A stretch of DNA of 64,000 nucleotides from Deltaproteobacteria bacterium HGW-Deltaproteobacteria-19 (lineage in GTDB: Bacteria > Desulfobacterota > Syntrophia > Syntrophales > PHBD01): NCBI GenBank assembly GCA_002841865.1, contig PHBD01000011.1:62001-126000 (forward strand), in the 5' to 3' direction. The position numbers and the translations under genes are program-made. This document shows positions 1 to 64,000 of the stretch, in pieces; the stretch's first letter is position 1; the number at the start of each line of letters is the position of its first letter. Below the pieces are notes generated by a model, which did not search any database, was not told the origin of the DNA, and saw only the letters and a program-made list of their open reading frames with translations.

Positions 1-2
1 TG

Positions 3-440
3 GTCACACATTTCGTCTACTCCCAGGAGCCCGACGTGTCCCGGTTCGGGTGGGCGAAGGCGGGCCGGATGGCCTTCGAGGAGTCGGGACTCACCGTGGC
101 GGACATGGACCTCGCCGAGATCTACGACTCCTACCCCATCTTCCAGATCATCGGCTTCGAGGAGTTGGGGTTCTGCAGGCGTGGTGAAGGAGGAGAGATC
201 TTCCTCCGGGGCGACACCTGGCCGGGAGGCCGGATTCCCTGCACCACCAACGGCGGCATGCTCTCCCAGGGCCACACGGGAGCCGGTGGTTCCGTAGCGA
301 TCCTCGTGGAGACGGTCCGGCAGCTCATGGGCAAGGCGGGAGAGCGCCAGGTGCCGAACGCCCGGTTTGCCGTGGAGACGGCTGTGGGCGGGACCTATAT
401 GGACGCCCAAGTGTCCATTCTCGGAACAGAGATCCCTTAG
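3..440 (+). CDS. Thiolase-family protein, C-terminal part (5' end outside window)
   Basis: The frame is open from the window edge, so the N-terminus is missing and the first visible residues read VTHFVYSQEPDVSRFG. The visible 145 residues match the C-terminal half of SCP2-type thiolases: the DLAEIYDSYP segment and the TNGGMLSQGHTGAGG block that carries the catalytic-loop His and the Gly-rich turn. Such thiolases cleave or form 3-oxoacyl-CoA esters in the cytoplasm. It ends 14 bp before an OB-fold/Zn-ribbon gene. That pairing is known for acyl-CoA thiolase/aldolase partners such as BbsA-BbsB and Ltp2-type enzymes, so the two products probably form one complex. The substrate cannot be told from the sequence. 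Confidence 0.88.
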   Translation, partial: VTHFVYSQEPDVSRFGWAKAGRMAFEESGLTVADMDLAEIYDSYPIFQIIGFEELGFCRRGEGGEIFLRGDTWPGGRIPCTTNGGMLSQGHTGAGGSVAILVETVRQLMGKAGERQVPNARFAVETAVGGTYMDAQVSILGTEIP

Positions 441-454
441 AGAGGAGGAACGAC

Positions 455-871
455 ATGGACGCACCGAAGAAACCCGTCCCCGTGGTGAACCCCTGGGCGA
501 AGCCCTTCTGGGACGCCGCAAAGGAAGAACGGTTCATCATCCAGAAGTGTGCGGATTGCGGAAAATACATCTTCTATCCGCGGATCGCCTGTCCCCACTG
601 CTTTTCCGACGCCGTCGAGTGGTTTCCCGCCTCGGGACGGGCAACCGTCTACACCTACACCGTTGTCGAGAGCAACGCCCCCTCGGCCTTCATCGCCGAC
701 ATGCCCTATGTCATTGCCGTGGTCCGGCTGGAGGAGGGAGGGGTCCAGATGCTGACCAACATCGTGGGCTGCAAGCCCGAGGATGTCCGTTGCGACATGC
801 CCGTGGAGGTCGTCTTCGAGAAGCTGAACGACGACTTCAATCTGCCCAAGTTCCGACCCGCGGCGAAGTAA
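455..871 (+). CDS. DUF35 OB-fold / Zn-ribbon acyl-CoA-binding partner protein
   Basis: 138 residues. Near residues 30-50 it has the rubredoxin-like zinc ribbon CADCGKYIFYPRIACPHC (two CxxC pairs), followed by an OB-fold typical of the DUF35 family. Members bind CoA esters and act as obligatory small subunits of thiolases, aldolases and HMG-CoA-synthase-like enzymes. The start ATG has a clear AGAGGAGG ribosome-binding site about 6 bp upstream. The gene sits between the thiolase and a MaoC hydratase, so it most likely partners the thiolase. Family assignment is firm; the partner is inferred from order. Confidence 0.88.
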   Translation: MDAPKKPVPVVNPWAKPFWDAAKEERFIIQKCADCGKYIFYPRIACPHCFSDAVEWFPASGRATVYTYTVVESNAPSAFIADMPYVIAVVRLEEGGVQMLTNIVGCKPEDVRCDMPVEVVFEKLNDDFNLPKFRPAAK

Positions 872-903
872 GCGGACCGTCGGGACCGGGAAAGGAGAAA
901 GCC

Positions 904-1359
904 ATGCCTGACAAGTACTGGGAAGATTTCGACCCGGGATTCCATTTCCAGACCCCCTGCATCACCGTCACGGAGACCCACGTGGTGAACTGGGCGGGCC
1001 TTACCATGGACTTCTATCCGCTTCACACGGATGAGGTCTACGCCCAGAAGACGGTCTTCAAGGGGCGGATCGCCCACGGCCCGCTGATCTTCGGGCTCGC
1101 GGTGGGACTGGCGGCGCAGGCCAGGATCGAAGGCGGCGCCATGATCGCCTGGATGGGGACGGACAACATGCGCATGTTCGCCCCCGTGAAGCTGGGCGAC
1201 ACGATCACGGTCCATATTGCCGTAAAGGACAAGAAGGAAACGGCCAAGCCGGCCCAGGGATTCCAGGTCTGGCATTACGAAGTTCGCAACCAGCGGGACG
1301 AGAAGGTCATGTCCCTCGACATGAACTTCCTCATGCACCGGCGGCCCCAGGCGGAATGA
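904..1359 (+). CDS. MaoC-family (R)-specific enoyl-CoA hydratase
   Basis: 151 residues with the hot-dog fold signature of MaoC dehydratases. The hydratase-2 motif region reads FYPLHTDEVYAQ (the Asp/His equivalent part) followed by GRIAHGPLIFGLAVGL. This enzyme class hydrates trans-2-enoyl-CoA or dehydrates 3-hydroxyacyl-CoA. The start ATG follows AAAGGAGAAAGCC. It lies 32 bp after the DUF35 gene and 37 bp before an acyl-CoA dehydrogenase, consistent with one transcript supplying the dehydrogenation, hydration and thiolysis steps of an acyl-CoA route. Confidence 0.87.
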   Translation: MPDKYWEDFDPGFHFQTPCITVTETHVVNWAGLTMDFYPLHTDEVYAQKTVFKGRIAHGPLIFGLAVGLAAQARIEGGAMIAWMGTDNMRMFAPVKLGDTITVHIAVKDKKETAKPAQGFQVWHYEVRNQRDEKVMSLDMNFLMHRRPQAE

Positions 1360-1396
1360 TGGAGCGGGGAGCCCGAGCGGAAAAGGAGACGGTGCG

Positions 1397-2539
1397 ATGG
1401 ACTTGAGCTTTACGGAACAGCAGAACGCCCTCAGGAAGACCGTCCGCGACTTTGTGGAGCGGGAGATGCCCCGGGAATGGGTCCGGGCCTTCGACGGCCG
1501 GGACGAGTTTCCCCACGATCTCGTCCGGAAATTCTGCGACCTGGACCTGGCACGGATCAACATCCCGAAAGAATACGGAGGAAAGGGGGGCGGCGTCCTC
1601 GACCTGATGATCCTCTTCGAGGAGATCTCCAAGCGCTTGGCGGTCCTCTCCTGGGCCCTGGGAAACATCCTTCTCTACGGCAATGAGATCATCACCGTCA
1701 ACGGCAGCGACGAGCAGAGGGCGAAGTATCTTCCCCGGCTTGCGAAGGGCGAGATCATGTTCAGCTTCGGCCTGACGGAGCCCAATGCCGGGTCCGATGC
1801 GGCGAGCATCCGGACGAAGGCCGTTCCGGAGGACGGCGGCTGGGTGATCAACGGCAACAAGATGTTCATCACCGGTGCCGGCGTGACGGACTACACCGTC
1901 ACCTTCACCCGGACAAGCGAGTCCAAGTACAACGGGATCACCGCCTTCATCGTCGACACGAAGCTGCCGGGATACAGCACGCGTCCCATCGAGAAGCTGG
2001 GCTACCACGGGTCCAACACCTGCGAGGTCAACTACGACAACGTCCGGGTCCGGCCCGAAGACATTCTCGGCGGCGAGAAGGGGCTGAACAACGGCTGGAA
2101 GCAGGAGATGAAGCTCCTCAACCAGGAGCGCCTCGTCCTGTCGTCCTGCTGCATCGGCATTGCCGAGGCGGCTTTCCGGGACGCCCTGGCCTTCGCCGCC
2201 GAAAAGATCAAACGGAGTGCCGGGACCGACACCCAGTCCATCCAGCACACCCTGGCGGAGATGGCGACGGACCTGGAGGCGATGCGACAGCTGGCCTATT
2301 CCGCTGCCTGGAAGGAAGTGCAGCGGATGCAGCCGGTCCTGGAGACCTCCATGTCCAAATACTTCTGCGCCGAGACAGCGAAAAAGATATGTCTCCGGGG
2401 GATCAACGTCATGGGGGAGGCGGGTTCCCTCATGGCCCACGACATGCAGCGCTATTTCCGGGACATCCTGATCCTGGCCATCGGCGGGGGAACGTCCCAG
2501 ATCCAGAAAAACATCCTGAGCAAGGTCCTGGGAATGTAA
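1397..2539 (+). CDS. Acyl-CoA dehydrogenase
   Basis: 380 residues, the normal length for a single-domain acyl-CoA dehydrogenase. The N-terminal helical domain begins DLSFTEQQNALRKTVRDF. The central segment MFSFGLTEPNAGSDAA is the conserved FAD/substrate-binding signature. The C-terminal part contains INVMGEAGSLMAHDMQRYFRD, where related enzymes have GGYGY..E..VQRLYRD. The enzyme would oxidise an acyl-CoA to the 2-enoyl-CoA using FAD and pass electrons to ETF. It has an AAAAGGAGACGG Shine-Dalgarno and follows the MaoC gene closely. The GGxGY motif is altered to NVMGEAG, so the substrate may be unusual. Confidence 0.9.
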   Translation: MDLSFTEQQNALRKTVRDFVEREMPREWVRAFDGRDEFPHDLVRKFCDLDLARINIPKEYGGKGGGVLDLMILFEEISKRLAVLSWALGNILLYGNEIITVNGSDEQRAKYLPRLAKGEIMFSFGLTEPNAGSDAASIRTKAVPEDGGWVINGNKMFITGAGVTDYTVTFTRTSESKYNGITAFIVDTKLPGYSTRPIEKLGYHGSNTCEVNYDNVRVRPEDILGGEKGLNNGWKQEMKLLNQERLVLSSCCIGIAEAAFRDALAFAAEKIKRSAGTDTQSIQHTLAEMATDLEAMRQLAYSAAWKEVQRMQPVLETSMSKYFCAETAKKICLRGINVMGEAGSLMAHDMQRYFRDILILAIGGGTSQIQKNILSKVLGM

Positions 2540-2754
2540 CGACGCCCCGGACTATGCCGTCCCGCCGGGAGGGGGAGAAGTATTCCCGGCGAGATCAAGG
2601 AGAGATTCAGAGAGAGGAAAAAAGAGGAAGCATGCGGAATCGGCCGGACGGGCGCGGGGGGGACCAAAGCGAAGGGCGTACCCGGGATGCGCACGGGCGG
2701 TGAGGGATGATTGCCACAATCACCGGGATTCAACATCGAAAAAAGGAGAGAACG

Positions 2755-4404
2755 ATGCAGAGAATCTGGGAACAAAACTGGCCCAAACAGGACCCCATGG
2801 TACCCCCCCTTCCCGCGGAGCCCATCTTCGAGCTGATCAGGAAGCAGGCGAAGATCCGGCCCGACAAGACGGCCATCCTGTTTTACGGACATGAAACGAC
2901 CTTCCGGGAACTGGACGACGCCACCGACCGCCTGGCCACGGCCCTCGTGAACATGGGCCTCAGGAAGGGCGACCGGATCGGCCTGTACTTCGAGAACTGC
3001 CCCCAGTTTGTCATCGGCTTCTACGGCATCCTGAAGATGGGCGGCATTGTCGTCAATGTCAGCCCCATGTACAAGCCGGACGAGCTCGAGTACGAGCTGA
3101 AGGATGCAGGTGTCGACACGATCATCATGGAGGACTTCTTCTGGCCCGTCCTGGAGCCCATCAAAGACAGATGCGGCCTGAAGAACGTCCTCGTCACGAG
3201 TTTCGCCGACTACCTGCCGGAGAAACCGGCGATCCCGCTGCACGCCTCCATGTCCACGGAGAAGAAAACCATCCCCGGAACCATCGATTTCAAGGGCCTC
3301 ATCGAGATGACGCCCCCCAATCCACCGAAGGTGGAGATCGACCTGAAAAACGACGTCGCCCTGCTCCAGTACACGGCAGGGACGACCGGATCCCCCAAGG
3401 GGGCCATGCTGACCCACGGCAACATGGCGGTCCACAATCTCGCGGTGCGCCACTACTACGAGTACACGGAAAACGACGTCCACCTGATCATCCTCCCCCT
3501 GTTCCACATCACCGGGCTGGATATCGCCATGAACCCGGCGCTGGCGGTGGGGAGCACCCTGATCCTCTTCGCCCGGTTCGACCTCCTTCCCATCCTGGAC
3601 ACGATCCAGAAGTACAAAGTCACCGGGTGGGTCACCATCACGCCCATCAACGTGGCCGTCTGCAACCTGCCGATCATCGGCAACTACAACCTGAAGTCCC
3701 TTCGCTTCGTCCTCTCCGGCGGCGCCCCGGTACCCCTGGAGATTCACAAGCGCTGGAAGGAGCTGACGGGGACTCATATCGTGGAGGGCTACGGCCTCTC
3801 CGAGTGCACGGGCGGCATCGTGGGCAACAACTGCCAGAAATTCTCGCCGGGCACCATCGGCAGCCCCGTGTACTGGCACGACGTAAAGATCGTCCATCCC
3901 GCCACGCCTGACAAGGAAGCCGGCATTGGTGAAGATGGCGAACTCTGGATCAAGGGGCCCTGCGTCATGAAGGGGTACTGGAACGCCCCGGAGCAGACGA
4001 AGAACACCATCACCTCCGACGGATATCTCATGACGGGGGACATGGTCACGGTGGACAAGGACGGCTGGTTCCGCATCGTCGGCCGGGCCAAGGAGATGAT
4101 CAAGGTCTCCGGGTTCTCCGTCTTCCTGGCGGAGATCGACGCCTTCCTGTACCAGCACCCGGCGATCGCCGAGGCGGCGGCAATCGGCGTTCCCCATCCC
4201 TACCGGGGAGAGGAGCCCAAGGCATACGTCGTCCTGAAGCCCGATTTCAAGGGCAAGGTCACCGAAAAGGAGATCATCGACTGGTGCAAGGACAAGATGG
4301 CGGCCTACAAGGTACCGGCCGCGGTCGCGTTCACGGACAGCCTGCCCAAGAGCGGGGCGGGAAAAGTCCTGCGGCGGCTGCTGGTGGAACAGGAGAAAAA
4401 ATAA
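2755..4404 (+). CDS. Long-chain acyl-CoA synthetase (AMP-forming)
   Basis: 549 residues from the ATG at 2755, chosen because AAAAAAGGAGAGAACG stands directly in front of it; an in-frame ATG at 2707 has no good site. The ANL superfamily motifs are all present: YTAGTTGSPKGAMLTHGN (phosphate loop), EGYGLSE, MTGDMVTVDKDGWF with the ribose-binding Asp, the hinge region GRAKEMIKVSG, and a C-terminal SGAGKVLRR with the catalytic Lys. It activates a carboxylic acid to acyl-AMP and then acyl-CoA. About 215 bp of non-coding sequence precede it. Confidence 0.92.
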   Translation: MQRIWEQNWPKQDPMVPPLPAEPIFELIRKQAKIRPDKTAILFYGHETTFRELDDATDRLATALVNMGLRKGDRIGLYFENCPQFVIGFYGILKMGGIVVNVSPMYKPDELEYELKDAGVDTIIMEDFFWPVLEPIKDRCGLKNVLVTSFADYLPEKPAIPLHASMSTEKKTIPGTIDFKGLIEMTPPNPPKVEIDLKNDVALLQYTAGTTGSPKGAMLTHGNMAVHNLAVRHYYEYTENDVHLIILPLFHITGLDIAMNPALAVGSTLILFARFDLLPILDTIQKYKVTGWVTITPINVAVCNLPIIGNYNLKSLRFVLSGGAPVPLEIHKRWKELTGTHIVEGYGLSECTGGIVGNNCQKFSPGTIGSPVYWHDVKIVHPATPDKEAGIGEDGELWIKGPCVMKGYWNAPEQTKNTITSDGYLMTGDMVTVDKDGWFRIVGRAKEMIKVSGFSVFLAEIDAFLYQHPAIAEAAAIGVPHPYRGEEPKAYVVLKPDFKGKVTEKEIIDWCKDKMAAYKVPAAVAFTDSLPKSGAGKVLRRLLVEQEKK

Positions 4405-4462
4405 ACCGGTTCCGGGGGGCCGGATCGTCCCCGGGCGATCCGGCCATCCGAAACGCGAAAGG

Positions 4463-6487
4463 ATGAAGGACATGGGAAAGGCGTTTACCAGTGAGGATCA
4501 GGGCGGCATCGCCGTCATCCGGATCGACGTGCCGGGAGAGGCCGTCAACACATGGACGAACGAGGCCATTGCCGGTTTTGAGGAGGCCCTGGCGAAACTG
4601 GAAAAAGACCGGTCCCGTTATCGCGGAGTTGTCTTCTATTCCGGGAAGTCGACGGGTTTCCATGCCGGCGCCAATCTGGACATGCTGGGGGGGCAGATGG
4701 ACATCAAGGCGTTTCGCTCCCGCCTGGCCCACTTCAACGATTTGTTCGCCCGCCTGGAAAACCTGGGTATCCCCACGGTGGCCGCCATCAGCGGCCCCTG
4801 CATGGGAGGCGGCTACGAGTTCGCCCTGGCCATGACGGCCCGGATTGCCGCGAACAGTCCCCGGACGCTGATCGGCCTCCCGGAATGCAACGTCGGGGTC
4901 ATCCCGGGAGGCGGCGGAACCCAGCGCCTGCCCCGGCTGATCGGCCTGTCCGCCCTGGAGATGATCGTCCGCGGCGCCGTCGTTCCCGCCGGCAAGGCCC
5001 TGGAATTCGGGCTGGTCGACCGGCTCTGCCCGGAAAAGGAGGATCTTCTGGAGAAGGCCAAGGCCTTTGCAAACGAGATCGGCCATGATGCGGGAGTACT
5101 CCGGCGGAGCGTGCCGGACCTCTCCGGGCTGGATGAAGCGGTCGCCGCGGCCCGCACCGTTGCCCGGAAAGCCTCCCGGGGCCGGGACCTGCCCGCACCC
5201 AGGCTGGCGATCAAGGCCATGCAGGAGGGGCTGAAGTGCTCTTCCCTCGCCGAGGGCCTGAAGATCGAGACGGAGTGCTTCCTCGATGTCCTGGGGACGC
5301 CCGAATGCAAGGGTTCCATCAACACCTTTTTCCTCAAGACTTACTCGGACAAGCCCCAGACCATGATCCCCAAGGGATTCCATCCCCGGCCCCTGAAAAA
5401 GCTGGCCGTTCTCGGCTTCGGGACCATGGGGCGCGGAATCATCATTGATATGCTCCGGCGCTTACAGGTGCCGGTCGTGGTGAAGGACCTTCCCGAGGCC
5501 CTGGAGCCGGGGAAGGCGTTTGTAAGAAAGATCCTGGATGGCATGGCGGCGAAGGGCCAGCTTAAAAAATCCGTGGACGACCTCATCGGGCTGCTCAAGC
5601 CGGTGTCGGAATGGACGGCCGATTTCGCCGATGTCGATCTCGTCATCGAGGCTGTTTTCGAGGATCCCGCCGTAAAGGAGCAGGTCTACGGGGACCTCTG
5701 CAAGGCTGTTTCGGAGGGTTGCCTGATCGTAAGCAATACATCGAGCCTGCCGGTAGACCGGCTGGCCAGGAGCGTAACGTCTCCACAGCGCTTTCTCGGC
5801 GCCCATTTCTTCTCTCCCGTCTGGCGGATGGAGCTCCTGGAGATCATCCGGGGAAAGGAGACAGCGGACGACGCGGTCTACAACCTCCTGAACCTTGCCG
5901 CCGGCCTGCGGAAGCGTCCCATCGTCTGCAACGATAATCCTGGTTTCGTCGTCAACGCCATGTTATTTCCATATTTCATCAAGGCATACGAACTGCTGGG
6001 GGAGGGGGTGCCCATGGACGCCGTGGACGAGGCGATGATGCGGTTCGGCCTCCCCGTCGGCCCGATCCGTCTCACCGATGAGGTGGGGATCGACGTGTCT
6101 TACCTGGTTCTCACCAAATCCCTGGGACGGAAGGCGCCGATGGCGCTGGAGAATGTCTACAAGGCGGGCCGCTTCGGCCGGAACAAGAACGGAAAGGGTT
6201 TCTACACGAAGGAGGGAGCCGTCGATCCCGAGGCGCTTCCCCTCGTCAATCCGCAGGGACTGAAGAAGGAAATGAGCGTCGAGTCCCTCCAGGAGATGCT
6301 CTTTCTTCCCTTCGTGGAGACGGGAAAGGAACTGCTCGACAAGGGTGTCGTCAAGGGGCCCCGAGCTGTCGATATTGGCGCCATCTGGGGAATCGGCTTC
6401 CCCGCCGACAAGGGCGGACCGTTGAAATGGGCCGACCTGACCGGGTTGAGCGGGAAGCTTTATAAACGGAACTTTTACAAGGGTTGA
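4463..6487 (+). CDS. Fused enoyl-CoA hydratase / 3-hydroxyacyl-CoA dehydrogenase
   Basis: 674 residues in the FadJ/FadB-type order. Residues 1 to about 200 are crotonase, with the oxyanion-hole segment ISGPCMGGGYEFALA and the catalytic stretch PECNVGVIPGGGGTQRLPR. From about residue 300 comes the 3-hydroxyacyl-CoA dehydrogenase, with a Rossmann motif VLGFGTMGRG, the SNTSSLPV loop and the catalytic His in GAHFFSPVWRMELLEI, then the usual C-terminal helical domain (NDNPGFVVNAML). It catalyses hydration and NAD-dependent oxidation in beta-oxidation. An ATG at 4472 is an alternative start with AAGGA spacing at least as good. Confidence 0.93.
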   Translation: MKDMGKAFTSEDQGGIAVIRIDVPGEAVNTWTNEAIAGFEEALAKLEKDRSRYRGVVFYSGKSTGFHAGANLDMLGGQMDIKAFRSRLAHFNDLFARLENLGIPTVAAISGPCMGGGYEFALAMTARIAANSPRTLIGLPECNVGVIPGGGGTQRLPRLIGLSALEMIVRGAVVPAGKALEFGLVDRLCPEKEDLLEKAKAFANEIGHDAGVLRRSVPDLSGLDEAVAAARTVARKASRGRDLPAPRLAIKAMQEGLKCSSLAEGLKIETECFLDVLGTPECKGSINTFFLKTYSDKPQTMIPKGFHPRPLKKLAVLGFGTMGRGIIIDMLRRLQVPVVVKDLPEALEPGKAFVRKILDGMAAKGQLKKSVDDLIGLLKPVSEWTADFADVDLVIEAVFEDPAVKEQVYGDLCKAVSEGCLIVSNTSSLPVDRLARSVTSPQRFLGAHFFSPVWRMELLEIIRGKETADDAVYNLLNLAAGLRKRPIVCNDNPGFVVNAMLFPYFIKAYELLGEGVPMDAVDEAMMRFGLPVGPIRLTDEVGIDVSYLVLTKSLGRKAPMALENVYKAGRFGRNKNGKGFYTKEGAVDPEALPLVNPQGLKKEMSVESLQEMLFLPFVETGKELLDKGVVKGPRAVDIGAIWGIGFPADKGGPLKWADLTGLSGKLYKRNFYKG

Positions 6488-6568
6488 GCCCGGTGCCGTG
6501 AACGCACCGGAACGTTCAGGAAACCCCCGACCGGAGCCCGGCGGGGGGAAAACAGAGGAGGTTGAGCG

Positions 6569-8143
6569 ATGATATTCGGCACGACGGTCGGAGAGATGTA
6601 TGACCGGTGCGTCATGAATTTCAGGCACCGGGTGGCCATGAAGTACCATGACGAATCGTACACATACGATGAAATGCAGAAGGCGGCCTACAGCCTGGCG
6701 AATGCGCTGACGAAGCTGGGGCTGAAAAAGGGGGACACGACGGCGTTCCTGATGGCCAACTGTCCCGAGTACATCTCCTGCGAGTACGCCCTGGCGAAGA
6801 TCGGCGTGATCCGGGTGCCCCTGGCGGTCCTGCTGACCAACGACGACCACGTGTTCATGATGAACCACGCGGAGTGCAAGGCGATCATCTACCATGAAAA
6901 AATGGCGCCCCGCGTGATGGAGATGCTTCCCCGTCTCAAGACGGTCAAGCATTTGATCTGCATCGGCAAGGATCCCGGAAAGGTCGCCGAAGGCCATCTG
7001 CACCTCCAGACGCTCATCAAAGACCATCCCCCGGAGGTTCCCCACGTGGACATCGATGAGGAGGACCTGGCGGGGATCTTCTTCACCGGGGGGACGACCG
7101 GGCTTCCCAAGGGGGTCATGCTCTCCCACCGGGCCTGGATCGGCACGTACATCACCGAAATGCTGGAGCTGGGATTCGGCTACGACGAGGTCTTCGCCTT
7201 CGCGACGCCCCTCACGCACGCGGGGGGGTGCCTGATGATTCCCATCATGATCCGCCGCGGGGTGTGTGTCATCCTTGACGGGTTCGATCCCAAGAGTTTT
7301 CTCGATGCCGTCCAGAGGCACGGGGTGACCTCGACGTTTGTGGTACCTACGATGATCTATGCCCTGCTCGATTACCCGGACCTCAAGAAATATGACGTCT
7401 CGAGCCTCCGGAACATCGTCTATGGGGCCGCCGCGATTGCGCCGGAGCGGCTGAAGCAGGCCATCGGCACGTTCGGGCCGATCTTCACGCAGCTCTACGG
7501 CCAGACCGAGGCGCCCATGATGATCAGCGCCCTGCCGCGGGAAGAGCATGTCATCGAAGACCCGGAGAAGGAACGGCAACTCTTCAGCTCCTGCGGGAGG
7601 CCGACGTTTCCGGCGATCGTCCGGCTCGTCGATGGCGACGGGAACGACGTGCCCCGGGGCGAGGTGGGGGACATCGTCTGCAGGCACATCAACGTCATGA
7701 GCGGCTACTGGAAGAACCCCGAGGCCACGGCCGAGGCCATCCGGGACGGCTGGCTCTGGACGGGCGACATGGCCAGGATGGACGAGGAGGGGTTCCTCTA
7801 CATCGTGGACCGCTCCAAGGACATGGTCGTCAGCGGCGGTTTCAACATCTTCCCGCGGGAGATCGAGGACGTGCTTTTCGAGCATCCCGCCGTGAAGGGG
7901 GCGGCCGTCATCGGCGTTCCCGACGAGAGGTGGGGAGAGTCGGTCAAGGCGATCGTCGTCCTCCATGAGGGCAAGAACGCCACCGAGAAGGACCTGATCA
8001 ACTTCGTAAAAGAGCGCAAGGGGAGCCTTATCTGTCCCAAGACGGTTGAGTTCTGGGATGCCATCCCGCTGACCAACCTGGGGAAGGTCGACAAGAAAAA
8101 GATCCGTGAGCGCTTCTGGAAGGGTTACGAGCGCAGGGTCTGA
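6569..8143 (+). CDS. AMP-dependent acyl-CoA synthetase/ligase
   Basis: 524 residues, second ligase of the cluster. It shows FFTGGTTGLPKGVMLSHRA (phosphate loop), QLYGQTEAPM, WTGDMARMDEEGFLYIVDR with the hinge SKDMVVSGGFNIFPREIE, and a C-terminal NLGKVDKKKIRE Lys motif. FFTGGTTG replaces the more common YTSGTTG, which is tolerated in this family. The start ATG follows GAGGAGGTTGAGCG. It lies 81 bp downstream of the hydratase/dehydrogenase fusion and 72 bp upstream of another acyl-CoA dehydrogenase. The acid it activates is unknown. Confidence 0.92.
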   Translation: MIFGTTVGEMYDRCVMNFRHRVAMKYHDESYTYDEMQKAAYSLANALTKLGLKKGDTTAFLMANCPEYISCEYALAKIGVIRVPLAVLLTNDDHVFMMNHAECKAIIYHEKMAPRVMEMLPRLKTVKHLICIGKDPGKVAEGHLHLQTLIKDHPPEVPHVDIDEEDLAGIFFTGGTTGLPKGVMLSHRAWIGTYITEMLELGFGYDEVFAFATPLTHAGGCLMIPIMIRRGVCVILDGFDPKSFLDAVQRHGVTSTFVVPTMIYALLDYPDLKKYDVSSLRNIVYGAAAIAPERLKQAIGTFGPIFTQLYGQTEAPMMISALPREEHVIEDPEKERQLFSSCGRPTFPAIVRLVDGDGNDVPRGEVGDIVCRHINVMSGYWKNPEATAEAIRDGWLWTGDMARMDEEGFLYIVDRSKDMVVSGGFNIFPREIEDVLFEHPAVKGAAVIGVPDERWGESVKAIVVLHEGKNATEKDLINFVKERKGSLICPKTVEFWDAIPLTNLGKVDKKKIRERFWKGYERRV

Positions 8144-8215
8144 GACGCGGGAGAGCCCAAGCCTGTTCCGATACGGGCGAAGGGGCGTTGCGGAGAGCCT
8201 GAAAGGGAGTTCAAG

Positions 8216-9370
8216 ATGGATTTCAGACTGACGGAAGAACAGGAAGTAATCAGGGATACAATCCGCCGGTTCATCGTTCGGGAATGCACCCGGGATGCGG
8301 CCCGGGAGGCGGATGGAAAAGGGGACTTTCCGGAAAAGCTGTACCGCCCCCTTGCCGACAACGGGTTCTGCGGTCTCGTGGTACCCGAGATGTACGGCGG
8401 AGGAGGCCGGAACGTCCTGGCGGCGGCAGTCATCATCGAGGAGCTGTCGGCTGTCTACCCGGCCCTGGCAGGTGCCTTCGCGGCCTGCGCCCTCGGGGGA
8501 GGAAAGAACCTGAGCGATCTGGGCAGCCCGGGGCAGAGGGAACGCCATCTGCCGACCGTTGTCGACGGATCCGCACTGTTTGCCGGTGCCATCCTGGAGC
8601 CGGATGCAGGTTACGGCCGGTTTGCCGTCGGAATGACGGCCACCCCGAAGGGGGACGGATTCCTGCTCAGCGGAGCGAAAAAGTTTGTCCGCCTGGCCGG
8701 TCGGGCCACCACGATCCTGACCCTGGCCAAAACAAACTCCGGGAACTCTCCCCGGGATGGACTTTCCTTCTTCCTGGTGGACGCGAAGAGCCCGGGAGTA
8801 ACGGCCGGGGCGACGAATCTGGTCGGGACTGCAAGCCTCGGTATCGGTGAGGTCCGGTTCGAGAACGTCACCGTTTCCCGGGAGGACGTCCTGGGGGGGG
8901 CGGAAGGTCTGAATCAGGGCTATAAGCAGTGGGAAGTGCTCCAGGAAGCGGAGCATCTGGAGGTTGCCGCCTGCGGCCTGGGGCTTGCCCAGGGAGCGTA
9001 CGACTACGCCGTTCAGTACGCGAGGGAGCGGGTCCAGTTCGGCCGTCCCATCATTGCCTTCAGCGCCGTGAAAGACATGCTTGTAGACATGGCCGTGCGC
9101 ATCCGGTCAACCCGTCTCGTCACTCTCCAGGCCGCCTGCCTCGCGGACGAGGAAAAGCGCTGCGCCGTGGAAGCGATGACGGCGCGGATCCTGGCCGTGG
9201 AGACGGCCCGGAAGGCCTCGATGGACGGAGTGCAGGTTCTCGGGGGATACGGGTACACGATGGAATACGACGCCCAGCGCTATGTGCGGGACGCCATGGT
9301 CCTCCTCGGCGGGGCAAGTCCGCAGGAGATGCTCCGGGAAGACCTCGGGGAGCTCCTGGGGCTGGGTTGA
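8216..9370 (+). CDS. Acyl-CoA dehydrogenase
   Basis: 384 residues. The N-terminal helical domain begins DFRLTEEQEVIRDTIRRF. The C-terminal half shows GLAQGAYDYAVQYARERVQFGRPI and the classic QVLGGYGYTMEYDAQRYVRDA block. The loop that usually reads T(E)PxAGSD is degenerate here (ILEPDAGYGRF), so substrate or ETF handling may differ from the 1397-2539 paralogue. It is FAD-dependent and oxidises acyl-CoA at C2-C3. A GAAAGGGAGTTCAAG site precedes the ATG. It is the last gene before a 250-bp gap and the third ligase. Confidence 0.9.
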   Translation: MDFRLTEEQEVIRDTIRRFIVRECTRDAAREADGKGDFPEKLYRPLADNGFCGLVVPEMYGGGGRNVLAAAVIIEELSAVYPALAGAFAACALGGGKNLSDLGSPGQRERHLPTVVDGSALFAGAILEPDAGYGRFAVGMTATPKGDGFLLSGAKKFVRLAGRATTILTLAKTNSGNSPRDGLSFFLVDAKSPGVTAGATNLVGTASLGIGEVRFENVTVSREDVLGGAEGLNQGYKQWEVLQEAEHLEVAACGLGLAQGAYDYAVQYARERVQFGRPIIAFSAVKDMLVDMAVRIRSTRLVTLQAACLADEEKRCAVEAMTARILAVETARKASMDGVQVLGGYGYTMEYDAQRYVRDAMVLLGGASPQEMLREDLGELLGLG

Positions 9371-9621
9371 CTCCGGAGGAACGAAGTCTTTTGATCCGCC
9401 CGCAATCACGGATTATTCATCTCCATCCTGCGGGAAGAAGGTTACACCAGCGACCATAATTGCCTGATGCCGGTTGACGGACGGCAAAGGCGGGGACCCC
9501 GGGTCCCGGGCGCCATCCCTCCCGGATGGCGTTGACGGAGAAGTGTTCCCTGTGCACGTCCGGATCGGTCCGGGCGGCGAGGGGAGCATCGAATCCCCGG
9601 GAAAACGAGAAAGGAGAGCAG

Positions 9622-11373
9622 ATGGCGAATCAGAATTTCACCCGCGTGGATGAGTCGAAACCCTGGCTGCAGGCCGCGGCGGGATGGCCCGACAAGGTTC
9701 CGAAGAACATCGATTTCCCCCGGATCACCCTTTACGAGATGCTGGCGGCGTCGGCGGCGAAATACAGCGACTGCAAGGCGGCCTGGTTCCTGGACTCCTT
9801 CATGACGTACGGAGAGATCCTGGGCCACGTGGACGCCTTCGCCCAGAGCCTCCGCAAGCTGGGCTTGAGGAAGGGCGACGTGGTCGCCCTGATCCTGCCG
9901 AGCTGCTTCCAGTACGTCATTGCCTACTATGCCTGCGCCAAGCTGGGAGTCATCGTGACGGGCATCAACCCCACCTATAAGCCGGGCGAGATCCTCCACC
10001 AGCTGAACATCACGGGGGCGCGGACGCTGATCTTCCTGGATGCCCTCTACGAGCCGCTGCTCAAACCCATCGAGCAGGATCTCCACATCCACCACTGGAT
10101 CAAGACGAACGTGGCCGACCTTCTCAAGCTGGCCGACTGGAAGAAGTGGATGGCCAAGAAGCTCAAGAAGATCCCCACCGGCCCCGTGCCTTCCGAATCC
10201 CTTTGTTTCCTCGACCTCCTGAAGGCGAAGCCGGAGCCGCTCCGGGTGACCGTTGCTCCGGACGACGTGGCCACCTATATCATGACTGGCGGCACAACGG
10301 GCGTTCCGAAGGCGGCGGTGTTGAGCCATTACAACTGCCTGTGCAACGCCATCCAGGTGGGCGCCTGGATGTGGACCATGGTTCCCGGGGCCTGCATGGT
10401 AGGCATCCTGCCCCTGTTCCACTCCTTCGGGATGACGGCCATCATGAACACGGTCTTGTACTGCGGGATGTGGATGATGCTCTTTCCGCGCCCGCCGGAG
10501 ACGGAGGTGCTGGTCAAGACGATCTGCGAGATCGCCCCGGACGACCAGACCTATTTCCCCGGTGCGGAGGTGATGTTCCAGCGGATCGCCGATTTCCCGG
10601 ATGTCGGCAAATACACGCTTTCAAAGAAACTCTACGGTTGCATCTCCGGGGCCGGGCCCCTGCATCGGAACGTCAAGGAGCGGTTCGAGAAGCTGACTGG
10701 GGCGCGACTGATCGAGGGCTATGGCCTCTCGGAGGCTTCCCCGGTAGTGTCCGGAGGGCCCATCAGCGATGTGGACACGACGGGCACGATCGGATTGGCC
10801 CTCCCCGGCCTCCAGTGGAAGATCGTCGACATGTTCACCGGTGACCGGGAAATGCCGGTGGGGGAAAGCGGCGAATTGATCATGACGGGCCCCACGGTCA
10901 TGCAGGGATACCTCAACAATCCGGCTGAGACCGCCGACACGGTCCGCGTCCGGGAGGACGGCCTGCGCTGGCTCTACACCGGGGACATCGGATTCATGGA
11001 TGCACACGGCCGGGTAACCCTGAACGACCGGAAGAAGCAGCTCATCAAGGTGAAGGGCTACTCCGTGTTCCCCACCGAAGTGGAGCAGCTCATGGGAGCC
11101 CACGAAGGAATCCTGGAGGTGGCCGTGGCGGGCCTGCCGGACCCGGAGACGGGAGAGGCCATCAAGGCCTGGGTGGTCCTCAAGGACGAATGGGCTGGCA
11201 AGGTCACGGTAGAGGAGCTGAAGGCCTGGTGCAAGGCCAACATGACGCATTACAAGGCACCGAAGCACGTCGAGTTCATCAAGGAGATCCCGAAGACCCT
11301 GGTGGGGAAGGTAATGCGCCGGGAGTTGCAGGAAAATGACCCGCTCTACAAGGCCAAGCACGCGAAGGCCTGA
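9622..11373 (+). CDS. Long-chain acyl-CoA synthetase (AMP-forming)
   Basis: 583 residues from the ATG at 9622, which has a textbook GAAAGGAGAGCAG site; an upstream in-frame ATG at 9526 has none. Motifs: YIMTGGTTGVPKAAVLSHYN, EGYGLSEASP, YTGDIGFMDAHGRV, DRKKQLIKVKGYSVFP and a C-terminal KTLVGKVMRREL. Together with the ligases at 2755 and 6569 this gives three acyl-CoA synthetases within 9 kb, which suits an organism living on fatty or aromatic acids. The gene is followed by a 160-bp gap and then a convergent regulator gene. Confidence 0.92.
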   Translation: MANQNFTRVDESKPWLQAAAGWPDKVPKNIDFPRITLYEMLAASAAKYSDCKAAWFLDSFMTYGEILGHVDAFAQSLRKLGLRKGDVVALILPSCFQYVIAYYACAKLGVIVTGINPTYKPGEILHQLNITGARTLIFLDALYEPLLKPIEQDLHIHHWIKTNVADLLKLADWKKWMAKKLKKIPTGPVPSESLCFLDLLKAKPEPLRVTVAPDDVATYIMTGGTTGVPKAAVLSHYNCLCNAIQVGAWMWTMVPGACMVGILPLFHSFGMTAIMNTVLYCGMWMMLFPRPPETEVLVKTICEIAPDDQTYFPGAEVMFQRIADFPDVGKYTLSKKLYGCISGAGPLHRNVKERFEKLTGARLIEGYGLSEASPVVSGGPISDVDTTGTIGLALPGLQWKIVDMFTGDREMPVGESGELIMTGPTVMQGYLNNPAETADTVRVREDGLRWLYTGDIGFMDAHGRVTLNDRKKQLIKVKGYSVFPTEVEQLMGAHEGILEVAVAGLPDPETGEAIKAWVVLKDEWAGKVTVEELKAWCKANMTHYKAPKHVEFIKEIPKTLVGKVMRRELQENDPLYKAKHAKA

Positions 11374-11536
11374 ATCGGGGAGGGCTTTTCGCTGACCGGG
11401 AGATGGCCTGCGGATGAGCCGCGGGTCATCCCCCTGATCACAAAGATTCCATACCGAAGGCGGGCCGTGGTCCGTGTTCCGACCCCCCCTCCAAACCGGA
11501 GCCGCCGCGGTCTGCCACCATTCCTCCGGATTCCCG

Positions 11537-14500
11537 TCAGGACGGGGTTTCGGGCCTCCGGATTCCCAGTTTCTTCATCCGGAAGGCAAGGGTCGACGGG
11601 GGCAGCTCCAGGAGCTCCGCCGCCCCGCCCTTTCCCCGGACCTTCCAGTTCGTCTTCTGCAGCGCCCAGAGAACGTGCCGCCGCTCGTTGTCCATCAGGC
11701 TCACCCCGTTGCCCGGGGGCGGCGTCTCGGAAAAGCGCGACCCCAGCTCGGGCACCCGGAAAACGGGACCGGGATGGAGGATCGTTCCCCGTTCGATGAT
11801 GTTTTCCATCTCCCGCACGTTCCCGGGCCATTCGTAGTCCAGAAGCTTCTCCATCTCCGCTTCGGGGATCTTGTTGAAATCCTTGCCCCGCTTCTGGGCG
11901 TAGATCTTGAGAAAGTGGAAAGCCAGGAGGGGAATGTCTTCCCGGCGTTCCCGCAGGGGAGGCACGTAGATGGGGAAAACGGCGAGGCGATAATACAGGT
12001 CCGGGCGGAATTTCTGGGTCTTCACGTCCAACTCCAGGTTCCGGTTCGTTGCCACCAGGAGACGGAAATCGGAGCGGATGGTCTCGCTGCCGCCGACGCG
12101 CTCGAACTCCCGGGTCTGGAGAACCCGGAGCAGGCGCACCTGAAGATCCAGGCTGATCTCGCCGATCTCGTCGAGGAAGAGCGTTCCACCGTCGGCCAGC
12201 TCGAAACGGCCGAGGCGCCGGCGGATCGCCCCGGTGAAGGCCCCCTTCTCGTGGCCGAAGAGCTCGCTGGGAATCAGGCTTTCCGGCAGGGCGCTGCAGT
12301 TCACCTTGATGAAGGGCTTGTCCCGCCGGGTGCTGTGGCGGTGGATGGCCCGCGCCACGAGTTCCTTTCCCACGCCGGTCTCACCGATGATCATCACCGT
12401 CGCGTCCGTCCCGGTGACCTGGTCGATCTGGGCAAGAACACGGCGAATCCCCGGACTCTCTCCGATGATGTCTTCGAAGTGCAGGTTCTGGAGATGCTCT
12501 TCCTTGTAGTAGAGGTTTTCTTCGCTCAACTTGCGGTTGAGACGCTGGATCTCCTCGTAGGCCCGGGCGTTGTCCAGGGCGAAGGCCGCCAGGGCCGCGA
12601 AATAGGACAGGAGGTCCAGGTCCGATTCCCGGAAGGCGCTGGAGAGAAGCCGGTTGTCGTGATAGAGGACCCCGACGGTCTTGTCCCGGAGAATCATGGG
12701 CACGCAGATCCGGGACCGGATCACATCGGACTCGGGGCCGCTCCCTTCCCTGGGGGTTCCGTCGGTGAGGATCCGTCCCTTTCCCGCCCGGGCCACCTCC
12801 TCGATTATTTTCAGGGACGAGGCGAACGAGCGGTGGACCACCTGCTCCGAGGTCAGGTTTTTCGATGCCCGCAGGATCGGCCGCGGTGTGCCCTCCTCTT
12901 CTTCGAGGAGAAAAATGGCGCTCCGCTCGGCGCCGGTGATCCGGTTCAGGGTCGTAAGGATGTGCTGGACAAGGTCCCGGTTGTCCCGGATTGTGACGAC
13001 CTTCTGGCCCAGGTTCAGGATCTCCTTCAGGAGCGATTCCCCGGCGGGCCGGTCCCCGACCAGCATCCGGAGTTCGTCGGGAATGAGTTTGTCATTGAAC
13101 GCGTCCAGGGTTTCCGTGGCCGTGGCGGTGAGTTCCCTGGCCGCTTCCCTGTCTCCGCCGGCCAGGTACTGGCGGGCCAGCTCCAGCCTCGATTTCGCCA
13201 ACTCGATCTGCTGACCCGATTCCTCAAGGCTGGCAATGGAGTCCTGGAGAGACCGGATCACGTCTTCCCGGGGACGGCCCTCCCGCTCCCACTGCTGAGC
13301 CTGGAAACGGTAGGCGACGCCCTTGAGGAAGACGTTGTGGCCGCAGATCATGCCCTGGATGTCCTTGTCGAGGCAGAGTCCCTCCGAAACAGGGATCTCT
13401 CCCCTCTCCATGGCGGCGCATAGCTCCAGGAGGTACGGGTAAAGGTACACGGTCGTGTGGACCTTCCGGGTGTGGTGGAGGAATTCCCGGAGGTTCTGGA
13501 GGGACTGCTCCGTGTCTCCCTTGAGGTAGTACGCATAGGCCAGGGACATCTTGCCGGTGATCCACACCCAGTCGTTGTGGGCGCGCTTGGCCATCTTTGC
13601 GGAGTCTTCCAGGTACTGGATGGCCTCGTCCACCCGGCCGATCTCCAGCATGACGTTGCCGATGTTTCCCTCCGTGTAGGCCGCCAGGTACAGGTCTCCC
13701 TTGCCCAGTCCATGGTTCCGGAGGGCGTCGAGCATTCCCAGGCCCTGGGTCACCTGGCCGATCTGGGCGTAACAGTAGCCCACCGTCATGACCGCCAGCA
13801 GGGGAAAGCCTCCCTGGGGGTACCGCTCGATGTCCGGGACGGCTTTTTCGTACATCCGGACCGCCTCCCGGAAACGACCCTGCCAGAAAAGGAAGAAGGC
13901 GCTGAAGGTGGTCGCCGAATGCAGCAGTCGCGGATCGTTCACCTCCCGGGCCAGGGCCCATCCCTCCTCGAAATGCTTGAGGGCGCTGTCGTACCGGGAA
14001 CGGAGCCACTCGTTCTTGGCCATGTGCATCTTCAGGAGGGCCCGGGCTCGATCGGCCTTCCAACGGGTTGCCTTTTCCAGGGCCGACTCGAGGATGGAGA
14101 GGACCTTCATCGTGTCGTGCCGCGCCGTGGAGATCTTGGAGTACTTGATGGCCGTCTCGCTGAAGAGCCCATCCGCCTCCCGCCCCGACAGGGCGGCGAG
14201 ATCCTCGATGGCCTTGCTGTAACACTGGAGGGCTTCTTCGGGACGGAAGGCCTCGAGATGGAGATCCCCGGCCTTGATCAGGTAGCGGCACCGGTTGGCG
14301 TCGTTGAGGATGTGGATCAGGTGGTGGGCGACGGCGTGGGCCTTCTCCTCGTTGTCCGGAAGCTGCCGCATGAGGATGTCGGCGATGTAGCCGTGGAGCT
14401 GCTTCTCCTCCCGGGGATCGAGGCTCGACCGGAGGCGCTTGCGTTTCTTGTCGCTCGCGAATCCGTAATATCCGGGCTCTTTCCGCACCAGGCTGCCGTC

Positions 14501-14692
14501 CGTGACGCCCTGTTCCAGCTGGGACAGGATCTGGGAAGGTTTCAGATCCGTCAGCAGGTCCACCAGCCAGTCGATGCAGAAGTCGTCCCGAAAGAGGGAG
14601 GCGATGACCAGGGTCCTCTGCTCGTCGGATCCGCTGTTTCCGTTGGTGTGGTAGTACACGCTGTCGGCCTCCCCGATGTGACGCGGAACCAT
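11537..14692 (-). CDS. Sigma-54 interaction regulator with TPR, GAF, AAA+ and Fis-type HTH
   Basis: 1,051 residues. Residues roughly 120-500 are helical repeats of TPR type (for example FRPEEALQCYSKAIEDLA). Residues about 540-690 form a GAF-like sensor. The AAA+ domain has Walker A GETGVGKELVARAIH (about residue 769), the sigma-54 contact loop GAFTGA (about 817) and Walker B TLFLDEIGE. The C-terminus LWALQKTNWKVRGKGGAAELL followed by PPSTLAFRMKKLGI is a Fis-type helix-turn-helix. It has no receiver domain, so activation is probably by ligand or protein binding to the TPR/GAF part. It would activate sigma-54 promoters; the neighbouring acyl-CoA genes are plausible targets, though I found no convincing -24/-12 site. 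Confidence 0.92.
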   Translation of the reverse strand: MVPRHIGEADSVYYHTNGNSGSDEQRTLVIASLFRDDFCIDWLVDLLTDLKPSQILSQLEQGVTDGSLVRKEPGYYGFASDKKRKRLRSSLDPREEKQLHGYIADILMRQLPDNEEKAHAVAHHLIHILNDANRCRYLIKAGDLHLEAFRPEEALQCYSKAIEDLAALSGREADGLFSETAIKYSKISTARHDTMKVLSILESALEKATRWKADRARALLKMHMAKNEWLRSRYDSALKHFEEGWALAREVNDPRLLHSATTFSAFFLFWQGRFREAVRMYEKAVPDIERYPQGGFPLLAVMTVGYCYAQIGQVTQGLGMLDALRNHGLGKGDLYLAAYTEGNIGNVMLEIGRVDEAIQYLEDSAKMAKRAHNDWVWITGKMSLAYAYYLKGDTEQSLQNLREFLHHTRKVHTTVYLYPYLLELCAAMERGEIPVSEGLCLDKDIQGMICGHNVFLKGVAYRFQAQQWEREGRPREDVIRSLQDSIASLEESGQQIELAKSRLELARQYLAGGDREAARELTATATETLDAFNDKLIPDELRMLVGDRPAGESLLKEILNLGQKVVTIRDNRDLVQHILTTLNRITGAERSAIFLLEEEEGTPRPILRASKNLTSEQVVHRSFASSLKIIEEVARAGKGRILTDGTPREGSGPESDVIRSRICVPMILRDKTVGVLYHDNRLLSSAFRESDLDLLSYFAALAAFALDNARAYEEIQRLNRKLSEENLYYKEEHLQNLHFEDIIGESPGIRRVLAQIDQVTGTDATVMIIGETGVGKELVARAIHRHSTRRDKPFIKVNCSALPESLIPSELFGHEKGAFTGAIRRRLGRFELADGGTLFLDEIGEISLDLQVRLLRVLQTREFERVGGSETIRSDFRLLVATNRNLELDVKTQKFRPDLYYRLAVFPIYVPPLRERREDIPLLAFHFLKIYAQKRGKDFNKIPEAEMEKLLDYEWPGNVREMENIIERGTILHPGPVFRVPELGSRFSETPPPGNGVSLMDNERRHVLWALQKTNWKVRGKGGAAELLELPPSTLAFRMKKLGIRRPETPS

Positions 14693-14941
14693 ACAACAGA
14701 ACGGTATTTATTTCAATCGGGGACAGGGGTTGCGAACTGCCTGCCGGTTTTGTCCGGCGTTGTGAAGCCCATTGTCCGAATCCGCCCCGGGGATGCCGTA
14801 AACGGGAGCACGGCTTTGACTTTGCCGGGCCTGTCGTTTATAGCATTCTCGTGCCCCGGTACGCTGTTCCCGGCCGCGCCCCCGCGGATGGTCGGCTGGT
14901 TCGGGGCGCGGGGGCAGATTCAGGCAAAAAGGATCGAATTC

Positions 14942-16084
14942 GTGGAATCCGAGAAACGATATGACGTGATCATTGCCGGCGCAGGTCCCGCAGGGACCGC
15001 GGCGGGCCGGATGCTGGCCGAGACGGGAGTGCGCGTCCTGATCCTGGACAAGGCCCGGTTTCCCCGCCTTAAGGCCTGCGGTGGCGGTCTGTCACCCCAC
15101 ATCGTTCCCATTGTCGGCCCTCTTCCGGAGGATGTCCTGGAGGCATCCGTCGGCCGTGTCCGGTTTTCCTATGCCGGAGGCCGCCCGTTCGACGTGGAGC
15201 TGGAGCCGCCCGGCATTGTCATGGTGATGCGGGACCTCTTTGACAATCACCTCCTGCAGTGCGCGCAGCAGGCGGGATGCGAGATCCGGGAGGGGCGGGA
15301 GGGGACGGCCGTTGCGGCCGTGGAGGTCGTGACGGACGGTGGCGAGACATGGCGGTCCGAACTGCTCCTCGGCGCCGACGGACCCATGAGCCGGGTTGCC
15401 CGGTCCGTCGGTCTCTTGCCCCGAAGGTCCATGGGCATCGGGCTGTCCGCCGAGACGGATGTTTCTCCGGAGGACCTGGAACGGTGGGGCGGGACGGCCT
15501 GCATCGATTTCGGAGTCGTGCCCGCCGGGTACGGGTGGGTCTTCCCCAAGCGGAACCACCTTTCCTGCGGGGTGGCGACCACGCTGCCGCGGCTGCCGGA
15601 CATCAGGACCCGGCTCTACGACTTTCTGGACCGGATCCCGGCAACGAAGAACAAGATCCATGCCCGGCTTCAAGGGCATCTTCTCCCTTATTGTGATGGA
15701 ACCCAGACCCTGGTGTCCCGCCGGACCCTGCTCGTTGGAGATGCGGCCAGCCTCGTGGACCCCCTCACGGGCGAGGGGATCCATTTTGCCGTCATGAGCG
15801 GCCGGATGGCCGCCCGGGTCATCGCGGAAGGCCGTCCGCTCCGGGAATACGAGGAGCAGGTGAACGACGAGATCCGCCTGGACCTGCAGTATGCCGCCCG
15901 CCTTGCCAGCCTGTTCTACCGATTCCCCGGCGTTTCCTACCGTATCGGGGTCCGGAGCCGGCGGGCCGTCGGATTCTTCGAGGAACTCCTGGCGGGGAAA
16001 CGGACCTACCGGTCCGTCCATGCGGAACTGAAATCCCTCTTCTCAGTGCGTTTCTTGAGGAGTATCGGCGGCCGGCGCGCCTGA
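14942..16084 (+). CDS. Geranylgeranyl-reductase-family FAD oxidoreductase
   Basis: 380 residues starting at GTG 14942, preceded by AAAAAGGATCG. The N-terminus is a FAD-binding Rossmann motif, DVIIAGAGPAGTAAGRML, followed by CGGGLSPH, the YxCGGG-like mark of the geranylgeranyl/digeranylgeranyl reductase family. Further on are LLGADGPMSRVARSVG and the second FAD motif LLVGDAASLVDPLTGEGI. Family members saturate isoprenoid chains of lipids or quinones. It is divergent from the sigma-54 regulator across a 249-bp gap. Its 3' end lies just before the decayed crotonase gene. Confidence 0.9.
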   Translation: MESEKRYDVIIAGAGPAGTAAGRMLAETGVRVLILDKARFPRLKACGGGLSPHIVPIVGPLPEDVLEASVGRVRFSYAGGRPFDVELEPPGIVMVMRDLFDNHLLQCAQQAGCEIREGREGTAVAAVEVVTDGGETWRSELLLGADGPMSRVARSVGLLPRRSMGIGLSAETDVSPEDLERWGGTACIDFGVVPAGYGWVFPKRNHLSCGVATTLPRLPDIRTRLYDFLDRIPATKNKIHARLQGHLLPYCDGTQTLVSRRTLLVGDAASLVDPLTGEGIHFAVMSGRMAARVIAEGRPLREYEEQVNDEIRLDLQYAARLASLFYRFPGVSYRIGVRSRRAVGFFEELLAGKRTYRSVHAELKSLFSVRFLRSIGGRRA

Positions 16085-16091
16085 GAACGGA

Positions 16092-16395
16092 TCAGCCCGT
16101 CTTCTTTCCCCTTCCGGCGGGCTTCATGGCCGCTTCCTGGACCTCCCGGATGTTGAAGAAGGAGGAGTTCCAGACCGCCACGTAGTCCAGTCCTTCCTCG
16201 ACGCTGTGGTTCTCCATGAAGTTCAGGAGCCGTTTGGATCCCTTCACGGCGGACTGCGGGTTGGCGGCGATCTCCGCCGCCAGGTTCAGGGATCGCTCCA
16301 GGAGGCTCTACGGGGTGTCGCAGACTTCGCTGAGCAGGCCCATTCGGAGGCACTCGTTGGCGGTGAAATCACGGGCCGTAAAGGCCATGATCCTT
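16092..16395 (-). pseudogene. Enoyl-CoA hydratase remnant, C-terminal piece, cut by the island
   Basis: Read on the minus strand, the piece begins MAFTARDFTANECLRMGLLSE, a crotonase C-terminal half, and ends EAAMKPAGRGKKTG before a TGA at 16092-16094. An in-frame TAG at 16308-16310 interrupts it after SEVCDTP. The matching upstream piece lies about 10 kb away at 26332-26433, reading ADMGSLNRLPRIIGQGNAR. Joining the two at the shared CCTT restores a continuous crotonase sequence (GQGNARIMAFTARD). The gene was therefore split by the island. The stop codon and the missing N-terminus show it was non-functional, before or after that event. Confidence 0.85.
16392..16395. repeat. Left border direct repeat (CCTT) of the island
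   Basis: The sequence reads CATGAT-CCTT-CAATTAG at the left edge. The same four bases occur at the right edge (26328-26331). Crotonase coding sequence continues from one copy to the other if everything between is removed. This may be a target duplication or the crossover core of a site-specific recombinase. Four bases alone would be weak; the restored reading frame is what supports it. Confidence 0.65.
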
Positions 16396-16688
16396 CAATT
16401 AGTATTGAACAGGTTCAAATTGGGCAAAGAGCATCCATATCTTTTCGTTATGAATGATTTAGTTGACCCATTTTTCAGAAGAGCCTCAATTTCAGGCCCA
16501 TAGTGATCCAACTTGCTCTTTCCTGGCCCCTTCGGGCGTCCTAATTTAATTCCAACCGCCTTTCTAGCCCTCAATGCTTTCTTTGTTCGAGAACTGATTA
16601 AATCCTTCTCAATTTCTGCAGTGATACTAAATACCATTGCCATTACTTTCGATTGAATACTGCCGTTTAATTCCCAATTTCCTTCTCC
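16395..16688 (-). pseudogene. Serine recombinase (resolvase/invertase family), C-terminal remnant
   Basis: The open frame reads GNWELNGSIQSKVMAMVFS, then ITAEIEKDLISSRTKKALRA and RKAVGIKLGRPKG, the hallmark helix E and arm region of small serine recombinases (Pin/Hin/resolvase type). A short helix-turn-helix, FITKRYGCSLPNL, follows. The catalytic N-terminal domain with the active Ser is absent: a TAA closes the frame upstream at 16689-16691. The stop codon lies within a base or two of the left island border, so the remnant marks the element's edge. Only about 98 codons remain, against roughly 180-200 in intact enzymes, so it is unlikely to work alone. Confidence 0.8.
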
Positions 16689-17282
16689 TTATAAATGAAT
16701 TTCAACGTTTATGTTGAGATAATTTTTGCTTGGTAAAATGATTGTATTCACTTAGTAAACATGGAGATTGTTGATGCTTCTTGGGCGGGGATTAATCTTT
16801 AAGATCTTTTTTGACTTATGTTCATAAGAATGCATTATTATTAATAATCGTCATACTCAGAGGCACCTCAATTATACAAGGAACGAATAGTTATGGAGAG
16901 AGTGAATGAGAAGTCGATTACCATTTCCATCAATCACAAAAACTTCTTGACAATTCGATAATAATCCTAATAGTTCGTAGATGTTTACACATTGTATCGG
17001 ATACATGACTACTCTCTTGACAGTATTAAAGGGGAGGGAATGTGTTTGTAACAAGAATGTTATTTCTTAGAGTCTTCTATTCGCAACTAGGCAGATCGTT
17101 ATCATTGATCCGAACTATGTTGCATTCCTATCCATTTACCATGAAACCGAACCTCCTTGATCAACAGAGGAAAGCTCTACACTCACGTTATTACAACCTT
17201 CGCGTTAAACAAACCAATCCCATTGATAATCCAATATGTGAGGATTATTTCATGTAAGGTGTTATTTAGATTGCCAGTATCA
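16689..17282. other. AT-rich leader of the primase-RT gene, no convincing gene
   Basis: About 590 bp without a supported coding region. It is strongly AT-rich. Visible elements: a CTTATG-TT-CATAAG hairpin at about 16815-16828, an ATTATTAATAAT palindrome just after it, and two TTGACA boxes (16947-16952 and 17017-17022) that could be -35 elements, though neither has a good -10 at normal spacing. A weak GTG-started 71-codon frame (17042-17257) follows GGGGAGGG but resembles nothing I know. Because several defence reverse transcriptases and all retrons use an RNA encoded beside the RT, this leader is the natural place to look for a template RNA. Confidence 0.5.
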
Positions 17283-20200
17283 ATGATCATGCTGAAAGGG
17301 GAAAAGGTGAATACAGATCTGCAACGCGCTACAAAGGAACTCGCTGCTCGAGCAAAACTAATTGATGTAGCTCGCCTCCTTGGGATGCACATATCATACC
17401 CGCGTTCAGGGAATCCCCAAGTGCTTTGTCCATTTCACGATGATCATACCCCTTCTATGTCGTTATATGACGATCATTATCACTGCTTCGCATGTAATGC
17501 GCACGGTAATGTTTTCGAACTTATCAAGGCGATACACAAGGTTCAGTTTATAGATGCCCGAAAGTGGCTTGCTGACAAGTACGGGGTTCGTCTTCCGACA
17601 CACGAATATACTGGCGACCGTCCTCAAAACGCGCGAGCTTTAGGACTAAATCTGGCGTTCCAACATTATAAGCAGCAAAGAAGCCTTGATACGACATGTC
17701 TTGACAATTGGGCTAAATTACGTGGTTTTGATAGTAGATTTCTCAAATCAGCTGAAGTTTTCGGTGCAAAAGGGAACAAATTATCACGCCAGTTAAAATC
17801 AGCCGAGAATTTTGAAGCCTTAGACGGGCTTGTGGAAGCAGGGCTTCTTTATAAACCCAAGTCAGATCTTCCGATCGCTCATCCGTACCAAGACATCTAT
17901 TATACTGATCGTATTATTTTCACGATCAGAACTGCGCAGGGTGATATTGCGGGCTTTGCAGGGCGCTCCGTGGGAGACGATAAGCCGAAGTATTTGTTCT
18001 CCAAGGGATTGCCAAAAGGAGAGCTTCTTTATCGATTAGATATGGTCAGAAACAAGCTAATCTCAGTCCTGAAAGCCAAAATCACCGAGAGTGTCCATCT
18101 TTATGTAGTTGAGGGTCTACTTGATGCGTTACGGCTAGAGTCACTTGGTCTCTCTGCCGTAGCCATCCTTGGCAGTAGGATGACAGAATCTCAAACGGGA
18201 CTTTTACTTGATTTAGCTAAGGATTTAAACCGTCTGAACAAACAGTTGATCGTTCACCTCTTCTTGGACTCTGACGAAGCAGGACGAAAGGGGACAACAG
18301 CAGCCATACCGTCCTTATGGTCTGCAGCGAGGGAATCTCACTTTGTCCTTGATATCATCAAACCAAAGTCACGGGAGAATGATATCGCGCATGATCCTGA
18401 TGAGTATTTACGCGACGTTTTTCGTTTCGGGGATTCATCTTCTTTTTTGCAAGACTCCGTTGTGTCAGGTCTTAGTTTTCTGGTGTCAGAACTCTTGGAT
18501 TGTCAACCATCGGATATAGATGTCGTGTGGAATACTATTTCGCAAACTGAGCGATTGGCCTGCATGAGGAGCATCAATTATATTGGTGACAGTAAGTTTT
18601 GGAAATTCACTTTTGCTAGGTTATTGCCATCTTCAGTATTCCTAGGTGCTAATAAACATGATGAACCAGCATGGCTCCAGGATCTTAAGAACTTTTTACT
18701 GTTTGAAGAACCCGATGCAAGGATCCCATATAGACGTCCTGTTGCCGATATTGCAGAAGTAACTCCACCATTGGGCAAGGAACGTCTTTCTCACGCGCTT
18801 AAACTCGCAACAAGTAGCCTTCAAAGGCGGGACATGCCGGTCGATGAAGGTTCATGGCTTCGCATGAATCTGGCGAGCGACGTTTTCGAAGAGCACTTCA
18901 AGAGAATGCTGAGCTTGGGATCATCTCATAATGAGCCTTTTGCTGCCGCAAAGATCCCAAAGCCTAATGGTGAATTCCGACTCAAGGCACTTCCATGTCA
19001 TGAAGACTTGGTACTTCAGCAGTATATGATGAACGCTCTGCTTCGCGACAATCCGCAAAGCCATCGGTTTCTAGAATGCATTCCTGCCGTGCGTTTCAGC
19101 CGCTATAAGCACCGAAACCGATCAAGAATAACAGGTCTTGTTAAACATGAAGGTGACGAAGACATCGCAAGCTTTGCTTATCAGATTGACATGGATGTTC
19201 TCGAGGGACGAACGCCGCCCGGAAATACCGGCATGTTCCGGCACTATGCTGAGTGCTGGCGAGAATTTATCAATTATCTCGAATCAAAGCTAACTAGCAT
19301 CGGGGTGAAGGATATTCACGTTATGCGACTGGATATCCGTAAATACTATGATCTGCTGCCTCTCTTCACTGTTAGGGATGCATTACTCGAACCACTGAAA
19401 AAAGCGCTAGGTTCCCTTGAAAATGCAACGCAGTGTGCACCTGAGTTTCGTCCAGACGTCACTGACCCAGAAGAGCGTGCTCGGCTAATTGTTGACTGGC
19501 TGTGTAAACAGAGTTTTGGTTATCGGTACTACAACCCATCGGATGGTTTGCCCCGTGACTACGAATGGAAGGACCGCGGAGTGCCGCAGGGTCCTGATCT
19601 ATCGGCATACCTTGCAAACATTGCCCTTTTCCCATTAGACAAAACCATTAAGGAGCATATCAATAGTTTGAACGCAAGCATTGGAAATGGCCAAGATCAG
19701 AACGTTCGTGCGGTATACGCCCGGTACGTGGATGATCTGATCCTGATCACGGATTCTTCGGAAAATCTAACTAAATTACGAATCCATATTGAAAACGAAC
19801 TCTCGAAATTAGGGCTCGAACTTAACAAAAAAACAGCACCCCTAACCTCGATGACCCAAGCTGATGTTCGACAGTGGTTGACTGATGAACGTGGAGGTCT
19901 TGGTGTTTCGGCACCGTCACGTACTCCCACTAACGCCTTTGAGACATTGGTAAATGATTGCATTGAGAGCGGGCATGTCGATCGAAGTGACTCCCTTCTC
20001 GTACTGCATAGTCCCTGGATGGACGACCCAGACACAGAAGCTGAAGATGTAATCAACGGTGTTAAGGCTTCAAGGAATAGCCAAGAACTACGATACGGCG
20101 ACCTTTGTTGTGCCGCTAAACATATCTGGCGTGTTGTTATAGAAAAGGCACCTAATCGCGCTTCACTCGACTTGTTAGCCAAGACATTTTATGACTATTG

Positions 20201-23200
20201 GAATAAGACAGGCAGACCCACTAAATCATCGGATGATGAAGTTACGGCATTCCATGATGTGTGCGCGATATTAGCGGCATTGGACGGGATTGAACGTTTC
20301 CTTTGTAGCAGAACCGACAGAAACCCGACCTTTTCAATGTCGGCGCGTCAAAAGAATGAAGAATGGCGGACGAGGTTGGCACGGGCCGTTATATCGGGGG
20401 ACATCCAAACCATAAAAACACTTGCAGGAAAACGAGAGACAAGCTTTGCTGTGGAACAAGGTATTCGTCACATGCTCGAACTCAAACATCTGTCTCTGAT
20501 CAGGACTTCATGCCTCGTTTTGCCTAAAGATACTACTCTCGTAAATAATTCATTTTATAACCATCAAGGGCGGTTGCCCCTGCCACCTCCAATCATGCGA
20601 CACTTGTGTTCAGTCGCTGCGGTTTGTAAGAATATAGCTATTTTAGAGCAGGCGACTATGATTCCCGATGCTAGAGAGACCGCTTCAGGGCCAGTTCTTC
20701 TACTCCATAATGCAATCTCTCGTCTTCAGATAGGTGACGCGTACAGCAACACAATCGATCCAATGGATGGGCTGAAGGGGCAGTTCGACAGTGTTCAAAG
20801 AGAATTTTCAGTATTCAATGATTCAGAATTCGCCACGCAAACTTTGAAACTATGGCTACCTCACAACAAATCAAACCAGAGCACACACAATCAACAGTTT
20901 CTTCAACCGGCTCTTCGTTCCTTCATCAACATTGCCAAGAAGAATCGAATGGCCGATTATCTTGGGAAAAGACCCGATTTTGGCAGCGCATTGCTCGATG
21001 GAGCGGATCCTATTCCGGTGCCACCTGGAATCGATTATCCAGGCATAATCGGTTGGAATAGAGAGAAAGATACATTTGTTCGAGTGGACTTTGTAGATAA
21101 TGAGACTACGTTCGGAGATCTGGATGGGATAACATGGGAAGCCTTTGATCGTGACGACACGAATGGAAGAGAATGGACACGCCTACGAGCTGCAGCAAAA
21201 GGATGGCAACCACTCATTGATATAGTCCCACTGGCCAAGGATATCTGCGTGCATGAAAACGCGCCTAGATTCTGCGCATCACTTTTTCTTGGCCTTCAGA
21301 AAGCATTGCACACGAACGAAGAAAACGTTGTGCCCTGTGCCGCACCGCATGTACTTGTGAGAGAGTTTAACAGAGAAAAGATGTCTTTTTCGGCTGTTGG
21401 AGTGTTGGGGTATCAATTATCCAAAAATTCCTTCGATACTCTGGCCTTCATTCGTCGTGGCTGGTCTTTGGCACAGGAAAGTGTTTCGGCTCAGTATGCG
21501 GACATTTGGCGCATTGGTAGTACTGTAGCTGATATCACTGGCTTTCTCGAATACTGTCATGCCGATAGCAGTATGCGCTTAACAAATCGTTCATATGTGT
21601 TCGATTGTGGACTTACCCCAACTTGGGCGAGGGAGGCGCTTTTCCGAACAGCGTTTTTTAGACTACAAGGAAAAAAAGTACGGCCCGGTATTCTTCGTAT
21701 TGATCAATCCTCAAATCTCCCTATGACCGTTGCACGTGCGGTGAAACAGTTGAACGGTTTTCCAAGTCGTTCTGAAGGCATAGGGATAGACATTCCGCAA
21801 CTGAGATACGTCCTCAGTTCTTCCGCTGAATCAAGAGCCATGGCGTTGCGCATGGCAAATGATGCAGTCTACGGTGGGCCAGGGGGCGCAGCATTCTTCT
21901 TGATGCACTTTGCGTCGCACTATTTCAGAGACGACGATGTCTTGGCGAGTCTTCTGCCAAATCCTCCCGAAACAATGGGCACTATGTCATTGCCCAAACG
22001 GCGGGCTGTTTTGGGTTACCACGAGCTAGCGCGTCGAGTGGGCATGTTATTGGAGGACCCGCAGACGCTTCCTGACTTGAGCGGACTTGAAGCACTAGCA
22101 GTTGGTCTTCGGATACTTGCATTAACGGAAAACGTGAGAGCTCAAGTTCTTGAAAGACTTCATTTGTTATCTGATACAGATCTTCAGCCATTTGAGGAGT
22201 CGCTTGGTTTGGTCTCATTTGGGATCGACGCCCAGAGCGTGCTAATAGCTGAGGAAATAGAGCACCATCAGTCTGCATTGATCAAACGGCTCATCCAACT
22301 GAAACTAGGCTTACCCACCACATTCGCGGGTTTAGATAAAATCACACCTCTTGGTTGGTGGGCATTGTTAATTGCAATGTGCGGATTCAGCGAGATTCCG
22401 TTTGGGAAAGCGACCATTGGAAACGTTGATCGCTCCAAATGCGAAACAATAACTAAAGCGCTAATCCTTTGGGATAATCATTCTAAAGACTTCCCTTGGG
22501 AAGGGCTTTTATCGACGATTAAACAATGGACGGAGGACTTTACACACAAAGCGTTTGAGATATTGGCTGAGTTGGATCATGCCCTTGGTGTTGAGTTGTT
22601 GCCAAAAGAAAATCTAATGTTCACCTATAGCCCAAATTACCGAAAAGGGATTGTTAATTTTTCTCTGCCAACTGGTCGCTTGACTCTTGATTCATGGCGT
22701 TTTCTTTTCGCCTCAACAGGAAGCGCGATTCGAGATGTTGAGTTCATTAGAGATCCTAACGACAAAAACATAAAAATCAGTTTCTGGACCGAAACAAGAG
22801 TGGGCGGTGAGTTGGTTGCAATTAGCGCTATGTCGACGGCATTGGCTACACTTGCGGGTATCCACGGAAAATCACAACCAACAATGCTAGAGGCTACAAC
22901 GTCGGTAGATGTTTGCGTGGCCGATGCGTCTCCAGCGAAAGCGCATTCTTTAGAAACTATAACAGAAGTAATCAGTCTTCCTGATAGTTTGACCGTTCAG
23001 ACAGAAATAGCCTCTGGCGTCGGAGATGCAGTATCCGTTGCATCAGCAATCTCGAATAGATGGAAGGATGTCATCTCAAGGATGCAACATGACTCTTGGA
23101 AGGCACGACAAGAAGATACGAGAGATGTTGCTAGTCATGTTCGAGTTGCCCTTCTCCAACTGGAAATTGATTCCAGTTATGAGCATCCTGTTTCGGAATT

Positions 23201-24740
23201 GTGCTGTAAGTCTAGGGGGACATCAGATGCGGACGGTGAAATTGGAAAGTTAATTGAGATCGTTCAAAAGGATATGACGAAATGGGATGAGGCTGCGACC
23301 AATGCTATGATATCCAAGACTCGCAGTTGTGCAGAGTACCGTCGTCGTAAAATTTTGGAAGAAGTGTTGAAAGCTTGTAACAGTTTCAAAGTGGATATCC
23401 TTGTCCTTCCCGAATACTCTGTTCGACCTGAGACCGTAGAATGGATTGCGAAAGCTCTTCCATCATTCGCTCGCAATATATCTGTGTGGGCAGGAACGTT
23501 CCGGAAACCTCCTTATATGATTGGAGAATGTGCTGACATTTTTGCAGACGTTCCTGACTGGGCTGCTCCACTTCCAGTCATATTTCCGGGTGATCCCTCA
23601 ACAAGTCCTGGGGATATAAAGGTAACGAGATGGAAAAAATATCCTGCCGCTGGTCTCGGTGAAGTATTTAATCCTTATAAAAGTGAAATTCAACCCATAT
23701 CCTGGATGTTAAAGAATGAGCCAGGATTTCGAGATCACCGCGATCTAATCTGTGAACTAATCTGTTCTGAAATATTTTTACTCTCCAGCCCGTCGAATCT
23801 TCTTTCACTCGGTGTTCGGCTTCGTGCCTTAAGTCACAAATTCGGGCTGCCCGGTATGGATTCTCCGAAAGGTGTTATGGAAGATGAGGTTCTTCCAGAC
23901 TGTAAGTCCTTTTCGCTTTTTACATCGTTGCAGACACCCAGAAAGTACCGGCGGCATCCCATTATTATTGTTCCTGCATTGACTACACGCCCAGTTGATT
24001 GGGCTGTAACTGGGCAAGCCGGTTATTTAGCCTCTGGCCTCACTACGGTGTTCTGTAATGCAGTCCATGCGAACGGCAAAGGACAGAGTTGTTTTATTGG
24101 GACGGACTGTTGGGATAATAGCCGCAGGAAAACGAAGTTAGACAGGCATAATCCCCAATTGGGACCATATCACGGTGTGATACCTGGCATCTATACTCAG
24201 ACCAGTGAAGATCGAGGCTGGTTAAGCGGAACGGAACAGGCTCTGGTGATCGCCGACATTGATCCAATCCTTTCCTGCGGTGGTGACCCCAGTCCTGAAT
24301 CATTAGGATCTTCATTAACACTTGTAGCACACCTCCCCATTATCGAATCTTTGCAAGTTGATTTGGACAAGAAGACTAATGGATGTCGTTGTTCTTGGGA
24401 ACATAATGATTTAAGTCAAGATTTCGATGCATTAATGCAATCCATGGGTGAGCGTTTGAGTGCCGTATCAGGTCATACTTCGATAGATGATCATCAACCC
24501 GAAATTCTTGAGGCAGAACTTCTCAAACTAGCAAATATGGCAAGGTTACGAGAAAGCGACTCAGATTGGCTAAAGAAAAGGGCTAATGCGTATCGTAATC
24601 ATCATGCAGGCGACCCAGTAAGATGGCCGCCACCCGTCGCCCTTGACTGGTTATGTATTGAACTTGACTATGATATGGAGGATATGCCGATTATTGGTAT
24701 GCCGGAGTACAGAAAGGATCCCGGTGAAATGAATACATAG
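17283..24740 (+). CDS. DnaG-like primase / reverse transcriptase / nitrilase-fold fusion protein
   Basis: About 2,485 residues from ATG 17283 (ATG 17289, or GTG 17307 behind AAAGGGGA, are alternatives; numbers here use 17283). Residues 49-71 are a CHC2 zinc finger (Cys49, His52, Cys68, Cys71). Residues about 190-340 are a DnaG-type core and Toprim: RIIFTIR, GDDKPKYL, VVEGLLDAL (Glu277), FLDSDEAGRKG (Asp329, Asp331). About 555-910 is a reverse transcriptase: KIPKPNGEFR, motif A MRLDIRKYYD (Asp684), motif B GVPQGPDLSAYLAN (from 766), motif C RYVDDLIL (Asp817, Asp818). About 920-1950 is unassigned. About 1955-2390 is nitrilase-like: VLPEYS (Glu2044), TRWKKYP (Lys2118/2119), LICSEIF (Cys2161). 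RT plus nitrilase recalls DRT1/UG1 antiphage RTs. An antiviral role is inference. Confidence 0.93.
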   Translation: MIMLKGEKVNTDLQRATKELAARAKLIDVARLLGMHISYPRSGNPQVLCPFHDDHTPSMSLYDDHYHCFACNAHGNVFELIKAIHKVQFIDARKWLADKYGVRLPTHEYTGDRPQNARALGLNLAFQHYKQQRSLDTTCLDNWAKLRGFDSRFLKSAEVFGAKGNKLSRQLKSAENFEALDGLVEAGLLYKPKSDLPIAHPYQDIYYTDRIIFTIRTAQGDIAGFAGRSVGDDKPKYLFSKGLPKGELLYRLDMVRNKLISVLKAKITESVHLYVVEGLLDALRLESLGLSAVAILGSRMTESQTGLLLDLAKDLNRLNKQLIVHLFLDSDEAGRKGTTAAIPSLWSAARESHFVLDIIKPKSRENDIAHDPDEYLRDVFRFGDSSSFLQDSVVSGLSFLVSELLDCQPSDIDVVWNTISQTERLACMRSINYIGDSKFWKFTFARLLPSSVFLGANKHDEPAWLQDLKNFLLFEEPDARIPYRRPVADIAEVTPPLGKERLSHALKLATSSLQRRDMPVDEGSWLRMNLASDVFEEHFKRMLSLGSSHNEPFAAAKIPKPNGEFRLKALPCHEDLVLQQYMMNALLRDNPQSHRFLECIPAVRFSRYKHRNRSRITGLVKHEGDEDIASFAYQIDMDVLEGRTPPGNTGMFRHYAECWREFINYLESKLTSIGVKDIHVMRLDIRKYYDLLPLFTVRDALLEPLKKALGSLENATQCAPEFRPDVTDPEERARLIVDWLCKQSFGYRYYNPSDGLPRDYEWKDRGVPQGPDLSAYLANIALFPLDKTIKEHINSLNASIGNGQDQNVRAVYARYVDDLILITDSSENLTKLRIHIENELSKLGLELNKKTAPLTSMTQADVRQWLTDERGGLGVSAPSRTPTNAFETLVNDCIESGHVDRSDSLLVLHSPWMDDPDTEAEDVINGVKASRNSQELRYGDLCCAAKHIWRVVIEKAPNRASLDLLAKTFYDYWNKTGRPTKSSDDEVTAFHDVCAILAALDGIERFLCSRTDRNPTFSMSARQKNEEWRTRLARAVISGDIQTIKTLAGKRETSFAVEQGIRHMLELKHLSLIRTSCLVLPKDTTLVNNSFYNHQGRLPLPPPIMRHLCSVAAVCKNIAILEQATMIPDARETASGPVLLLHNAISRLQIGDAYSNTIDPMDGLKGQFDSVQREFSVFNDSEFATQTLKLWLPHNKSNQSTHNQQFLQPALRSFINIAKKNRMADYLGKRPDFGSALLDGADPIPVPPGIDYPGIIGWNREKDTFVRVDFVDNETTFGDLDGITWEAFDRDDTNGREWTRLRAAAKGWQPLIDIVPLAKDICVHENAPRFCASLFLGLQKALHTNEENVVPCAAPHVLVREFNREKMSFSAVGVLGYQLSKNSFDTLAFIRRGWSLAQESVSAQYADIWRIGSTVADITGFLEYCHADSSMRLTNRSYVFDCGLTPTWAREALFRTAFFRLQGKKVRPGILRIDQSSNLPMTVARAVKQLNGFPSRSEGIGIDIPQLRYVLSSSAESRAMALRMANDAVYGGPGGAAFFLMHFASHYFRDDDVLASLLPNPPETMGTMSLPKRRAVLGYHELARRVGMLLEDPQTLPDLSGLEALAVGLRILALTENVRAQVLERLHLLSDTDLQPFEESLGLVSFGIDAQSVLIAEEIEHHQSALIKRLIQLKLGLPTTFAGLDKITPLGWWALLIAMCGFSEIPFGKATIGNVDRSKCETITKALILWDNHSKDFPWEGLLSTIKQWTEDFTHKAFEILAELDHALGVELLPKENLMFTYSPNYRKGIVNFSLPTGRLTLDSWRFLFASTGSAIRDVEFIRDPNDKNIKISFWTETRVGGELVAISAMSTALATLAGIHGKSQPTMLEATTSVDVCVADASPAKAHSLETITEVISLPDSLTVQTEIASGVGDAVSVASAISNRWKDVISRMQHDSWKARQEDTRDVASHVRVALLQLEIDSSYEHPVSELCCKSRGTSDADGEIGKLIEIVQKDMTKWDEAATNAMISKTRSCAEYRRRKILEEVLKACNSFKVDILVLPEYSVRPETVEWIAKALPSFARNISVWAGTFRKPPYMIGECADIFADVPDWAAPLPVIFPGDPSTSPGDIKVTRWKKYPAAGLGEVFNPYKSEIQPISWMLKNEPGFRDHRDLICELICSEIFLLSSPSNLLSLGVRLRALSHKFGLPGMDSPKGVMEDEVLPDCKSFSLFTSLQTPRKYRRHPIIIVPALTTRPVDWAVTGQAGYLASGLTTVFCNAVHANGKGQSCFIGTDCWDNSRRKTKLDRHNPQLGPYHGVIPGIYTQTSEDRGWLSGTEQALVIADIDPILSCGGDPSPESLGSSLTLVAHLPIIESLQVDLDKKTNGCRCSWEHNDLSQDFDALMQSMGERLSAVSGHTSIDDHQPEILEAELLKLANMARLRESDSDWLKKRANAYRNHHAGDPVRWPPPVALDWLCIELDYDMEDMPIIGMPEYRKDPGEMNT

Positions 24741-24795
24741 GTTGCAATCTCTTAACAGGTTCGTCTGCAAAGGAACAAGATATTTACTCTGAAGC

Positions 24796-25656
24796 TGGAG
24801 TTGCCCCTGATTGACCGGACACTGCTCTAACTTAAGTTGTTTCCGCTGGTATTCCCGCGGTGACTTCATTTTCAACCCCTTGTGGGGGTGGTTTTCATTG
24901 TAATCCTCGAACCATGTCGGCAGTTGGGCCAGAACGGTCACGGCATCCGGAAGCGAGTTCATATGAACGTAATCCCGCTTGAAGGTCTTCACGAACGACT
25001 CCGCCATCCCGTTGGACTCGGGACTGTAAAACGGAGTCGTACAGACCTCCAGGCCCATCATACGGGCAAACCGTTGCGTTTCATGGGCCACGTAACCCGG
25101 CCCGTTGTCACTCAGCCACTGGATCGGCGCCGGAACTTTATCCACCAGGCCGAAACGAGCTTCAACGGCCTCCGCCATCAGGTCCCGGACCAGGTCTCCG
25201 GAGATGCCCCCGGTTGTGCCAACATAGCTCATAACCTCCCGGTCACAGCAGTCCAGGCTGAAGGCCACCCGGACCCGTTCTCCGTTCCAGCAGGCGATCT
25301 CGAAGGCATCCGAACACCAGCGGCGGTTGCTCCGGTTCATCCGGATTCCCTCCCTCGTGAAGACGGGCAGGCCGGCCCGTATACCTCTGAAGCAACAGCC
25401 CGTTCATCTTCATGAGCCGGTAGACCCGCTTGGCGTTCACCCTCGGACGATTCTCCCGCACCAGTTGGCGATTCAAAAGCGCCGTCACTCTCCGGTATCC
25501 ATATGTCAGCCGGTCATTGGTGATCCGGCGAATCAGGAACAGGTAGCCTTCGTCATCGGCCTTCCGGTAGTGACGCTTCCGGGATCCCTCTCCGTTCTTT
25601 CGTCTCTCGTATTGACGGGATCGGGAGACCTCCAGCGTGGATGCCACCGCCGTCAT
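24796..25656 (-). pseudogene. IS3-family transposase OrfB, frameshifted
   Basis: The N-terminal frame starts MTAVASTLEVSRSRQYERRK (25656) and carries the HTH_21-like region with YGYRRVTALLNR. Near 25340 a GAGGGAGGGA tandem GGGA repeat shifts the frame. The rve catalytic core continues in another frame from RMNRSNRRWCSDAF, with DDE residues in FSLDCCDREV, WLSDNGPGY and SPESNGMAESF. No stop lies in the left inverted repeat, so the second frame runs out of the element to 24651. With the frameshift the catalytic domain is separated from its start, so this copy should be inactive. Confidence 0.82.
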
Positions 25657-25693
25657 TGGGAATCGTCCTTCGGAAGCAACGGCACCCGCGAGA

Positions 25694-26029
25694 TCAGTTT
25701 TTTTCGCGGGCCATTCGGACGGCTTCCTTCAGGATCTCGTTCTCCAGGGTCTTCCGGCCCAGAATCCGTTCCAACTCCCGAATCCGCCGTTGCAGTTCCC
25801 TGGCCTCCGACAGCGGAACCACCCCTTCGCCGGCCTTCACCGCACAGAGGGCGCCGTCCTGCATCAAACGACGCCACCGGAACAACTGGTTCGGGTGGAT
25901 CCCGTACTTGCGGGCAACCGACGAGATGCTCATCCCCGGTTGCTCCGCCTCCTGGACCATCCCCCCCTTCTCGCCGGCAGGCCAGTGGCGCCTTCGCTGG
26001 ACCGACGTCATCACCTCTACCGGACTCAT
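25694..26029 (-). CDS. IS3-family transposase OrfA (helix-turn-helix)
   Basis: 111 residues starting SPVEVMTSVQRRRHWPAGEK. A transposase-8 helix-turn-helix (SISSVARKYGIHPNQLFRWR) is followed by a leucine-zipper-like RELQRRIRELERILGRKTLE, typical of IS2-like OrfA. It stops at MAREKN in a run of seven A. One more A would let the frame continue AREKKLISRVPLLP to a TGA overlapping the OrfB start (ATGA), as in relatives. The short version is therefore either a one-base deletion or relies on slippage at the A-run. A GAGGAGAGCG site precedes the ATG. Confidence 0.82.
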   Translation of the reverse strand: MSPVEVMTSVQRRRHWPAGEKGGMVQEAEQPGMSISSVARKYGIHPNQLFRWRRLMQDGALCAVKAGEGVVPLSEARELQRRIRELERILGRKTLENEILKEAVRMAREKN

Positions 26030-26156
26030 CGCTCTCCTCTTCTGCCTTGGTTGCAGTGCTAGCTCTACAGCTATTACTACAACTTATTCCCAGGGTGAAG
26101 AGTGTCCGGTCGAATAGGGGGCTACTTCAACTACATGTCATCACATTTTCTCGCAG

Positions 26157-26327
26157 ATGTTTTCCATTTCAACATTAGGGGGACTGAATCTTCCAAGGGA
26201 AAGATGGGATGAACCGTTGTTTAACAGGCCGCTGCAAGTTGTTGGTGAATTTCAAATGGACGTGAGCAGAATCGAGGCGGTCATAAGTGGTCTTAATCGT
26301 GACGAAATATTAAGCAAATCGAATGAG
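26157..26327 (+). other. Unassigned open frame at the island's right end
   Basis: From ATG 26157 the frame reads MFSISTLGGLNLPRERWDEP and LFNRPLQVVGEFQMDVSRIE for about 57 codons up to the island border, then continues meaninglessly into crotonase antisense. It is open upstream to the IS3 right end. Composition is island-like. I recognise no family. It may be the truncated start or middle of a gene that the border or the IS cut, or chance. It is the only candidate for a second island gene besides the giant one. Confidence 0.3.
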
Positions 26328-26331
26328 CCTT
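26328..26331. repeat. Right border direct repeat (CCTT) of the island
   Basis: The sequence reads AATGAG-CCTT-GCATTGCC. It is the partner of the CCTT at 16392-16395. To its right the minus strand resumes crotonase coding sequence (ending GGC AAT GCA AGG), and to its left is island sequence. Confidence 0.65.
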
Positions 26332-26433
26332 GCATTGCCCTGGCCGATGATCCGGGGAAGGCGGTTCAGGCTTCCCATATCCGCCACAATGACGATCCGC
26401 GCCTCCCGGAGGGAGATGACGGCATCCTTCAAT
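26332..26433 (-). pseudogene. Enoyl-CoA hydratase remnant, middle piece
   Basis: On the minus strand this reads LKDAVISLREARIVIVADMG and SLNRLPRIIGQGNAR, the crotonase stretch that normally lies around residues 125-160 (compare VGVIPGGGGTQRLPRLIG in the intact fusion at 4463). It abuts the stop codon of the DUF554 gene, so the N-terminal 120 or so residues are already missing: a deletion has joined DUF554 to mid-crotonase. The C-terminal piece is at 16092-16395. Confidence 0.8.
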
Positions 26434-27108
26434 CTATTTCCAAATCCCCCAGAGGATCGCCAGGACCAGGGCCGGGATCAGGTTGCCGATCCGGATTTTC
26501 GTGAGCTCCAGGAGGTTGATCCCGATGGCCACGATGAGGAGTCCCCCCGTCGCGGTGACCGCGTCGAGAACCGCTGGGGCCTGGAGGAAAACGAGCCGTG
26601 ACGCCAGAAGCGTCAGGCTTCCCTGGACGGCGAGGACCGAAAGGGCGGAGAAAAGGACGCCCGGACCCAGTGTGGAGGCCAGGGCGATGGACGCAACGCC
26701 GTCGAGGAGGGACTTGATGTAGAGCGTTCGTGGATCTCCCGCCACGCCGTCCTGGATGGAACCGACGATGACCATGGCCCCCGTCACGTAGAGCAGGGAG
26801 GCGGTGACGAAGCCCTCCACAAACGTTGAGGAGCCGGAGCGGGCCCTGGCCTTCAGCCATTCGCCGAGCCGCTCGATCCACCCTTCGAGATTCACTGCCT
26901 CGCCGATGACGGCGCCGAAGAGCAGGCAGGCGATGTTGGCCATCAGTTCCTTGCCGGAGAGGGCCATCTGAAGGCCGATGAGCAGGGTCGAAAGGCCGAG
27001 ACACTGGAGAAGGAGCGTTTTCATGCGCTCCGGGAGGCGTTTCCCCGCGGCCAGGCCGAGGAGGCTTCCGGCGACGACGGCGCCGGTGTTGACAATGGTT
27101 CCGGTCAA
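26434..27108 (-). CDS. DUF554 family integral membrane protein
   Basis: 224 residues with about seven hydrophobic segments, beginning MTGTIVNTGAVVAGSLLGLA, which matches the conserved start of the DUF554 (YdfK-like) family. Other typical blocks are GFVTASLLYVTGAMVIVGSIQ and the C-terminal GGLLIVAIGINLLELTKIRIGN. The start is TTG at 27108 preceded by GGAGCC. The function is not established; the family is a putative small-molecule transporter or channel of the inner membrane. Its 3' end lies one base from the crotonase remnant, indicating an old deletion there. Confidence 0.85.
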   Translation of the reverse strand: MTGTIVNTGAVVAGSLLGLAAGKRLPERMKTLLLQCLGLSTLLIGLQMALSGKELMANIACLLFGAVIGEAVNLEGWIERLGEWLKARARSGSSTFVEGFVTASLLYVTGAMVIVGSIQDGVAGDPRTLYIKSLLDGVASIALASTLGPGVLFSALSVLAVQGSLTLLASRLVFLQAPAVLDAVTATGGLLIVAIGINLLELTKIRIGNLIPALVLAILWGIWK

Positions 27109-27374
27109 GAGAGGCTCCGGGATGTGATTGCAGCGACAGTTGCTTGCTTGTACCGGAGGCGCGAAAAGGTTGTCAATGAGTTTTATAACTATTCGATTAG
27201 CAAGCCGAAAATGTTGATTTGCATGTCAAGTACCACTTTCCCTGCCGAGCCGATTGTGCTATGCATTCGGTCACTGTCCCGGAGAGAAGCGCCGGCCTGT
27301 GACCCTGACTGCCGGAGACATGAAGCGCTTCTTCCCGGGCCTGAACCTCTCTTGGGAAGGAGGCTGTACGGATC

Positions 27375-29246
27375 ATGGGAAGCTTGATTCTTGACGAACG
27401 CGATCAGAAATTTGTGCTTCATGAACTGCTGGAGGTCGCACGCCTGTGCGAGACGGACCCGTTCCGGGACCTGTCGGCGGATCTGTTCGACATGATTCTC
27501 ACCGAGGCCGGGAAACTGGCGACCGAGGAGATCCTGCCCACTCTGGCCGCAGCGGACCGGGAAGGGTGCACCCTGAAGGACGGCAATGTCGCCGTGCCGG
27601 ATGTCTTCCACCGTCCCTACAAGCTATACTGCGAAGGGGGATGGATGGGCATGAGCCGGTCCGCCGAGCATGGCGGGCAGGGGCTTCCCATCGTGATCAG
27701 CTCGGCGGCGAAGGCGTGGTTCATGCACAACTTTGCCTTTCACGCCTATCCCGGGCTTACCGAGGGGGCGGCGCACCTCGTCGAGACCTTCGGGACGGAG
27801 GAGCAGAAGCGGAAGTACATGGAAAATATGTATTCCGGCACCTGGGGAGGCACCATGGCGCTGACAGAGCCGGGTGCCGGTTCCGACGTCGGCAACCTCA
27901 AGACGAAGGCCGTCCGCCAGCCCGACGGGACCTTCCGGATCTCGGGGACAAAGATCTTCATCTCCGGGGGAGACAGTGACCTGACGGAAAACGTCGTTCA
28001 CCCGGTCCTGGCGCGCATCGAAGGGGATCCTCCGGGGACGGCGGGCATCTCCATCTTTCTCGTTCCGAAGTTCCTGGTGAACGACGATGGGACGCTGGGG
28101 AGGAGGAACGATTACGTTATCGGCAGCATCGAGCACAAGATGGGGCTCAAGGGCTCGGCAACGTGCCTGATGAACTTCGGCGACAACGGGGACTGCTATG
28201 CCGAGCTGCTCGGACAGGAGCGGCAGGGCATGCGCGTCATGTTCCAGATGATGAACGAGGCCCGCATCGGCGTCGGCCTCCAGGGGCTGGCCAGCGGCTC
28301 CATCGCCTATCGTCATGCCCTTCAGTACGCCAAGGACCGGCTCCAGGGTTCGTCGCTCATGAACATGAAGAACCCGGAGGCGCCACGGGTTCCCATTATC
28401 CAGCATCCCGACGTCCGCCGGATGCTTCTGTGGATGAAGGCCCAGGTGGAAGGGATGCGGGCCCTCATGTACTACACGGCCTGGTGCGTCGACAAGGCCC
28501 GCACGACGGCGGAGGAGGGCGAGCGGGAAAAGTGGATCGGTCTCCTGGAGATCCTCACGCCCATCTGCAAGGCCTATTGCTCCGACATGGGGTTCCGGAT
28601 CACCGAGCAGGCCATCCAGGTCTACGGGGGATACGGCTTCTGCCAGGAATACCCCGTGGAGCAGTTCATGCGGGATGAAAAGATCGCCTCCCTCTACGAG
28701 GGGACGAACGGCATCCAGGCGCTGGACCTGGTGGGACGCAAGCTGGGTATGAAAAAGGGCCTCTACTTCATCAGCCTCCTCGGCGAGATCGGGGCCGTCA
28801 CGGCCCGGTACAAGGACCGGCCTCTCCTGAAAGGGCTGGCCGACAGCGTCCAGGCCGCCGCGAACGTACTCGGGGAGATGGCCATGTTCTTCGCCGCCAG
28901 CGGCAAGGCGGGGAAATTCATGATTCCCGTCGCCAACGCCTACCCGTTTCTCATGATGATGGGCAAGGTTGTCCTCGGGTGGCTCCTCCTCTGGGAGGCC
29001 GGCGTGGCGGAGGAGAAACTCGAAGCCCTGTGCAAGGAGAACGGCGTTGCCCCGGAGGACCTTTTCAAGGTGTTTGAGGTCCACGAATTCCTGAAAAACA
29101 ACGGCGACGCGGCGTTCTACCAGGGGAAAATCGCGGCGGCGAAATACTTCATCCGGCACGTCCTGCCGGAAGTGGACGCGGCAGTGCAGTCCATCCGCAG
29201 CGAGGACCTCTCGATGCTGGAGATTGCCGACGAGAGTTTCGGCTGA
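27375..29246 (+). CDS. Acyl-CoA dehydrogenase, long C-terminal form
   Basis: 623 residues, longer than the 380-residue paralogues in this window. The core shows MALTEPGAGSDVGNLKTKA, MNEARIGVGLQGLASGSIAY and VYGGYGFCQEYPVEQFMRDEKIASLYEGTNGIQ, the pattern of the roughly 600-residue dehydrogenases (DmdC/FadE-like) with an extra C-terminal helical domain (about 480-620). It introduces a C2-C3 double bond in an acyl-CoA using FAD. The start follows GGAAGGAGGCTGTACGGATC. It stands alone, with a hairpin terminator about 40 bp downstream. Confidence 0.9.
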   Translation: MGSLILDERDQKFVLHELLEVARLCETDPFRDLSADLFDMILTEAGKLATEEILPTLAAADREGCTLKDGNVAVPDVFHRPYKLYCEGGWMGMSRSAEHGGQGLPIVISSAAKAWFMHNFAFHAYPGLTEGAAHLVETFGTEEQKRKYMENMYSGTWGGTMALTEPGAGSDVGNLKTKAVRQPDGTFRISGTKIFISGGDSDLTENVVHPVLARIEGDPPGTAGISIFLVPKFLVNDDGTLGRRNDYVIGSIEHKMGLKGSATCLMNFGDNGDCYAELLGQERQGMRVMFQMMNEARIGVGLQGLASGSIAYRHALQYAKDRLQGSSLMNMKNPEAPRVPIIQHPDVRRMLLWMKAQVEGMRALMYYTAWCVDKARTTAEEGEREKWIGLLEILTPICKAYCSDMGFRITEQAIQVYGGYGFCQEYPVEQFMRDEKIASLYEGTNGIQALDLVGRKLGMKKGLYFISLLGEIGAVTARYKDRPLLKGLADSVQAAANVLGEMAMFFAASGKAGKFMIPVANAYPFLMMMGKVVLGWLLLWEAGVAEEKLEALCKENGVAPEDLFKVFEVHEFLKNNGDAAFYQGKIAAAKYFIRHVLPEVDAAVQSIRSEDLSMLEIADESFG

Positions 29247-29285
29247 ACGGGAGGCGGTTTCATATAACAAGGAGACGATCCGGTC

Positions 29286-29322
29286 GGGGCGCGGGGGCTG
29301 TTTTTGGAGGCTCCCGCGCCCC
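29286..29322 (+). terminator. GC-rich hairpin after the acyl-CoA dehydrogenase
   Basis: GGGGCGCGGG (29286-29295) pairs perfectly with CCCGCGCCCC (29313-29322) around a 17-base loop that contains TTTTT. It lies between the dehydrogenase stop and the LpxH-like gene. There is no T-run after the stem, so termination is likely but not certain. Confidence 0.5.
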
Positions 29323-29396
29323 CGTGAATGCAAGGCAGAGGGACAGATTCGAAACCGGTCCCCTTGCTCAGGCTCCAATCCTGCTTGGGGGAATCC

Positions 29397-30164
29397 ATGA
29401 GGGCAATCTTTCTCTCCGATGCGCATCTGATCGACCGGCAAGAACCGGGCTACGAGGCTGTGATGCGGTTCCTGGCCGGATTGGAGGGGCCCCGGAAAAA
29501 GAAAGCCCCGGTAGAGGTTTCCGGTGGGGGAGGGCGGTGTGACGCCCTGTTCCTCGCCGGGGATTTCTTTGATTTCTGGTTCGGCCGGGAGGGCCGGATC
29601 TTTCCCGATTTCCTGCCCGTCATCCAGAGGCTCACGGATCTCCGGGACCAGGGCGTCCGCGTGGTCCTCTGCGAGGGCAATCACGATTTCTTCCTGGGGG
29701 ACTATTTCATCGGCGTCCTGGGCATGGAGGTTTATCCCGACTGGGTGGATCTCGATCTGGACGGGAAACGGGTCCTTCTGTCCCATGGTGACCTCATCGA
29801 TCCGTCCAATACCGGGGCAGCCCTTGTCCGGAAAATACTCCGGAGCGGCTTTCTGTACCGGCTCCAGCGGATCCTGCCGGCCCCGCTCGTCTGGCGGGCC
29901 GCTCGCCTCACCTCTCTGACAAGCCGCCGCTTCTCTGCGGAAACAGAGGGTCGTCTCGTAGACGGCATGCGCCGATTCGCCCTGGAAAAGTTCAGGGAGG
30001 GATATGATGCTGTTCTCTGCGGCCACAGCCACCGGCCCGTCATCGAACACTATGAGACGAACGGTTGCACCCGCACATTCATGACCCTCGGCGACTGGAT
30101 CCACCACTGCTCCTTCGGTGTCTTCGAAGACGGCGTATTTTCACTATCTTTTTTCCAACCCTGA
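29397..30164 (+). CDS. lpxH: UDP-2,3-diacylglucosamine hydrolase-like metallophosphoesterase
   Basis: 255 residues with all the calcineurin-like metal-binding motifs: IFLSDAHL at residues 4-11, LAGDFFDFWFG, EGNHDFFLG and CGHSHRP. The FDFWFG and GNHDF forms are typical of LpxH, which hydrolyses UDP-2,3-diacylglucosamine to lipid X in lipid A synthesis at the inner membrane. A GGGGGAATCC site precedes the ATG. A glycine-rich insert (VEVSGGGGR) follows the first motif. It lies upstream of the polyamine genes without an obvious functional link. Another phosphoesterase of the same fold cannot be excluded. Confidence 0.82.
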   Translation: MRAIFLSDAHLIDRQEPGYEAVMRFLAGLEGPRKKKAPVEVSGGGGRCDALFLAGDFFDFWFGREGRIFPDFLPVIQRLTDLRDQGVRVVLCEGNHDFFLGDYFIGVLGMEVYPDWVDLDLDGKRVLLSHGDLIDPSNTGAALVRKILRSGFLYRLQRILPAPLVWRAARLTSLTSRRFSAETEGRLVDGMRRFALEKFREGYDAVLCGHSHRPVIEHYETNGCTRTFMTLGDWIHHCSFGVFEDGVFSLSFFQP

Positions 30165-30323
30165 TTCCGTGTTTCCGGAACCGCGGATGAATTGTTCCAC
30201 CCGGCCGCGCACCCACGAATATCGTGGAAAGGGGATTCCCGAAGGACCGTTACGGCCTATTCTTCCGGGGCTCGACAGCGAGCGGGCCCTATGTTATGGT
30301 CCCTGTCCTTTCAGGAGGTATCT

Positions 30324-31190
30324 ATGAATTTCGGTGGTCTGGAACCTGAATTCAGTACTCTGGAGCAATCCGCATTTGTCGTGATTCCCGTCCCCTATGA
30401 CCTGACGTCGACCTATCAGTCGGGGTCCCGCCGGGGTCCGCTGGCGATCCTGGAGGCCTCCGGCAACATGGAACTCTATGACGAGGAACTGGACCGGGAG
30501 ACATATCGGGCCGGGATCTACACCGCTCCGGCCGTCGAGGCGGATGCATCGGGGCCGGAATCCATGGTCCTCGCCGTGAGGGAACGGGTGAAGGAGGTCC
30601 TCGACCTGGACAAGATCCCCGTCCTTCTGGGGGGGGAGCACAGTATCTCCCTGGGGGCCGTTCAGGCAATCCAGCGGAAATATCCGGGGCTCAGGGTGCT
30701 CCAGTTGGACGCCCATGCCGATCTGAGGGACGCCTACCAGGGCACACCTTACAGCCATGCCTGCATCGCCCGGCGGATCGTCGAAATCTGTCCCCTCGTT
30801 CAGGCGGGCATCCGCAGCATGAGCGCGGCGGAGGCGCAGTACCTGAAAAAGGATGAAGGGGTGGTCCGGTCGTTCAGTGCAGATTTCGTCATGGCGGGAG
30901 ATGAAAACCTGGATCGCATCAGCGAGCTCCTGGAAGGAGATATTTACATTACCGTGGACCTTGACGCCCTCGATCCGGCCTTCATGCCCGCTACGGGAAC
31001 ACCGGAACCCGGCGGCATCGACTGGAAGGCCCTCACGGGACTGCTCCGGCGGGTCTCCCGGCGGGCCCGGATCCGGGGCTTCGACGTTGTGGAGCTTTCC
31101 CCTCTTCCCGGTCTGGTCGCCCCCGATTTCCTGGCGGCAAAGCTCGTCTACCGGATGATGGGGTATGTCTGCCTGCCTGCAGGCCGTTGA
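30324..31190 (+). CDS. speB: Agmatinase / arginase-family ureohydrolase
   Basis: 288 residues. The binuclear manganese site is complete: LLGGEHS, QLDAHADLRD and VDLDALDPAFMP. The enzyme splits agmatine into putrescine and urea. A perfect AGGAGG stands 6 bp before the ATG. It is followed within 125 bp by a pyruvoyl-dependent arginine decarboxylase that makes agmatine. Together they form an arginine-to-putrescine route, which favours agmatinase over arginase or formiminoglutamase. Confidence 0.92.
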   Translation: MNFGGLEPEFSTLEQSAFVVIPVPYDLTSTYQSGSRRGPLAILEASGNMELYDEELDRETYRAGIYTAPAVEADASGPESMVLAVRERVKEVLDLDKIPVLLGGEHSISLGAVQAIQRKYPGLRVLQLDAHADLRDAYQGTPYSHACIARRIVEICPLVQAGIRSMSAAEAQYLKKDEGVVRSFSADFVMAGDENLDRISELLEGDIYITVDLDALDPAFMPATGTPEPGGIDWKALTGLLRRVSRRARIRGFDVVELSPLPGLVAPDFLAAKLVYRMMGYVCLPAGR

Positions 31191-31314
31191 GTTGCCTCAG
31201 GAATCACCGCGCGTGAAGAGCCAGCCGGTTGATTCGACTTGAAAAAAAATAAAAAATAGAGCATGAAGCCTGTCGGCACAGCCGGAACAAATAATGGGCT
31301 GGAGGATAAGGGCG

Positions 31315-31863
31315 ATGGTCGGATATGTCCCGAAGAGGATATTTTTTACGAAGGGGGTAGGCGTCCACCGGGAAGAACTCCACTCGTTCGAGTTGGCCCT
31401 CCGGGATGCTGGCATTGAGAAATGCAACCTGGTTCAGGTTTCCAGCATCATGCCGCCCGGGTGCAAAGTGGTTTCCAAGCCGAACGGGCTCAAGGAACTC
31501 AAGCCCGGGGCCATCACGTTCTGCGTCCTGAGCCGCTGCTGCAGCAACGAGATGCGGCGCCTTCTCGCCGCGTCCGTGGGTTGCGCCGTTCCCGCCGAAA
31601 AGAGCGCCTATGGCTACATCAGCGAGCACCATGCCTTCGGCCAGACGGAGAAGCAGGCCGGGGAATACGCCGAGGACCTGGCGGCGGCCATGCTGGCGTC
31701 GACCCTCGGAATTGACTTCAACGTCGACGAGAGCTGGGACGAGAAGAAGGAGATTTTCAAGATCAGCGGGAAAATCGTCCGGACCCTCAACAGCACCCAG
31801 TCGAGCATCGTCAAGGCAAACAGTTACACCACCGTTCTGGCGGCTGCCGTGTTCCTTTTCTGA
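31315..31863 (+). CDS. pdaD: Pyruvoyl-dependent arginine decarboxylase
   Basis: 182 residues from ATG 31315 (an ATG at 31294 is possible). The proenzyme self-cleaves between two serines in the segment NLVQVSSIMPPG, turning the second into the pyruvoyl cofactor; this motif is fully conserved. Downstream, VPAEKSAYGYISEHHAFGQ carries the catalytic Glu region of the family. Lengths of 150-190 residues are normal. It converts arginine to agmatine and CO2 without PLP. The agmatinase gene just upstream completes putrescine synthesis. Confidence 0.92.
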   Translation: MVGYVPKRIFFTKGVGVHREELHSFELALRDAGIEKCNLVQVSSIMPPGCKVVSKPNGLKELKPGAITFCVLSRCCSNEMRRLLAASVGCAVPAEKSAYGYISEHHAFGQTEKQAGEYAEDLAAAMLASTLGIDFNVDESWDEKKEIFKISGKIVRTLNSTQSSIVKANSYTTVLAAAVFLF

Positions 31864-32002
31864 GGCAGCCGGCGAAACCGTGCGAAGCGGGGCGCCCCCC
31901 CGGGGCGGCCTGTTCGCGGGTCCATCTTTCCAGTCTCGCCCTCAGGGGCATCCTGCAGGGGGGTGAGGCATTGCAAAAGCCGGAATCATACCGGCCAAAG
32001 GC

Positions 32003-34222
32003 ATGCTTCTCGATCCCCAACAAATCTCCTATCCAGCTTTTATTCCACCTGCCCTCGGTATTTTCGTTCTCGTCTTTCTGTCCGCGATCACCCTTTTGAA
32101 GGGGCGGCGCACTCCCGCCAACCGTCTCTTCGCAGTCCTTTGCCTCATGGGGGCTCTCAACAACACGGACATAGCGCTGCTGAGCCTTGTCGCCGACGGG
32201 GACCGGATGATCGCCATCGAGCGATGGATCTATGTTGCCTTCGTGTTCAGCCTGCCCGTGTACATCCAGTTCGTCCACCGGCTTTTGGGAATCACGGGGC
32301 GGCGATGGCTGGAGCGTTTTGCCTGGATCCTTGGTTTCGGTTTCCTGCCGCTGACGCAAACGGACCTGTTCATCCGGGGGCTTCACCAGGGCGTTCACGG
32401 GTTCATCGCCGAGGCGGGATTCGCATTCCACGTTTTTTCCATCCTGGCGGGATGCACGCTGGCCTACTGCATCGCCCTGCTTGCGCGAGGCATGAAAAGG
32501 ACCACCGACAACCGGGAACGGAACCGCCTGAAGTATGTCACGGCCGGCGTGGGACTCAGTTCGCTCCTGATTGCCCTGAACATCCTGCCGGTCATCGGCC
32601 TGAACGTGTTTCCCCTGGGGGGCTTCAGTTTCGTGCCGGCGGCGATCCTGGCCTATGGCATCCTCCGCTACGACCTGCTGGATGCCGGGGCGGTGATCCG
32701 CAAGGGGATCGTGTATTCGACCCTGGTGCTCCTCCTGGTCGTCCTCTATGCTGCCGGCCTTTCTCTTATCCACATGCTGTTCGTCCGGAGCGGTTCCCGA
32801 GACATCGTCGGGACTTCCCTCCTTCTGGCCCTGATGATGGTATTTCTGTTCCAGCCGATTCGGGAGCGGGTGCAGACCTTTCTGGACCGCCTTTTCTTCC
32901 GGGGCAAGTACGACGCGCGCAAGCTGCTCCGGAAGCTGAGCGGCGAACTGGCGAGCCTGCGGCGATCCGACGAGGTTCGGGACCTGCTGCTTTCTTCCAT
33001 AGCGGAGGCCATCCCGGTGGAGCGGCTCTCTCTGCTCGTCCGGAACGCCGGGAGCGGAAATTTCCGGGTGTATGAGAGAAACAGGGACTTTGCCGGGCCT
33101 GATGAGGTCCTGCCGGATCACCCCCTGTTTTCGCTCCTCGAAGCGGCAGGCGAACCGGTCAGCCGTTCCCAGATCAAAGAGAATGCCCTTGGGACACAGA
33201 CGGAACAGCTTCTTGCTGATTTTGTGGCCACCTTTGGAATCGACCTCGCCGTGCCCATGCTGTCCCGGAACCGGCTCATCGGCGTGATCGCGCTGGGGCA
33301 GAAGCGGTCAGGGGTGCTGTTCGTCCATGAAGACCTGGAACTGCTGGGCACCATTGCCAACCAGGCGGCTATCGCGATCGAAAATGCCGCCGGGTATGAG
33401 GAGATCGAGCGGATGAACCGGGATCTGGAGCGGCGGATCGAGGAGCGGACCGCCGACCTCCGCAGGACACTGGAGGAAAAGGAACAGACGCAGCAACAGC
33501 TTATCCGCTCCGAGAGCCTGGCCGCCATCGGCCAGCTGGTGGCGGGAACGGCCCATGAGTTGAACAACCCCCTGGCCAGTGCCTCCAGCCTCGTCGAATC
33601 TTCCCTCGAAGAACTTCAGGAGCGATCGGGCGACGCAGGCGAGACATCTGATGAAGTGCTGGAGGATCTCCGGTTTTCCCTGAAGGAACTCAAACGGGCC
33701 GGCTCGATTGTCCGGAGCCTGCTGGACCTTTCCCGCCAGACCCAGACCTACACGGAACCGGTGGATATTCACGCCGCGGTGGACGACGCCCTCCGGATCC
33801 TGTATAACAGCTACAAGCTCCTGCCGGTGCACATTGAACGACGGTATGCGGCGGACCTGCCGCGGGTGGAGGGCAACTTCGCCAATCTCGGCCAGGTCTT
33901 CGTCAACATCGTCAAAAATGCCCTCGATGCTCTGCCGGGGGAAGGGGGAGCGATCACCATCACCACCGCCACCGAAGGCGGCCGGGAAGGCAACCGCGTG
34001 TCCGTGTCGTTCCGCGACACAGGACAGGGGATTCCCGACGGCCGGCTGGTGGACATCTTCAAGCCCTTCTTCACCACCAAAGAGGTCGGACGGGGAACGG
34101 GTCTCGGGCTTTACATTTCCCATGAGATCATCACGCGGCACGGGGGGGAGATCCTCGTCCGCAGCGAAGAAGGGCGGGGGACGGAGGTGACGGTCCTGCT
34201 GCCGACAAGGAGAAATGCATGA
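32003..34222 (+). CDS. Membrane sensor histidine kinase with N-terminal 7TM region and GAF domain
   Basis: 739 residues. About the first 300 contain seven to eight hydrophobic segments arranged like the His_kinase_N 7TM sensor. A GAF domain lies at about 320-460 and a coiled coil (LERRIEERTADLRRTLEEKE) at about 470-495. The HisKA box is AGTAHELNNPLASA with phospho-acceptor His518. The HATPase has FVNIVKNALDAL (N box), DTGQGIPDG (G1), FKPFFTTK and GTGLGLYIS (G2). It signals from membrane or quinone-level cues to the response regulator, whose ATG overlaps its TGA by 4 bp. Confidence 0.92.
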   Translation: MLLDPQQISYPAFIPPALGIFVLVFLSAITLLKGRRTPANRLFAVLCLMGALNNTDIALLSLVADGDRMIAIERWIYVAFVFSLPVYIQFVHRLLGITGRRWLERFAWILGFGFLPLTQTDLFIRGLHQGVHGFIAEAGFAFHVFSILAGCTLAYCIALLARGMKRTTDNRERNRLKYVTAGVGLSSLLIALNILPVIGLNVFPLGGFSFVPAAILAYGILRYDLLDAGAVIRKGIVYSTLVLLLVVLYAAGLSLIHMLFVRSGSRDIVGTSLLLALMMVFLFQPIRERVQTFLDRLFFRGKYDARKLLRKLSGELASLRRSDEVRDLLLSSIAEAIPVERLSLLVRNAGSGNFRVYERNRDFAGPDEVLPDHPLFSLLEAAGEPVSRSQIKENALGTQTEQLLADFVATFGIDLAVPMLSRNRLIGVIALGQKRSGVLFVHEDLELLGTIANQAAIAIENAAGYEEIERMNRDLERRIEERTADLRRTLEEKEQTQQQLIRSESLAAIGQLVAGTAHELNNPLASASSLVESSLEELQERSGDAGETSDEVLEDLRFSLKELKRAGSIVRSLLDLSRQTQTYTEPVDIHAAVDDALRILYNSYKLLPVHIERRYAADLPRVEGNFANLGQVFVNIVKNALDALPGEGGAITITTATEGGREGNRVSVSFRDTGQGIPDGRLVDIFKPFFTTKEVGRGTGLGLYISHEIITRHGGEILVRSEEGRGTEVTVLLPTRRNA

Positions 34223-35262
34223 ATGGACTGCTCATTGTTGACGACGAGGAAGGGGTGCGCCGGTCTCTGAAAAAGGTCCTGGAGCGGGATGGATACGAGG
34301 TCTCGCTGGCAGAGAGCGGCGGGGAGGCGATCCAGCTGGTCCGGGAGCGGGGCGAGGCCATCGAGACGGTCATCTCCGACTACAAGATGCCGGGAATCGA
34401 CGGACTGGAAACTTTGGTTGCCATCGGGCGGATCAATCCCGAAATCACCCGGATCATGCTGACGGGATATGCCACAATGGAAAGTGCCATCGAGGCCGTG
34501 AACCAAGGGATCGACGGGTTTCTGACGAAGCCGTTCGAGAACAACGAACTCCGGGCAAAGATCCGGGAGTTCAACGTCAAGAAACGGCTCAAGCAATTTG
34601 TCCCCGAGCAGGTTCTCGGAGAGATCCAGAAATGGGGAAAGGGCATCCGGCCCACCAGCCAGACCGTGACGGTCGTGTTCACCGACATCCGGGGATTCAC
34701 CGAGATCGCCGAGGGAATGACCCCGGAGGAAGTCGCCCGTTTTCTCAACCTGTATTATTTTTCCCCGCTGGACGGGATCATTCTGGAACACAACGGGACT
34801 CTGGATAAGCATATCGGGGACGGGATCATGAGCCTCTTCGGTGCCCCCGTGGCCGGTCCCGACGACGCCCTCCGGGCGGTCCGCAGCGCCATCGGCATGC
34901 GGGACGAAATCGCCCGCATCAGCGAGCGGCTTTCGGGCCATCCGAAAGAACTGGCCATCGGCATCGGCATTGCAACAGGGGAGGTGATGGCGGGCATCTT
35001 CGGATCTCACCGGAAAAAGGAGTACACCGTCTTCGGAGCCGCCGTGAACCTGGCCGCCCGGCTGATCGGTGCGGCAAAGGGGAGCCAGATCCTGATCTGC
35101 GAGCGGACCTGGGAGCAGGTCCGGGACGCCGTGGATGCCGTCCGTCTGGATCCCTTCCCCATCCGGGGAATCAAGCGGAATGTGGCGATATATGAGATTC
35201 GTGGGGAGCGGGAGGAGCCAGGAGGAGAAAACCGCTTGACAAAAGAACCCGACGGAGCGTAA
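34219..35262 (+). CDS. Response regulator with class III adenylate/guanylate cyclase output
   Basis: 347 residues. Residues 1-120 are a receiver with acidic pocket VDDEE, phospho-acceptor Asp54 in VISDYKMPG and the LTKPF Lys loop. Residues about 145-330 are a class III nucleotidyl cyclase: VVFTDIRGFTEIAEG with metal Asp156, HIGDGIMSLFGAP (Asp201), IGIATGEVMAGIFGS and YTVFGAAVNLAARL. It should make cAMP (or cGMP) when phosphorylated. The ATGA overlap with the kinase gene shows translational coupling, so the pair is a two-component cyclase switch. Confidence 0.92.
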   Translation: MNGLLIVDDEEGVRRSLKKVLERDGYEVSLAESGGEAIQLVRERGEAIETVISDYKMPGIDGLETLVAIGRINPEITRIMLTGYATMESAIEAVNQGIDGFLTKPFENNELRAKIREFNVKKRLKQFVPEQVLGEIQKWGKGIRPTSQTVTVVFTDIRGFTEIAEGMTPEEVARFLNLYYFSPLDGIILEHNGTLDKHIGDGIMSLFGAPVAGPDDALRAVRSAIGMRDEIARISERLSGHPKELAIGIGIATGEVMAGIFGSHRKKEYTVFGAAVNLAARLIGAAKGSQILICERTWEQVRDAVDAVRLDPFPIRGIKRNVAIYEIRGEREEPGGENRLTKEPDGA

Positions 35263-35291
35263 GAAACGGACTCTTTTTGAAGCGGACATGA

Positions 35292-35368
<77 letters not shown>

Positions 35369-35370
35369 AT

Positions 35371-35413
35371 CAAATCAGGGGCTTAGGCGCATCGCTTAAG
35401 CCCCTTTGATTTG
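35371..35413 (+). terminator. Terminator after the initiator tRNA
   Basis: Inverted repeat CAAATCAGGGGCTTA / TAAGCCCCTTTGATTTG around a GGCGCATCGCT loop, directly after the tRNA. The 8-bp GGGGCTTA/TAAGCCCC core is perfect and the outer arms pair apart from one bulge. The T-rich right arm fits a rho-independent terminator. Confidence 0.75.
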
Positions 35414-35889
35414 CTGTGCTGCCATCCTGCTGCCAGGCATCCCCTTTACCGCCCTTCCCGATCATCAAAAAATGCGGTTCATCCTTCCGGCTGGCCGGCC
35501 GGTCCCCCGGTCAGGGAAACGCCGCCGGATCGTGAATGTCAGCGGCATCAATCCATTCGTTCTCGAAATTCTTTCACCCATGCGTTGACATGCTCACCCT
35601 TTTTTCATACGCTTGCGCTGCCCGCAGGCCGCCGGCAAGCCGCTTTCCCCTGGCGGTGATCGTTTCACCGCGCGGTCTCTGCCCGATGTAAAGCCATGGC
35701 CGACAACGACCAGTGATGTTTCATTTTCCAGCGACGGGTCCGGCCGACTTCTCATTTGAGTTTTCAAAACGAAGAAGTACGATCGCGAAGACGATGCAGC
35801 CCTGCAATGTCTGCCGCGACGATCGCTTCTGTCCATCGGTGTGCTGAAAAGCTCCATTTGCGACAGTCCGAAAAATCAGGGGGAGAATC
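35414..35889. other. 476-bp gap between tRNA and autotransporter, nothing recognised
   Basis: I see no supported gene, integrase fragment or riboswitch here, although tRNA 3' ends are common integration sites. The autotransporter ribosome-binding site (GGGGGAGAATC) lies at its right end; its promoter must be in this gap but I cannot place it. Confidence 0.5.
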
Positions 35890-38800
35890 ATGGATGTTCT
35901 TCATCTGCGGAATCGTGTGAGCCGAAACGTCTTTTTCCCGAGGCCGGGGAGTCGTCCGGGGGGGCAGATCCTTTGCGCCGTTCTCCTCTTGCTGGCCGGC
36001 ACGGTCATGACGGCGCACGCCGCCACGAAGCTCGTTCCCGACACAAATTACTCCGATATTGTCATGGACCTTTCTGGCGACAGTTACTACGCGGACGATA
36101 ATCCTTACACAAATCAAGGAATCATTAACGTCTACAGCACACTGGACAACTACGGCACGTTTCGCAATGAGCCGGATGCCCTGCTGCGCAACTACGGCAC
36201 GCTGCGCAACGATACCGGCGCCACTCTGCACAACCGGTCGGGAGGCAGGCTGTTCAATGAATCAGGCGGTACGCTGATCAACAGTACGGGCGGTACACTG
36301 AACAACTCCGGCGAGTTCGTCAACAACGGCACGGTGACCAACTCCGGCGGGCTGGTCAACTCGAGCGATTTGACGAACAAGCTGCACGGGACGCTGAACA
36401 ACGGCTCCGGCGCCACGCTGACCAACGATGCAACCGGGACGCTGAACAACAACGGTACACTGAACAATTCCGGCACGCTGATCAACCTCGGCACCTTCGG
36501 CGGCTCGGGAACCGTCGTCAACGACGGGGGCACCATCGACAATTCCGGCACGTCCATGTCCATCACGACCCTGGTCGTGAATACGGGCAAGACGGGCGTC
36601 GTCACCGGGTCAACCTTGACCTCCGTGACAACGGGCAATGTAAGCGGTACCCTGAACCACACGGGGAGCGGCGGCATCTCCTTTACCACCCTCAACCTGG
36701 ACGGCGGCGTCTTCAACAACAACGGCAGCGGCGGTGTGAGTATCGGAACCGCAGCCGTTGCCGACGGCTACACGGGCACCATCGGGGGCACGGGGCCCAT
36801 CGGGCTGACCGCGGCCGATGTGGACGGAGCACTCAACGTGAGCGCCGTTCTCTCCGGTCCGGGCTCCCTCACGAAGACAGGCACGGGCACGCTGACGCTA
36901 TCCGGCGACAACACCTACACCGGGGGCACGAACATCAATGATGGAACAATCAGCGTGGGCAGCGACGGCAATCTCGGCAACGCTTCAGGAGGGCTTACCT
37001 TCGGCGGCGGCACCCTCAAGGTGACAAACAGTTTTACGACGAACCGGTCCGTTGCGCTGGACAGCGGCGGCGGCACCTTCGACACGAACGGCAACAGCCT
37101 GACTCTGTCCGGGGTCGCCTCCGGCACGGGCTCGCTTCATAAAAGCGGCGACGGCACCCTCACGCTCACCAGAGCCAACACCTACACCGGGGGCACGACC
37201 GTGAGCACGGGAACGCTCGCCCTCTCGGGGGCCGGTACCCTGGGCGATGCGGCAGGGACGACAACGGTGTCCGGAGGCACCCTCGATCTGGGCACGACCA
37301 CCCAGACGCAGACGGAACTCAGGCAGTCCGGCGGAACGGTGCAGAACGGAACCATGAATGTAACGACCTATCAGATGACCGGCGGGACGCTTTCGTCCGA
37401 CGCAACGGTCTGTGCCGCATCGAGCTTTGACATGCAGGCCGGCACCGTGAACGGCGTTCTCTCCGGTACGGGCTCTCTCACCAAGACGGGCCCGGGCGAA
37501 CTGACCCTGTCCGGCACGAATACCTACACCGGTGGAACGAACATCAACGGCGGGACCGTCAGCGTGGGCAGAGACGAAAGTCTGGGCGACGCTTCGGGGG
37601 CACTTGCCTTCGACGGCGGCATCCTCAAGGCGACCGGCAGCTTTACGATGGGCCGGTCCGTCACACTGGGCAGCGGTGGCGGCACCATCGACACGAACGG
37701 CAACGAGCTGACCATAAACGGGGATATCTCGGGTACGGGCTCCCTCACCAAAGAAGACGGCGGCAAGCTCATTCTCACCGGCACGAACACCTACACCGGC
37801 GGCACGACCGTCAACGGCGGGACCGTCAGCGTGAGCAGAGACGAAAATCTCGGAGATGCCTCGGGGGCGCTCACCTTCGGCGGCGGCACCCTCGAGGTGA
37901 CAAGCGGCTTTACGATGAACCGGTCCGTTCAGCTGAACAGCGGCGGCGGCACCATCGACACGAACGGCGGCGACCTGACGATAACCGGGGATATCGCGGG
38001 TATGGGCTCCCTCACCAAAGAGGACGGCGGCAAACTCATTCTCACCGGCACGAGCACCTACACCGGCGGCACGACCGTCAACGGGGGCATTCTGCAGGGC
38101 GATGCGGCGAGCCTTCAGGGCAGCATCACCAACAACAGCCAGGTAATCTTCGACCAGGGATCGACGGGCACGTATGCCGGGAACATGAGCGGAACGGGCT
38201 CCCTCGTCAAGGAAGGCGACGGTACCCTCGTCCTTGCCGGCGTCAATACCTATACGGGGGGAACCTCTGTAAATCGCGGCGCCCTAGCCGTGGAAGGCAG
38301 CATCACGGGCGATCTCGCCGTCGGCGTATCGGGCACCCTCATGGGCAACGGCACGATCACCGGCGACACCGTGAACTCCGGCACCCTCGCCCCGGGGAAC
38401 TCCATCGGAACCCTGACGATTGCCGGCGACTACACCCACAACGCCGGCGCCGTCTATGCCGTGGAGGTCGATGCGGCCGGTCGGTCGGACAGGCTCGTCG
38501 TCACCGGGACAGCCACCCTGAACGGCGGGACGGTATCCGTTCTTGCCGGGTCAGGGCAGTATTTCATGAATACGACCTACACGATCCTCACCGCCGGGAG
38601 CGTTGTGGGTACGTTTGACAGCGTCACGAGCAACCTGGCCTTTCTCACCCCGTCACTGAGCTATGACGCCGCGAACGTGTACCTGCTCTTGACCAGGAAC
38701 TCCACCCGCTTCGCCGATGTGGCCCTCACCCCCAATCAGTACGCCGTTGCCTCGGCACTCGATCGCGGCACTCCATCCGCCGCCGGCGATATGGCCACGG

Positions 38801-39927
38801 TGTACAACAACCTCCTGGGGCTTTCCGCTGCCGGGGCAAGAAGCGCCTACAACAAGATGGGCGGCCTTTCGCATGCATCCCTTACAGAGGCGACATTCTT
38901 CTCCTTCAACCGGTATGTCAGCACCCTCTCCGGGCGCATGGAAGGCTTCGGCACGGGGGAATCGTCGCCTGCCACTTCCGGAAACGTGCTATTGGCCTTC
39001 CGAGAGGATGCAGGAAGCGATGCGGGAAACACCCTCCTGGCCGCCATGAAGAGCGTTAAAAACGAAAACGCGGAGGAGAAAGGTGGGGATGTGTCACCTT
39101 GGGGACTCTGGGCAAAGGGATACGGTAACCTGGGGGAACGCCGGGGGGATGACATCTCGACGAAGTATGACTACCGTGGCGGTGGGCTGCTCGTCGGCTT
39201 CGACAGGAAGGTGAGTGAAAGACTGCTCCTGGGTGCATCCGCCGGCTACTCCTATACGAAGGTGAACATGAAGAGTCTTAACGACAACAGCAAGGTGGCG
39301 GGCTACCTGGGGGCACTTTATGGAGCATACAACATGGATCCCTGGTATGTTCACGGCCTGGTCGCCTACGGCTACAACCGCTACGACACAACCCGCAACA
39401 TCGTCTTCGGAACCATCGCCAGGACCGCCCATGCCGACTATGGCGGTCATAGCCTGAGCGGCTATGGCGAGGCGGGTTACCGCTTCCGGATCAGCACGGT
39501 CAGCGTCATCCCGACGGCCTCTTTGCAGGCGGGATCGCTCTGGCGCAATGCCTTCACGGAGACGGGTGCCGGGGCGCTCGATCTTGCCGCGGACAGCGAC
39601 CGGATGTCGTCGCTGATCGGTTCCCTGGGAGTCCGGCTGAAGAAGGAATTCAGGATGCAGAGCAGTTCCATCACCCCGGTGATCAGGGTCAGGTGGCTTC
39701 ATGAGTTTGTCAACGGTGATTATGCACTCGATGCCTCATTTACGGGTGATCCCGTTTCCACCTTCAGCGTCAGGGGCGACAGGATGCAGCAGGACAGCGC
39801 GGCCATCGGTTTCGGTCTGAACTGGAAGATCGGGGAAAGCTTCCGTCTTGCCCTGTCATACGATGCCACTCTGTCGGGAGACAGCACGGAGCACAGCGGG
39901 ACGGCAGGAATCCGGTACGAGTGGTGA
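35890..39927 (+). CDS. Type Va autotransporter with beta-strand repeat passenger
   Basis: 1,345 residues. A long signal peptide (hydrophobic ILCAVLLLLAGTVMTAHA, cleavage after AHA near residue 44) is followed by an Asn/Gly/Thr-rich passenger. Residues about 75-215 are short NNSGTLxN-type repeats. Residues about 320-850 are autotransporter-associated beta-strand (PATR) units such as LSGTNTYTGGTNINGG. Residues about 1070-1345 form the translocating barrel (GLWAKGYGNLGERRG to SGTAGIRYEW), ending in an aromatic residue as outer-membrane proteins do. It would secrete a beta-helical adhesin-like passenger to the cell surface. It is probably monocistronic. Confidence 0.92.
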   Translation: MDVLHLRNRVSRNVFFPRPGSRPGGQILCAVLLLLAGTVMTAHAATKLVPDTNYSDIVMDLSGDSYYADDNPYTNQGIINVYSTLDNYGTFRNEPDALLRNYGTLRNDTGATLHNRSGGRLFNESGGTLINSTGGTLNNSGEFVNNGTVTNSGGLVNSSDLTNKLHGTLNNGSGATLTNDATGTLNNNGTLNNSGTLINLGTFGGSGTVVNDGGTIDNSGTSMSITTLVVNTGKTGVVTGSTLTSVTTGNVSGTLNHTGSGGISFTTLNLDGGVFNNNGSGGVSIGTAAVADGYTGTIGGTGPIGLTAADVDGALNVSAVLSGPGSLTKTGTGTLTLSGDNTYTGGTNINDGTISVGSDGNLGNASGGLTFGGGTLKVTNSFTTNRSVALDSGGGTFDTNGNSLTLSGVASGTGSLHKSGDGTLTLTRANTYTGGTTVSTGTLALSGAGTLGDAAGTTTVSGGTLDLGTTTQTQTELRQSGGTVQNGTMNVTTYQMTGGTLSSDATVCAASSFDMQAGTVNGVLSGTGSLTKTGPGELTLSGTNTYTGGTNINGGTVSVGRDESLGDASGALAFDGGILKATGSFTMGRSVTLGSGGGTIDTNGNELTINGDISGTGSLTKEDGGKLILTGTNTYTGGTTVNGGTVSVSRDENLGDASGALTFGGGTLEVTSGFTMNRSVQLNSGGGTIDTNGGDLTITGDIAGMGSLTKEDGGKLILTGTSTYTGGTTVNGGILQGDAASLQGSITNNSQVIFDQGSTGTYAGNMSGTGSLVKEGDGTLVLAGVNTYTGGTSVNRGALAVEGSITGDLAVGVSGTLMGNGTITGDTVNSGTLAPGNSIGTLTIAGDYTHNAGAVYAVEVDAAGRSDRLVVTGTATLNGGTVSVLAGSGQYFMNTTYTILTAGSVVGTFDSVTSNLAFLTPSLSYDAANVYLLLTRNSTRFADVALTPNQYAVASALDRGTPSAAGDMATVYNNLLGLSAAGARSAYNKMGGLSHASLTEATFFSFNRYVSTLSGRMEGFGTGESSPATSGNVLLAFREDAGSDAGNTLLAAMKSVKNENAEEKGGDVSPWGLWAKGYGNLGERRGDDISTKYDYRGGGLLVGFDRKVSERLLLGASAGYSYTKVNMKSLNDNSKVAGYLGALYGAYNMDPWYVHGLVAYGYNRYDTTRNIVFGTIARTAHADYGGHSLSGYGEAGYRFRISTVSVIPTASLQAGSLWRNAFTETGAGALDLAADSDRMSSLIGSLGVRLKKEFRMQSSSITPVIRVRWLHEFVNGDYALDASFTGDPVSTFSVRGDRMQQDSAAIGFGLNWKIGESFRLALSYDATLSGDSTEHSGTAGIRYEW
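36862..38090 (+). repeat. 267-bp in-frame repeats coding the autotransporter passenger
   Basis: Units starting GGCTCCCTCAC(G/C)AA recur at 36862, 37471, 37738 and 38005, with a related start at 37129. The steps 36862-37129, 37471-37737 and 37738-38004 are each exactly 267 bp (89 codons); the 37129-37470 block is a divergent, longer unit. Copies at 37738 and 38005 are nearly identical over their first 90 bases. Such repeats can gain or lose copies by recombination and so change passenger length. Confidence 0.75.
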
Positions 39928-40007
39928 TGAAAGCTTTCAATGGGTCCGGCCCACTGCAACCGCACCACCGTGCGTCTCTGCAGGCAGCGAGTGGCGACTT
40001 TTTTCCC

Positions 40008-41213
40008 TCACTTCATTTGCATTCCTTCATCGGAGATTCGAACCCTGTTTACGACGGGCCGATAGAGAAAGAGGTTCCCGCGGATGAAACTCGTCTTCTT
40101 CTCAAAATCCTCATGTGAATTGCACACATAAGTGACGACAAGGGTTCTGTCCCGGGCGAATTCCGGATGCTCCTTGCCGGCATAGCAGAAGTTGTTCCTG
40201 TCGTACCGGGTGCTGCCCCGTTCGACCTCGGGGACGGGAGCGAAGAGGATTCCCGGTTCGGACCAGGGGCCCTCCGGCACGTCCGCCGTCTGGTACAGCA
40301 TTCGGTCGCCGTTGTTCCGGACGGAAAGGTAAACGGCGATCCATTTTCCGATGCCGGGATGATAGCGCACGCTCAACTCCGAGACGGCGGCGCCGAAGAC
40401 GACCTTGACCTTCAACGGATCCGGCGCTTTCTCCCACTGTCCGTTCCCGGTCAGGTATTCGATGGCCCGGGCCGGATCGTCCAGTTTCCCGACAGGGATG
40501 CGGGCCAGGATGTTACCAAGAACGCTCACGCCGTTCCTCGTCGCGCCATACAGCGGGTAGAAATAGACATAATCCCGAAAAGCCACTGCCGTGGTCGCAA
40601 ACGCACGAATCTCCTTCGGGATCCCGGGAGTCAGGTCCAGGTACTCGACGGTCCACCGGTTCGGATCGGCATGCTCGAAGTTTTCGATCCGGGCGAATTT
40701 GTGGCCCGCGATTTCGAATTTGAAGGGGCCCGGCATTTCCGGATTGGCCTTTATGGACAGGAGCGGGATATAGAGCACGCGGCCGACCAGGAAGGGATCC
40801 TGCGGCCACAGCCATTCCTTTTCCCCGAAGGACGACACGAATTCCCCATTGTTCTTTTTTAACCAATAGCGGATTTGAAACCCGGAATCGGCGGCGCAAG
40901 TTGAGACGGCCAGCGTGGTTCCCAGGACCACCTTCATGTTCGTGCGATCCCGTCTGCCTTCCTCGTCCGAAACGAAGGTGTCCCCGAAAAGCCACAGGAC
41001 GCGCCCGTCATTCAGGCCGATTGAATACGCGCCGTCCCCGCCGTACCAGCCATCCCGGTCGGGGAAAAAGGGCAGGCAGCCCGCCGGTGTGGGTCGCAGC
41101 AGATCGGCCTTCTCCGGAACGGTCGAACAGGAAAGAAGCAGGAGGCAGAACAGGAACAGGACAAGCCGGACGGCCGTATGGGTCGGTTTCTGCATGGATT
41201 GGAACGTTTTCAT
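40008..41213 (-). CDS. DUF4185 lipoprotein
   Basis: 401 residues from the ATG at 41213; the longer open frame to 41510 has no signal sequence and is not used. The N-terminus has a lipoprotein signal, LVLFLFCLLLLSCSTVPE, with lipobox LLSC. The body matches DUF4185, a beta-propeller family related to glycoside hydrolases: GDGAYSIGLNDGRVLWLFGD near the start and RMLYQTADVPEGPWSEPGIL near the end. The enzymatic role is not established. The protein should be anchored in the outer or inner membrane facing the periplasm. The gene converges with the autotransporter across 80 bp. Confidence 0.85.
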   Translation of the reverse strand: MKTFQSMQKPTHTAVRLVLFLFCLLLLSCSTVPEKADLLRPTPAGCLPFFPDRDGWYGGDGAYSIGLNDGRVLWLFGDTFVSDEEGRRDRTNMKVVLGTTLAVSTCAADSGFQIRYWLKKNNGEFVSSFGEKEWLWPQDPFLVGRVLYIPLLSIKANPEMPGPFKFEIAGHKFARIENFEHADPNRWTVEYLDLTPGIPKEIRAFATTAVAFRDYVYFYPLYGATRNGVSVLGNILARIPVGKLDDPARAIEYLTGNGQWEKAPDPLKVKVVFGAAVSELSVRYHPGIGKWIAVYLSVRNNGDRMLYQTADVPEGPWSEPGILFAPVPEVERGSTRYDRNNFCYAGKEHPEFARDRTLVVTYVCNSHEDFEKKTSFIRGNLFLYRPVVNRVRISDEGMQMK

Positions 41214-41337
41214 AGGTTCTGTTCTCGCTGTTGGTTCCCGGAGATCGGACGATCGGTCTCGATTTGCGATTTCTGGCGCCTGGCCGGCCCGTTTCCATGC
41301 TTCCGCGCATCTTCCGTGGTTACAGCGAATGTGGAGA

Positions 41338-43290
41338 TCAGTCCAGGGTGTATCTCTTTTCGCGAAACAGGCTGACACAGGCGGCGACCACGTTCGAATC
41401 ATACAGGATGCCGCTGTATTTTGAAATTTCCTCCATGGCGGCTTCGATTCCCAGCGCCGGACGATATGGACGATGGGAGGCCATCGATTCGACGACATCG
41501 GCGACAGCAAGGATCCGGGCCTCCATCAGGATGTTCTCTCCCGTCAGGCCGTGCGGGTATCCCGATCCGTCCATCCGCTCGTGGTGCTGGAGGATGACGG
41601 CCGCCACAGGCCAGGGGAAGTCGATGTCCTTGAGGATGTCATGCCCCGTCTCCGGGTGGATCTGGATCAGCCTGAACTCGATGGCGGAGAGCATGGTCGG
41701 CTTGCTGAGGATCTCTGCCGGGACGGAGATCTTCCCGATGTCGTGAATCGTCGCCGCAATGCGGATAAAATCGATCTGGTCCGCCGGGAGTTCCATCTCC
41801 GTCGCGATCGCCCGGGCCAGATCGGCCACCCTTTTCTGGTGGCCCGCTGTGTAGGGATCTCGGGCTTCCACGGCGATGGAGATTGCCTGAACGGTTGCCG
41901 CCAGGCCCTTTCTCAGCCTTTCTGTGGCTGCCTGTCGTTCCATCTCCATGAGTTTTCGCTCCGTGATGTCCACGCAGGTTCCCACCATGCGGACCGGATG
42001 GTCGGATGCGTCATAGGAGATGGTCGCGCGGATCGACAACCAGCGAACCTCGCCATCATTGTGGATAATCCTGTAGTCCGCATCCATCTCCGTTCGGCGC
42101 TCCTGGATGCAGAGCTTCAGCGTGGACTCGGCCTCTCCCCGGTCGTCAGGGTGAACCAAGGGAAGCCAATCATAGCCGGCATGTTCGCCCTGCCCCGGCT
42201 CCATCCCGTAGAGAATCTCCAACTGCGGCGTCCAGATTTGCTTGCCGCTCACCATGTCCCAGTCGAAAACGCCGACCTTCCCCGCGGATTGGGCCAGATC
42301 CAGCCGGTCCTGCTGCTGGCGAAGGATATGCTCCGTCCGTTTGCGTTCAGTAACATCGATGAGAAAATTGAGGGAGGCGGGGACGCCCTCCCAGGGGATA
42401 ACCTTTGAATGGATTTCCAGCCATAGCTCGGCTCCGGTCGCCGTTATGGCCCGGAAGTCGTAGCCCGTTTCGAGTTCCTCACCGGTCAGTCTCCGTAAAT
42501 GACGATCGAGGACCATCTGACGGTCGTCAGGATGGATAAACGTTATGAAAGGCCGGCTTTTAATGATCTCTTCAGTATATCCGAGGGCGTTGACAAACGC
42601 CGGGTTGGCAAACCGGACCTTCTCGTCCTGGGCGATCAGGATGCCCTCCACGGCGTTTTCGAAGAGGAATCGGTACTTCTCTTCATTTTTCCGTAGTGTG
42701 TCCTCAGCCTGTTCCCGTTTCAGCCGGTTGACCATCAGAACACCCAGGAACGTTGTCCCCAGCGGGAATATGATCAGAACGGGCAGCGTGAGGTTTAAAA
42801 GTGCCTGCAGGGCGGCTTCCCAGGGGAGAGTCAGCATCAGGGACAGCATGACCAGGTGGATCACCAGGCCGAACAGGTAAAGCTCGCGCCAGGACATCTC
42901 GGCCAGGGAATGACGGTGCAGATGCCGCCAGATGATCCCGATCGCTCCTGTCGTGACGATCACGCTGACACCCGTCAGGGCGCCCGGTCCTCCCTGATAG
43001 ATGCGAAACGCCGCAGTCATTGCCATCGCGATCACGGTGGGGACGAACCCGAAGAAAAGACCCGATATGCCCAGCAGTACGGAACGCGTGTCGAAAATGA
43101 TTCCCCGCATGAACGTCCACGACGTCAGCATGACCGTGATGCCGACAAGACCGATGACAAAGCCGACGGGCACCTGCCGGATCGATGTCCGGCCGGTACT
43201 CCACCGGGCCGCACTCACGTCGAAGATGAAAGCGACCGCCAGCAGCAGCGCCGCGTTATGAACCAGGCCAAGAAAGGGAATATCGGTCAT
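41338..43290 (-). CDS. Membrane PAS-PAS HD-GYP protein (c-di-GMP phosphodiesterase)
   Basis: 650 residues. Residues 1-195 have about six hydrophobic segments with the 5TM-LYT-like motif FRIYQGGPGALTGV. Two PAS domains follow (about 215-335, NEEKYRFLFENAVEGILIAQ; about 345-465 with a PAC end). The HD-GYP domain at about 480-650 has the metal-binding HDIGK, the HHERMDGSGYP signature and ARDPYTAGHQKRV. It would hydrolyse c-di-GMP in response to a membrane signal. It is closely similar in its HD-GYP part to the protein at 52605-54887. Confidence 0.93.
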   Translation of the reverse strand: MTDIPFLGLVHNAALLLAVAFIFDVSAARWSTGRTSIRQVPVGFVIGLVGITVMLTSWTFMRGIIFDTRSVLLGISGLFFGFVPTVIAMAMTAAFRIYQGGPGALTGVSVIVTTGAIGIIWRHLHRHSLAEMSWRELYLFGLVIHLVMLSLMLTLPWEAALQALLNLTLPVLIIFPLGTTFLGVLMVNRLKREQAEDTLRKNEEKYRFLFENAVEGILIAQDEKVRFANPAFVNALGYTEEIIKSRPFITFIHPDDRQMVLDRHLRRLTGEELETGYDFRAITATGAELWLEIHSKVIPWEGVPASLNFLIDVTERKRTEHILRQQQDRLDLAQSAGKVGVFDWDMVSGKQIWTPQLEILYGMEPGQGEHAGYDWLPLVHPDDRGEAESTLKLCIQERRTEMDADYRIIHNDGEVRWLSIRATISYDASDHPVRMVGTCVDITERKLMEMERQAATERLRKGLAATVQAISIAVEARDPYTAGHQKRVADLARAIATEMELPADQIDFIRIAATIHDIGKISVPAEILSKPTMLSAIEFRLIQIHPETGHDILKDIDFPWPVAAVILQHHERMDGSGYPHGLTGENILMEARILAVADVVESMASHRPYRPALGIEAAMEEISKYSGILYDSNVVAACVSLFREKRYTLD

Positions 43291-43670
43291 CGGGTGTCTC
43301 CGGATTTGCTTTGAATCATGTTCATGACGGTTCCACCGGACGGGAAAGAGAAGAAAATAATCGTAATTATTCGTTACCCATCAATCCTGATTGCAGGTTC
43401 CCGATACCAGAAACGCTGCCAATAAAATGTCATTTTGTCCAACAAAATTTGTTTACCACAGGGATAATCAATGATCTTCCGGGAACGAAAAGATGGTTTA
43501 CCATTGTATAACCGTAATGAGCATCATGAACCGTTCATTATCGATAACAATGGAATTTCCATGGATCATCATAAGGCTGTATCGAATATAATATGGATAT
43601 AGGAAGAAAAAATCCGGGATAAAATAACATACCGTACATTCATTTATAAGAAATTTACTAAAAAGGAATA
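43291..43670. other. AT-rich divergent intergenic region, no gene
   Basis: Together with the promoter that follows, this is a 449-bp gap between the HD-GYP gene (leaving leftward) and the MucR-type gene. It is much more AT-rich than its surroundings. I see no coding sequence or recognisable RNA. MucR/Ros regulators favour AT-rich DNA and usually repress their own promoters, so this stretch is a plausible operator region; that is inference. Confidence 0.5.
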
Positions 43671-43698
43671 TTGACAGGGAATGTAAAGCATGTATGAT
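43671..43698 (+). promoter_or_regulatory. Sigma-70 promoter of the MucR-type gene
   Basis: TTGACA at 43671-43676 and TATGAT at 43693-43698 are separated by 16 bp, close to the consensus. Transcription would start near 43705. A strong AGAAGGAGG site stands before the ATG at 43740. Confidence 0.75.
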
Positions 43699-43739
43699 AT
43701 AGCAAAAATCGCATTTCAAAGAAGGAGGATTCACTCAAT

Positions 43740-44279
43740 ATGGCCAATCCACTCGTCGAATTAACAGCGGAAATTGTTATTTCCCATGCATCCAGCGCAG
43801 CGTTGACAAAGGAAGAGCTTCTGGAAACCATAAAGGAAGTATATTCAACCCTCGAAGCATTGGAAAAAGGTGTTCCGACCGGGGGTGCCGAAGCGAAGCC
43901 GGCAGCAGGAGTAAAGGCAAAGAGAGGACGACCGAGGACCAAGGTTGCGGTGGAAAAACCGGTGAAACAGGAAAAACCTGCGGAACCAGCGAAACCTCCA
44001 GTTCCCGAAGGACCGGTGTTGTCGTTTGAAGAGGCGTTTCAGCCGGACGAGGTGGGCTGCATGATCTGCGGCAAGAGAGGCATGAAGACCCTGAAGAAGC
44101 ATCTCTCGACCGAGCACGGGCTGAAACCCGGGCAGTACAAGAGAAGGTTCAAGATTCCCAAGGATGTGGATCTGGTGGCTCCGAAGTACGCCGCCGCAAG
44201 GCGCCAGATGGCCATCGACAGGGGGCTTCCGGAAAAGCTGGCGGCTGCCAGGGCCTTGAGGAAAAAGAAAGCCGAATAG
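43740..44279 (+). CDS. MucR/Ros family zinc-finger transcriptional regulator
   Basis: 179 residues. The N-terminal helix NPLVELTAEIVISHASSAAL is the MucR start and is followed by a Lys/Pro/Ala-rich linker with an AT-hook-like KRGRPRTK. The C-terminal zinc finger CMICGKRGMKTLKKHLSTEH has the C-x2-C ... H-x4-H ligands and is followed by the conserved GLKPGQYKRRF block. It binds AT-rich DNA and usually represses exopolysaccharide, motility and its own gene. The long linker (about residues 40-95) is longer than in alphaproteobacterial MucR. Confidence 0.92.
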   Translation: MANPLVELTAEIVISHASSAALTKEELLETIKEVYSTLEALEKGVPTGGAEAKPAAGVKAKRGRPRTKVAVEKPVKQEKPAEPAKPPVPEGPVLSFEEAFQPDEVGCMICGKRGMKTLKKHLSTEHGLKPGQYKRRFKIPKDVDLVAPKYAAARRQMAIDRGLPEKLAAARALRKKKAE

Positions 44280-44306
44280 GCATCCGGATTCAGAAAGAGC
44301 GTTTAC

Positions 44307-44338
44307 CAGGAAAGGCGCAGGAAACTGCGCCTTTCCTG
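44307..44338. terminator. Bidirectional terminator hairpin
   Basis: CAGGAAAGGCGCAG pairs perfectly with CTGCGCCTTTCCTG around a GAAA tetraloop. It lies between two converging genes, the MucR-type gene and the TPR membrane protein. There is no clear T-run, but position and stability favour a shared terminator. Confidence 0.75.
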
Positions 44339-44354
44339 CTTTCCGGGGACTGTC

Positions 44355-46193
44355 TTACCGGCTGTGCGCCGTTTCCGCTTCCATGGCAAGCAGGTTTTTT
44401 TTCGCCTCACGATGGTTCGGATTCAGTTGAAGGACCCGCCTGAACGAAGCCGCCGCTTCCTCTCGTTTCCCTCTAAGCGCCTGGGCAACGCCCAGGTTGT
44501 TCCACGCATCGGAATTATTCGGTCGCAAGGATACGGACTGCTCCAGATGCAGGAGCCCCTCATCGATCCGTCCCAGTTTCAAGAGGGCGATCCCCAGATT
44601 GTAATGGGCGTCGACGAAGGAGGGATCGATCCGCAGGGCGATCCGGTAGTGGCGCAGTGCATCTTCCGTTTTTCCCCCGGCGACGAGGCTGTTGGCGAGA
44701 TTGCTGTGGGCCGAGGCCAGGTCCGGCTGGATCTCCAGGGCCTTCCGGTACTGTGCTCCCGCCTCCTCATAAGCGCCCGTCGCCATCAGCGTGTTCCCGA
44801 GATTGTTGTAGCCTGCGGCGTAGTGCGGTCTGACGGCCAGGGCTTTCCGGATGGCTGCGATGGACGCTTCGTGGTCGCCTCGTCCCCTCAGTGCCGTACC
44901 GAGGTTGTTATAGGCGAGCCAGTTGTCCGGTACGACCCGGACAGCCTGCGAAAACAGCGTCCGGTCATTCTGCCAGACCTCAACCTGGCGAGCCGACAGA
45001 AGTGCCGGAGCCAGGATCAGGGCTAGAGACAGGAACATCCGAAGCGGCCGCCGGAGACGCAGGGCTGCCGCAAGGTCCGCGCCTCCCCAGGCAAGAACGA
45101 TGAAAATGCCGATCAGGGGGATATAGGTATAGCGGTCCGCCATGGCCTGGGAGCCGATATGCACCAGTCCGATGACCGGAACAAGGGTGCCCAGGTACCA
45201 GAGCCAGCCCAGGGCCAGGTATGGATAACGCCGCCTTCCGATCAGGACGCCAAGACTGATGGCGACAAGGAGAAAACCATGGGACAGGATTTCGAGCATG
45301 GGCCGGGCAGCCGGAAGCGGATAAAAGACAGAGAGGTCCGTTGGCCGGAGAGTTTTGACAAGGTAGCTGCCGTACGAGACGATTGCATTGGCCAGCCTGG
45401 CATCGAATCCGTACGTATCGACAGGAACCAGGGCGCCGGCCTTTCCCTGACTGTACACGGCCGCCGTGCTTGCCGCTGCGGCAAGCAGGATCAGGGGCAG
45501 TTTCTCCAGGACGAGAACGGGGAGGGTGGCTCTTTTCCACGGAGACGATTCCACAAGGGGCGAGCCTTTGCCGATGACTCTGCGAAGCGGGTAGAAATCG
45601 AGCAGGATCAGGAGGAAGGGCAGCGTCACGATCATCGCTTTCGAGGCCATGCCCAGGAGAAGGAGGCTGCAGACCGTGAGGTAGCGGCCAATGCCGGGCT
45701 TTCTCGCATACCAGAGATAGGACCCCATCGTCAGCATCCAGAACAATCCGCACAGGACGTCCTTTCGCTCGGCGATCCAGGCAACGGACTCGACGTGGAG
45801 GGGGTGGATCCCGAACAGGGCGGCCGCCAGGGCGCATTTCCACAGGGAGCCCGTCATGGCCGTAAGAACAAGAAACAGAAGAACCGTCGTCAGGGCGTGG
45901 ATCAGCATGTTCGTCCGGTGAAAACCGCCCGGATCGGGTCCGTACAGGCGGTAATCGACGAACAGGGAAAGCCATGTCACCGGATGCCATAATCCTCCGT
46001 CCGTGGCCGTCAACATCCACTGCAGAGACTTCGCGGTCAGGCCTTCTTCGAGGTGGTGGTTGTCCTGAACGTAGAGATTGTCGTCGTAGTTGACGAAATC
46101 ATAATGCTGTACGGGCCAAAATACGGCCAGCACAAGCAGGACGAGGGCGGTGCAGATGACGATTTTCTTTGTCCGGGTGTCCGGCGGATTCAT
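44355..46193 (-). CDS. Polytopic membrane protein with C-terminal TPR repeats
   Basis: 612 residues from ATG 46193; a longer upstream frame lacks a membrane start. The N-terminus KKIVICTALVLLVLAVFWPV begins a GT-C-like membrane domain of about ten helices, with the NYDDNLYV and HPLHVESVAWIAERKDVL loops known from TPR-containing mannosyltransferase-like (TMTC/DUF1736) proteins. From about residue 415 come five TPR units (AYNNLGTALRGRGDHEASIA and repeats). A role in transferring sugars from lipid carriers to proteins is likely from the family, but the donor and acceptor are unknown. Confidence 0.85.
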   Translation of the reverse strand: MNPPDTRTKKIVICTALVLLVLAVFWPVQHYDFVNYDDNLYVQDNHHLEEGLTAKSLQWMLTATDGGLWHPVTWLSLFVDYRLYGPDPGGFHRTNMLIHALTTVLLFLVLTAMTGSLWKCALAAALFGIHPLHVESVAWIAERKDVLCGLFWMLTMGSYLWYARKPGIGRYLTVCSLLLLGMASKAMIVTLPFLLILLDFYPLRRVIGKGSPLVESSPWKRATLPVLVLEKLPLILLAAAASTAAVYSQGKAGALVPVDTYGFDARLANAIVSYGSYLVKTLRPTDLSVFYPLPAARPMLEILSHGFLLVAISLGVLIGRRRYPYLALGWLWYLGTLVPVIGLVHIGSQAMADRYTYIPLIGIFIVLAWGGADLAAALRLRRPLRMFLSLALILAPALLSARQVEVWQNDRTLFSQAVRVVPDNWLAYNNLGTALRGRGDHEASIAAIRKALAVRPHYAAGYNNLGNTLMATGAYEEAGAQYRKALEIQPDLASAHSNLANSLVAGGKTEDALRHYRIALRIDPSFVDAHYNLGIALLKLGRIDEGLLHLEQSVSLRPNNSDAWNNLGVAQALRGKREEAAASFRRVLQLNPNHREAKKNLLAMEAETAHSR

Positions 46194-46508
46194 GGCGCCT
46201 TCTACGGAAGCGAGACATGGATTTTGCGCATGCGGTACGGGGGCTTCATCCGTGATCTGAACCAGGCCTTTCGAATGCAGCGGTCGGAGGAGCGACGCGG
46301 CGGGCCGGGAACCAGCTTCCTGTATCACATGTCGGGGCGGAATGCCTTCATATGTCATACAAAATCCCTGGCCCCCACCCGGAAAAGGCGTCCCGTTCCG
46401 TCTTTCGTATCTGTCGTCCCCTCTCCATGGTATCATTCTTGCCTGGAATCAGTTAGGTTCTGTAGCCGCATCCATGCAAACAGCCACAGGAGATGGAGTA
46501 CGCACCCC
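46194..46508. other. 315-bp divergent intergenic region
   Basis: This separates the TPR membrane protein (leftward) from the TonB-dependent receptor (rightward). It must hold both promoters and possibly a metal- or ligand-responsive operator. I recognise no Fur box, cobalamin or c-di-GMP riboswitch in it. Confidence 0.45.
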
Positions 46509-48554
46509 ATGAAGAGGCCTTCAATCGGCTCAAATTCATTGATATTCATTAGAAAACAAATCCTCTGCGCCCTGGTCCTCCTTTTCCTGCTCGTCTCGAT
46601 CATTCCCGCGGATGCGCGCCAAAGGCCTGACACGGTGGCCGAGGATTTGACGTCCAAGAGCCTCGATGAGCTCATGGGCATCGAAGTCGATACGGTGTAC
46701 GGGGCGTCACGGTTCGAACAGAAAATCACTCAAGCCCCGGCGTCCGTCTCCATTATCACGGCGGACGACATCCGGTATTACGGATACCGGACTCTCGCGG
46801 ACATTCTCGCCGGCGTCCGGGATTTCTATGTAAGCAACGATCGGAATTACAGCTACATCGGAAGCCGGGGCTTCTCCCGTCCGGGAGACTACAATACCCG
46901 GTTTCTGCTGATGATCGACGGCCATCGCCTCAACGACAGCATCTACGAGCAGGCGGCGATCGGAACGGATTTTCCGCTGGATGTGGACCTGATCGATCGG
47001 GTGGAGGTCATTCGCGGCGCCAGTTCATCCCTTTACGGGACCAATGCGTTCCTGGGGGTCATTCAGGTCCTTACGAAAAAGGGCCGGCAGGTGAGCGGCG
47101 TGGAGATGTCGGGAGAAGCGGGGACTCAACACACCTTCAAGGGCCGGATGACCTACGGCAGGCGCTTCGAGGGGCCGAACACGGAGATCCTGCTCTCGGC
47201 GACGAAGTACCGCAGCAAAGGAAGCCGGGAGCTGTTCTATCCCGAATTCAACAGCCCGGATACCGGCTTCGGAACCGTCCGCGGTGCAGATGGTGAGGCC
47301 CATGGAAACGTCTTCCTGAACCTGTCACACGGATTTTTGAATCTGCAGGGGGCGTTTGTGAGCAGGGAAAAGGATATCCCGACGGCGGCCTGGGGAACGG
47401 TTTTCAACCAGGCGGGGACGAAATCCATCGACGACAGGGGGTATGCCGATCTTCGTTTCGACCGGACCTTCGACAATGGGCTCGGTGTCCTGGCCCGCCT
47501 TTATTATGACCATTATCGTTATGACGGGGAGTATGTGTTTCCGTACCTCTTGAACAAGGATCAGGCAATCGGCCAGTCCTGGGGCGGAGAGATCAAGGTC
47601 ACCAAGGTGCTCTTCGATCGCCACAGGCTGGTTGCGGGGGCGGAATACACGGATTATTTCCGGCAGGATCAGTTGAACTGGGATGAGAATCCGCGGGTTG
47701 AGTATCTCGACGATCAAAGATCGACGTATCAATGGGCGGCTTACCTGCAGGATGAAATCAGGCTTCTGCCGGGACTGATCCTGAATCTCGGCGTCCGCTT
47801 CGATCACTACGGCACCTTCGGTGACACGACGAATCCACGGCTGGCGCTGATTTACGCCTTTCAGGAGACGACCCACGTCAAGCTCCTGTATGGCGAGTCT
47901 TTCCGGGCGCCGAGCGTTTATGAACTTTATTACAGCGACGGCAACGTTACATCGAAGGCCAACCCGGAGCTTCAGCCCGAGAAGATCGCGTCTTACGAGT
48001 TTATCCTGGAACACGACTTCCCCGGTCAGGTCAAGTTCACGGGTTCGCTGTTCCAGAACACCATCCGGAACCTGATTGCGCTGCAGACGGATCCGGCGGA
48101 CGGACTTCTTGTTTTTCGGAACGTGGACAAGGTGGAGACGGCGGGGATTGGCCTGGAGTTCGAGAAGCGCTGGAGCGGCGGAATCAGGGGACGCATCGCC
48201 TACACCTACCAGGAGTCCGAAAACAAGCTGGATGGCACGGTTCCGGTCGCGTCCCCGAGGCACCTGGCCAAGATGCACGTGCAGATTCCCTTTTTGAATG
48301 AGCGGCTGGCACTGTCGCTGGAGGAGCAGTGCGTGGACAGCCGCCGGACGATCGGCGGGACCGATGCGGCCCCTTACTTCCTGACGAACGTCACCCTTCT
48401 GGCAAAGGGATGGATTTCGGGCCTGGAAGGGTCGGTCAGCGTGTATAACGTCTTCGACAAGCGATACGAAGATCCTGCCTCCCAGGAGCACGTGCAGAAT
48501 ACGATCACCCGGGACGGACGTGAATTCAGGTTCAAACTGACGTATCGCTTCTGA
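46509..48554 (+). CDS. TonB-dependent outer-membrane receptor
   Basis: 681 residues with a signal peptide (ILCALVLLFLLVSIIPADA). The plug domain (about 60-180) has QAPASVSIITADDIRYYGYR, RFLLMIDGHRLND and VEVIRGASSSLYGTNAFLGV. The barrel follows and ends HVQNTITRDGREFRFKLTYRF, with a terminal Phe. The TonB-box region before the plug reads SLDELMGIEVDTVYGASRF. This SLDELM-type start is frequent in receptors placed with YfiR and CHASE8 sensors, as here. The substrate is unknown; sensing rather than uptake may be its main role. Confidence 0.92.
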   Translation: MKRPSIGSNSLIFIRKQILCALVLLFLLVSIIPADARQRPDTVAEDLTSKSLDELMGIEVDTVYGASRFEQKITQAPASVSIITADDIRYYGYRTLADILAGVRDFYVSNDRNYSYIGSRGFSRPGDYNTRFLLMIDGHRLNDSIYEQAAIGTDFPLDVDLIDRVEVIRGASSSLYGTNAFLGVIQVLTKKGRQVSGVEMSGEAGTQHTFKGRMTYGRRFEGPNTEILLSATKYRSKGSRELFYPEFNSPDTGFGTVRGADGEAHGNVFLNLSHGFLNLQGAFVSREKDIPTAAWGTVFNQAGTKSIDDRGYADLRFDRTFDNGLGVLARLYYDHYRYDGEYVFPYLLNKDQAIGQSWGGEIKVTKVLFDRHRLVAGAEYTDYFRQDQLNWDENPRVEYLDDQRSTYQWAAYLQDEIRLLPGLILNLGVRFDHYGTFGDTTNPRLALIYAFQETTHVKLLYGESFRAPSVYELYYSDGNVTSKANPELQPEKIASYEFILEHDFPGQVKFTGSLFQNTIRNLIALQTDPADGLLVFRNVDKVETAGIGLEFEKRWSGGIRGRIAYTYQESENKLDGTVPVASPRHLAKMHVQIPFLNERLALSLEEQCVDSRRTIGGTDAAPYFLTNVTLLAKGWISGLEGSVSVYNVFDKRYEDPASQEHVQNTITRDGREFRFKLTYRF

Positions 48555-48560
48555 ACGGAA

Positions 48561-49124
48561 ATGGCCATGACCGGAAATCGTTCATCCAGATTCATCGTCT
48601 TCATGCTGATCGTGTGGATCGCTCTGGGATTTCCGGCCGCTCCGGCCACCGCTTTTCCCGAGGAAAAGCCTGTCCGAGAATATGATCTCAAAGCGGCATT
48701 CCTGTATAATCTTCTGAAATTCGTCAACTGGCCCGATCAAATCCAGGCCCGCTCCCATCTGGTCATCGGGATTCTCGGGGAGGATCCTTTCGGGGCATCC
48801 ATCGAGGTCCTGAAGGACAAGATGATCGGCCGGCGCCGGATCTTCATCCGCAGAGGCCTTAGCCTCCAGGCGCTGAAGCGGTGCGACGTCCTGTTCGTTT
48901 CCCGATCCGAGTCGGAGAAGGTGGAAAGAGTCGTGCGTTCCGCTTTCTCGACGCATACGCTGGTCGTGGGCGATACCGCCGGGTTTGCGGAGCGGGGTGT
49001 CATGATCAACTTTTTCCTCCATGAGAAGAAGGTTCGCTTCGAAATCAACGTGGATACGGCCAGGCGTGCGAAGTTGACCGTCAGTTCCCAGGTGCTGAAA
49101 CTGGGGAGGGTGATCCAGGAATAA
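48561..49124 (+). CDS. yfiR: YfiR-family periplasmic protein (DUF4154)
   Basis: 187 residues with a signal peptide (VFMLIVWIALGFPAAPATA). The mature part begins REYDLKAAFLYNLLKFVNWP, the signature of the YfiR/HmsC family, and contains CDVLFVSRSESEKVERV and GVMINFFLHEKKVRFEINVD. In Pseudomonas, YfiR sits in the periplasm and inhibits the diguanylate cyclase YfiN. It follows the TonB receptor by 6 bp and precedes a CHASE8-like sensor, so here it probably restrains a hybrid kinase instead. Confidence 0.9.
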   Translation: MAMTGNRSSRFIVFMLIVWIALGFPAAPATAFPEEKPVREYDLKAAFLYNLLKFVNWPDQIQARSHLVIGILGEDPFGASIEVLKDKMIGRRRIFIRRGLSLQALKRCDVLFVSRSESEKVERVVRSAFSTHTLVVGDTAGFAERGVMINFFLHEKKVRFEINVDTARRAKLTVSSQVLKLGRVIQE

Positions 49125-49152
49125 CGAGTCCCGGCAAAAAAGGGAAAACATC

Positions 49153-51567
49153 ATGCCTTTCGATCGATTCAAAGCGATGTCCATCCGGAAGAAGCTGATC
49201 TCCGTCAGTCTCATTGCGATGGCCGTCGCCGTCGGCACCATGTCGCTCTTCCTCCTGGTCCGTGAGATTGTGACGTTCCGGACGACCTTCCTCGAACGGC
49301 TCACGGCGCAGGCGGATATGGCCGGCTACAGCGTCAAGGCCGCCCTGGTGTTTGATGTCCATAAGGATGCGGAGGAAGCAATCGCCGCCCTGGGGATGGA
49401 CAGGAATATTCTTTCCGTGGCTGTCTACGACAAACAGGGACAGGTCTTTGTCAGATACAGCAGAAATAAATTGAACACCCCGTCCGAATTCCCGGGAAAG
49501 TCGGCCGAGGACTTCGACTGGCTGGGTGGGTTTGTCCAGATTGTCGAGCCGGTCGTTGTCGACGGCGAACCGATCGGGTCGATCCTGATCCGGTCGAGTC
49601 TGGTTCCATTCTACAACCGCCTGATCGGCTACATCGTCATGAGCCTGATTGCAATGCTCGTCGCAATGGCCATCGGCTTCGGCCTGGCTACCCGGCTGGG
49701 CAGGCTGATTGCCCGGCCGATCCTCCAGATCACGGATGTCATGCATCTCGTTGCGACCCGGAAAGATTTTCACCTGCGCGTGGAGTCGGATGCAAGGGAT
49801 GAAATCGGGTTTCTTGCCGGAAATCTGAACGAGATGCTTTCACAGATCCAGGTGCGGGACGAAGAGCTGGAGGAGCATCGTCACAACCTGGAGAAACTGG
49901 TCCTGCTCCGAACCGATGCTCTGGAGAGAGCGAACATACGCCTCACGGCGGAGCTGCAGCACCGCAAAAAGACGGAAGAGGACCTCCTGCGGCTGGCAAC
50001 GGCCATCGAGCAGTCCGCGGAAGGGATCTATCTGGCGGATCCCAACTGGATCATCCTGTATACGAATCCCGCCTTCGATAGAATGCTTGGCTTTGAACCG
50101 GGAGAGCTCATCGGCTGGCATACCCGGATGTTGAAAAGCGGCATGCATGACAGGGGCTTCTACAAAAACATCAAGGAGACCCTGACCCGGGGAGAGGTCT
50201 GGACGGGAAGAGCCTTCAACAAGAGGAAGGACGGGACCGTTATCCCGATCGAGGCCACTCTGTCGCCGGTTCGGGATGGATCGGGGCTCATCATCAACTA
50301 TGTGAGCAGCCATCATGACATCACCATTCAGGTGGAGGCGGAAGCGGAGCGGAAAGCGCTCCAGGACCGCCTGCAGCGTGCCGAGAAGATGGAAGCGCTG
50401 GGCACGCTGGCCGGCGGAGTGGCCCACGACCTCAACAACGTCATCGGCGTCCTGGTCGGGTATTCGGAACTGCTCCTGATAAAGAGTCCGGAGAACAGCC
50501 CCCTCAAAATGTATGCGGCGCAAATCCTTCAGGGGGGACAGCGGGCGGCGGCGATCATCCAGGATCTCCTGACCCTGGCAAGGAGGGGGGTCACGGTCTC
50601 GGAAGTGCTGAATCTCAATCCTGTCATTACCGATTTCATGAAGTCCCCCGAATTGGAGAAGATCCGGTCTTACAACCCGAGTGTCCGGTTTGATGTCCTC
50701 CTGGACCAGGGGCTTATGAACATCAAGGGCTCCAGGATCCACCTGACCAAGACCGTCATGAACCTGCTTCTGAATGCCGTTGAGGCCATATCGGGGGAGG
50801 GGAAGGTGACGGTTCGGACGGAGAATGTCTACCTTGATACGCCTCTTCCCGGGTATGAGGGCACGAAAGAGGGCGAGTATGTGGTCCTCACGGTGGCCGA
50901 TTCCGGAGTCGGAATCCCGCGGGAGAATCTGGATCGTATTTTCGAGCCTTTCTATACGAAGAAGGTCATGGGCAGAAGCGGCACCGGCCTGGGACTGGCC
51001 GTTGTGTGGGGCACCGTCAAGGATCATGACGGGTATATCAACGTGCAGAGCGAAGTGGGCAGGGGGACCACTTTTGTGCTGTATTTCCCCCTGTGCCGGG
51101 AATCTCTTCCGGAGCAGCAGGAAGCCGTTTCCCGAAAAGAGTACGAGGGCCGGGGAGAACGGATCCTGGTAGTCGATGATGTCGAGGGGCAGCGTACTCT
51201 CGCCGTTTCAATGCTCGAGAGCCTGGGTTATGCGGTCCATGCCGTGGCCAGCGGTGAGGAGGCGGTCGAATACCTGAAAGCGAATGCCGCCGACCTCGTG
51301 GTGCTGGACATGATCATGGACCCGGGATGGGACGGCCTGGAGACCTGGCGGGAGATCGTCAAGCTCTGTCCTCGCCAGAGAGCGATGATTGTCAGCGGAT
51401 ACGCCCTGACGGAGCGCGTGCGGGAAGCCCAGGCATTGGGGGCCGGTGCTTACATCCGCAAACCGTATGTCATGGAGCAGATCGGGCTGGCCGTCCGCAG
51501 GGAATTGCAGAAGACGCGGGAGATGCCGGGGACACCGGTCCGGCCGGAAGAGGGCTCGGAACCATGA
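49153..51567 (+). CDS. CHASE8-HAMP-PAS hybrid histidine kinase
   Basis: 804 residues. A first membrane helix (about 14-35), a periplasmic CHASE8-like domain (about 36-150) and a second helix (about 157-180) are followed by HAMP, then PAS (about 275-390, EQSAEGIYLADPNWIILYTN). HisKA has His425 in LAGGVAHDLNNVIGVL; the HATPase has VMNLLLNAVEAI, DSGVGIPREN and GTGLGLAVVWG; the C-terminal receiver has Asp719 in VVLDMIMDPGWDG. In YfiN the same sensor half drives a GGDEF domain; here a kinase-receiver replaces it. It should answer to the YfiR encoded just upstream. Confidence 0.92.
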   Translation: MPFDRFKAMSIRKKLISVSLIAMAVAVGTMSLFLLVREIVTFRTTFLERLTAQADMAGYSVKAALVFDVHKDAEEAIAALGMDRNILSVAVYDKQGQVFVRYSRNKLNTPSEFPGKSAEDFDWLGGFVQIVEPVVVDGEPIGSILIRSSLVPFYNRLIGYIVMSLIAMLVAMAIGFGLATRLGRLIARPILQITDVMHLVATRKDFHLRVESDARDEIGFLAGNLNEMLSQIQVRDEELEEHRHNLEKLVLLRTDALERANIRLTAELQHRKKTEEDLLRLATAIEQSAEGIYLADPNWIILYTNPAFDRMLGFEPGELIGWHTRMLKSGMHDRGFYKNIKETLTRGEVWTGRAFNKRKDGTVIPIEATLSPVRDGSGLIINYVSSHHDITIQVEAEAERKALQDRLQRAEKMEALGTLAGGVAHDLNNVIGVLVGYSELLLIKSPENSPLKMYAAQILQGGQRAAAIIQDLLTLARRGVTVSEVLNLNPVITDFMKSPELEKIRSYNPSVRFDVLLDQGLMNIKGSRIHLTKTVMNLLLNAVEAISGEGKVTVRTENVYLDTPLPGYEGTKEGEYVVLTVADSGVGIPRENLDRIFEPFYTKKVMGRSGTGLGLAVVWGTVKDHDGYINVQSEVGRGTTFVLYFPLCRESLPEQQEAVSRKEYEGRGERILVVDDVEGQRTLAVSMLESLGYAVHAVASGEEAVEYLKANAADLVVLDMIMDPGWDGLETWREIVKLCPRQRAMIVSGYALTERVREAQALGAGAYIRKPYVMEQIGLAVRRELQKTREMPGTPVRPEEGSEP

Positions 51568-51781
51568 GGACTCGGGATGCCCGGTGATGAGCTCTTCCTC
51601 ATTTTGTGTTTTTCCCGATTGGTTTCCATGCCGGATTCCCCCTGATCCTGAACTAATGTATGTTGCCGGGCATCGAAACATGATAGGAAGGTGCCCGAAA
51701 CAAGCCGCTTAAGATTCAAGTAATGTTCCGATCCCGTTTTGGGGGATCTCCCTTTCCGGGACCGCAGAATGAAAGGAAGAA

Positions 51782-52612
51782 ATGGATAGTCACGGGTTCT
51801 ATCTGATGGACAACAAGGAGGAAACGGTTCGCCTGGAGGTCAAGACGGATCCGGAGGCTGTTCGCGAAGAGGCCCGCTGGTGCGGTGTGAAACCGGGAAT
51901 GCGCGTCATGGATGCCGGGTGCGGACCGGGCCTCACGAGTTCCCTTCTCCTGGAAATGGCCCGCCCGGGGGGAGAGGTGGTGGGTGTGGATTACATGGAG
52001 CCGCGGATTCAGGACGCGCGGGAAAAATACGGCCGGCAACCGGGGATCGAGTTCCTGCTGCACGATTTGAGGCGTACCCTGCCCCCGATGGAGCCCTTCG
52101 ACCTCATCTGGGTCCGTTTTGTCCTGGAGTACAATCTGCAGGAAAGCCTCGATATCGTGCGCAACCTAACCTCCTGCCTGAAACCCGACGGGCTGCTCTG
52201 CCTCATGGATCTGGACTACAACTGCCTGAACCACTACCCTCTGCCGGAACCCATGGACACGGCCCTGCAGGAGGCAATGAAGCTTTTTCAACGGAATCTG
52301 AATTTCGATCCCTATGCCGGGCGCAAACTCTATTCCTATCTTTACGATCTTGGATTCCGGGACGTAGTAGTCTGCATGAAGGCCCACCACCTGATTTACG
52401 GGAACGTCCGTCCCTCCGACCTGTTCAACTGGACGAAAAAGCTGGAGGTGGCCGCCGTGCAGGTCCGGGGCGCCTTCAATGCCTATCCGGGCGGTTTCGA
52501 GGGATTCTTCTCGGATTTTAATGAATTTTTCAACGACCCCCGAAGGTTTACCTATACACCCTTGATCCTCTGCAAGGGGCGGAAACCCTCCGCAGGCCCC
52601 GGGATCACTTGA
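51782..52612 (+). CDS. Class I SAM-dependent methyltransferase
   Basis: 276 residues. Motif I is VMDAGCGPGLTSSLLLEMA, followed by the acidic residue in EVVGVDYME and the motif IV region PFDLIWVRFVLEYN. The N-terminus reads MDSHGFYLMDNKEETVRLEV. This fold methylates small molecules, quinones or proteins; the substrate cannot be told. A GAAAGGAAGAA site precedes the ATG. Its 3' end overlaps the convergent HD-GYP gene by 8 bp. Confidence 0.87.
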   Translation: MDSHGFYLMDNKEETVRLEVKTDPEAVREEARWCGVKPGMRVMDAGCGPGLTSSLLLEMARPGGEVVGVDYMEPRIQDAREKYGRQPGIEFLLHDLRRTLPPMEPFDLIWVRFVLEYNLQESLDIVRNLTSCLKPDGLLCLMDLDYNCLNHYPLPEPMDTALQEAMKLFQRNLNFDPYAGRKLYSYLYDLGFRDVVVCMKAHHLIYGNVRPSDLFNWTKKLEVAAVQVRGAFNAYPGGFEGFFSDFNEFFNDPRRFTYTPLILCKGRKPSAGPGIT

Positions 52613-54887
52613 GGGAGAACGACTTCTCCCGGAAGAGCCGCAGGCAGGCGTCCACAACTTCCGGGTCGTAGTACTTTCCCCTGTTCGCGACGATTTCGTC
52701 GAGAGCCGGTTCAATTCCCAGGGCCGGGCGATAGGGGCGGTGATTCATCATCGCCTCCACCACGTCGGCCACTGCCAGGATTCTTGCCTCCAGCAGAATC
52801 TCCCCGCCGGAAAGATTGCCCGGATAACCGGAGCCGTCGAACCTCTCGTGATGCTGATGGACGATTTGGGCCACCGGGTGATGGAACTCGATGTTCCGGA
52901 GGACCCGGAAGCCGACGTCCGGATGGGTCTGGATAAGGCTCATCTCGATGGCGCTGAGCCGGCCCGGTTTGCTCAGGATCTCTGCGGGAATCTGCATCTT
53001 GCCGATGTCATGGATCAGTGCCGCCATCTGGAGTCCCTGGATCCGGTCGTCCGAAAGCCCCATCTCTTCTGCGATTGCCGCCGACAGGTCCCGGACGTGA
53101 CGCTGGTGGCCTGCCGTGTAGGGGTCCCTGGATTCGACGATATCCGAGATGGCCTTGATCGTGCCTTGCAGGGCCGACTGAAGCGTTGCATGACTCTTCT
53201 CGAGGGCCGTCATGTCTTTCATCGTCCCTACGATGCCTGTAAACTGTCCGGATGAATCCACATTGGGACAGGCGCTGATGCTGAAGAGCCGTTCCGACCC
53301 GTCCCGGCTGATCATGCGCGTCATTTCATTCTTCACCGTTTCCCTTTTTTGCCGTATCCGCTTGAAAAGCCCTGTATAAGATGAAATTTCCTCCGCTTTC
53401 ACGAAGTCGGTGAAGGATTTTCCGACCACATCCCCGGTCCCGTGTCCCAGCAGGGCCTCCCAGGCGGGATTTACATATGTATAGGTTCCTTCCGAGTCCA
53501 GGGTGTAGATGATGTCGGGGGCATTTTCGCCGAGGGTCCGGAAGCGTTCCTCGCTCTCCCTGATTTTTTCAAAATCCCGGACCCGGTTGATGCTGACGCC
53601 GATTTGCGGAGCGATTCCCTGAAGCAGGTTCAGGTCGCTCTGGTTCATGGTACGCTGGGAACGAAAGTTGTCCACGGCCAGGACTCCCTCCGCACGCCCT
53701 TCATTCAGGATCGGAACGCATGCAAAGGCCTTGACGCCCATGAACCGGGCGTACTCAAAGCTCTTGGCGGAGAGTTCGGGACGGATCTGTTCGACGTTGT
53801 CGACAAGGAACGGCTTCTGATCCCGGAAGGAGACGATGAAGGGACCCTTTGAATGGGGATTGTCCAGATGGAAGGCGGTGTTCTTGAGAAACCAGGACTC
53901 GTCGGCATTGTATCCGTACCCGTCGACATACAGGAGCCTCGTCCTCTCCGGGTTTGCCAGGAGCACCATGCCGCGGTCGAAATCCAGGAGCCTCTCCATG
54001 GAGTTCATAACGGAACGAAGGAGGTCCTTGGTGCTGAGGATACTGGCGGTTGCCTGCCCGATTTCATTCACCAGGAGCGCATTGTTGTAGCTCGTATTGA
54101 TCCGGTCCATCAATTCCCCGGTTCGCTCGCCTTTCTTCTTGAGGGCCGTTTCGATTTCCGTTTTTTCCACCCGTTCCAGGCCCAGGGACAGAAGGGATAC
54201 GGTTGTGATGGCCGACAGGGTGAAGACGACCCATTCTGTTTCGTCCATGAGGAAGAAAAGAACCGATGCCAACGCCACGCTGACGAGAATGGATGCATTC
54301 CGGATCTGCTTCCAGATATGGCTGGCGGAAACCTCCCAGGAGACGATGTAACGACAGACGTCGCCGCCTTTGTGGATGCAGGTTTCGTGGTCGATCCGGG
54401 CGAACTTGTCGGTGAACAGCCTGCCGATGGCCTCCAGGGTGCCGAGCCGGTTGTCGCACTGGTAGGGCTTTTCGATGACGTCCGGCCTGATCTTGACGGT
54501 GATCTCGATCTGCTGTTTCCCCAGGTTCCGCGTGGAGACGATGCAGGACCGGGAGGCCCGGGTGAAGATCCGGCTGAGCATCCGGTAGGCGATGGAAGGG
54601 TTGACAAAACTCAACGCATACTGCTGAACATCCCCGGCTGCGGCGGAGAGAGCCGAAAAACGGCCGGCCTCCCTGGATATGTCGGGATTCGGAACGGCCT
54701 TGGTGATGGCTTCATGGAAACGATCCACCTGGCCCTGGGTGAACCAGTGTCCGCCGTCTTCGATCTGATACGGGGTCATGCCTGCATATTCAAGGATGGA
54801 GCGGATGTCCACCTTGGGATGATGCGTTTTGAGGTACTCGACGTAATTCTTTGTGATCCTGCTGTTGTAAAGAGCGTCCGTTTTCAT
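52605..54887 (-). CDS. V4R-like/GAF/PAS HD-GYP protein (c-di-GMP phosphodiesterase)
   Basis: 760 residues from ATG 54887, whose ATGA overlaps the stop of the upstream PilZ gene. Residues about 20-170 resemble a 4-vinyl-reductase/heme-NO-like sensor ending in CIHKGGDVCRYIV. Two hydrophobic segments follow (ILVSVALASVLFFLMD, WVVFTLSAITTVSLLSLGL), then a coiled coil, GAF (about 270-430), PAS (about 445-565) and HD-GYP with HDIGK and HHERFDGSGYP. It should degrade c-di-GMP. The operon partner is a c-di-GMP-binding PilZ protein. Confidence 0.9.
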   Translation of the reverse strand: MKTDALYNSRITKNYVEYLKTHHPKVDIRSILEYAGMTPYQIEDGGHWFTQGQVDRFHEAITKAVPNPDISREAGRFSALSAAAGDVQQYALSFVNPSIAYRMLSRIFTRASRSCIVSTRNLGKQQIEITVKIRPDVIEKPYQCDNRLGTLEAIGRLFTDKFARIDHETCIHKGGDVCRYIVSWEVSASHIWKQIRNASILVSVALASVLFFLMDETEWVVFTLSAITTVSLLSLGLERVEKTEIETALKKKGERTGELMDRINTSYNNALLVNEIGQATASILSTKDLLRSVMNSMERLLDFDRGMVLLANPERTRLLYVDGYGYNADESWFLKNTAFHLDNPHSKGPFIVSFRDQKPFLVDNVEQIRPELSAKSFEYARFMGVKAFACVPILNEGRAEGVLAVDNFRSQRTMNQSDLNLLQGIAPQIGVSINRVRDFEKIRESEERFRTLGENAPDIIYTLDSEGTYTYVNPAWEALLGHGTGDVVGKSFTDFVKAEEISSYTGLFKRIRQKRETVKNEMTRMISRDGSERLFSISACPNVDSSGQFTGIVGTMKDMTALEKSHATLQSALQGTIKAISDIVESRDPYTAGHQRHVRDLSAAIAEEMGLSDDRIQGLQMAALIHDIGKMQIPAEILSKPGRLSAIEMSLIQTHPDVGFRVLRNIEFHHPVAQIVHQHHERFDGSGYPGNLSGGEILLEARILAVADVVEAMMNHRPYRPALGIEPALDEIVANRGKYYDPEVVDACLRLFREKSFSLK

Positions 54888-57013
54888 CTCTGAATCATTT
54901 TCTGGGCCCACTGAAGCAGTGCCAGAAGCGGCTTGCTTCGTTGAATCTTGCGTTCCATGTAATGGATGAAAGCGCGCCCGTACTGGACGTCCATGATCCA
55001 CATGGCATACTGCTTGTTCTGCTCTATTCCCTGTTCCGCCGGATACGAGGCCGGGTAGATCATGACCGGGACCTTGGGAATGTCATACACGGCGGTCAAC
55101 TGTCCGATGGCGGCCCGGAGAACGTTCCAGGGTGTGCCGGCCGGATCCAGCATGAAAGCCTTGAAGCCGTTGAGCAGCTCCGACAGGTTCAATCCCAGGT
55201 CCGATTCGTTTCTCCAGAGGGCGACCTTCAGTTGTCCGTCGTGCAGCAAGGCATGCGTCGAGGTGTGACGCACCATTCCGTTTCTCTTGTAGACATCCTC
55301 AACGGATGGCTCCCCCTCTCCGGGCGAGGCGTTCAGCACATCCATCAGGAGCCCTCCCGAAAAGTGCCGGTAGAAGCTCTCCAGGTGCCGCCGCATGGCG
55401 GGAGTCAGTTCCGACAGGGTCCATCCCGGAGGTAAATCGCACGTGTCTCCATCATCCGTGGGAAATTCAATGAAGGCAAAGACATCCTGGGAACAGGCCC
55501 GGGGTTCTTTCATGGCCTTGGCGAAATCCCCTACCATATTCGGGAAGCGGTTTTCCGGCCGGAAATAGAAAACGAGATGGTCCATTCTGACCGAGGGCAG
55601 CCGATGAATGCCTTCGAAGTACTGGACGATCAATTTGAGCATGGCCAAGGCCACACGGAGCGATCCCTTGCGCCGGGCCGCCAGGTGATGCACCATCCAG
55701 GACCGCTCATAGGCTTTGACCATTGAGAGGTGGCCGTAGATGACACCGTCCTCCTGGTAAAGGAAATGCTCGGCGATCTCCGGATGATCGCAGTAGAGCT
55801 TCCGGTATGTCTCCTTGAACTGCTCACGATATTCCTGGATCATCCGGTACTTCTTCGGGTAAAGAAATCCCGTCTGGAACAGGAAACTCCACAGGGCATC
55901 GAGGTCCGGTTCCTGGGAGACGAAGAGGTGCGGATCCGTCATGTTCGTCAGGATGTGGCTCAACTGTTTGTATTCCTGTATATCCATGTCCAGGAAGGCG
56001 AGCCCGCAAAGGGCACGGGATCCTTTTACCTGCCGGTACGCAATCCTGGCCCGGGGAGTGATGATGGCTCCGCCGGGAAAGTGAATCTGTACCTGCGGCA
56101 GGACCATTCCCTGGAGAAGGACCCCGTCGTCCGGACGTTCAAAGACGGAAAAACCCGTCAGGGAGAGGTCATGGATGTCCCGTTGGATCCGTTCTCCCGA
56201 CAGGGGGTGGTGGAATGTGATGTACGCCGAGGGCGTCATCCGATGGCGAAAACTCCGTTTCGGCTTCGTTCGGGTGCGAGGGGGCGGTTCCTCCAGGGCG
56301 GTCAGAACCATTTCCCGGGACCGGCTCCCCGATGTATGCCGGATGCAACGGCAGGAACCGGAATAAACGATGTCTCCGTTGATGGAGAGACGGGTCAGAA
56401 TGGGCCGGTCCTTGTGAAACCAGTGAAAGGAATCCGGAGACTCCGTTCGGGCCAGAATGCGGAAGGCCTGAGCGCTGAAGTCAAGGAGACTCCCCCGGGC
56501 GGTAAAACCGCTCTGGGTGATCTCGGCGGCGATCTCCACCGGAGCCGGGTGCCGCCTGGCGAGCCGTTTCCCGATGGCGAGCCCTTTTTCGGGGATTTGA
56601 ATGGTAAAACTGCCGTTGGTGGCTATGATCTCCGAGATGGGTATCAGAATGACGGATTGTCCGTCGGGAATGACGAGATTGATGAGCCGGAGATGATCGT
56701 TCTCACTGGGAGGATCGCCATGCCACCTGCAGGTGACGGTCCGGTCCTGGCAGCATTCCGGAAAAGCCTCCGCAAGGAAGTCCTCTCCGTACCGGTCGTC
56801 CCGGAGATGAACCTGCAGGGGTGTGCCCTTGAAATGGTGCAGGTTGATGATGTTGATCAATTGATTGGCGGACAGTTTTTCGGAGGAACGTTTGCGTTGC
56901 AGGAATTCATTTCGGAAAACCCAGGACGAAAGGGACACCGCATCCCGGCGACCGGTTTCTGCCGGGTTTTTCTCCGCGGTATGATCGATCTTGGTCTCGA
57001 TCACGGGTTTCAA
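54884..57013 (-). CDS. PilZ-domain protein with C-terminal acyltransferase-like region
   Basis: 709 residues starting at TTG 57013 behind CAGGAGCCA. The N-terminal part (about 40-235) is a YcgR-like domain. The PilZ domain (about 245-360) has KRSFRHRM and IHDLSLTGFSV, fitting the RxxxR and D/NxSxxG c-di-GMP ligands. Residues about 380-700 resemble one or two GNAT-type domains (VIYGHLSMVKAYERSWMVHH, then HTSTHALLHDGQLKVALWRN), which is less certain. It would be a c-di-GMP effector; the next gene (ATGA overlap) encodes the matching phosphodiesterase. Confidence 0.82.
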   Translation of the reverse strand: MKPVIETKIDHTAEKNPAETGRRDAVSLSSWVFRNEFLQRKRSSEKLSANQLINIINLHHFKGTPLQVHLRDDRYGEDFLAEAFPECCQDRTVTCRWHGDPPSENDHLRLINLVIPDGQSVILIPISEIIATNGSFTIQIPEKGLAIGKRLARRHPAPVEIAAEITQSGFTARGSLLDFSAQAFRILARTESPDSFHWFHKDRPILTRLSINGDIVYSGSCRCIRHTSGSRSREMVLTALEEPPPRTRTKPKRSFRHRMTPSAYITFHHPLSGERIQRDIHDLSLTGFSVFERPDDGVLLQGMVLPQVQIHFPGGAIITPRARIAYRQVKGSRALCGLAFLDMDIQEYKQLSHILTNMTDPHLFVSQEPDLDALWSFLFQTGFLYPKKYRMIQEYREQFKETYRKLYCDHPEIAEHFLYQEDGVIYGHLSMVKAYERSWMVHHLAARRKGSLRVALAMLKLIVQYFEGIHRLPSVRMDHLVFYFRPENRFPNMVGDFAKAMKEPRACSQDVFAFIEFPTDDGDTCDLPPGWTLSELTPAMRRHLESFYRHFSGGLLMDVLNASPGEGEPSVEDVYKRNGMVRHTSTHALLHDGQLKVALWRNESDLGLNLSELLNGFKAFMLDPAGTPWNVLRAAIGQLTAVYDIPKVPVMIYPASYPAEQGIEQNKQYAMWIMDVQYGRAFIHYMERKIQRSKPLLALLQWAQKMIQR

Positions 57014-57243
57014 TGGCTCCTGATGAAGAGCGGTTCGTCAGAAAAAAACATCTGCAAAGGCTGCTCCTCTATTGCCGGGATCCGCAAAGTCGTCTACCAG
57101 TATAATATCAGCGCTCGGAATGCAAGCAAAAATAAGGGTAAAATGAGAGGAAGCGTACTGGACCCCGATGAAATATGGAGGTGCTCACACCGCCCGTTGA
57201 GAGAACGCATCAGGTCTGATAAGAGACAGCTGGAGGTCATGGT

Positions 57244-58059
57244 ATGATGGCTTGTCGCCGCTTTCACCGCTTCCCTGTCTGGAAATCCTCTGCTGCCGTG
57301 CTTTTGACCCTGCTTTTCGTCATGGGGGGCTTAACCGGCTGTGGGGTCAGAAAGGGGATTACCTACCGGGAACGACCCGCTGCCAAACCGGAAAAGCCTG
57401 TTCGGAAGGAACTGGCCCGGATGGGATTCACCATTCAGGCCGGGGCGTTTGCCCGGGTGGAGAATGCCGCCCGACTGACGGAGGGACTTCGGTCCCGCGG
57501 CCTCAATGCAACCTATTTCAAGGCCCGGGAGGGGCTCTACAAGGTCCGCTTCGGGAATTTCTCAACCCGGGAGGCGGCCCGCGACCGCGCTGAATCACTG
57601 AAACGCTCGGGAGTGATCGAGGAGTTCTATATCGTTGCCCCCGAGGATTATGCAGTCGCAAGAAGAAAGTCTCTCGGGGAAGCCTTCCTGCGGGACGAAC
57701 TGGTGAAAACGGCATCCGGTTATATCGGGGTGCCTTATCTCTGGGGAGGAACGTCGTCGGATGAGGGCTTCGACTGCAGTGGCCTCACCATGACGGTCTA
57801 TCAGCTCAACGGACTGGATCTCCCCCGGTCCTCCCGGGAGCAGTTCGAAGACGGCACGGCGGTGGCGCTGGAAGATCTTCAGAAAGGGGATCTTGTTTTT
57901 TTTGCCACTTCCGGCAATGGCAAGGTGTCCCATGTCGGGATCTATGTTGGCTCGGGGGCCTTCATCCACGCCCCCGGCAAGGGCAAAAGGATCGGTCGCG
58001 AGTCCATGACCAGGGACTACTACCGGAAGCGGTTTCTCGGCGGCCGCACATACCTGTAG
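57244..58059 (+). CDS. SPOR plus NlpC/P60 peptidoglycan hydrolase lipoprotein
   Basis: 271 residues. A lipoprotein signal (VLLTLLFVMGGLTGCG) precedes a SPOR domain (about 60-130, FTIQAGAFARVENAARLTEG) that binds denuded peptidoglycan. The NlpC/P60 endopeptidase follows (about 150-270), with catalytic Cys in GFDCSGLTMTVYQ and His residues in VSHVGIYVG and FIHAPGKGKR. It cleaves peptide cross-links in the wall. A TGGAGGTC site lies 7 bp before the ATG (57247 is an alternative start). Confidence 0.92.
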   Translation: MMACRRFHRFPVWKSSAAVLLTLLFVMGGLTGCGVRKGITYRERPAAKPEKPVRKELARMGFTIQAGAFARVENAARLTEGLRSRGLNATYFKAREGLYKVRFGNFSTREAARDRAESLKRSGVIEEFYIVAPEDYAVARRKSLGEAFLRDELVKTASGYIGVPYLWGGTSSDEGFDCSGLTMTVYQLNGLDLPRSSREQFEDGTAVALEDLQKGDLVFFATSGNGKVSHVGIYVGSGAFIHAPGKGKRIGRESMTRDYYRKRFLGGRTYL

Positions 58060-58181
58060 TGCCGTCCCGCCGGGCGGATGGGCGGTTGACGGGACTTTCG
58101 TCCTGTGGGCATTGTGATGCGCGAGAGTCGTCGCAGAACCCGGCGTTGCGATTTGATTCAGCGTTGAAGAAAGGAGACGCA

Positions 58182-58640
58182 ATGGCGTTGCACAAGTTCC
58201 GGGCCGAATCGGTTCTGGGGGAGGGGATGGCGGTGGCGAACACCGCGCGGGGATTCGCCATAACGGCGGACGAACCGAAAACGATGAGAGGAACCGACAC
58301 GGGCATGAACCCGGTGGAGATGCTTCTGTGCGCCCTCGGTTCCTGCCTGTGCATCACGGCCCGGTTCCTGGCCCGTCCCTCCGGGATTGACCTTCAGGAG
58401 TTCCGCGTTTCCGTGGAGGGTTCCCTGGATCCGGACGGATTCATCCGGGGAAAGGACGGCGTGCGTTCAGGCTACCAGGATATCCGCCTGACCATGACGA
58501 TCCGCTCCCCTTCTCCCCGCGAAAAGGTCGAGGCCTTCCTGGGGCTTGTCAAGGCCCGCTGTCCCGTCAGCGACAGCCTGTTGCAGGGTGTGCCGATCCG
58601 GACGACGGCTGAAATCCTCAGTGGGGAATTTTCCCGTTGA
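58182..58640 (+). CDS. OsmC family protein
   Basis: 152 residues. The OsmC core is recognisable: NPVEMLLCALGSCLCITARF carries the first catalytic Cys, and LVKARCPVSDSLLQGVPI carries the second in the usual CPV context. These proteins reduce organic hydroperoxides with a Cys pair. GAAAGGAGACGCA precedes the ATG. It lies 82 bp before the sufC gene, suggesting a link with oxidative protection of Fe-S assembly. Confidence 0.9.
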   Translation: MALHKFRAESVLGEGMAVANTARGFAITADEPKTMRGTDTGMNPVEMLLCALGSCLCITARFLARPSGIDLQEFRVSVEGSLDPDGFIRGKDGVRSGYQDIRLTMTIRSPSPREKVEAFLGLVKARCPVSDSLLQGVPIRTTAEILSGEFSR

Positions 58641-58722
58641 CAGGGCAGACGAATTCCATCATAGGCTCACCGGTGTCCGGACCCGTAAACGGCTTCGGAA
58701 AAAGAAAAAAGAGGAAAATGCC

Positions 58723-59490
58723 ATGCTGGAACTGAAAAACATTGTCTTTTCCGTCGAGGACGGTCCCCAGGAAAACGGGGGGAACGGCGGAGGCATCCGC
58801 CGAATCATCGACGGGATCGACTATGCTTTCCGGAAGGGGAAATTTTACGCCATCACCGGCCCCAATGGGAGCGGGAAAACGACGCTGGCGAAGCTCATCA
58901 TGGGGATCAATCCCGTTACGGAAGGGTCCATCCTGTTCGGCGGGAAGAACATCACCGGGTATTCCATCACGGATCGCGCGAAGGCCGGCATATCCTACAG
59001 CTTCCAGCAGCCCGCCCGATTCAAGGGGATCACCTTTCGGGACCTCCTGTCCATCGCCTCCGGTACGGAAGAGGAAATGCAGCTCCTGGCCCTGCTCCGT
59101 CGCGTGGGCATCTGTTCCCTGTCGTTTCTGGACAAGCCGGTTGATTCAAAGCTCTCCGGCGGGGAGATCAAAAAGATCGAGCTGGCCACGACGATCGCCC
59201 GGAACCCGAAAGTGGCCATCTATGACGAGCCCGACACGGGAATCGACCTGTGGACCATCGGGCCCATGGTGAACCTGCTCAAGCGGGAACAGGCGGAACA
59301 CGGTACGACTACACTGGTGGTCAGCCACAACCGGGCCTTCCTGGAGGTCGCCGATGTGGTCCTCATCATCAACGGCGGCCGTTTCGTCTACGAGGGCGAC
59401 CTGAAGGGTGCTCTTCCCCTCCTGAGCGACATGAGCATCTGCAACTACAAGGCATGTGTGAGAATCGACGATGTTGGATGCTTTCGATAA
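58723..59490 (+). CDS. sufC: SufC-type Fe-S assembly ABC ATPase
   Basis: 255 residues. Walker A is GPNGSGKTTLAKLIMG, the signature LSGGEIKKIELA and Walker B KVAIYDEPDTGIDLW, all in SufC form. SufC energises Fe-S scaffold assembly in the cytoplasm. The gene overlaps the SufB-like gene by 20 bp. No sufD, sufS, sufU or sufE gene is in the window, so this is a two-gene unit like the minimal SMS systems of archaea and anaerobes. Confidence 0.92.
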   Translation: MLELKNIVFSVEDGPQENGGNGGGIRRIIDGIDYAFRKGKFYAITGPNGSGKTTLAKLIMGINPVTEGSILFGGKNITGYSITDRAKAGISYSFQQPARFKGITFRDLLSIASGTEEEMQLLALLRRVGICSLSFLDKPVDSKLSGGEIKKIELATTIARNPKVAIYDEPDTGIDLWTIGPMVNLLKREQAEHGTTTLVVSHNRAFLEVADVVLIINGGRFVYEGDLKGALPLLSDMSICNYKACVRIDDVGCFR

Positions 59491-60391
59491 AGAACTGCTG
59501 AAGACGGTTGCGGACCTGGAGGGGCTTCCGAAGGGGGCCTACAACATCCGGAAAAACGGGCGCCTGCTGGCCCGGGAGGTTTCGGCCAACATCCGGATCG
59601 AGAGCCTGGACGACAACCGGGGCATCGTCGTCACCATCAAGCCCGGCACGGTGAACGAATCGGTTCATATCCCCGTGATCCTCAGCCAGGCGGGCCTGAA
59701 CGACGTCGTCTACAACCGCTTCATCATCGGCGAGAAGTCCGACGTGACGATCATCGCCGGCTGCGGGATCCATTGCGGCGGGCCCGATCCGGAAGGCCAC
59801 GAGGGGCTCCACGAGTTTGAGGTGGGGCGGAAGGCGAAAGTCCGCTATGTGGAGAAGCATTACGCCACCGGCCCCGGCCGGGGAAAGCGGTCCCTGAACC
59901 CCTCCACCCGGATGGTCTTGGCGGAGGGTGCCCATGCGGAGATGGAGCTGACCCAGATCGGCGGCGTCGACGAGGCGAACCGCAGCAACGAGGCCGTGCT
60001 GGGACCCGGCAGCGTGCTCCTGGTGACCGAGCGGGTCATGACCGAGGGGAGCCAGCGGGCCGTCTCGCGGAACTCCCTGGTCCTGGAGGGGAATGACAGC
60101 CGGGCGAACCTCGTGTCGCGGTCCGTCATCAAGGACGACTCGGTCCAGGACTTTTTCGCCACCCTGGAGGCCCGTGCCCGGTGCTTCGGCCACATCGAAT
60201 GCGACGCCATCCTCATCGGCAACGGCCGAAACGAGACGATCCCCTCCCTCAAGGCCTTTCACCCGGAGGCGGAGCTGACCCACGAGGCCTCCATCGGCAA
60301 GATCGCCAACGACCAGCTCATGAAGCTCATGAGCCTGGGGCTGAGTTACGAAGAGGCCGTCAACCGGATCATCCAGGGCTTCCTGCGCTGA
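59471..60391 (+). CDS. sufB: SufB/SufD-like Fe-S scaffold protein, short form
   Basis: 306 residues, much shorter than the roughly 470 of E. coli SufB, because the N-terminal region is missing. The beta-helix core and the C-terminal block HEASIGKIANDQLMKLMSLG are present. A Cys and His in IIAGCGIHCGGPDPEGHEG may be cluster ligands. It starts inside sufC, so the two are translated together. The short SufB plus SufC pair agrees with the minimal SmsCB scaffold. Family assignment is firm. Confidence 0.9.
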   Translation: MLDAFDKELLKTVADLEGLPKGAYNIRKNGRLLAREVSANIRIESLDDNRGIVVTIKPGTVNESVHIPVILSQAGLNDVVYNRFIIGEKSDVTIIAGCGIHCGGPDPEGHEGLHEFEVGRKAKVRYVEKHYATGPGRGKRSLNPSTRMVLAEGAHAEMELTQIGGVDEANRSNEAVLGPGSVLLVTERVMTEGSQRAVSRNSLVLEGNDSRANLVSRSVIKDDSVQDFFATLEARARCFGHIECDAILIGNGRNETIPSLKAFHPEAELTHEASIGKIANDQLMKLMSLGLSYEEAVNRIIQGFLR

Positions 60392-60434
60392 TCCGCCGCT
60401 CGCCGGTTCCGGCGGCAACCTGAAAGGATTTCCA

Positions 60435-61499
60435 ATGACTTTCGAAAATCTCCTCGTGACGGGAGGATGCGGATTCATCGGGAGCAACTTCATCCGGTTT
60501 CTCCTGGACCGCGAGGATTTCACCGGGCGGATCGTGAACTTCGACAAACTCACCTACGCAGGCAACCCGGACAACCTGGCGGGTGTCGCGGAGCGATACC
60601 ACGGACGCTATGTCTTCGAGCACGGCGATGTCTGCGACGCCGGGCGCCTGGAGGATCTCTTCGGCCGGTACGGCATCGACGGGGTCTGCCATTTCGCCGC
60701 CGAGTCCCACGTGGACCGGTCCATTCGCCGCCCCGAGAGCTTCATCCACACGAACATCCTGGGGACCTTCCAGCTCCTGGAGCGGGCCAAGGCCCGGGGG
60801 TCCGCCTTCCGGCTCTTCCATCACGTGAGCACCGACGAGGTCTACGGCAGCCTCGGGGCCACGGGGCTCTTCACGGAAGAGATGCCCTACCGCCCCAACA
60901 GCCCCTACTCGGCCTCGAAGGCCGCCTCGGACCACCTGGTCCGGGCCTACTCCGAGACCTTCGGCCTCCCCGCGACGATCTCCAACTGCTCCAACAACTA
61001 CGGTCCCTACCAGTTCCCGGAGAAGCTGATCCCCCTGATGGTCCTCAACGGCCTGGAGGGCAAGGCCCTGCCGGTTTACGGCGACGGCCGGAATGTCCGG
61101 GACTGGTTGTACGTGGAAGACCACTGTGAGGCCATCTGGCTGATCATGAGGAAGGGAAGGCGAGGGGAAACCTACAACATCGGCGGCAACGCGGAGATGG
61201 AGAACATCGCCATCGTCCGGCTGATCTGCGCCCTCCTCGACGAGCTGGCGCCGGTGGAGGGCGGGGAATCCCGGGAGAGGCTGATCACCTACGTTGCGGA
61301 CCGCCCGGGCCACGACCGCCGCTACGCCATCGATTTTTCCAAACTCGCCGGGGAGCTGGGATGGCGGCCCCGCCAGTCCTTTGCCGAAGGGCTGCGAAGG
61401 ACCGTGGCCTGGTACCTGGCGAACCAGCCCTGGATCGAGGGGATCCGGACCGGAGCGTACCGGTCCTGGATCGAGGAGCATTACGGGAAAGAAGCCTGA
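60435..61499 (+). CDS. rfbB: dTDP-glucose 4,6-dehydratase
   Basis: 354 residues of extended-SDR type. The NAD motif is TGGCGFIGSNFIRF, the catalytic triad region HVSTDEVYGSLG with YSASKAASDHL (Tyr-x3-Lys), and the nucleotide-sugar region NNYGPYQFPEKLIPLM followed by NVRDWLYVEDHCEAIWL. These are RfbB/RmlB hallmarks. It makes dTDP-4-keto-6-deoxyglucose for rhamnose and other surface sugars. No other rml gene is in the window. GAAAGGATTTCCA precedes the ATG. Confidence 0.93.
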   Translation: MTFENLLVTGGCGFIGSNFIRFLLDREDFTGRIVNFDKLTYAGNPDNLAGVAERYHGRYVFEHGDVCDAGRLEDLFGRYGIDGVCHFAAESHVDRSIRRPESFIHTNILGTFQLLERAKARGSAFRLFHHVSTDEVYGSLGATGLFTEEMPYRPNSPYSASKAASDHLVRAYSETFGLPATISNCSNNYGPYQFPEKLIPLMVLNGLEGKALPVYGDGRNVRDWLYVEDHCEAIWLIMRKGRRGETYNIGGNAEMENIAIVRLICALLDELAPVEGGESRERLITYVADRPGHDRRYAIDFSKLAGELGWRPRQSFAEGLRRTVAWYLANQPWIEGIRTGAYRSWIEEHYGKEA

Positions 61500-61518
61500 C
61501 GGCGGAAAGGAGACAGCC

Positions 61519-62310
61519 ATGGATTTAGGACTGAAGAACCGGGTGGCCGTTGTGGCCGGAGGAAGCATGGGCCTGGGACTTGCGGTGGCGAAGGCGCTGG
61601 GAAGGGAAGGAGCCCGCCTGGCCATCGGCGCCCTCGACGATCCCGCCCTGCCGGCGGCAGCGGAGGAGATCCGGAAGGAGACGGGGGCTGAGGTCCTCGC
61701 CGTGGCGGCGGACGTGTCCGATCCCGCGCAGGCGAAGGCCCTGGTCCGCAAGACCATCGATCATTACGGAACACTGGATATCCTCGTCAACAACGCCGGT
61801 GGTCCGCCCTCGCTGCCTTTCCTGGAGATTGAAGACGGGATGTGGGAGAAGGGCTTCCACTTGAACCTGCTGTCCACCATCATCATGACCCGGGAGGCCA
61901 TCCCCGTCATGAAGGAGAAGCGGTGGGGACGCATCATCAACATGACCTCCATCTCCGTGAAGCAGCCCATCGACGGCCTCATCCTGTCCAACACGATCCG
62001 CTCCGGCGTCATCGGCCTGGCCAAGTCCCTCTCCAATGAACTGGCGTCGTTCAACGTCACGGTGAACAGCGTCTGCCCCGGCTACACCCTGACGGAGCGT
62101 GTCCGGAGCCTTTCCCGGACCGTTGCCGAAAAGACGGGCACGACGCCTGAGGCGGTCATCGCCAAGTGGGAGGCGGACATCCCCATGAAGCGGCTGGGGA
62201 CGCCGGAGGAATTCGCGGCCCTGGTGGCATTCCTGGCCTCCGAGTCCGCCGGCTACATCACCGGCGCCGCTATCCAGATCGACGGCGGCTGGTACAAGGG
62301 AGTCATGTAG
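61519..62310 (+). CDS. SDR family oxidoreductase with altered active site
   Basis: 263 residues of classical SDR fold. The cofactor loop is VVAGGSMGLGLAVAKALG, then DILVNNAGGPP and the C-terminal AAIQIDGGWYKG. The Ser of the triad is in INMTSISVKQP, but where YxxxK is expected the sequence reads LILSNTIRSGVIGLAKSL, with no Tyr and Arg in the Lys position. Some FabG-like SDRs share this LSNxxR form, and their activity is uncertain. Expected reaction: NAD(P)-dependent 3-oxoacyl or hydroxy reduction. A GAAAGGAGACAGCC site precedes the ATG. Confidence 0.88.
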   Translation: MDLGLKNRVAVVAGGSMGLGLAVAKALGREGARLAIGALDDPALPAAAEEIRKETGAEVLAVAADVSDPAQAKALVRKTIDHYGTLDILVNNAGGPPSLPFLEIEDGMWEKGFHLNLLSTIIMTREAIPVMKEKRWGRIINMTSISVKQPIDGLILSNTIRSGVIGLAKSLSNELASFNVTVNSVCPGYTLTERVRSLSRTVAEKTGTTPEAVIAKWEADIPMKRLGTPEEFAALVAFLASESAGYITGAAIQIDGGWYKGVM

Positions 62311-62350
62311 GGGATTTGTATTTCCCGCCTGCCGGGAATTGGTAAACATA

Positions 62351-62382
62351 AGAAGGGGACAGACTTGAGTCTGTCCCCTTCT
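62351..62382. repeat. 32-bp perfect palindrome (GGGGACAGAC-type)
   Basis: AGAAGGGGACAGAC and GTCTGTCCCCTTCT pair without a mismatch around a TTGA loop. It lies between the SDR gene and the converging CsgG-type lipoprotein gene, so it can act as a shared terminator. The GGGGACAGAC core is widespread in bacterial genomes beside REP-associated (Y1) transposases, so it may be a mobile palindrome; no such transposase is in this window. Confidence 0.65.
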
Positions 62383-62419
62383 CTGTATCCAGCCAGGTCA
62401 GGATGACGGGGTGCGGCAT

Positions 62420-63868
62420 TCAGTGACCACCGCCACCGCCGCCACCGCCACCGCCGGCCGCTGCCGCCGCCGCCGTATCGGACACGGCTGCCTCCGCGAC
62501 GGCCGCCGCGACGCTTTCCGGGCCGGCAACCGCTTCGCCGGACGATGGGGAACTCGCGAGGGCCGCCCCGCAGGGGCCGGTAGGATCGACGTTTACACAG
62601 CGCATGAATGCATCGAGCGCCTTGTCCCATTCCCCCTGGTCCTGCCAGTCGAGCCCTTCCCCGTAGAGGAGCAGGCCGTTGAAGGAGCGGGTGGCGTAGC
62701 GATTGATCAGCCCTTCTTCCGCCGGCGTGAGCTTGATTCCCAGGTCCTTGAGAATGCCGAAGACAATCGCTTTCTGCATCTTGAAAAACTCGTCCGTTTT
62801 GCCGCGGGCATCCTGGTCCCCCAGGTCTTTCCCGGAGGCGACGCTCGTCAGGATCCGGAGGACATGAAGATCATCGCTGCCGGAGCCAAGCATGCTGCCC
62901 GAGACGATCTTGCCGGCACCCAGCAACCGGCCCACCCGGGGTGACGTGGCCGGATCGACGATCCCCGACTGGCCAAGCTTCAGCTCGTCGAGAAGCTTCT
63001 GCATCCGGACCCGCTCCACCACCTGTATCCCCTTTGCCTTGCTCAGATCGGTGATGATCATCGCTGCCAGGGCCTTCCGGAGGTGTTGCGTCTTTTCCGT
63101 GTTTCCCTTTTCACCGAAGGGGGACACGGCCAGGGTGTTGTCATTCACGGGGAATATCCTGTCCAGTTTTTCCTTCGGCATCACCTTCGGCATGGCCTTG
63201 GCTTGAACGGGTGCCGGCTGTTTCACCGCGGGCGTCTTCGCCTTGACGGGTTTCTTGGTCTTCCGGCTCACCCGGCTGCGCCTGGTTTTCTTGGAGGGTT
63301 TGGGGGGCGGCGCCTCCTGAACCGTTTCCTGCGGCGCGGGAGCGGAGACAGCGGGCGCATTCTGTCTGTCCGCGACCATGGCACTGGATATCAGGGCCTG
63401 CTCCTGGGCAAGCGCATTCTTTGCCTGTCTGGCGGCGTCCTTGTAAAGCGACAGGGTTCGCTGCTTTCGCACCAAGTTGGCGAAATTGCTGTCGGAGTCC
63501 CGCGACAGGAGTACGTCCCAGGTGGAGATGGCCTTTCCATGATCACCGGCCTCGGCGTAGGCCAGACCGAGGTTGAGGGTGGTCCGCTGGTCGGGGTCGG
63601 CTTTGTAGGCTTTCTCGAGGGCTGCAACGGCCTCGGGGCCTTTTCTCATTCTGAGGTACGTCTCGCCGATTCCCTTGAGAGCCTCCACGTTGGCCGGATC
63701 CGTCTTCAGGATTTCCTGGTAGGCCGCCAGCGCGTCGCCGTAGCGCTTGTCCTGGAGAGCGGAGTTGGCCTTTACCTGGAGCGCCACGGAGCCGCAGCCG
63801 GCAAGGATAAAGACCGCCGCCAGGAGCACGAGGAGCCAGCCCCGCATCGAAAACTGGAAACTGTTCAT
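62420..63868 (-). CDS. TPR lipoprotein with CsgG/HfaB-type domain
   Basis: 482 residues from ATG 63868 (GTG 63874 is in frame, but AGGAGG is spaced for the ATG). The lipoprotein signal is VLLAAVFILAGCGS. Residues about 35-130 are TPR repeats (RYGDALAAYQEILKTDPANV). A Lys/Pro/Ala-rich linker (about 170-225) leads to a CsgG-like domain (about 240-400; LRKALAAMIITDLSKAKGIQ, VVERVRMQKLLDELKLGQSG). The C-terminus is Ala-rich and ends in a run of ten Gly plus His, which is unusual. It is probably periplasmic and may serve in an outer-membrane secretion pore or as a regulator of surface polymers. Confidence 0.82.
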   Translation of the reverse strand: MNSFQFSMRGWLLVLLAAVFILAGCGSVALQVKANSALQDKRYGDALAAYQEILKTDPANVEALKGIGETYLRMRKGPEAVAALEKAYKADPDQRTTLNLGLAYAEAGDHGKAISTWDVLLSRDSDSNFANLVRKQRTLSLYKDAARQAKNALAQEQALISSAMVADRQNAPAVSAPAPQETVQEAPPPKPSKKTRRSRVSRKTKKPVKAKTPAVKQPAPVQAKAMPKVMPKEKLDRIFPVNDNTLAVSPFGEKGNTEKTQHLRKALAAMIITDLSKAKGIQVVERVRMQKLLDELKLGQSGIVDPATSPRVGRLLGAGKIVSGSMLGSGSDDLHVLRILTSVASGKDLGDQDARGKTDEFFKMQKAIVFGILKDLGIKLTPAEEGLINRYATRSFNGLLLYGEGLDWQDQGEWDKALDAFMRCVNVDPTGPCGAALASSPSSGEAVAGPESVAAAVAEAAVSDTAAAAAAGGGGGGGGGGH

Positions 63869-63877
63869 GGTCACCTC

Positions 63878-64000
63878 CTATGGAATCTGGGAATGAAGCC
63901 GGGGAAGAAGCACAGTCATAAGCTTTTCCTCCAGGTCAGGCAGCCTGGAGAATTTCCCGGCGACTTTCCCGGTGGAGAGTATTTCACCCGTTTCCGTCTT
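63878..64000 (-). CDS. C-terminal end of an upstream protein (5' part outside window)
   Basis: The minus-strand frame is open from the window edge: KTETGEILSTGKVAGKFSRL then PDLEEKLMTVLLPRLHSQIP and a TAG at 63878-63880. The TGEIL...GKF...LEEKL pattern resembles the C-terminus of CsgG/HfaB-type lipoproteins, which agrees with the gene below. It ends about 10 bp before the next ATG and overlaps its Shine-Dalgarno, so the two belong to one operon. Confidence 0.6.
   Translation of the reverse strand, partial: KTETGEILSTGKVAGKFSRLPDLEEKLMTVLLPRLHSQIP

Follow-up and report, generated by a model that had tools for sequence, protein, structure and literature searches.

The protein encoded at positions 17283-24740 of the window (the whole 64,000-nucleotide stretch of DNA that was analysed) is an intact, well-conserved member of UG29, a known but apparently uncharacterised group. 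It joins a DnaG-type primase, a reverse transcriptase (RT), a long middle region and a nitrilase-fold domain in one chain. We consider it probable that this is a single-gene UG29 defence RT carried on an acquired insert, in which primer-started DNA synthesis gates the nitrilase effector in abortive infection.

Translation of 17283-24740 on the forward strand gave 2,485 residues without a stop, in line with the single unbroken frame described in an earlier note on this DNA, and a chance or artefactual frame was ruled out by full-length homologues. The open frame reaches back to TTG 17157, and the start is uncertain among ATG 17283, ATG 17289 and GTG 17307, with a purine-rich AAGGGGAAAAG directly 5' of the last. 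All residues named in the earlier note were found in place (C49, H52, C68, C71, E277, D329 and D331; D684, GVPQG 766-770 and YVDD 815-818; E2044, K2118/K2119 and C2161). The four domains that it had claimed were recovered as well, three of them by Pfam (CHC2, 5e-17; Toprim_2, 1e-6, together with DNAG_N, 1e-7; RVT_1, 1.5e-10) and the nitrilase by profile-profile comparison. Single-sequence structure predictions were unusable, with pLDDT values of 33 and 37. The gene and its parts are as follows:

17283..24740 (+): UG29 gene, 2,485 aa; start ATG 17283 or GTG 17307, open from TTG 17157
17352..17600 (+): CHC2 zinc finger, residues 24-106 (C49, H52, C68, C71); Pfam PF01807, 5e-17
17778..18416 (+): DnaG catalytic core, residues 166-378; TIGR01391, 1e-44; PDB 2au3, 6e-25
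18903..20027 (+): reverse transcriptase, residues 541-915 (D684, GVPQG, YVDD 815-818); PF00078, 1.5e-10, motif alignment and tree
20028..23072 (+): residues 916-1930, middle region of about 1,000 aa; no known domain (Pfam), no hhalign match to DRT1 or UG6
23073..24437 (+): nitrilase-fold domain, residues 1931-2385 (E2044, K2118, C2161); hhalign probability 92%
24438..24737 (+): weakly conserved C-terminal tail, 12-25% identity

The earlier note did not recognise this architecture as a named one; it is already catalogued as UG29, a UG/Abi group. The PADLOC model RT_UG29 (PDLC03767) matched from end to end (residues 15-2478 on positions 4-2279 of 2280, 1,611 bits), the runner-up RT model being UG10_large at 61 bits, and the Drt1a profile scored 44.8 bits over the RT region only, short of a whole-protein DRT1 match. 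The UG classification is reportedly due to Mestre et al. 2022, as cited in PMC13275509, and a full-text literature search for UG29 gave no relevant paper.

A search for homologues with the same domain order returned two proteins, both encoded on plasmids (Sphingomonas aerolata plasmid unnamed3 and Polaromonas naphthalenivorans pPNAP05), with approximately 29-30% identity to the window protein and matched over most of their length. The three proteins share the same four-part order, with no structural difference between them. In a three-way alignment, identity to the window protein was 40-42% for CHC2, 37-41% for the RT, about 36% for the nitrilase and 30-32% for the primase core. The joining parts were lower, with 23% for the middle region, 20-25% for the linker and 12-25% for the tail. 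These values (30-42% for the modules versus 12-25% for the joining parts) indicate that the four catalytic modules are under stronger constraint, and the selection asserted in the earlier note is thereby borne out across three loci. Invariant in all three proteins were the zinc-finger residues C49, H52, C68 and C71, the basic-motif residues R210, R228 and P235-K236-Y237-L238, the six Toprim carboxylates, and E2044, K2118 and C2161.

UG29 proved to be rare. Among 395 genomes of the phylum, 155 of the class and 41 relatives, it was matched in the window's own genome only, and 2 of 72,556 plasmid records carried it. Phage records gave primase-like matches only, none spanning 80% of the UG29 protein, and UG29 was not found in the viral contigs searched, nor in one sampled class with the RT profile (overlapping samples, without a positive control). 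A scan of genome contigs was swamped, through the CHC2 motif, by ordinary dnaG genes.

With regard to the primase, the features that define the DnaG type were all present, namely the CHC2 zinc finger, the basic motif (R210/R228/PK236YL) and the Toprim carboxylates (E277, D281, D329, D331, D371 and D373). Judged by its sequence, the module has all of the DnaG core, with CHC2, DNAG_N and the basic motif next to Toprim; one would not expect a nuclease with Toprim alone to retain PKYL. Among solved structures, the N-terminus matched the DnaG core 2au3 (6e-25). The NCBIfam dnaG model TIGR01391 covered residues 26-378 (1e-44) with a score below the equivalog cut-off, and the UG29 N-terminus is therefore classed as DnaG-like; the DnaG proper of the cell is encoded on another contig. 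Bacterial DnaG (e.g., 2au3) thus has the CHC2, basic motif and Toprim carboxylates in common with UG29, whereas UG29 shows no Pfam match to the helicase-binding C-terminal domain, the place of which is occupied by the RT. According to its citation in PMC13275509, retron-Eco2 provides a known RT-Toprim fusion effector; UG29 differs from it in having a whole DnaG core and in the nitrilase E/K/C residues kept in all members. Primase and RT are likewise combined in one chain in UG10/DRT7 PrimPol-RT, but there the primase is of the AEP/PrimPol type (PMC8934634), whereas that of UG29 is of the DnaG/Toprim type and is accompanied by a nitrilase. Among the PADLOC matches of the window protein, UG10 models ranked after UG29 and RTasDnaG-like.

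UG/Abi defence RTs are recognised by an active YxDD palm and by not belonging to group II introns, and in UG29 the YVDD active site is intact. D684, Q769-G770 and Y815-V-D-D818 are invariant in the three homologues, as are Ser residues after the palm (e.g., S876); the Val and Pro positions of GVPQG vary. In trees of 27-28 RT domains, labelled according to PADLOC, UG29 formed its own clade with the two plasmid homologues (support 100/100), and a clade of DRT1, UG5 and UG6 excluded it (94/95, or 92/88 without the long branch). Constraining UG29 with DRT1/UG5/UG6 cost 2.2 log units and was not rejected (AU p = 0.17), a UG29+DRT3a clade gave AU p = 0.16, UG29+group II was borderline (AU p = 0.05), and UG29+UG6 alone was disfavoured (AU p = 0.03). 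Of the DRT1 likeness put forward in the earlier note, the resemblance to nitrilase-bearing defence RTs was upheld; in the best trees, the RT did not come out as a close relative of that of DRT1. A group II intron identity was weakly disfavoured by the above test, and no Pfam match to a maturase domain was observed in the protein. An ncRNA leader, as expected of a class 2 DRT or retron, did not show up: folding of the 433 nt upstream of UG29 was no better than that of shuffled sequences (z 0.11) and an Rfam search beside the gene gave no match, although a novel or unusual ncRNA may have escaped these searches.

The nitrilase gave no Pfam match in the UG29 protein, and the domain alone retrieved nothing among PDB sequences and, weakly, UG5-nitrilase (7e-4 over 70 residues). 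When the three UG29 nitrilase domains were compared by hhalign with 23 DRT1/UG5/UG6-type nitrilases, a probability of 92% and a score of 55.7 were obtained, compared to at most 19.3 for 60 column-shuffled profiles, 14.2 for a reversed profile and 15.9 for the UG29 middle region. In the joint alignment, E2044, K2118 and C2161 fell on columns that hold E, K and C in 23/23 of the defence-RT nitrilases, and a second Glu, E2127, fell on no invariant column. Given that K2119 is replaced by Arg in one of the two full-length homologues, the nitrilase lysine is K2118; from the Glu/Lys/Cys set of the earlier note, E2044, K2118 and C2161 were retained and K2119 was dropped. UG29 has a nitrilase-fold domain with an E-K-C set, as looked for in class 3 DRTs (an RT with a nitrilase or a phosphohydrolase). 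The DRT1-type nitrilase profile retrieved the DRT1 structure 9yfd at 7e-81. In other genomes, we noted a stand-alone DRT1-type nitrilase without an adjoining RT (L152:8761-9639, G985; RTasNitrilase, 4.5e-104), located within an apparent polysaccharide biosynthesis operon, and another split RT-nitrilase pair (L153:7094-11245, G1206), in which a UG5-like RT and the nitrilase have a gene each and a YhcG/DUF1016-like gene immediately precedes them.

DRT1 (UG1; structure 9yfd) resembles UG29 in the succession of RT, long region and C-terminal nitrilase with matching E/K/C, but it has no primase module, is about half as long, and its RT is placed elsewhere in the best tree. Its middle region is not alignable with that of UG29 either: residues 916-1930 gave no Pfam match at E 10 and no hhalign match to DRT1 or UG6, and a low-confidence model (pLDDT 37) suggests that they may be mostly helical. 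As for the tail, residues 2389-2466 approximately match positions 460-532 of the PADLOC RTasDnaG-like profile. This profile (550 positions) matched the UG29 tail in addition to the primase (1e-31 for the tail of locus L085, 7e-10 for that of the window). Either UG29 proteins were among those used to build the profile, or the tail is also present in unfused DnaG-like partners.

A search for RT and dnaG families in the same genome revealed a second cluster on another contig (C35; locus L091, G000:C35:22000-41000, positions 8702-13955). It comprises a DnaG-like protein of 369 aa (RTasDnaG-like, 8e-83), an RT_UG6 of 1,076 aa that keeps FVDD (6e-253) and an RTasNitrilase of 310 aa (1e-95), encoded on AT-rich DNA by consecutive genes that overlap or directly adjoin one another. 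The kinds of parts and their order are those of the UG29 domains, which supports the notion that a DnaG-like primase, an RT and a nitrilase act together. This operon differs from UG29 in that its three genes are separate and nothing in it detectably corresponds to the 1,000-aa middle region, and the two RTs are weakly similar (hhalign probability 8.6%). A simple fusion of the UG6 operon as the origin of UG29 found no support in the RT tree (UG29+UG6, see above), and in the primase tree a joint clade gave AU p = 0.33. A SoFic-like Fic-domain gene lies near the UG6 cluster (L091:15393-16532, reverse strand).

On the basis of these data, the assignment of UG29 to the defence class appears well supported, with anti-phage activity as such suggested by the gene neighbourhood. 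The explanation favoured at the outset draws on the end-to-end RT_UG29 match, the intact active sites, the conservation of the modules, the three-gene cluster on C35 and the Lamassu and Avs4-like neighbours described below; the position of the UG29 RT outside DRT1/UG5/UG6 in the best trees and the long middle region that matches no domain count against it. In the proposed mechanism, the CHC2/DnaG module would bind single-stranded DNA, such as that of a phage replication fork, and synthesise a short primer, which the fused RT would extend. The nucleic acid product or the primer-template complex would then control oligomerisation of the chain and, with it, the activity of the C-terminal nitrilase-fold domain, which, once active, may hydrolyse an essential amide- or nitrile-bearing metabolite, so that the infected cell stops growing (abortive infection). 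That DNA synthesis should gate the nitrilase effector, and that both should be required, is carried over from DRT1, while the start of the RT product by the primase, the trigger and the nitrilase substrate are what we infer. To our knowledge, no dedicated DnaG primase starts DNA in the defence RTs studied to date.

In DRT1, template-free, protein-primed DNA synthesis activates a nitrilase that is restrained in filaments, abortive defence needs both the RT and the nitrilase active sites, and the trigger requires a phage ssDNA helicase (PMC13275509). DRT1, DRT5 and AbiK-type enzymes initiate on a protein residue without a template, and the class 3 and class 1 RTs characterised to date are protein-primed (PMC13275509). 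A primase is therefore not needed for that chemistry and may serve otherwise. The UG29 RT could thus be protein-primed and template-free as in DRT1, with the DnaG-like module as a sensor that binds ssDNA or mimics the host DnaG, in which case mimicry would catch the phage helicase or replisome parts. The helicase dependence of DRT1 and the invariant Ser residues after the UG29 palm are consistent with such a sensor. A mere sensor, however, would need neither the six Toprim carboxylates nor PKYL, all of which are invariant at about 29% identity. Since the DnaG polymerase residues, and not just the Toprim pair, are kept, we prefer primer synthesis to a role as sensor alone, which we regard as unlikely.

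Within the preferred reading of primer-started synthesis, it is possible, if doubtful, that UG29 represents a first among defence enzymes: an RNA primer made by a DnaG-type primase would be extended by the RT fused to it, and the product would activate the nitrilase toxin of that chain. If so, UG29 and the UG6 operon of the same genome would be two separate assemblies of one three-part machine. The interest of the system lies in this candidate primase-RT-nitrilase coupling and in the presence of fused and unfused versions within one genome, the unfused one providing a natural comparison. With UG29, a single gene and three point mutants suffice to ask what initiates and what gates DNA synthesis in systems that carry a nitrilase.

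The surroundings of the plasmid homologues bear on both the autonomy and the function of UG29. In Sphingomonas, the gene adjoins the Lamassu genes LmuC, LmuB and LmuA (5e-79 or better), and in Polaromonas its neighbours include a NACHT/Avs4-like gene (1.5e-14), a tyrosine recombinase and toxin-antitoxin genes. A conserved upstream partner was discarded, as the genes preceding UG29 in the two plasmids are unrelated; with UG29 as the only gene observed in all three loci, it may stand alone, and it appears to be a self-sufficient, single-gene system. Both close homologues being plasmid-borne, and primases being frequent plasmid genes, UG29 might instead serve, as primase plus polymerase, in the replication or upkeep of plasmids and other mobile elements and not in defence. 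We deem this highly improbable, given the RT and nitrilase modules like those of defence RTs, the Lamassu and Avs4-like neighbours, the rarity of UG29 even on plasmids, and the metabolic genes that surround the window gene, in whose vicinity no replication gene was identified. The Sphingomonas locus holds a complete Lamassu (LmuA/B/C), and the gene directly before UG29 there resembles the truncated start of a STAND-type defence ATPase; these features lie at L084:4764-9284 and L084:10895-11824.

In the window, UG29 lies on an AT-rich insert, over which GC content drops from about 0.62 to 0.45 (16.4-24.6 kb). A same-genus genome aligned continuously up to 16394 and again from 26323; in the relative, the two flanks share 8 bp. 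The features of the insert are:

16395..26322: AT-rich insert carrying UG29, absent from the same-genus genome; GC about 0.45 versus 0.62
16390..16399 (+): direct repeat ATCCTTCAAT, left junction
26424..26433 (+): direct repeat ATCCTTCAAT, right copy, past a 104-bp host-gene piece
16395..16643 (-): serine recombinase C-terminal remnant (AEIEKDLISSRTKKALRARKAVGIKLGRPKGPGKS); family from motif, without profile search
24804..26120 (-): IS3-type insertion sequence with 20-bp inverted ends; rve, HTH_21 and inverted repeat

The insert (9.9 kb) interrupts an enoyl-CoA hydratase gene (name read from the gene's sequence, without profile search) that is intact in the same-genus genome. Past the 104-bp host-gene fragment, the window lacks about 570 bp that the relative has; together with the ATCCTTCAAT repeats, this fragment and this loss point to more than one clean insertion. 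The mobile island of the earlier note was thus confirmed as an insert flanked by host sequence, while a complete mobility module of its own was not found in it, the IS3-type element, which starts 63 bp past the UG29 stop, and the recombinase remnant being all that was detected. Horizontal acquisition of the insert forms part of the explanation that we consider probable. The approximately 200 bp between the IS element and host sequence (26121-26322) resemble the 3' end of another coding gene, and further downstream, beyond tRNA-Met (35292-35368), the window encodes a large autotransporter with passenger-associated repeats (35890-39927).
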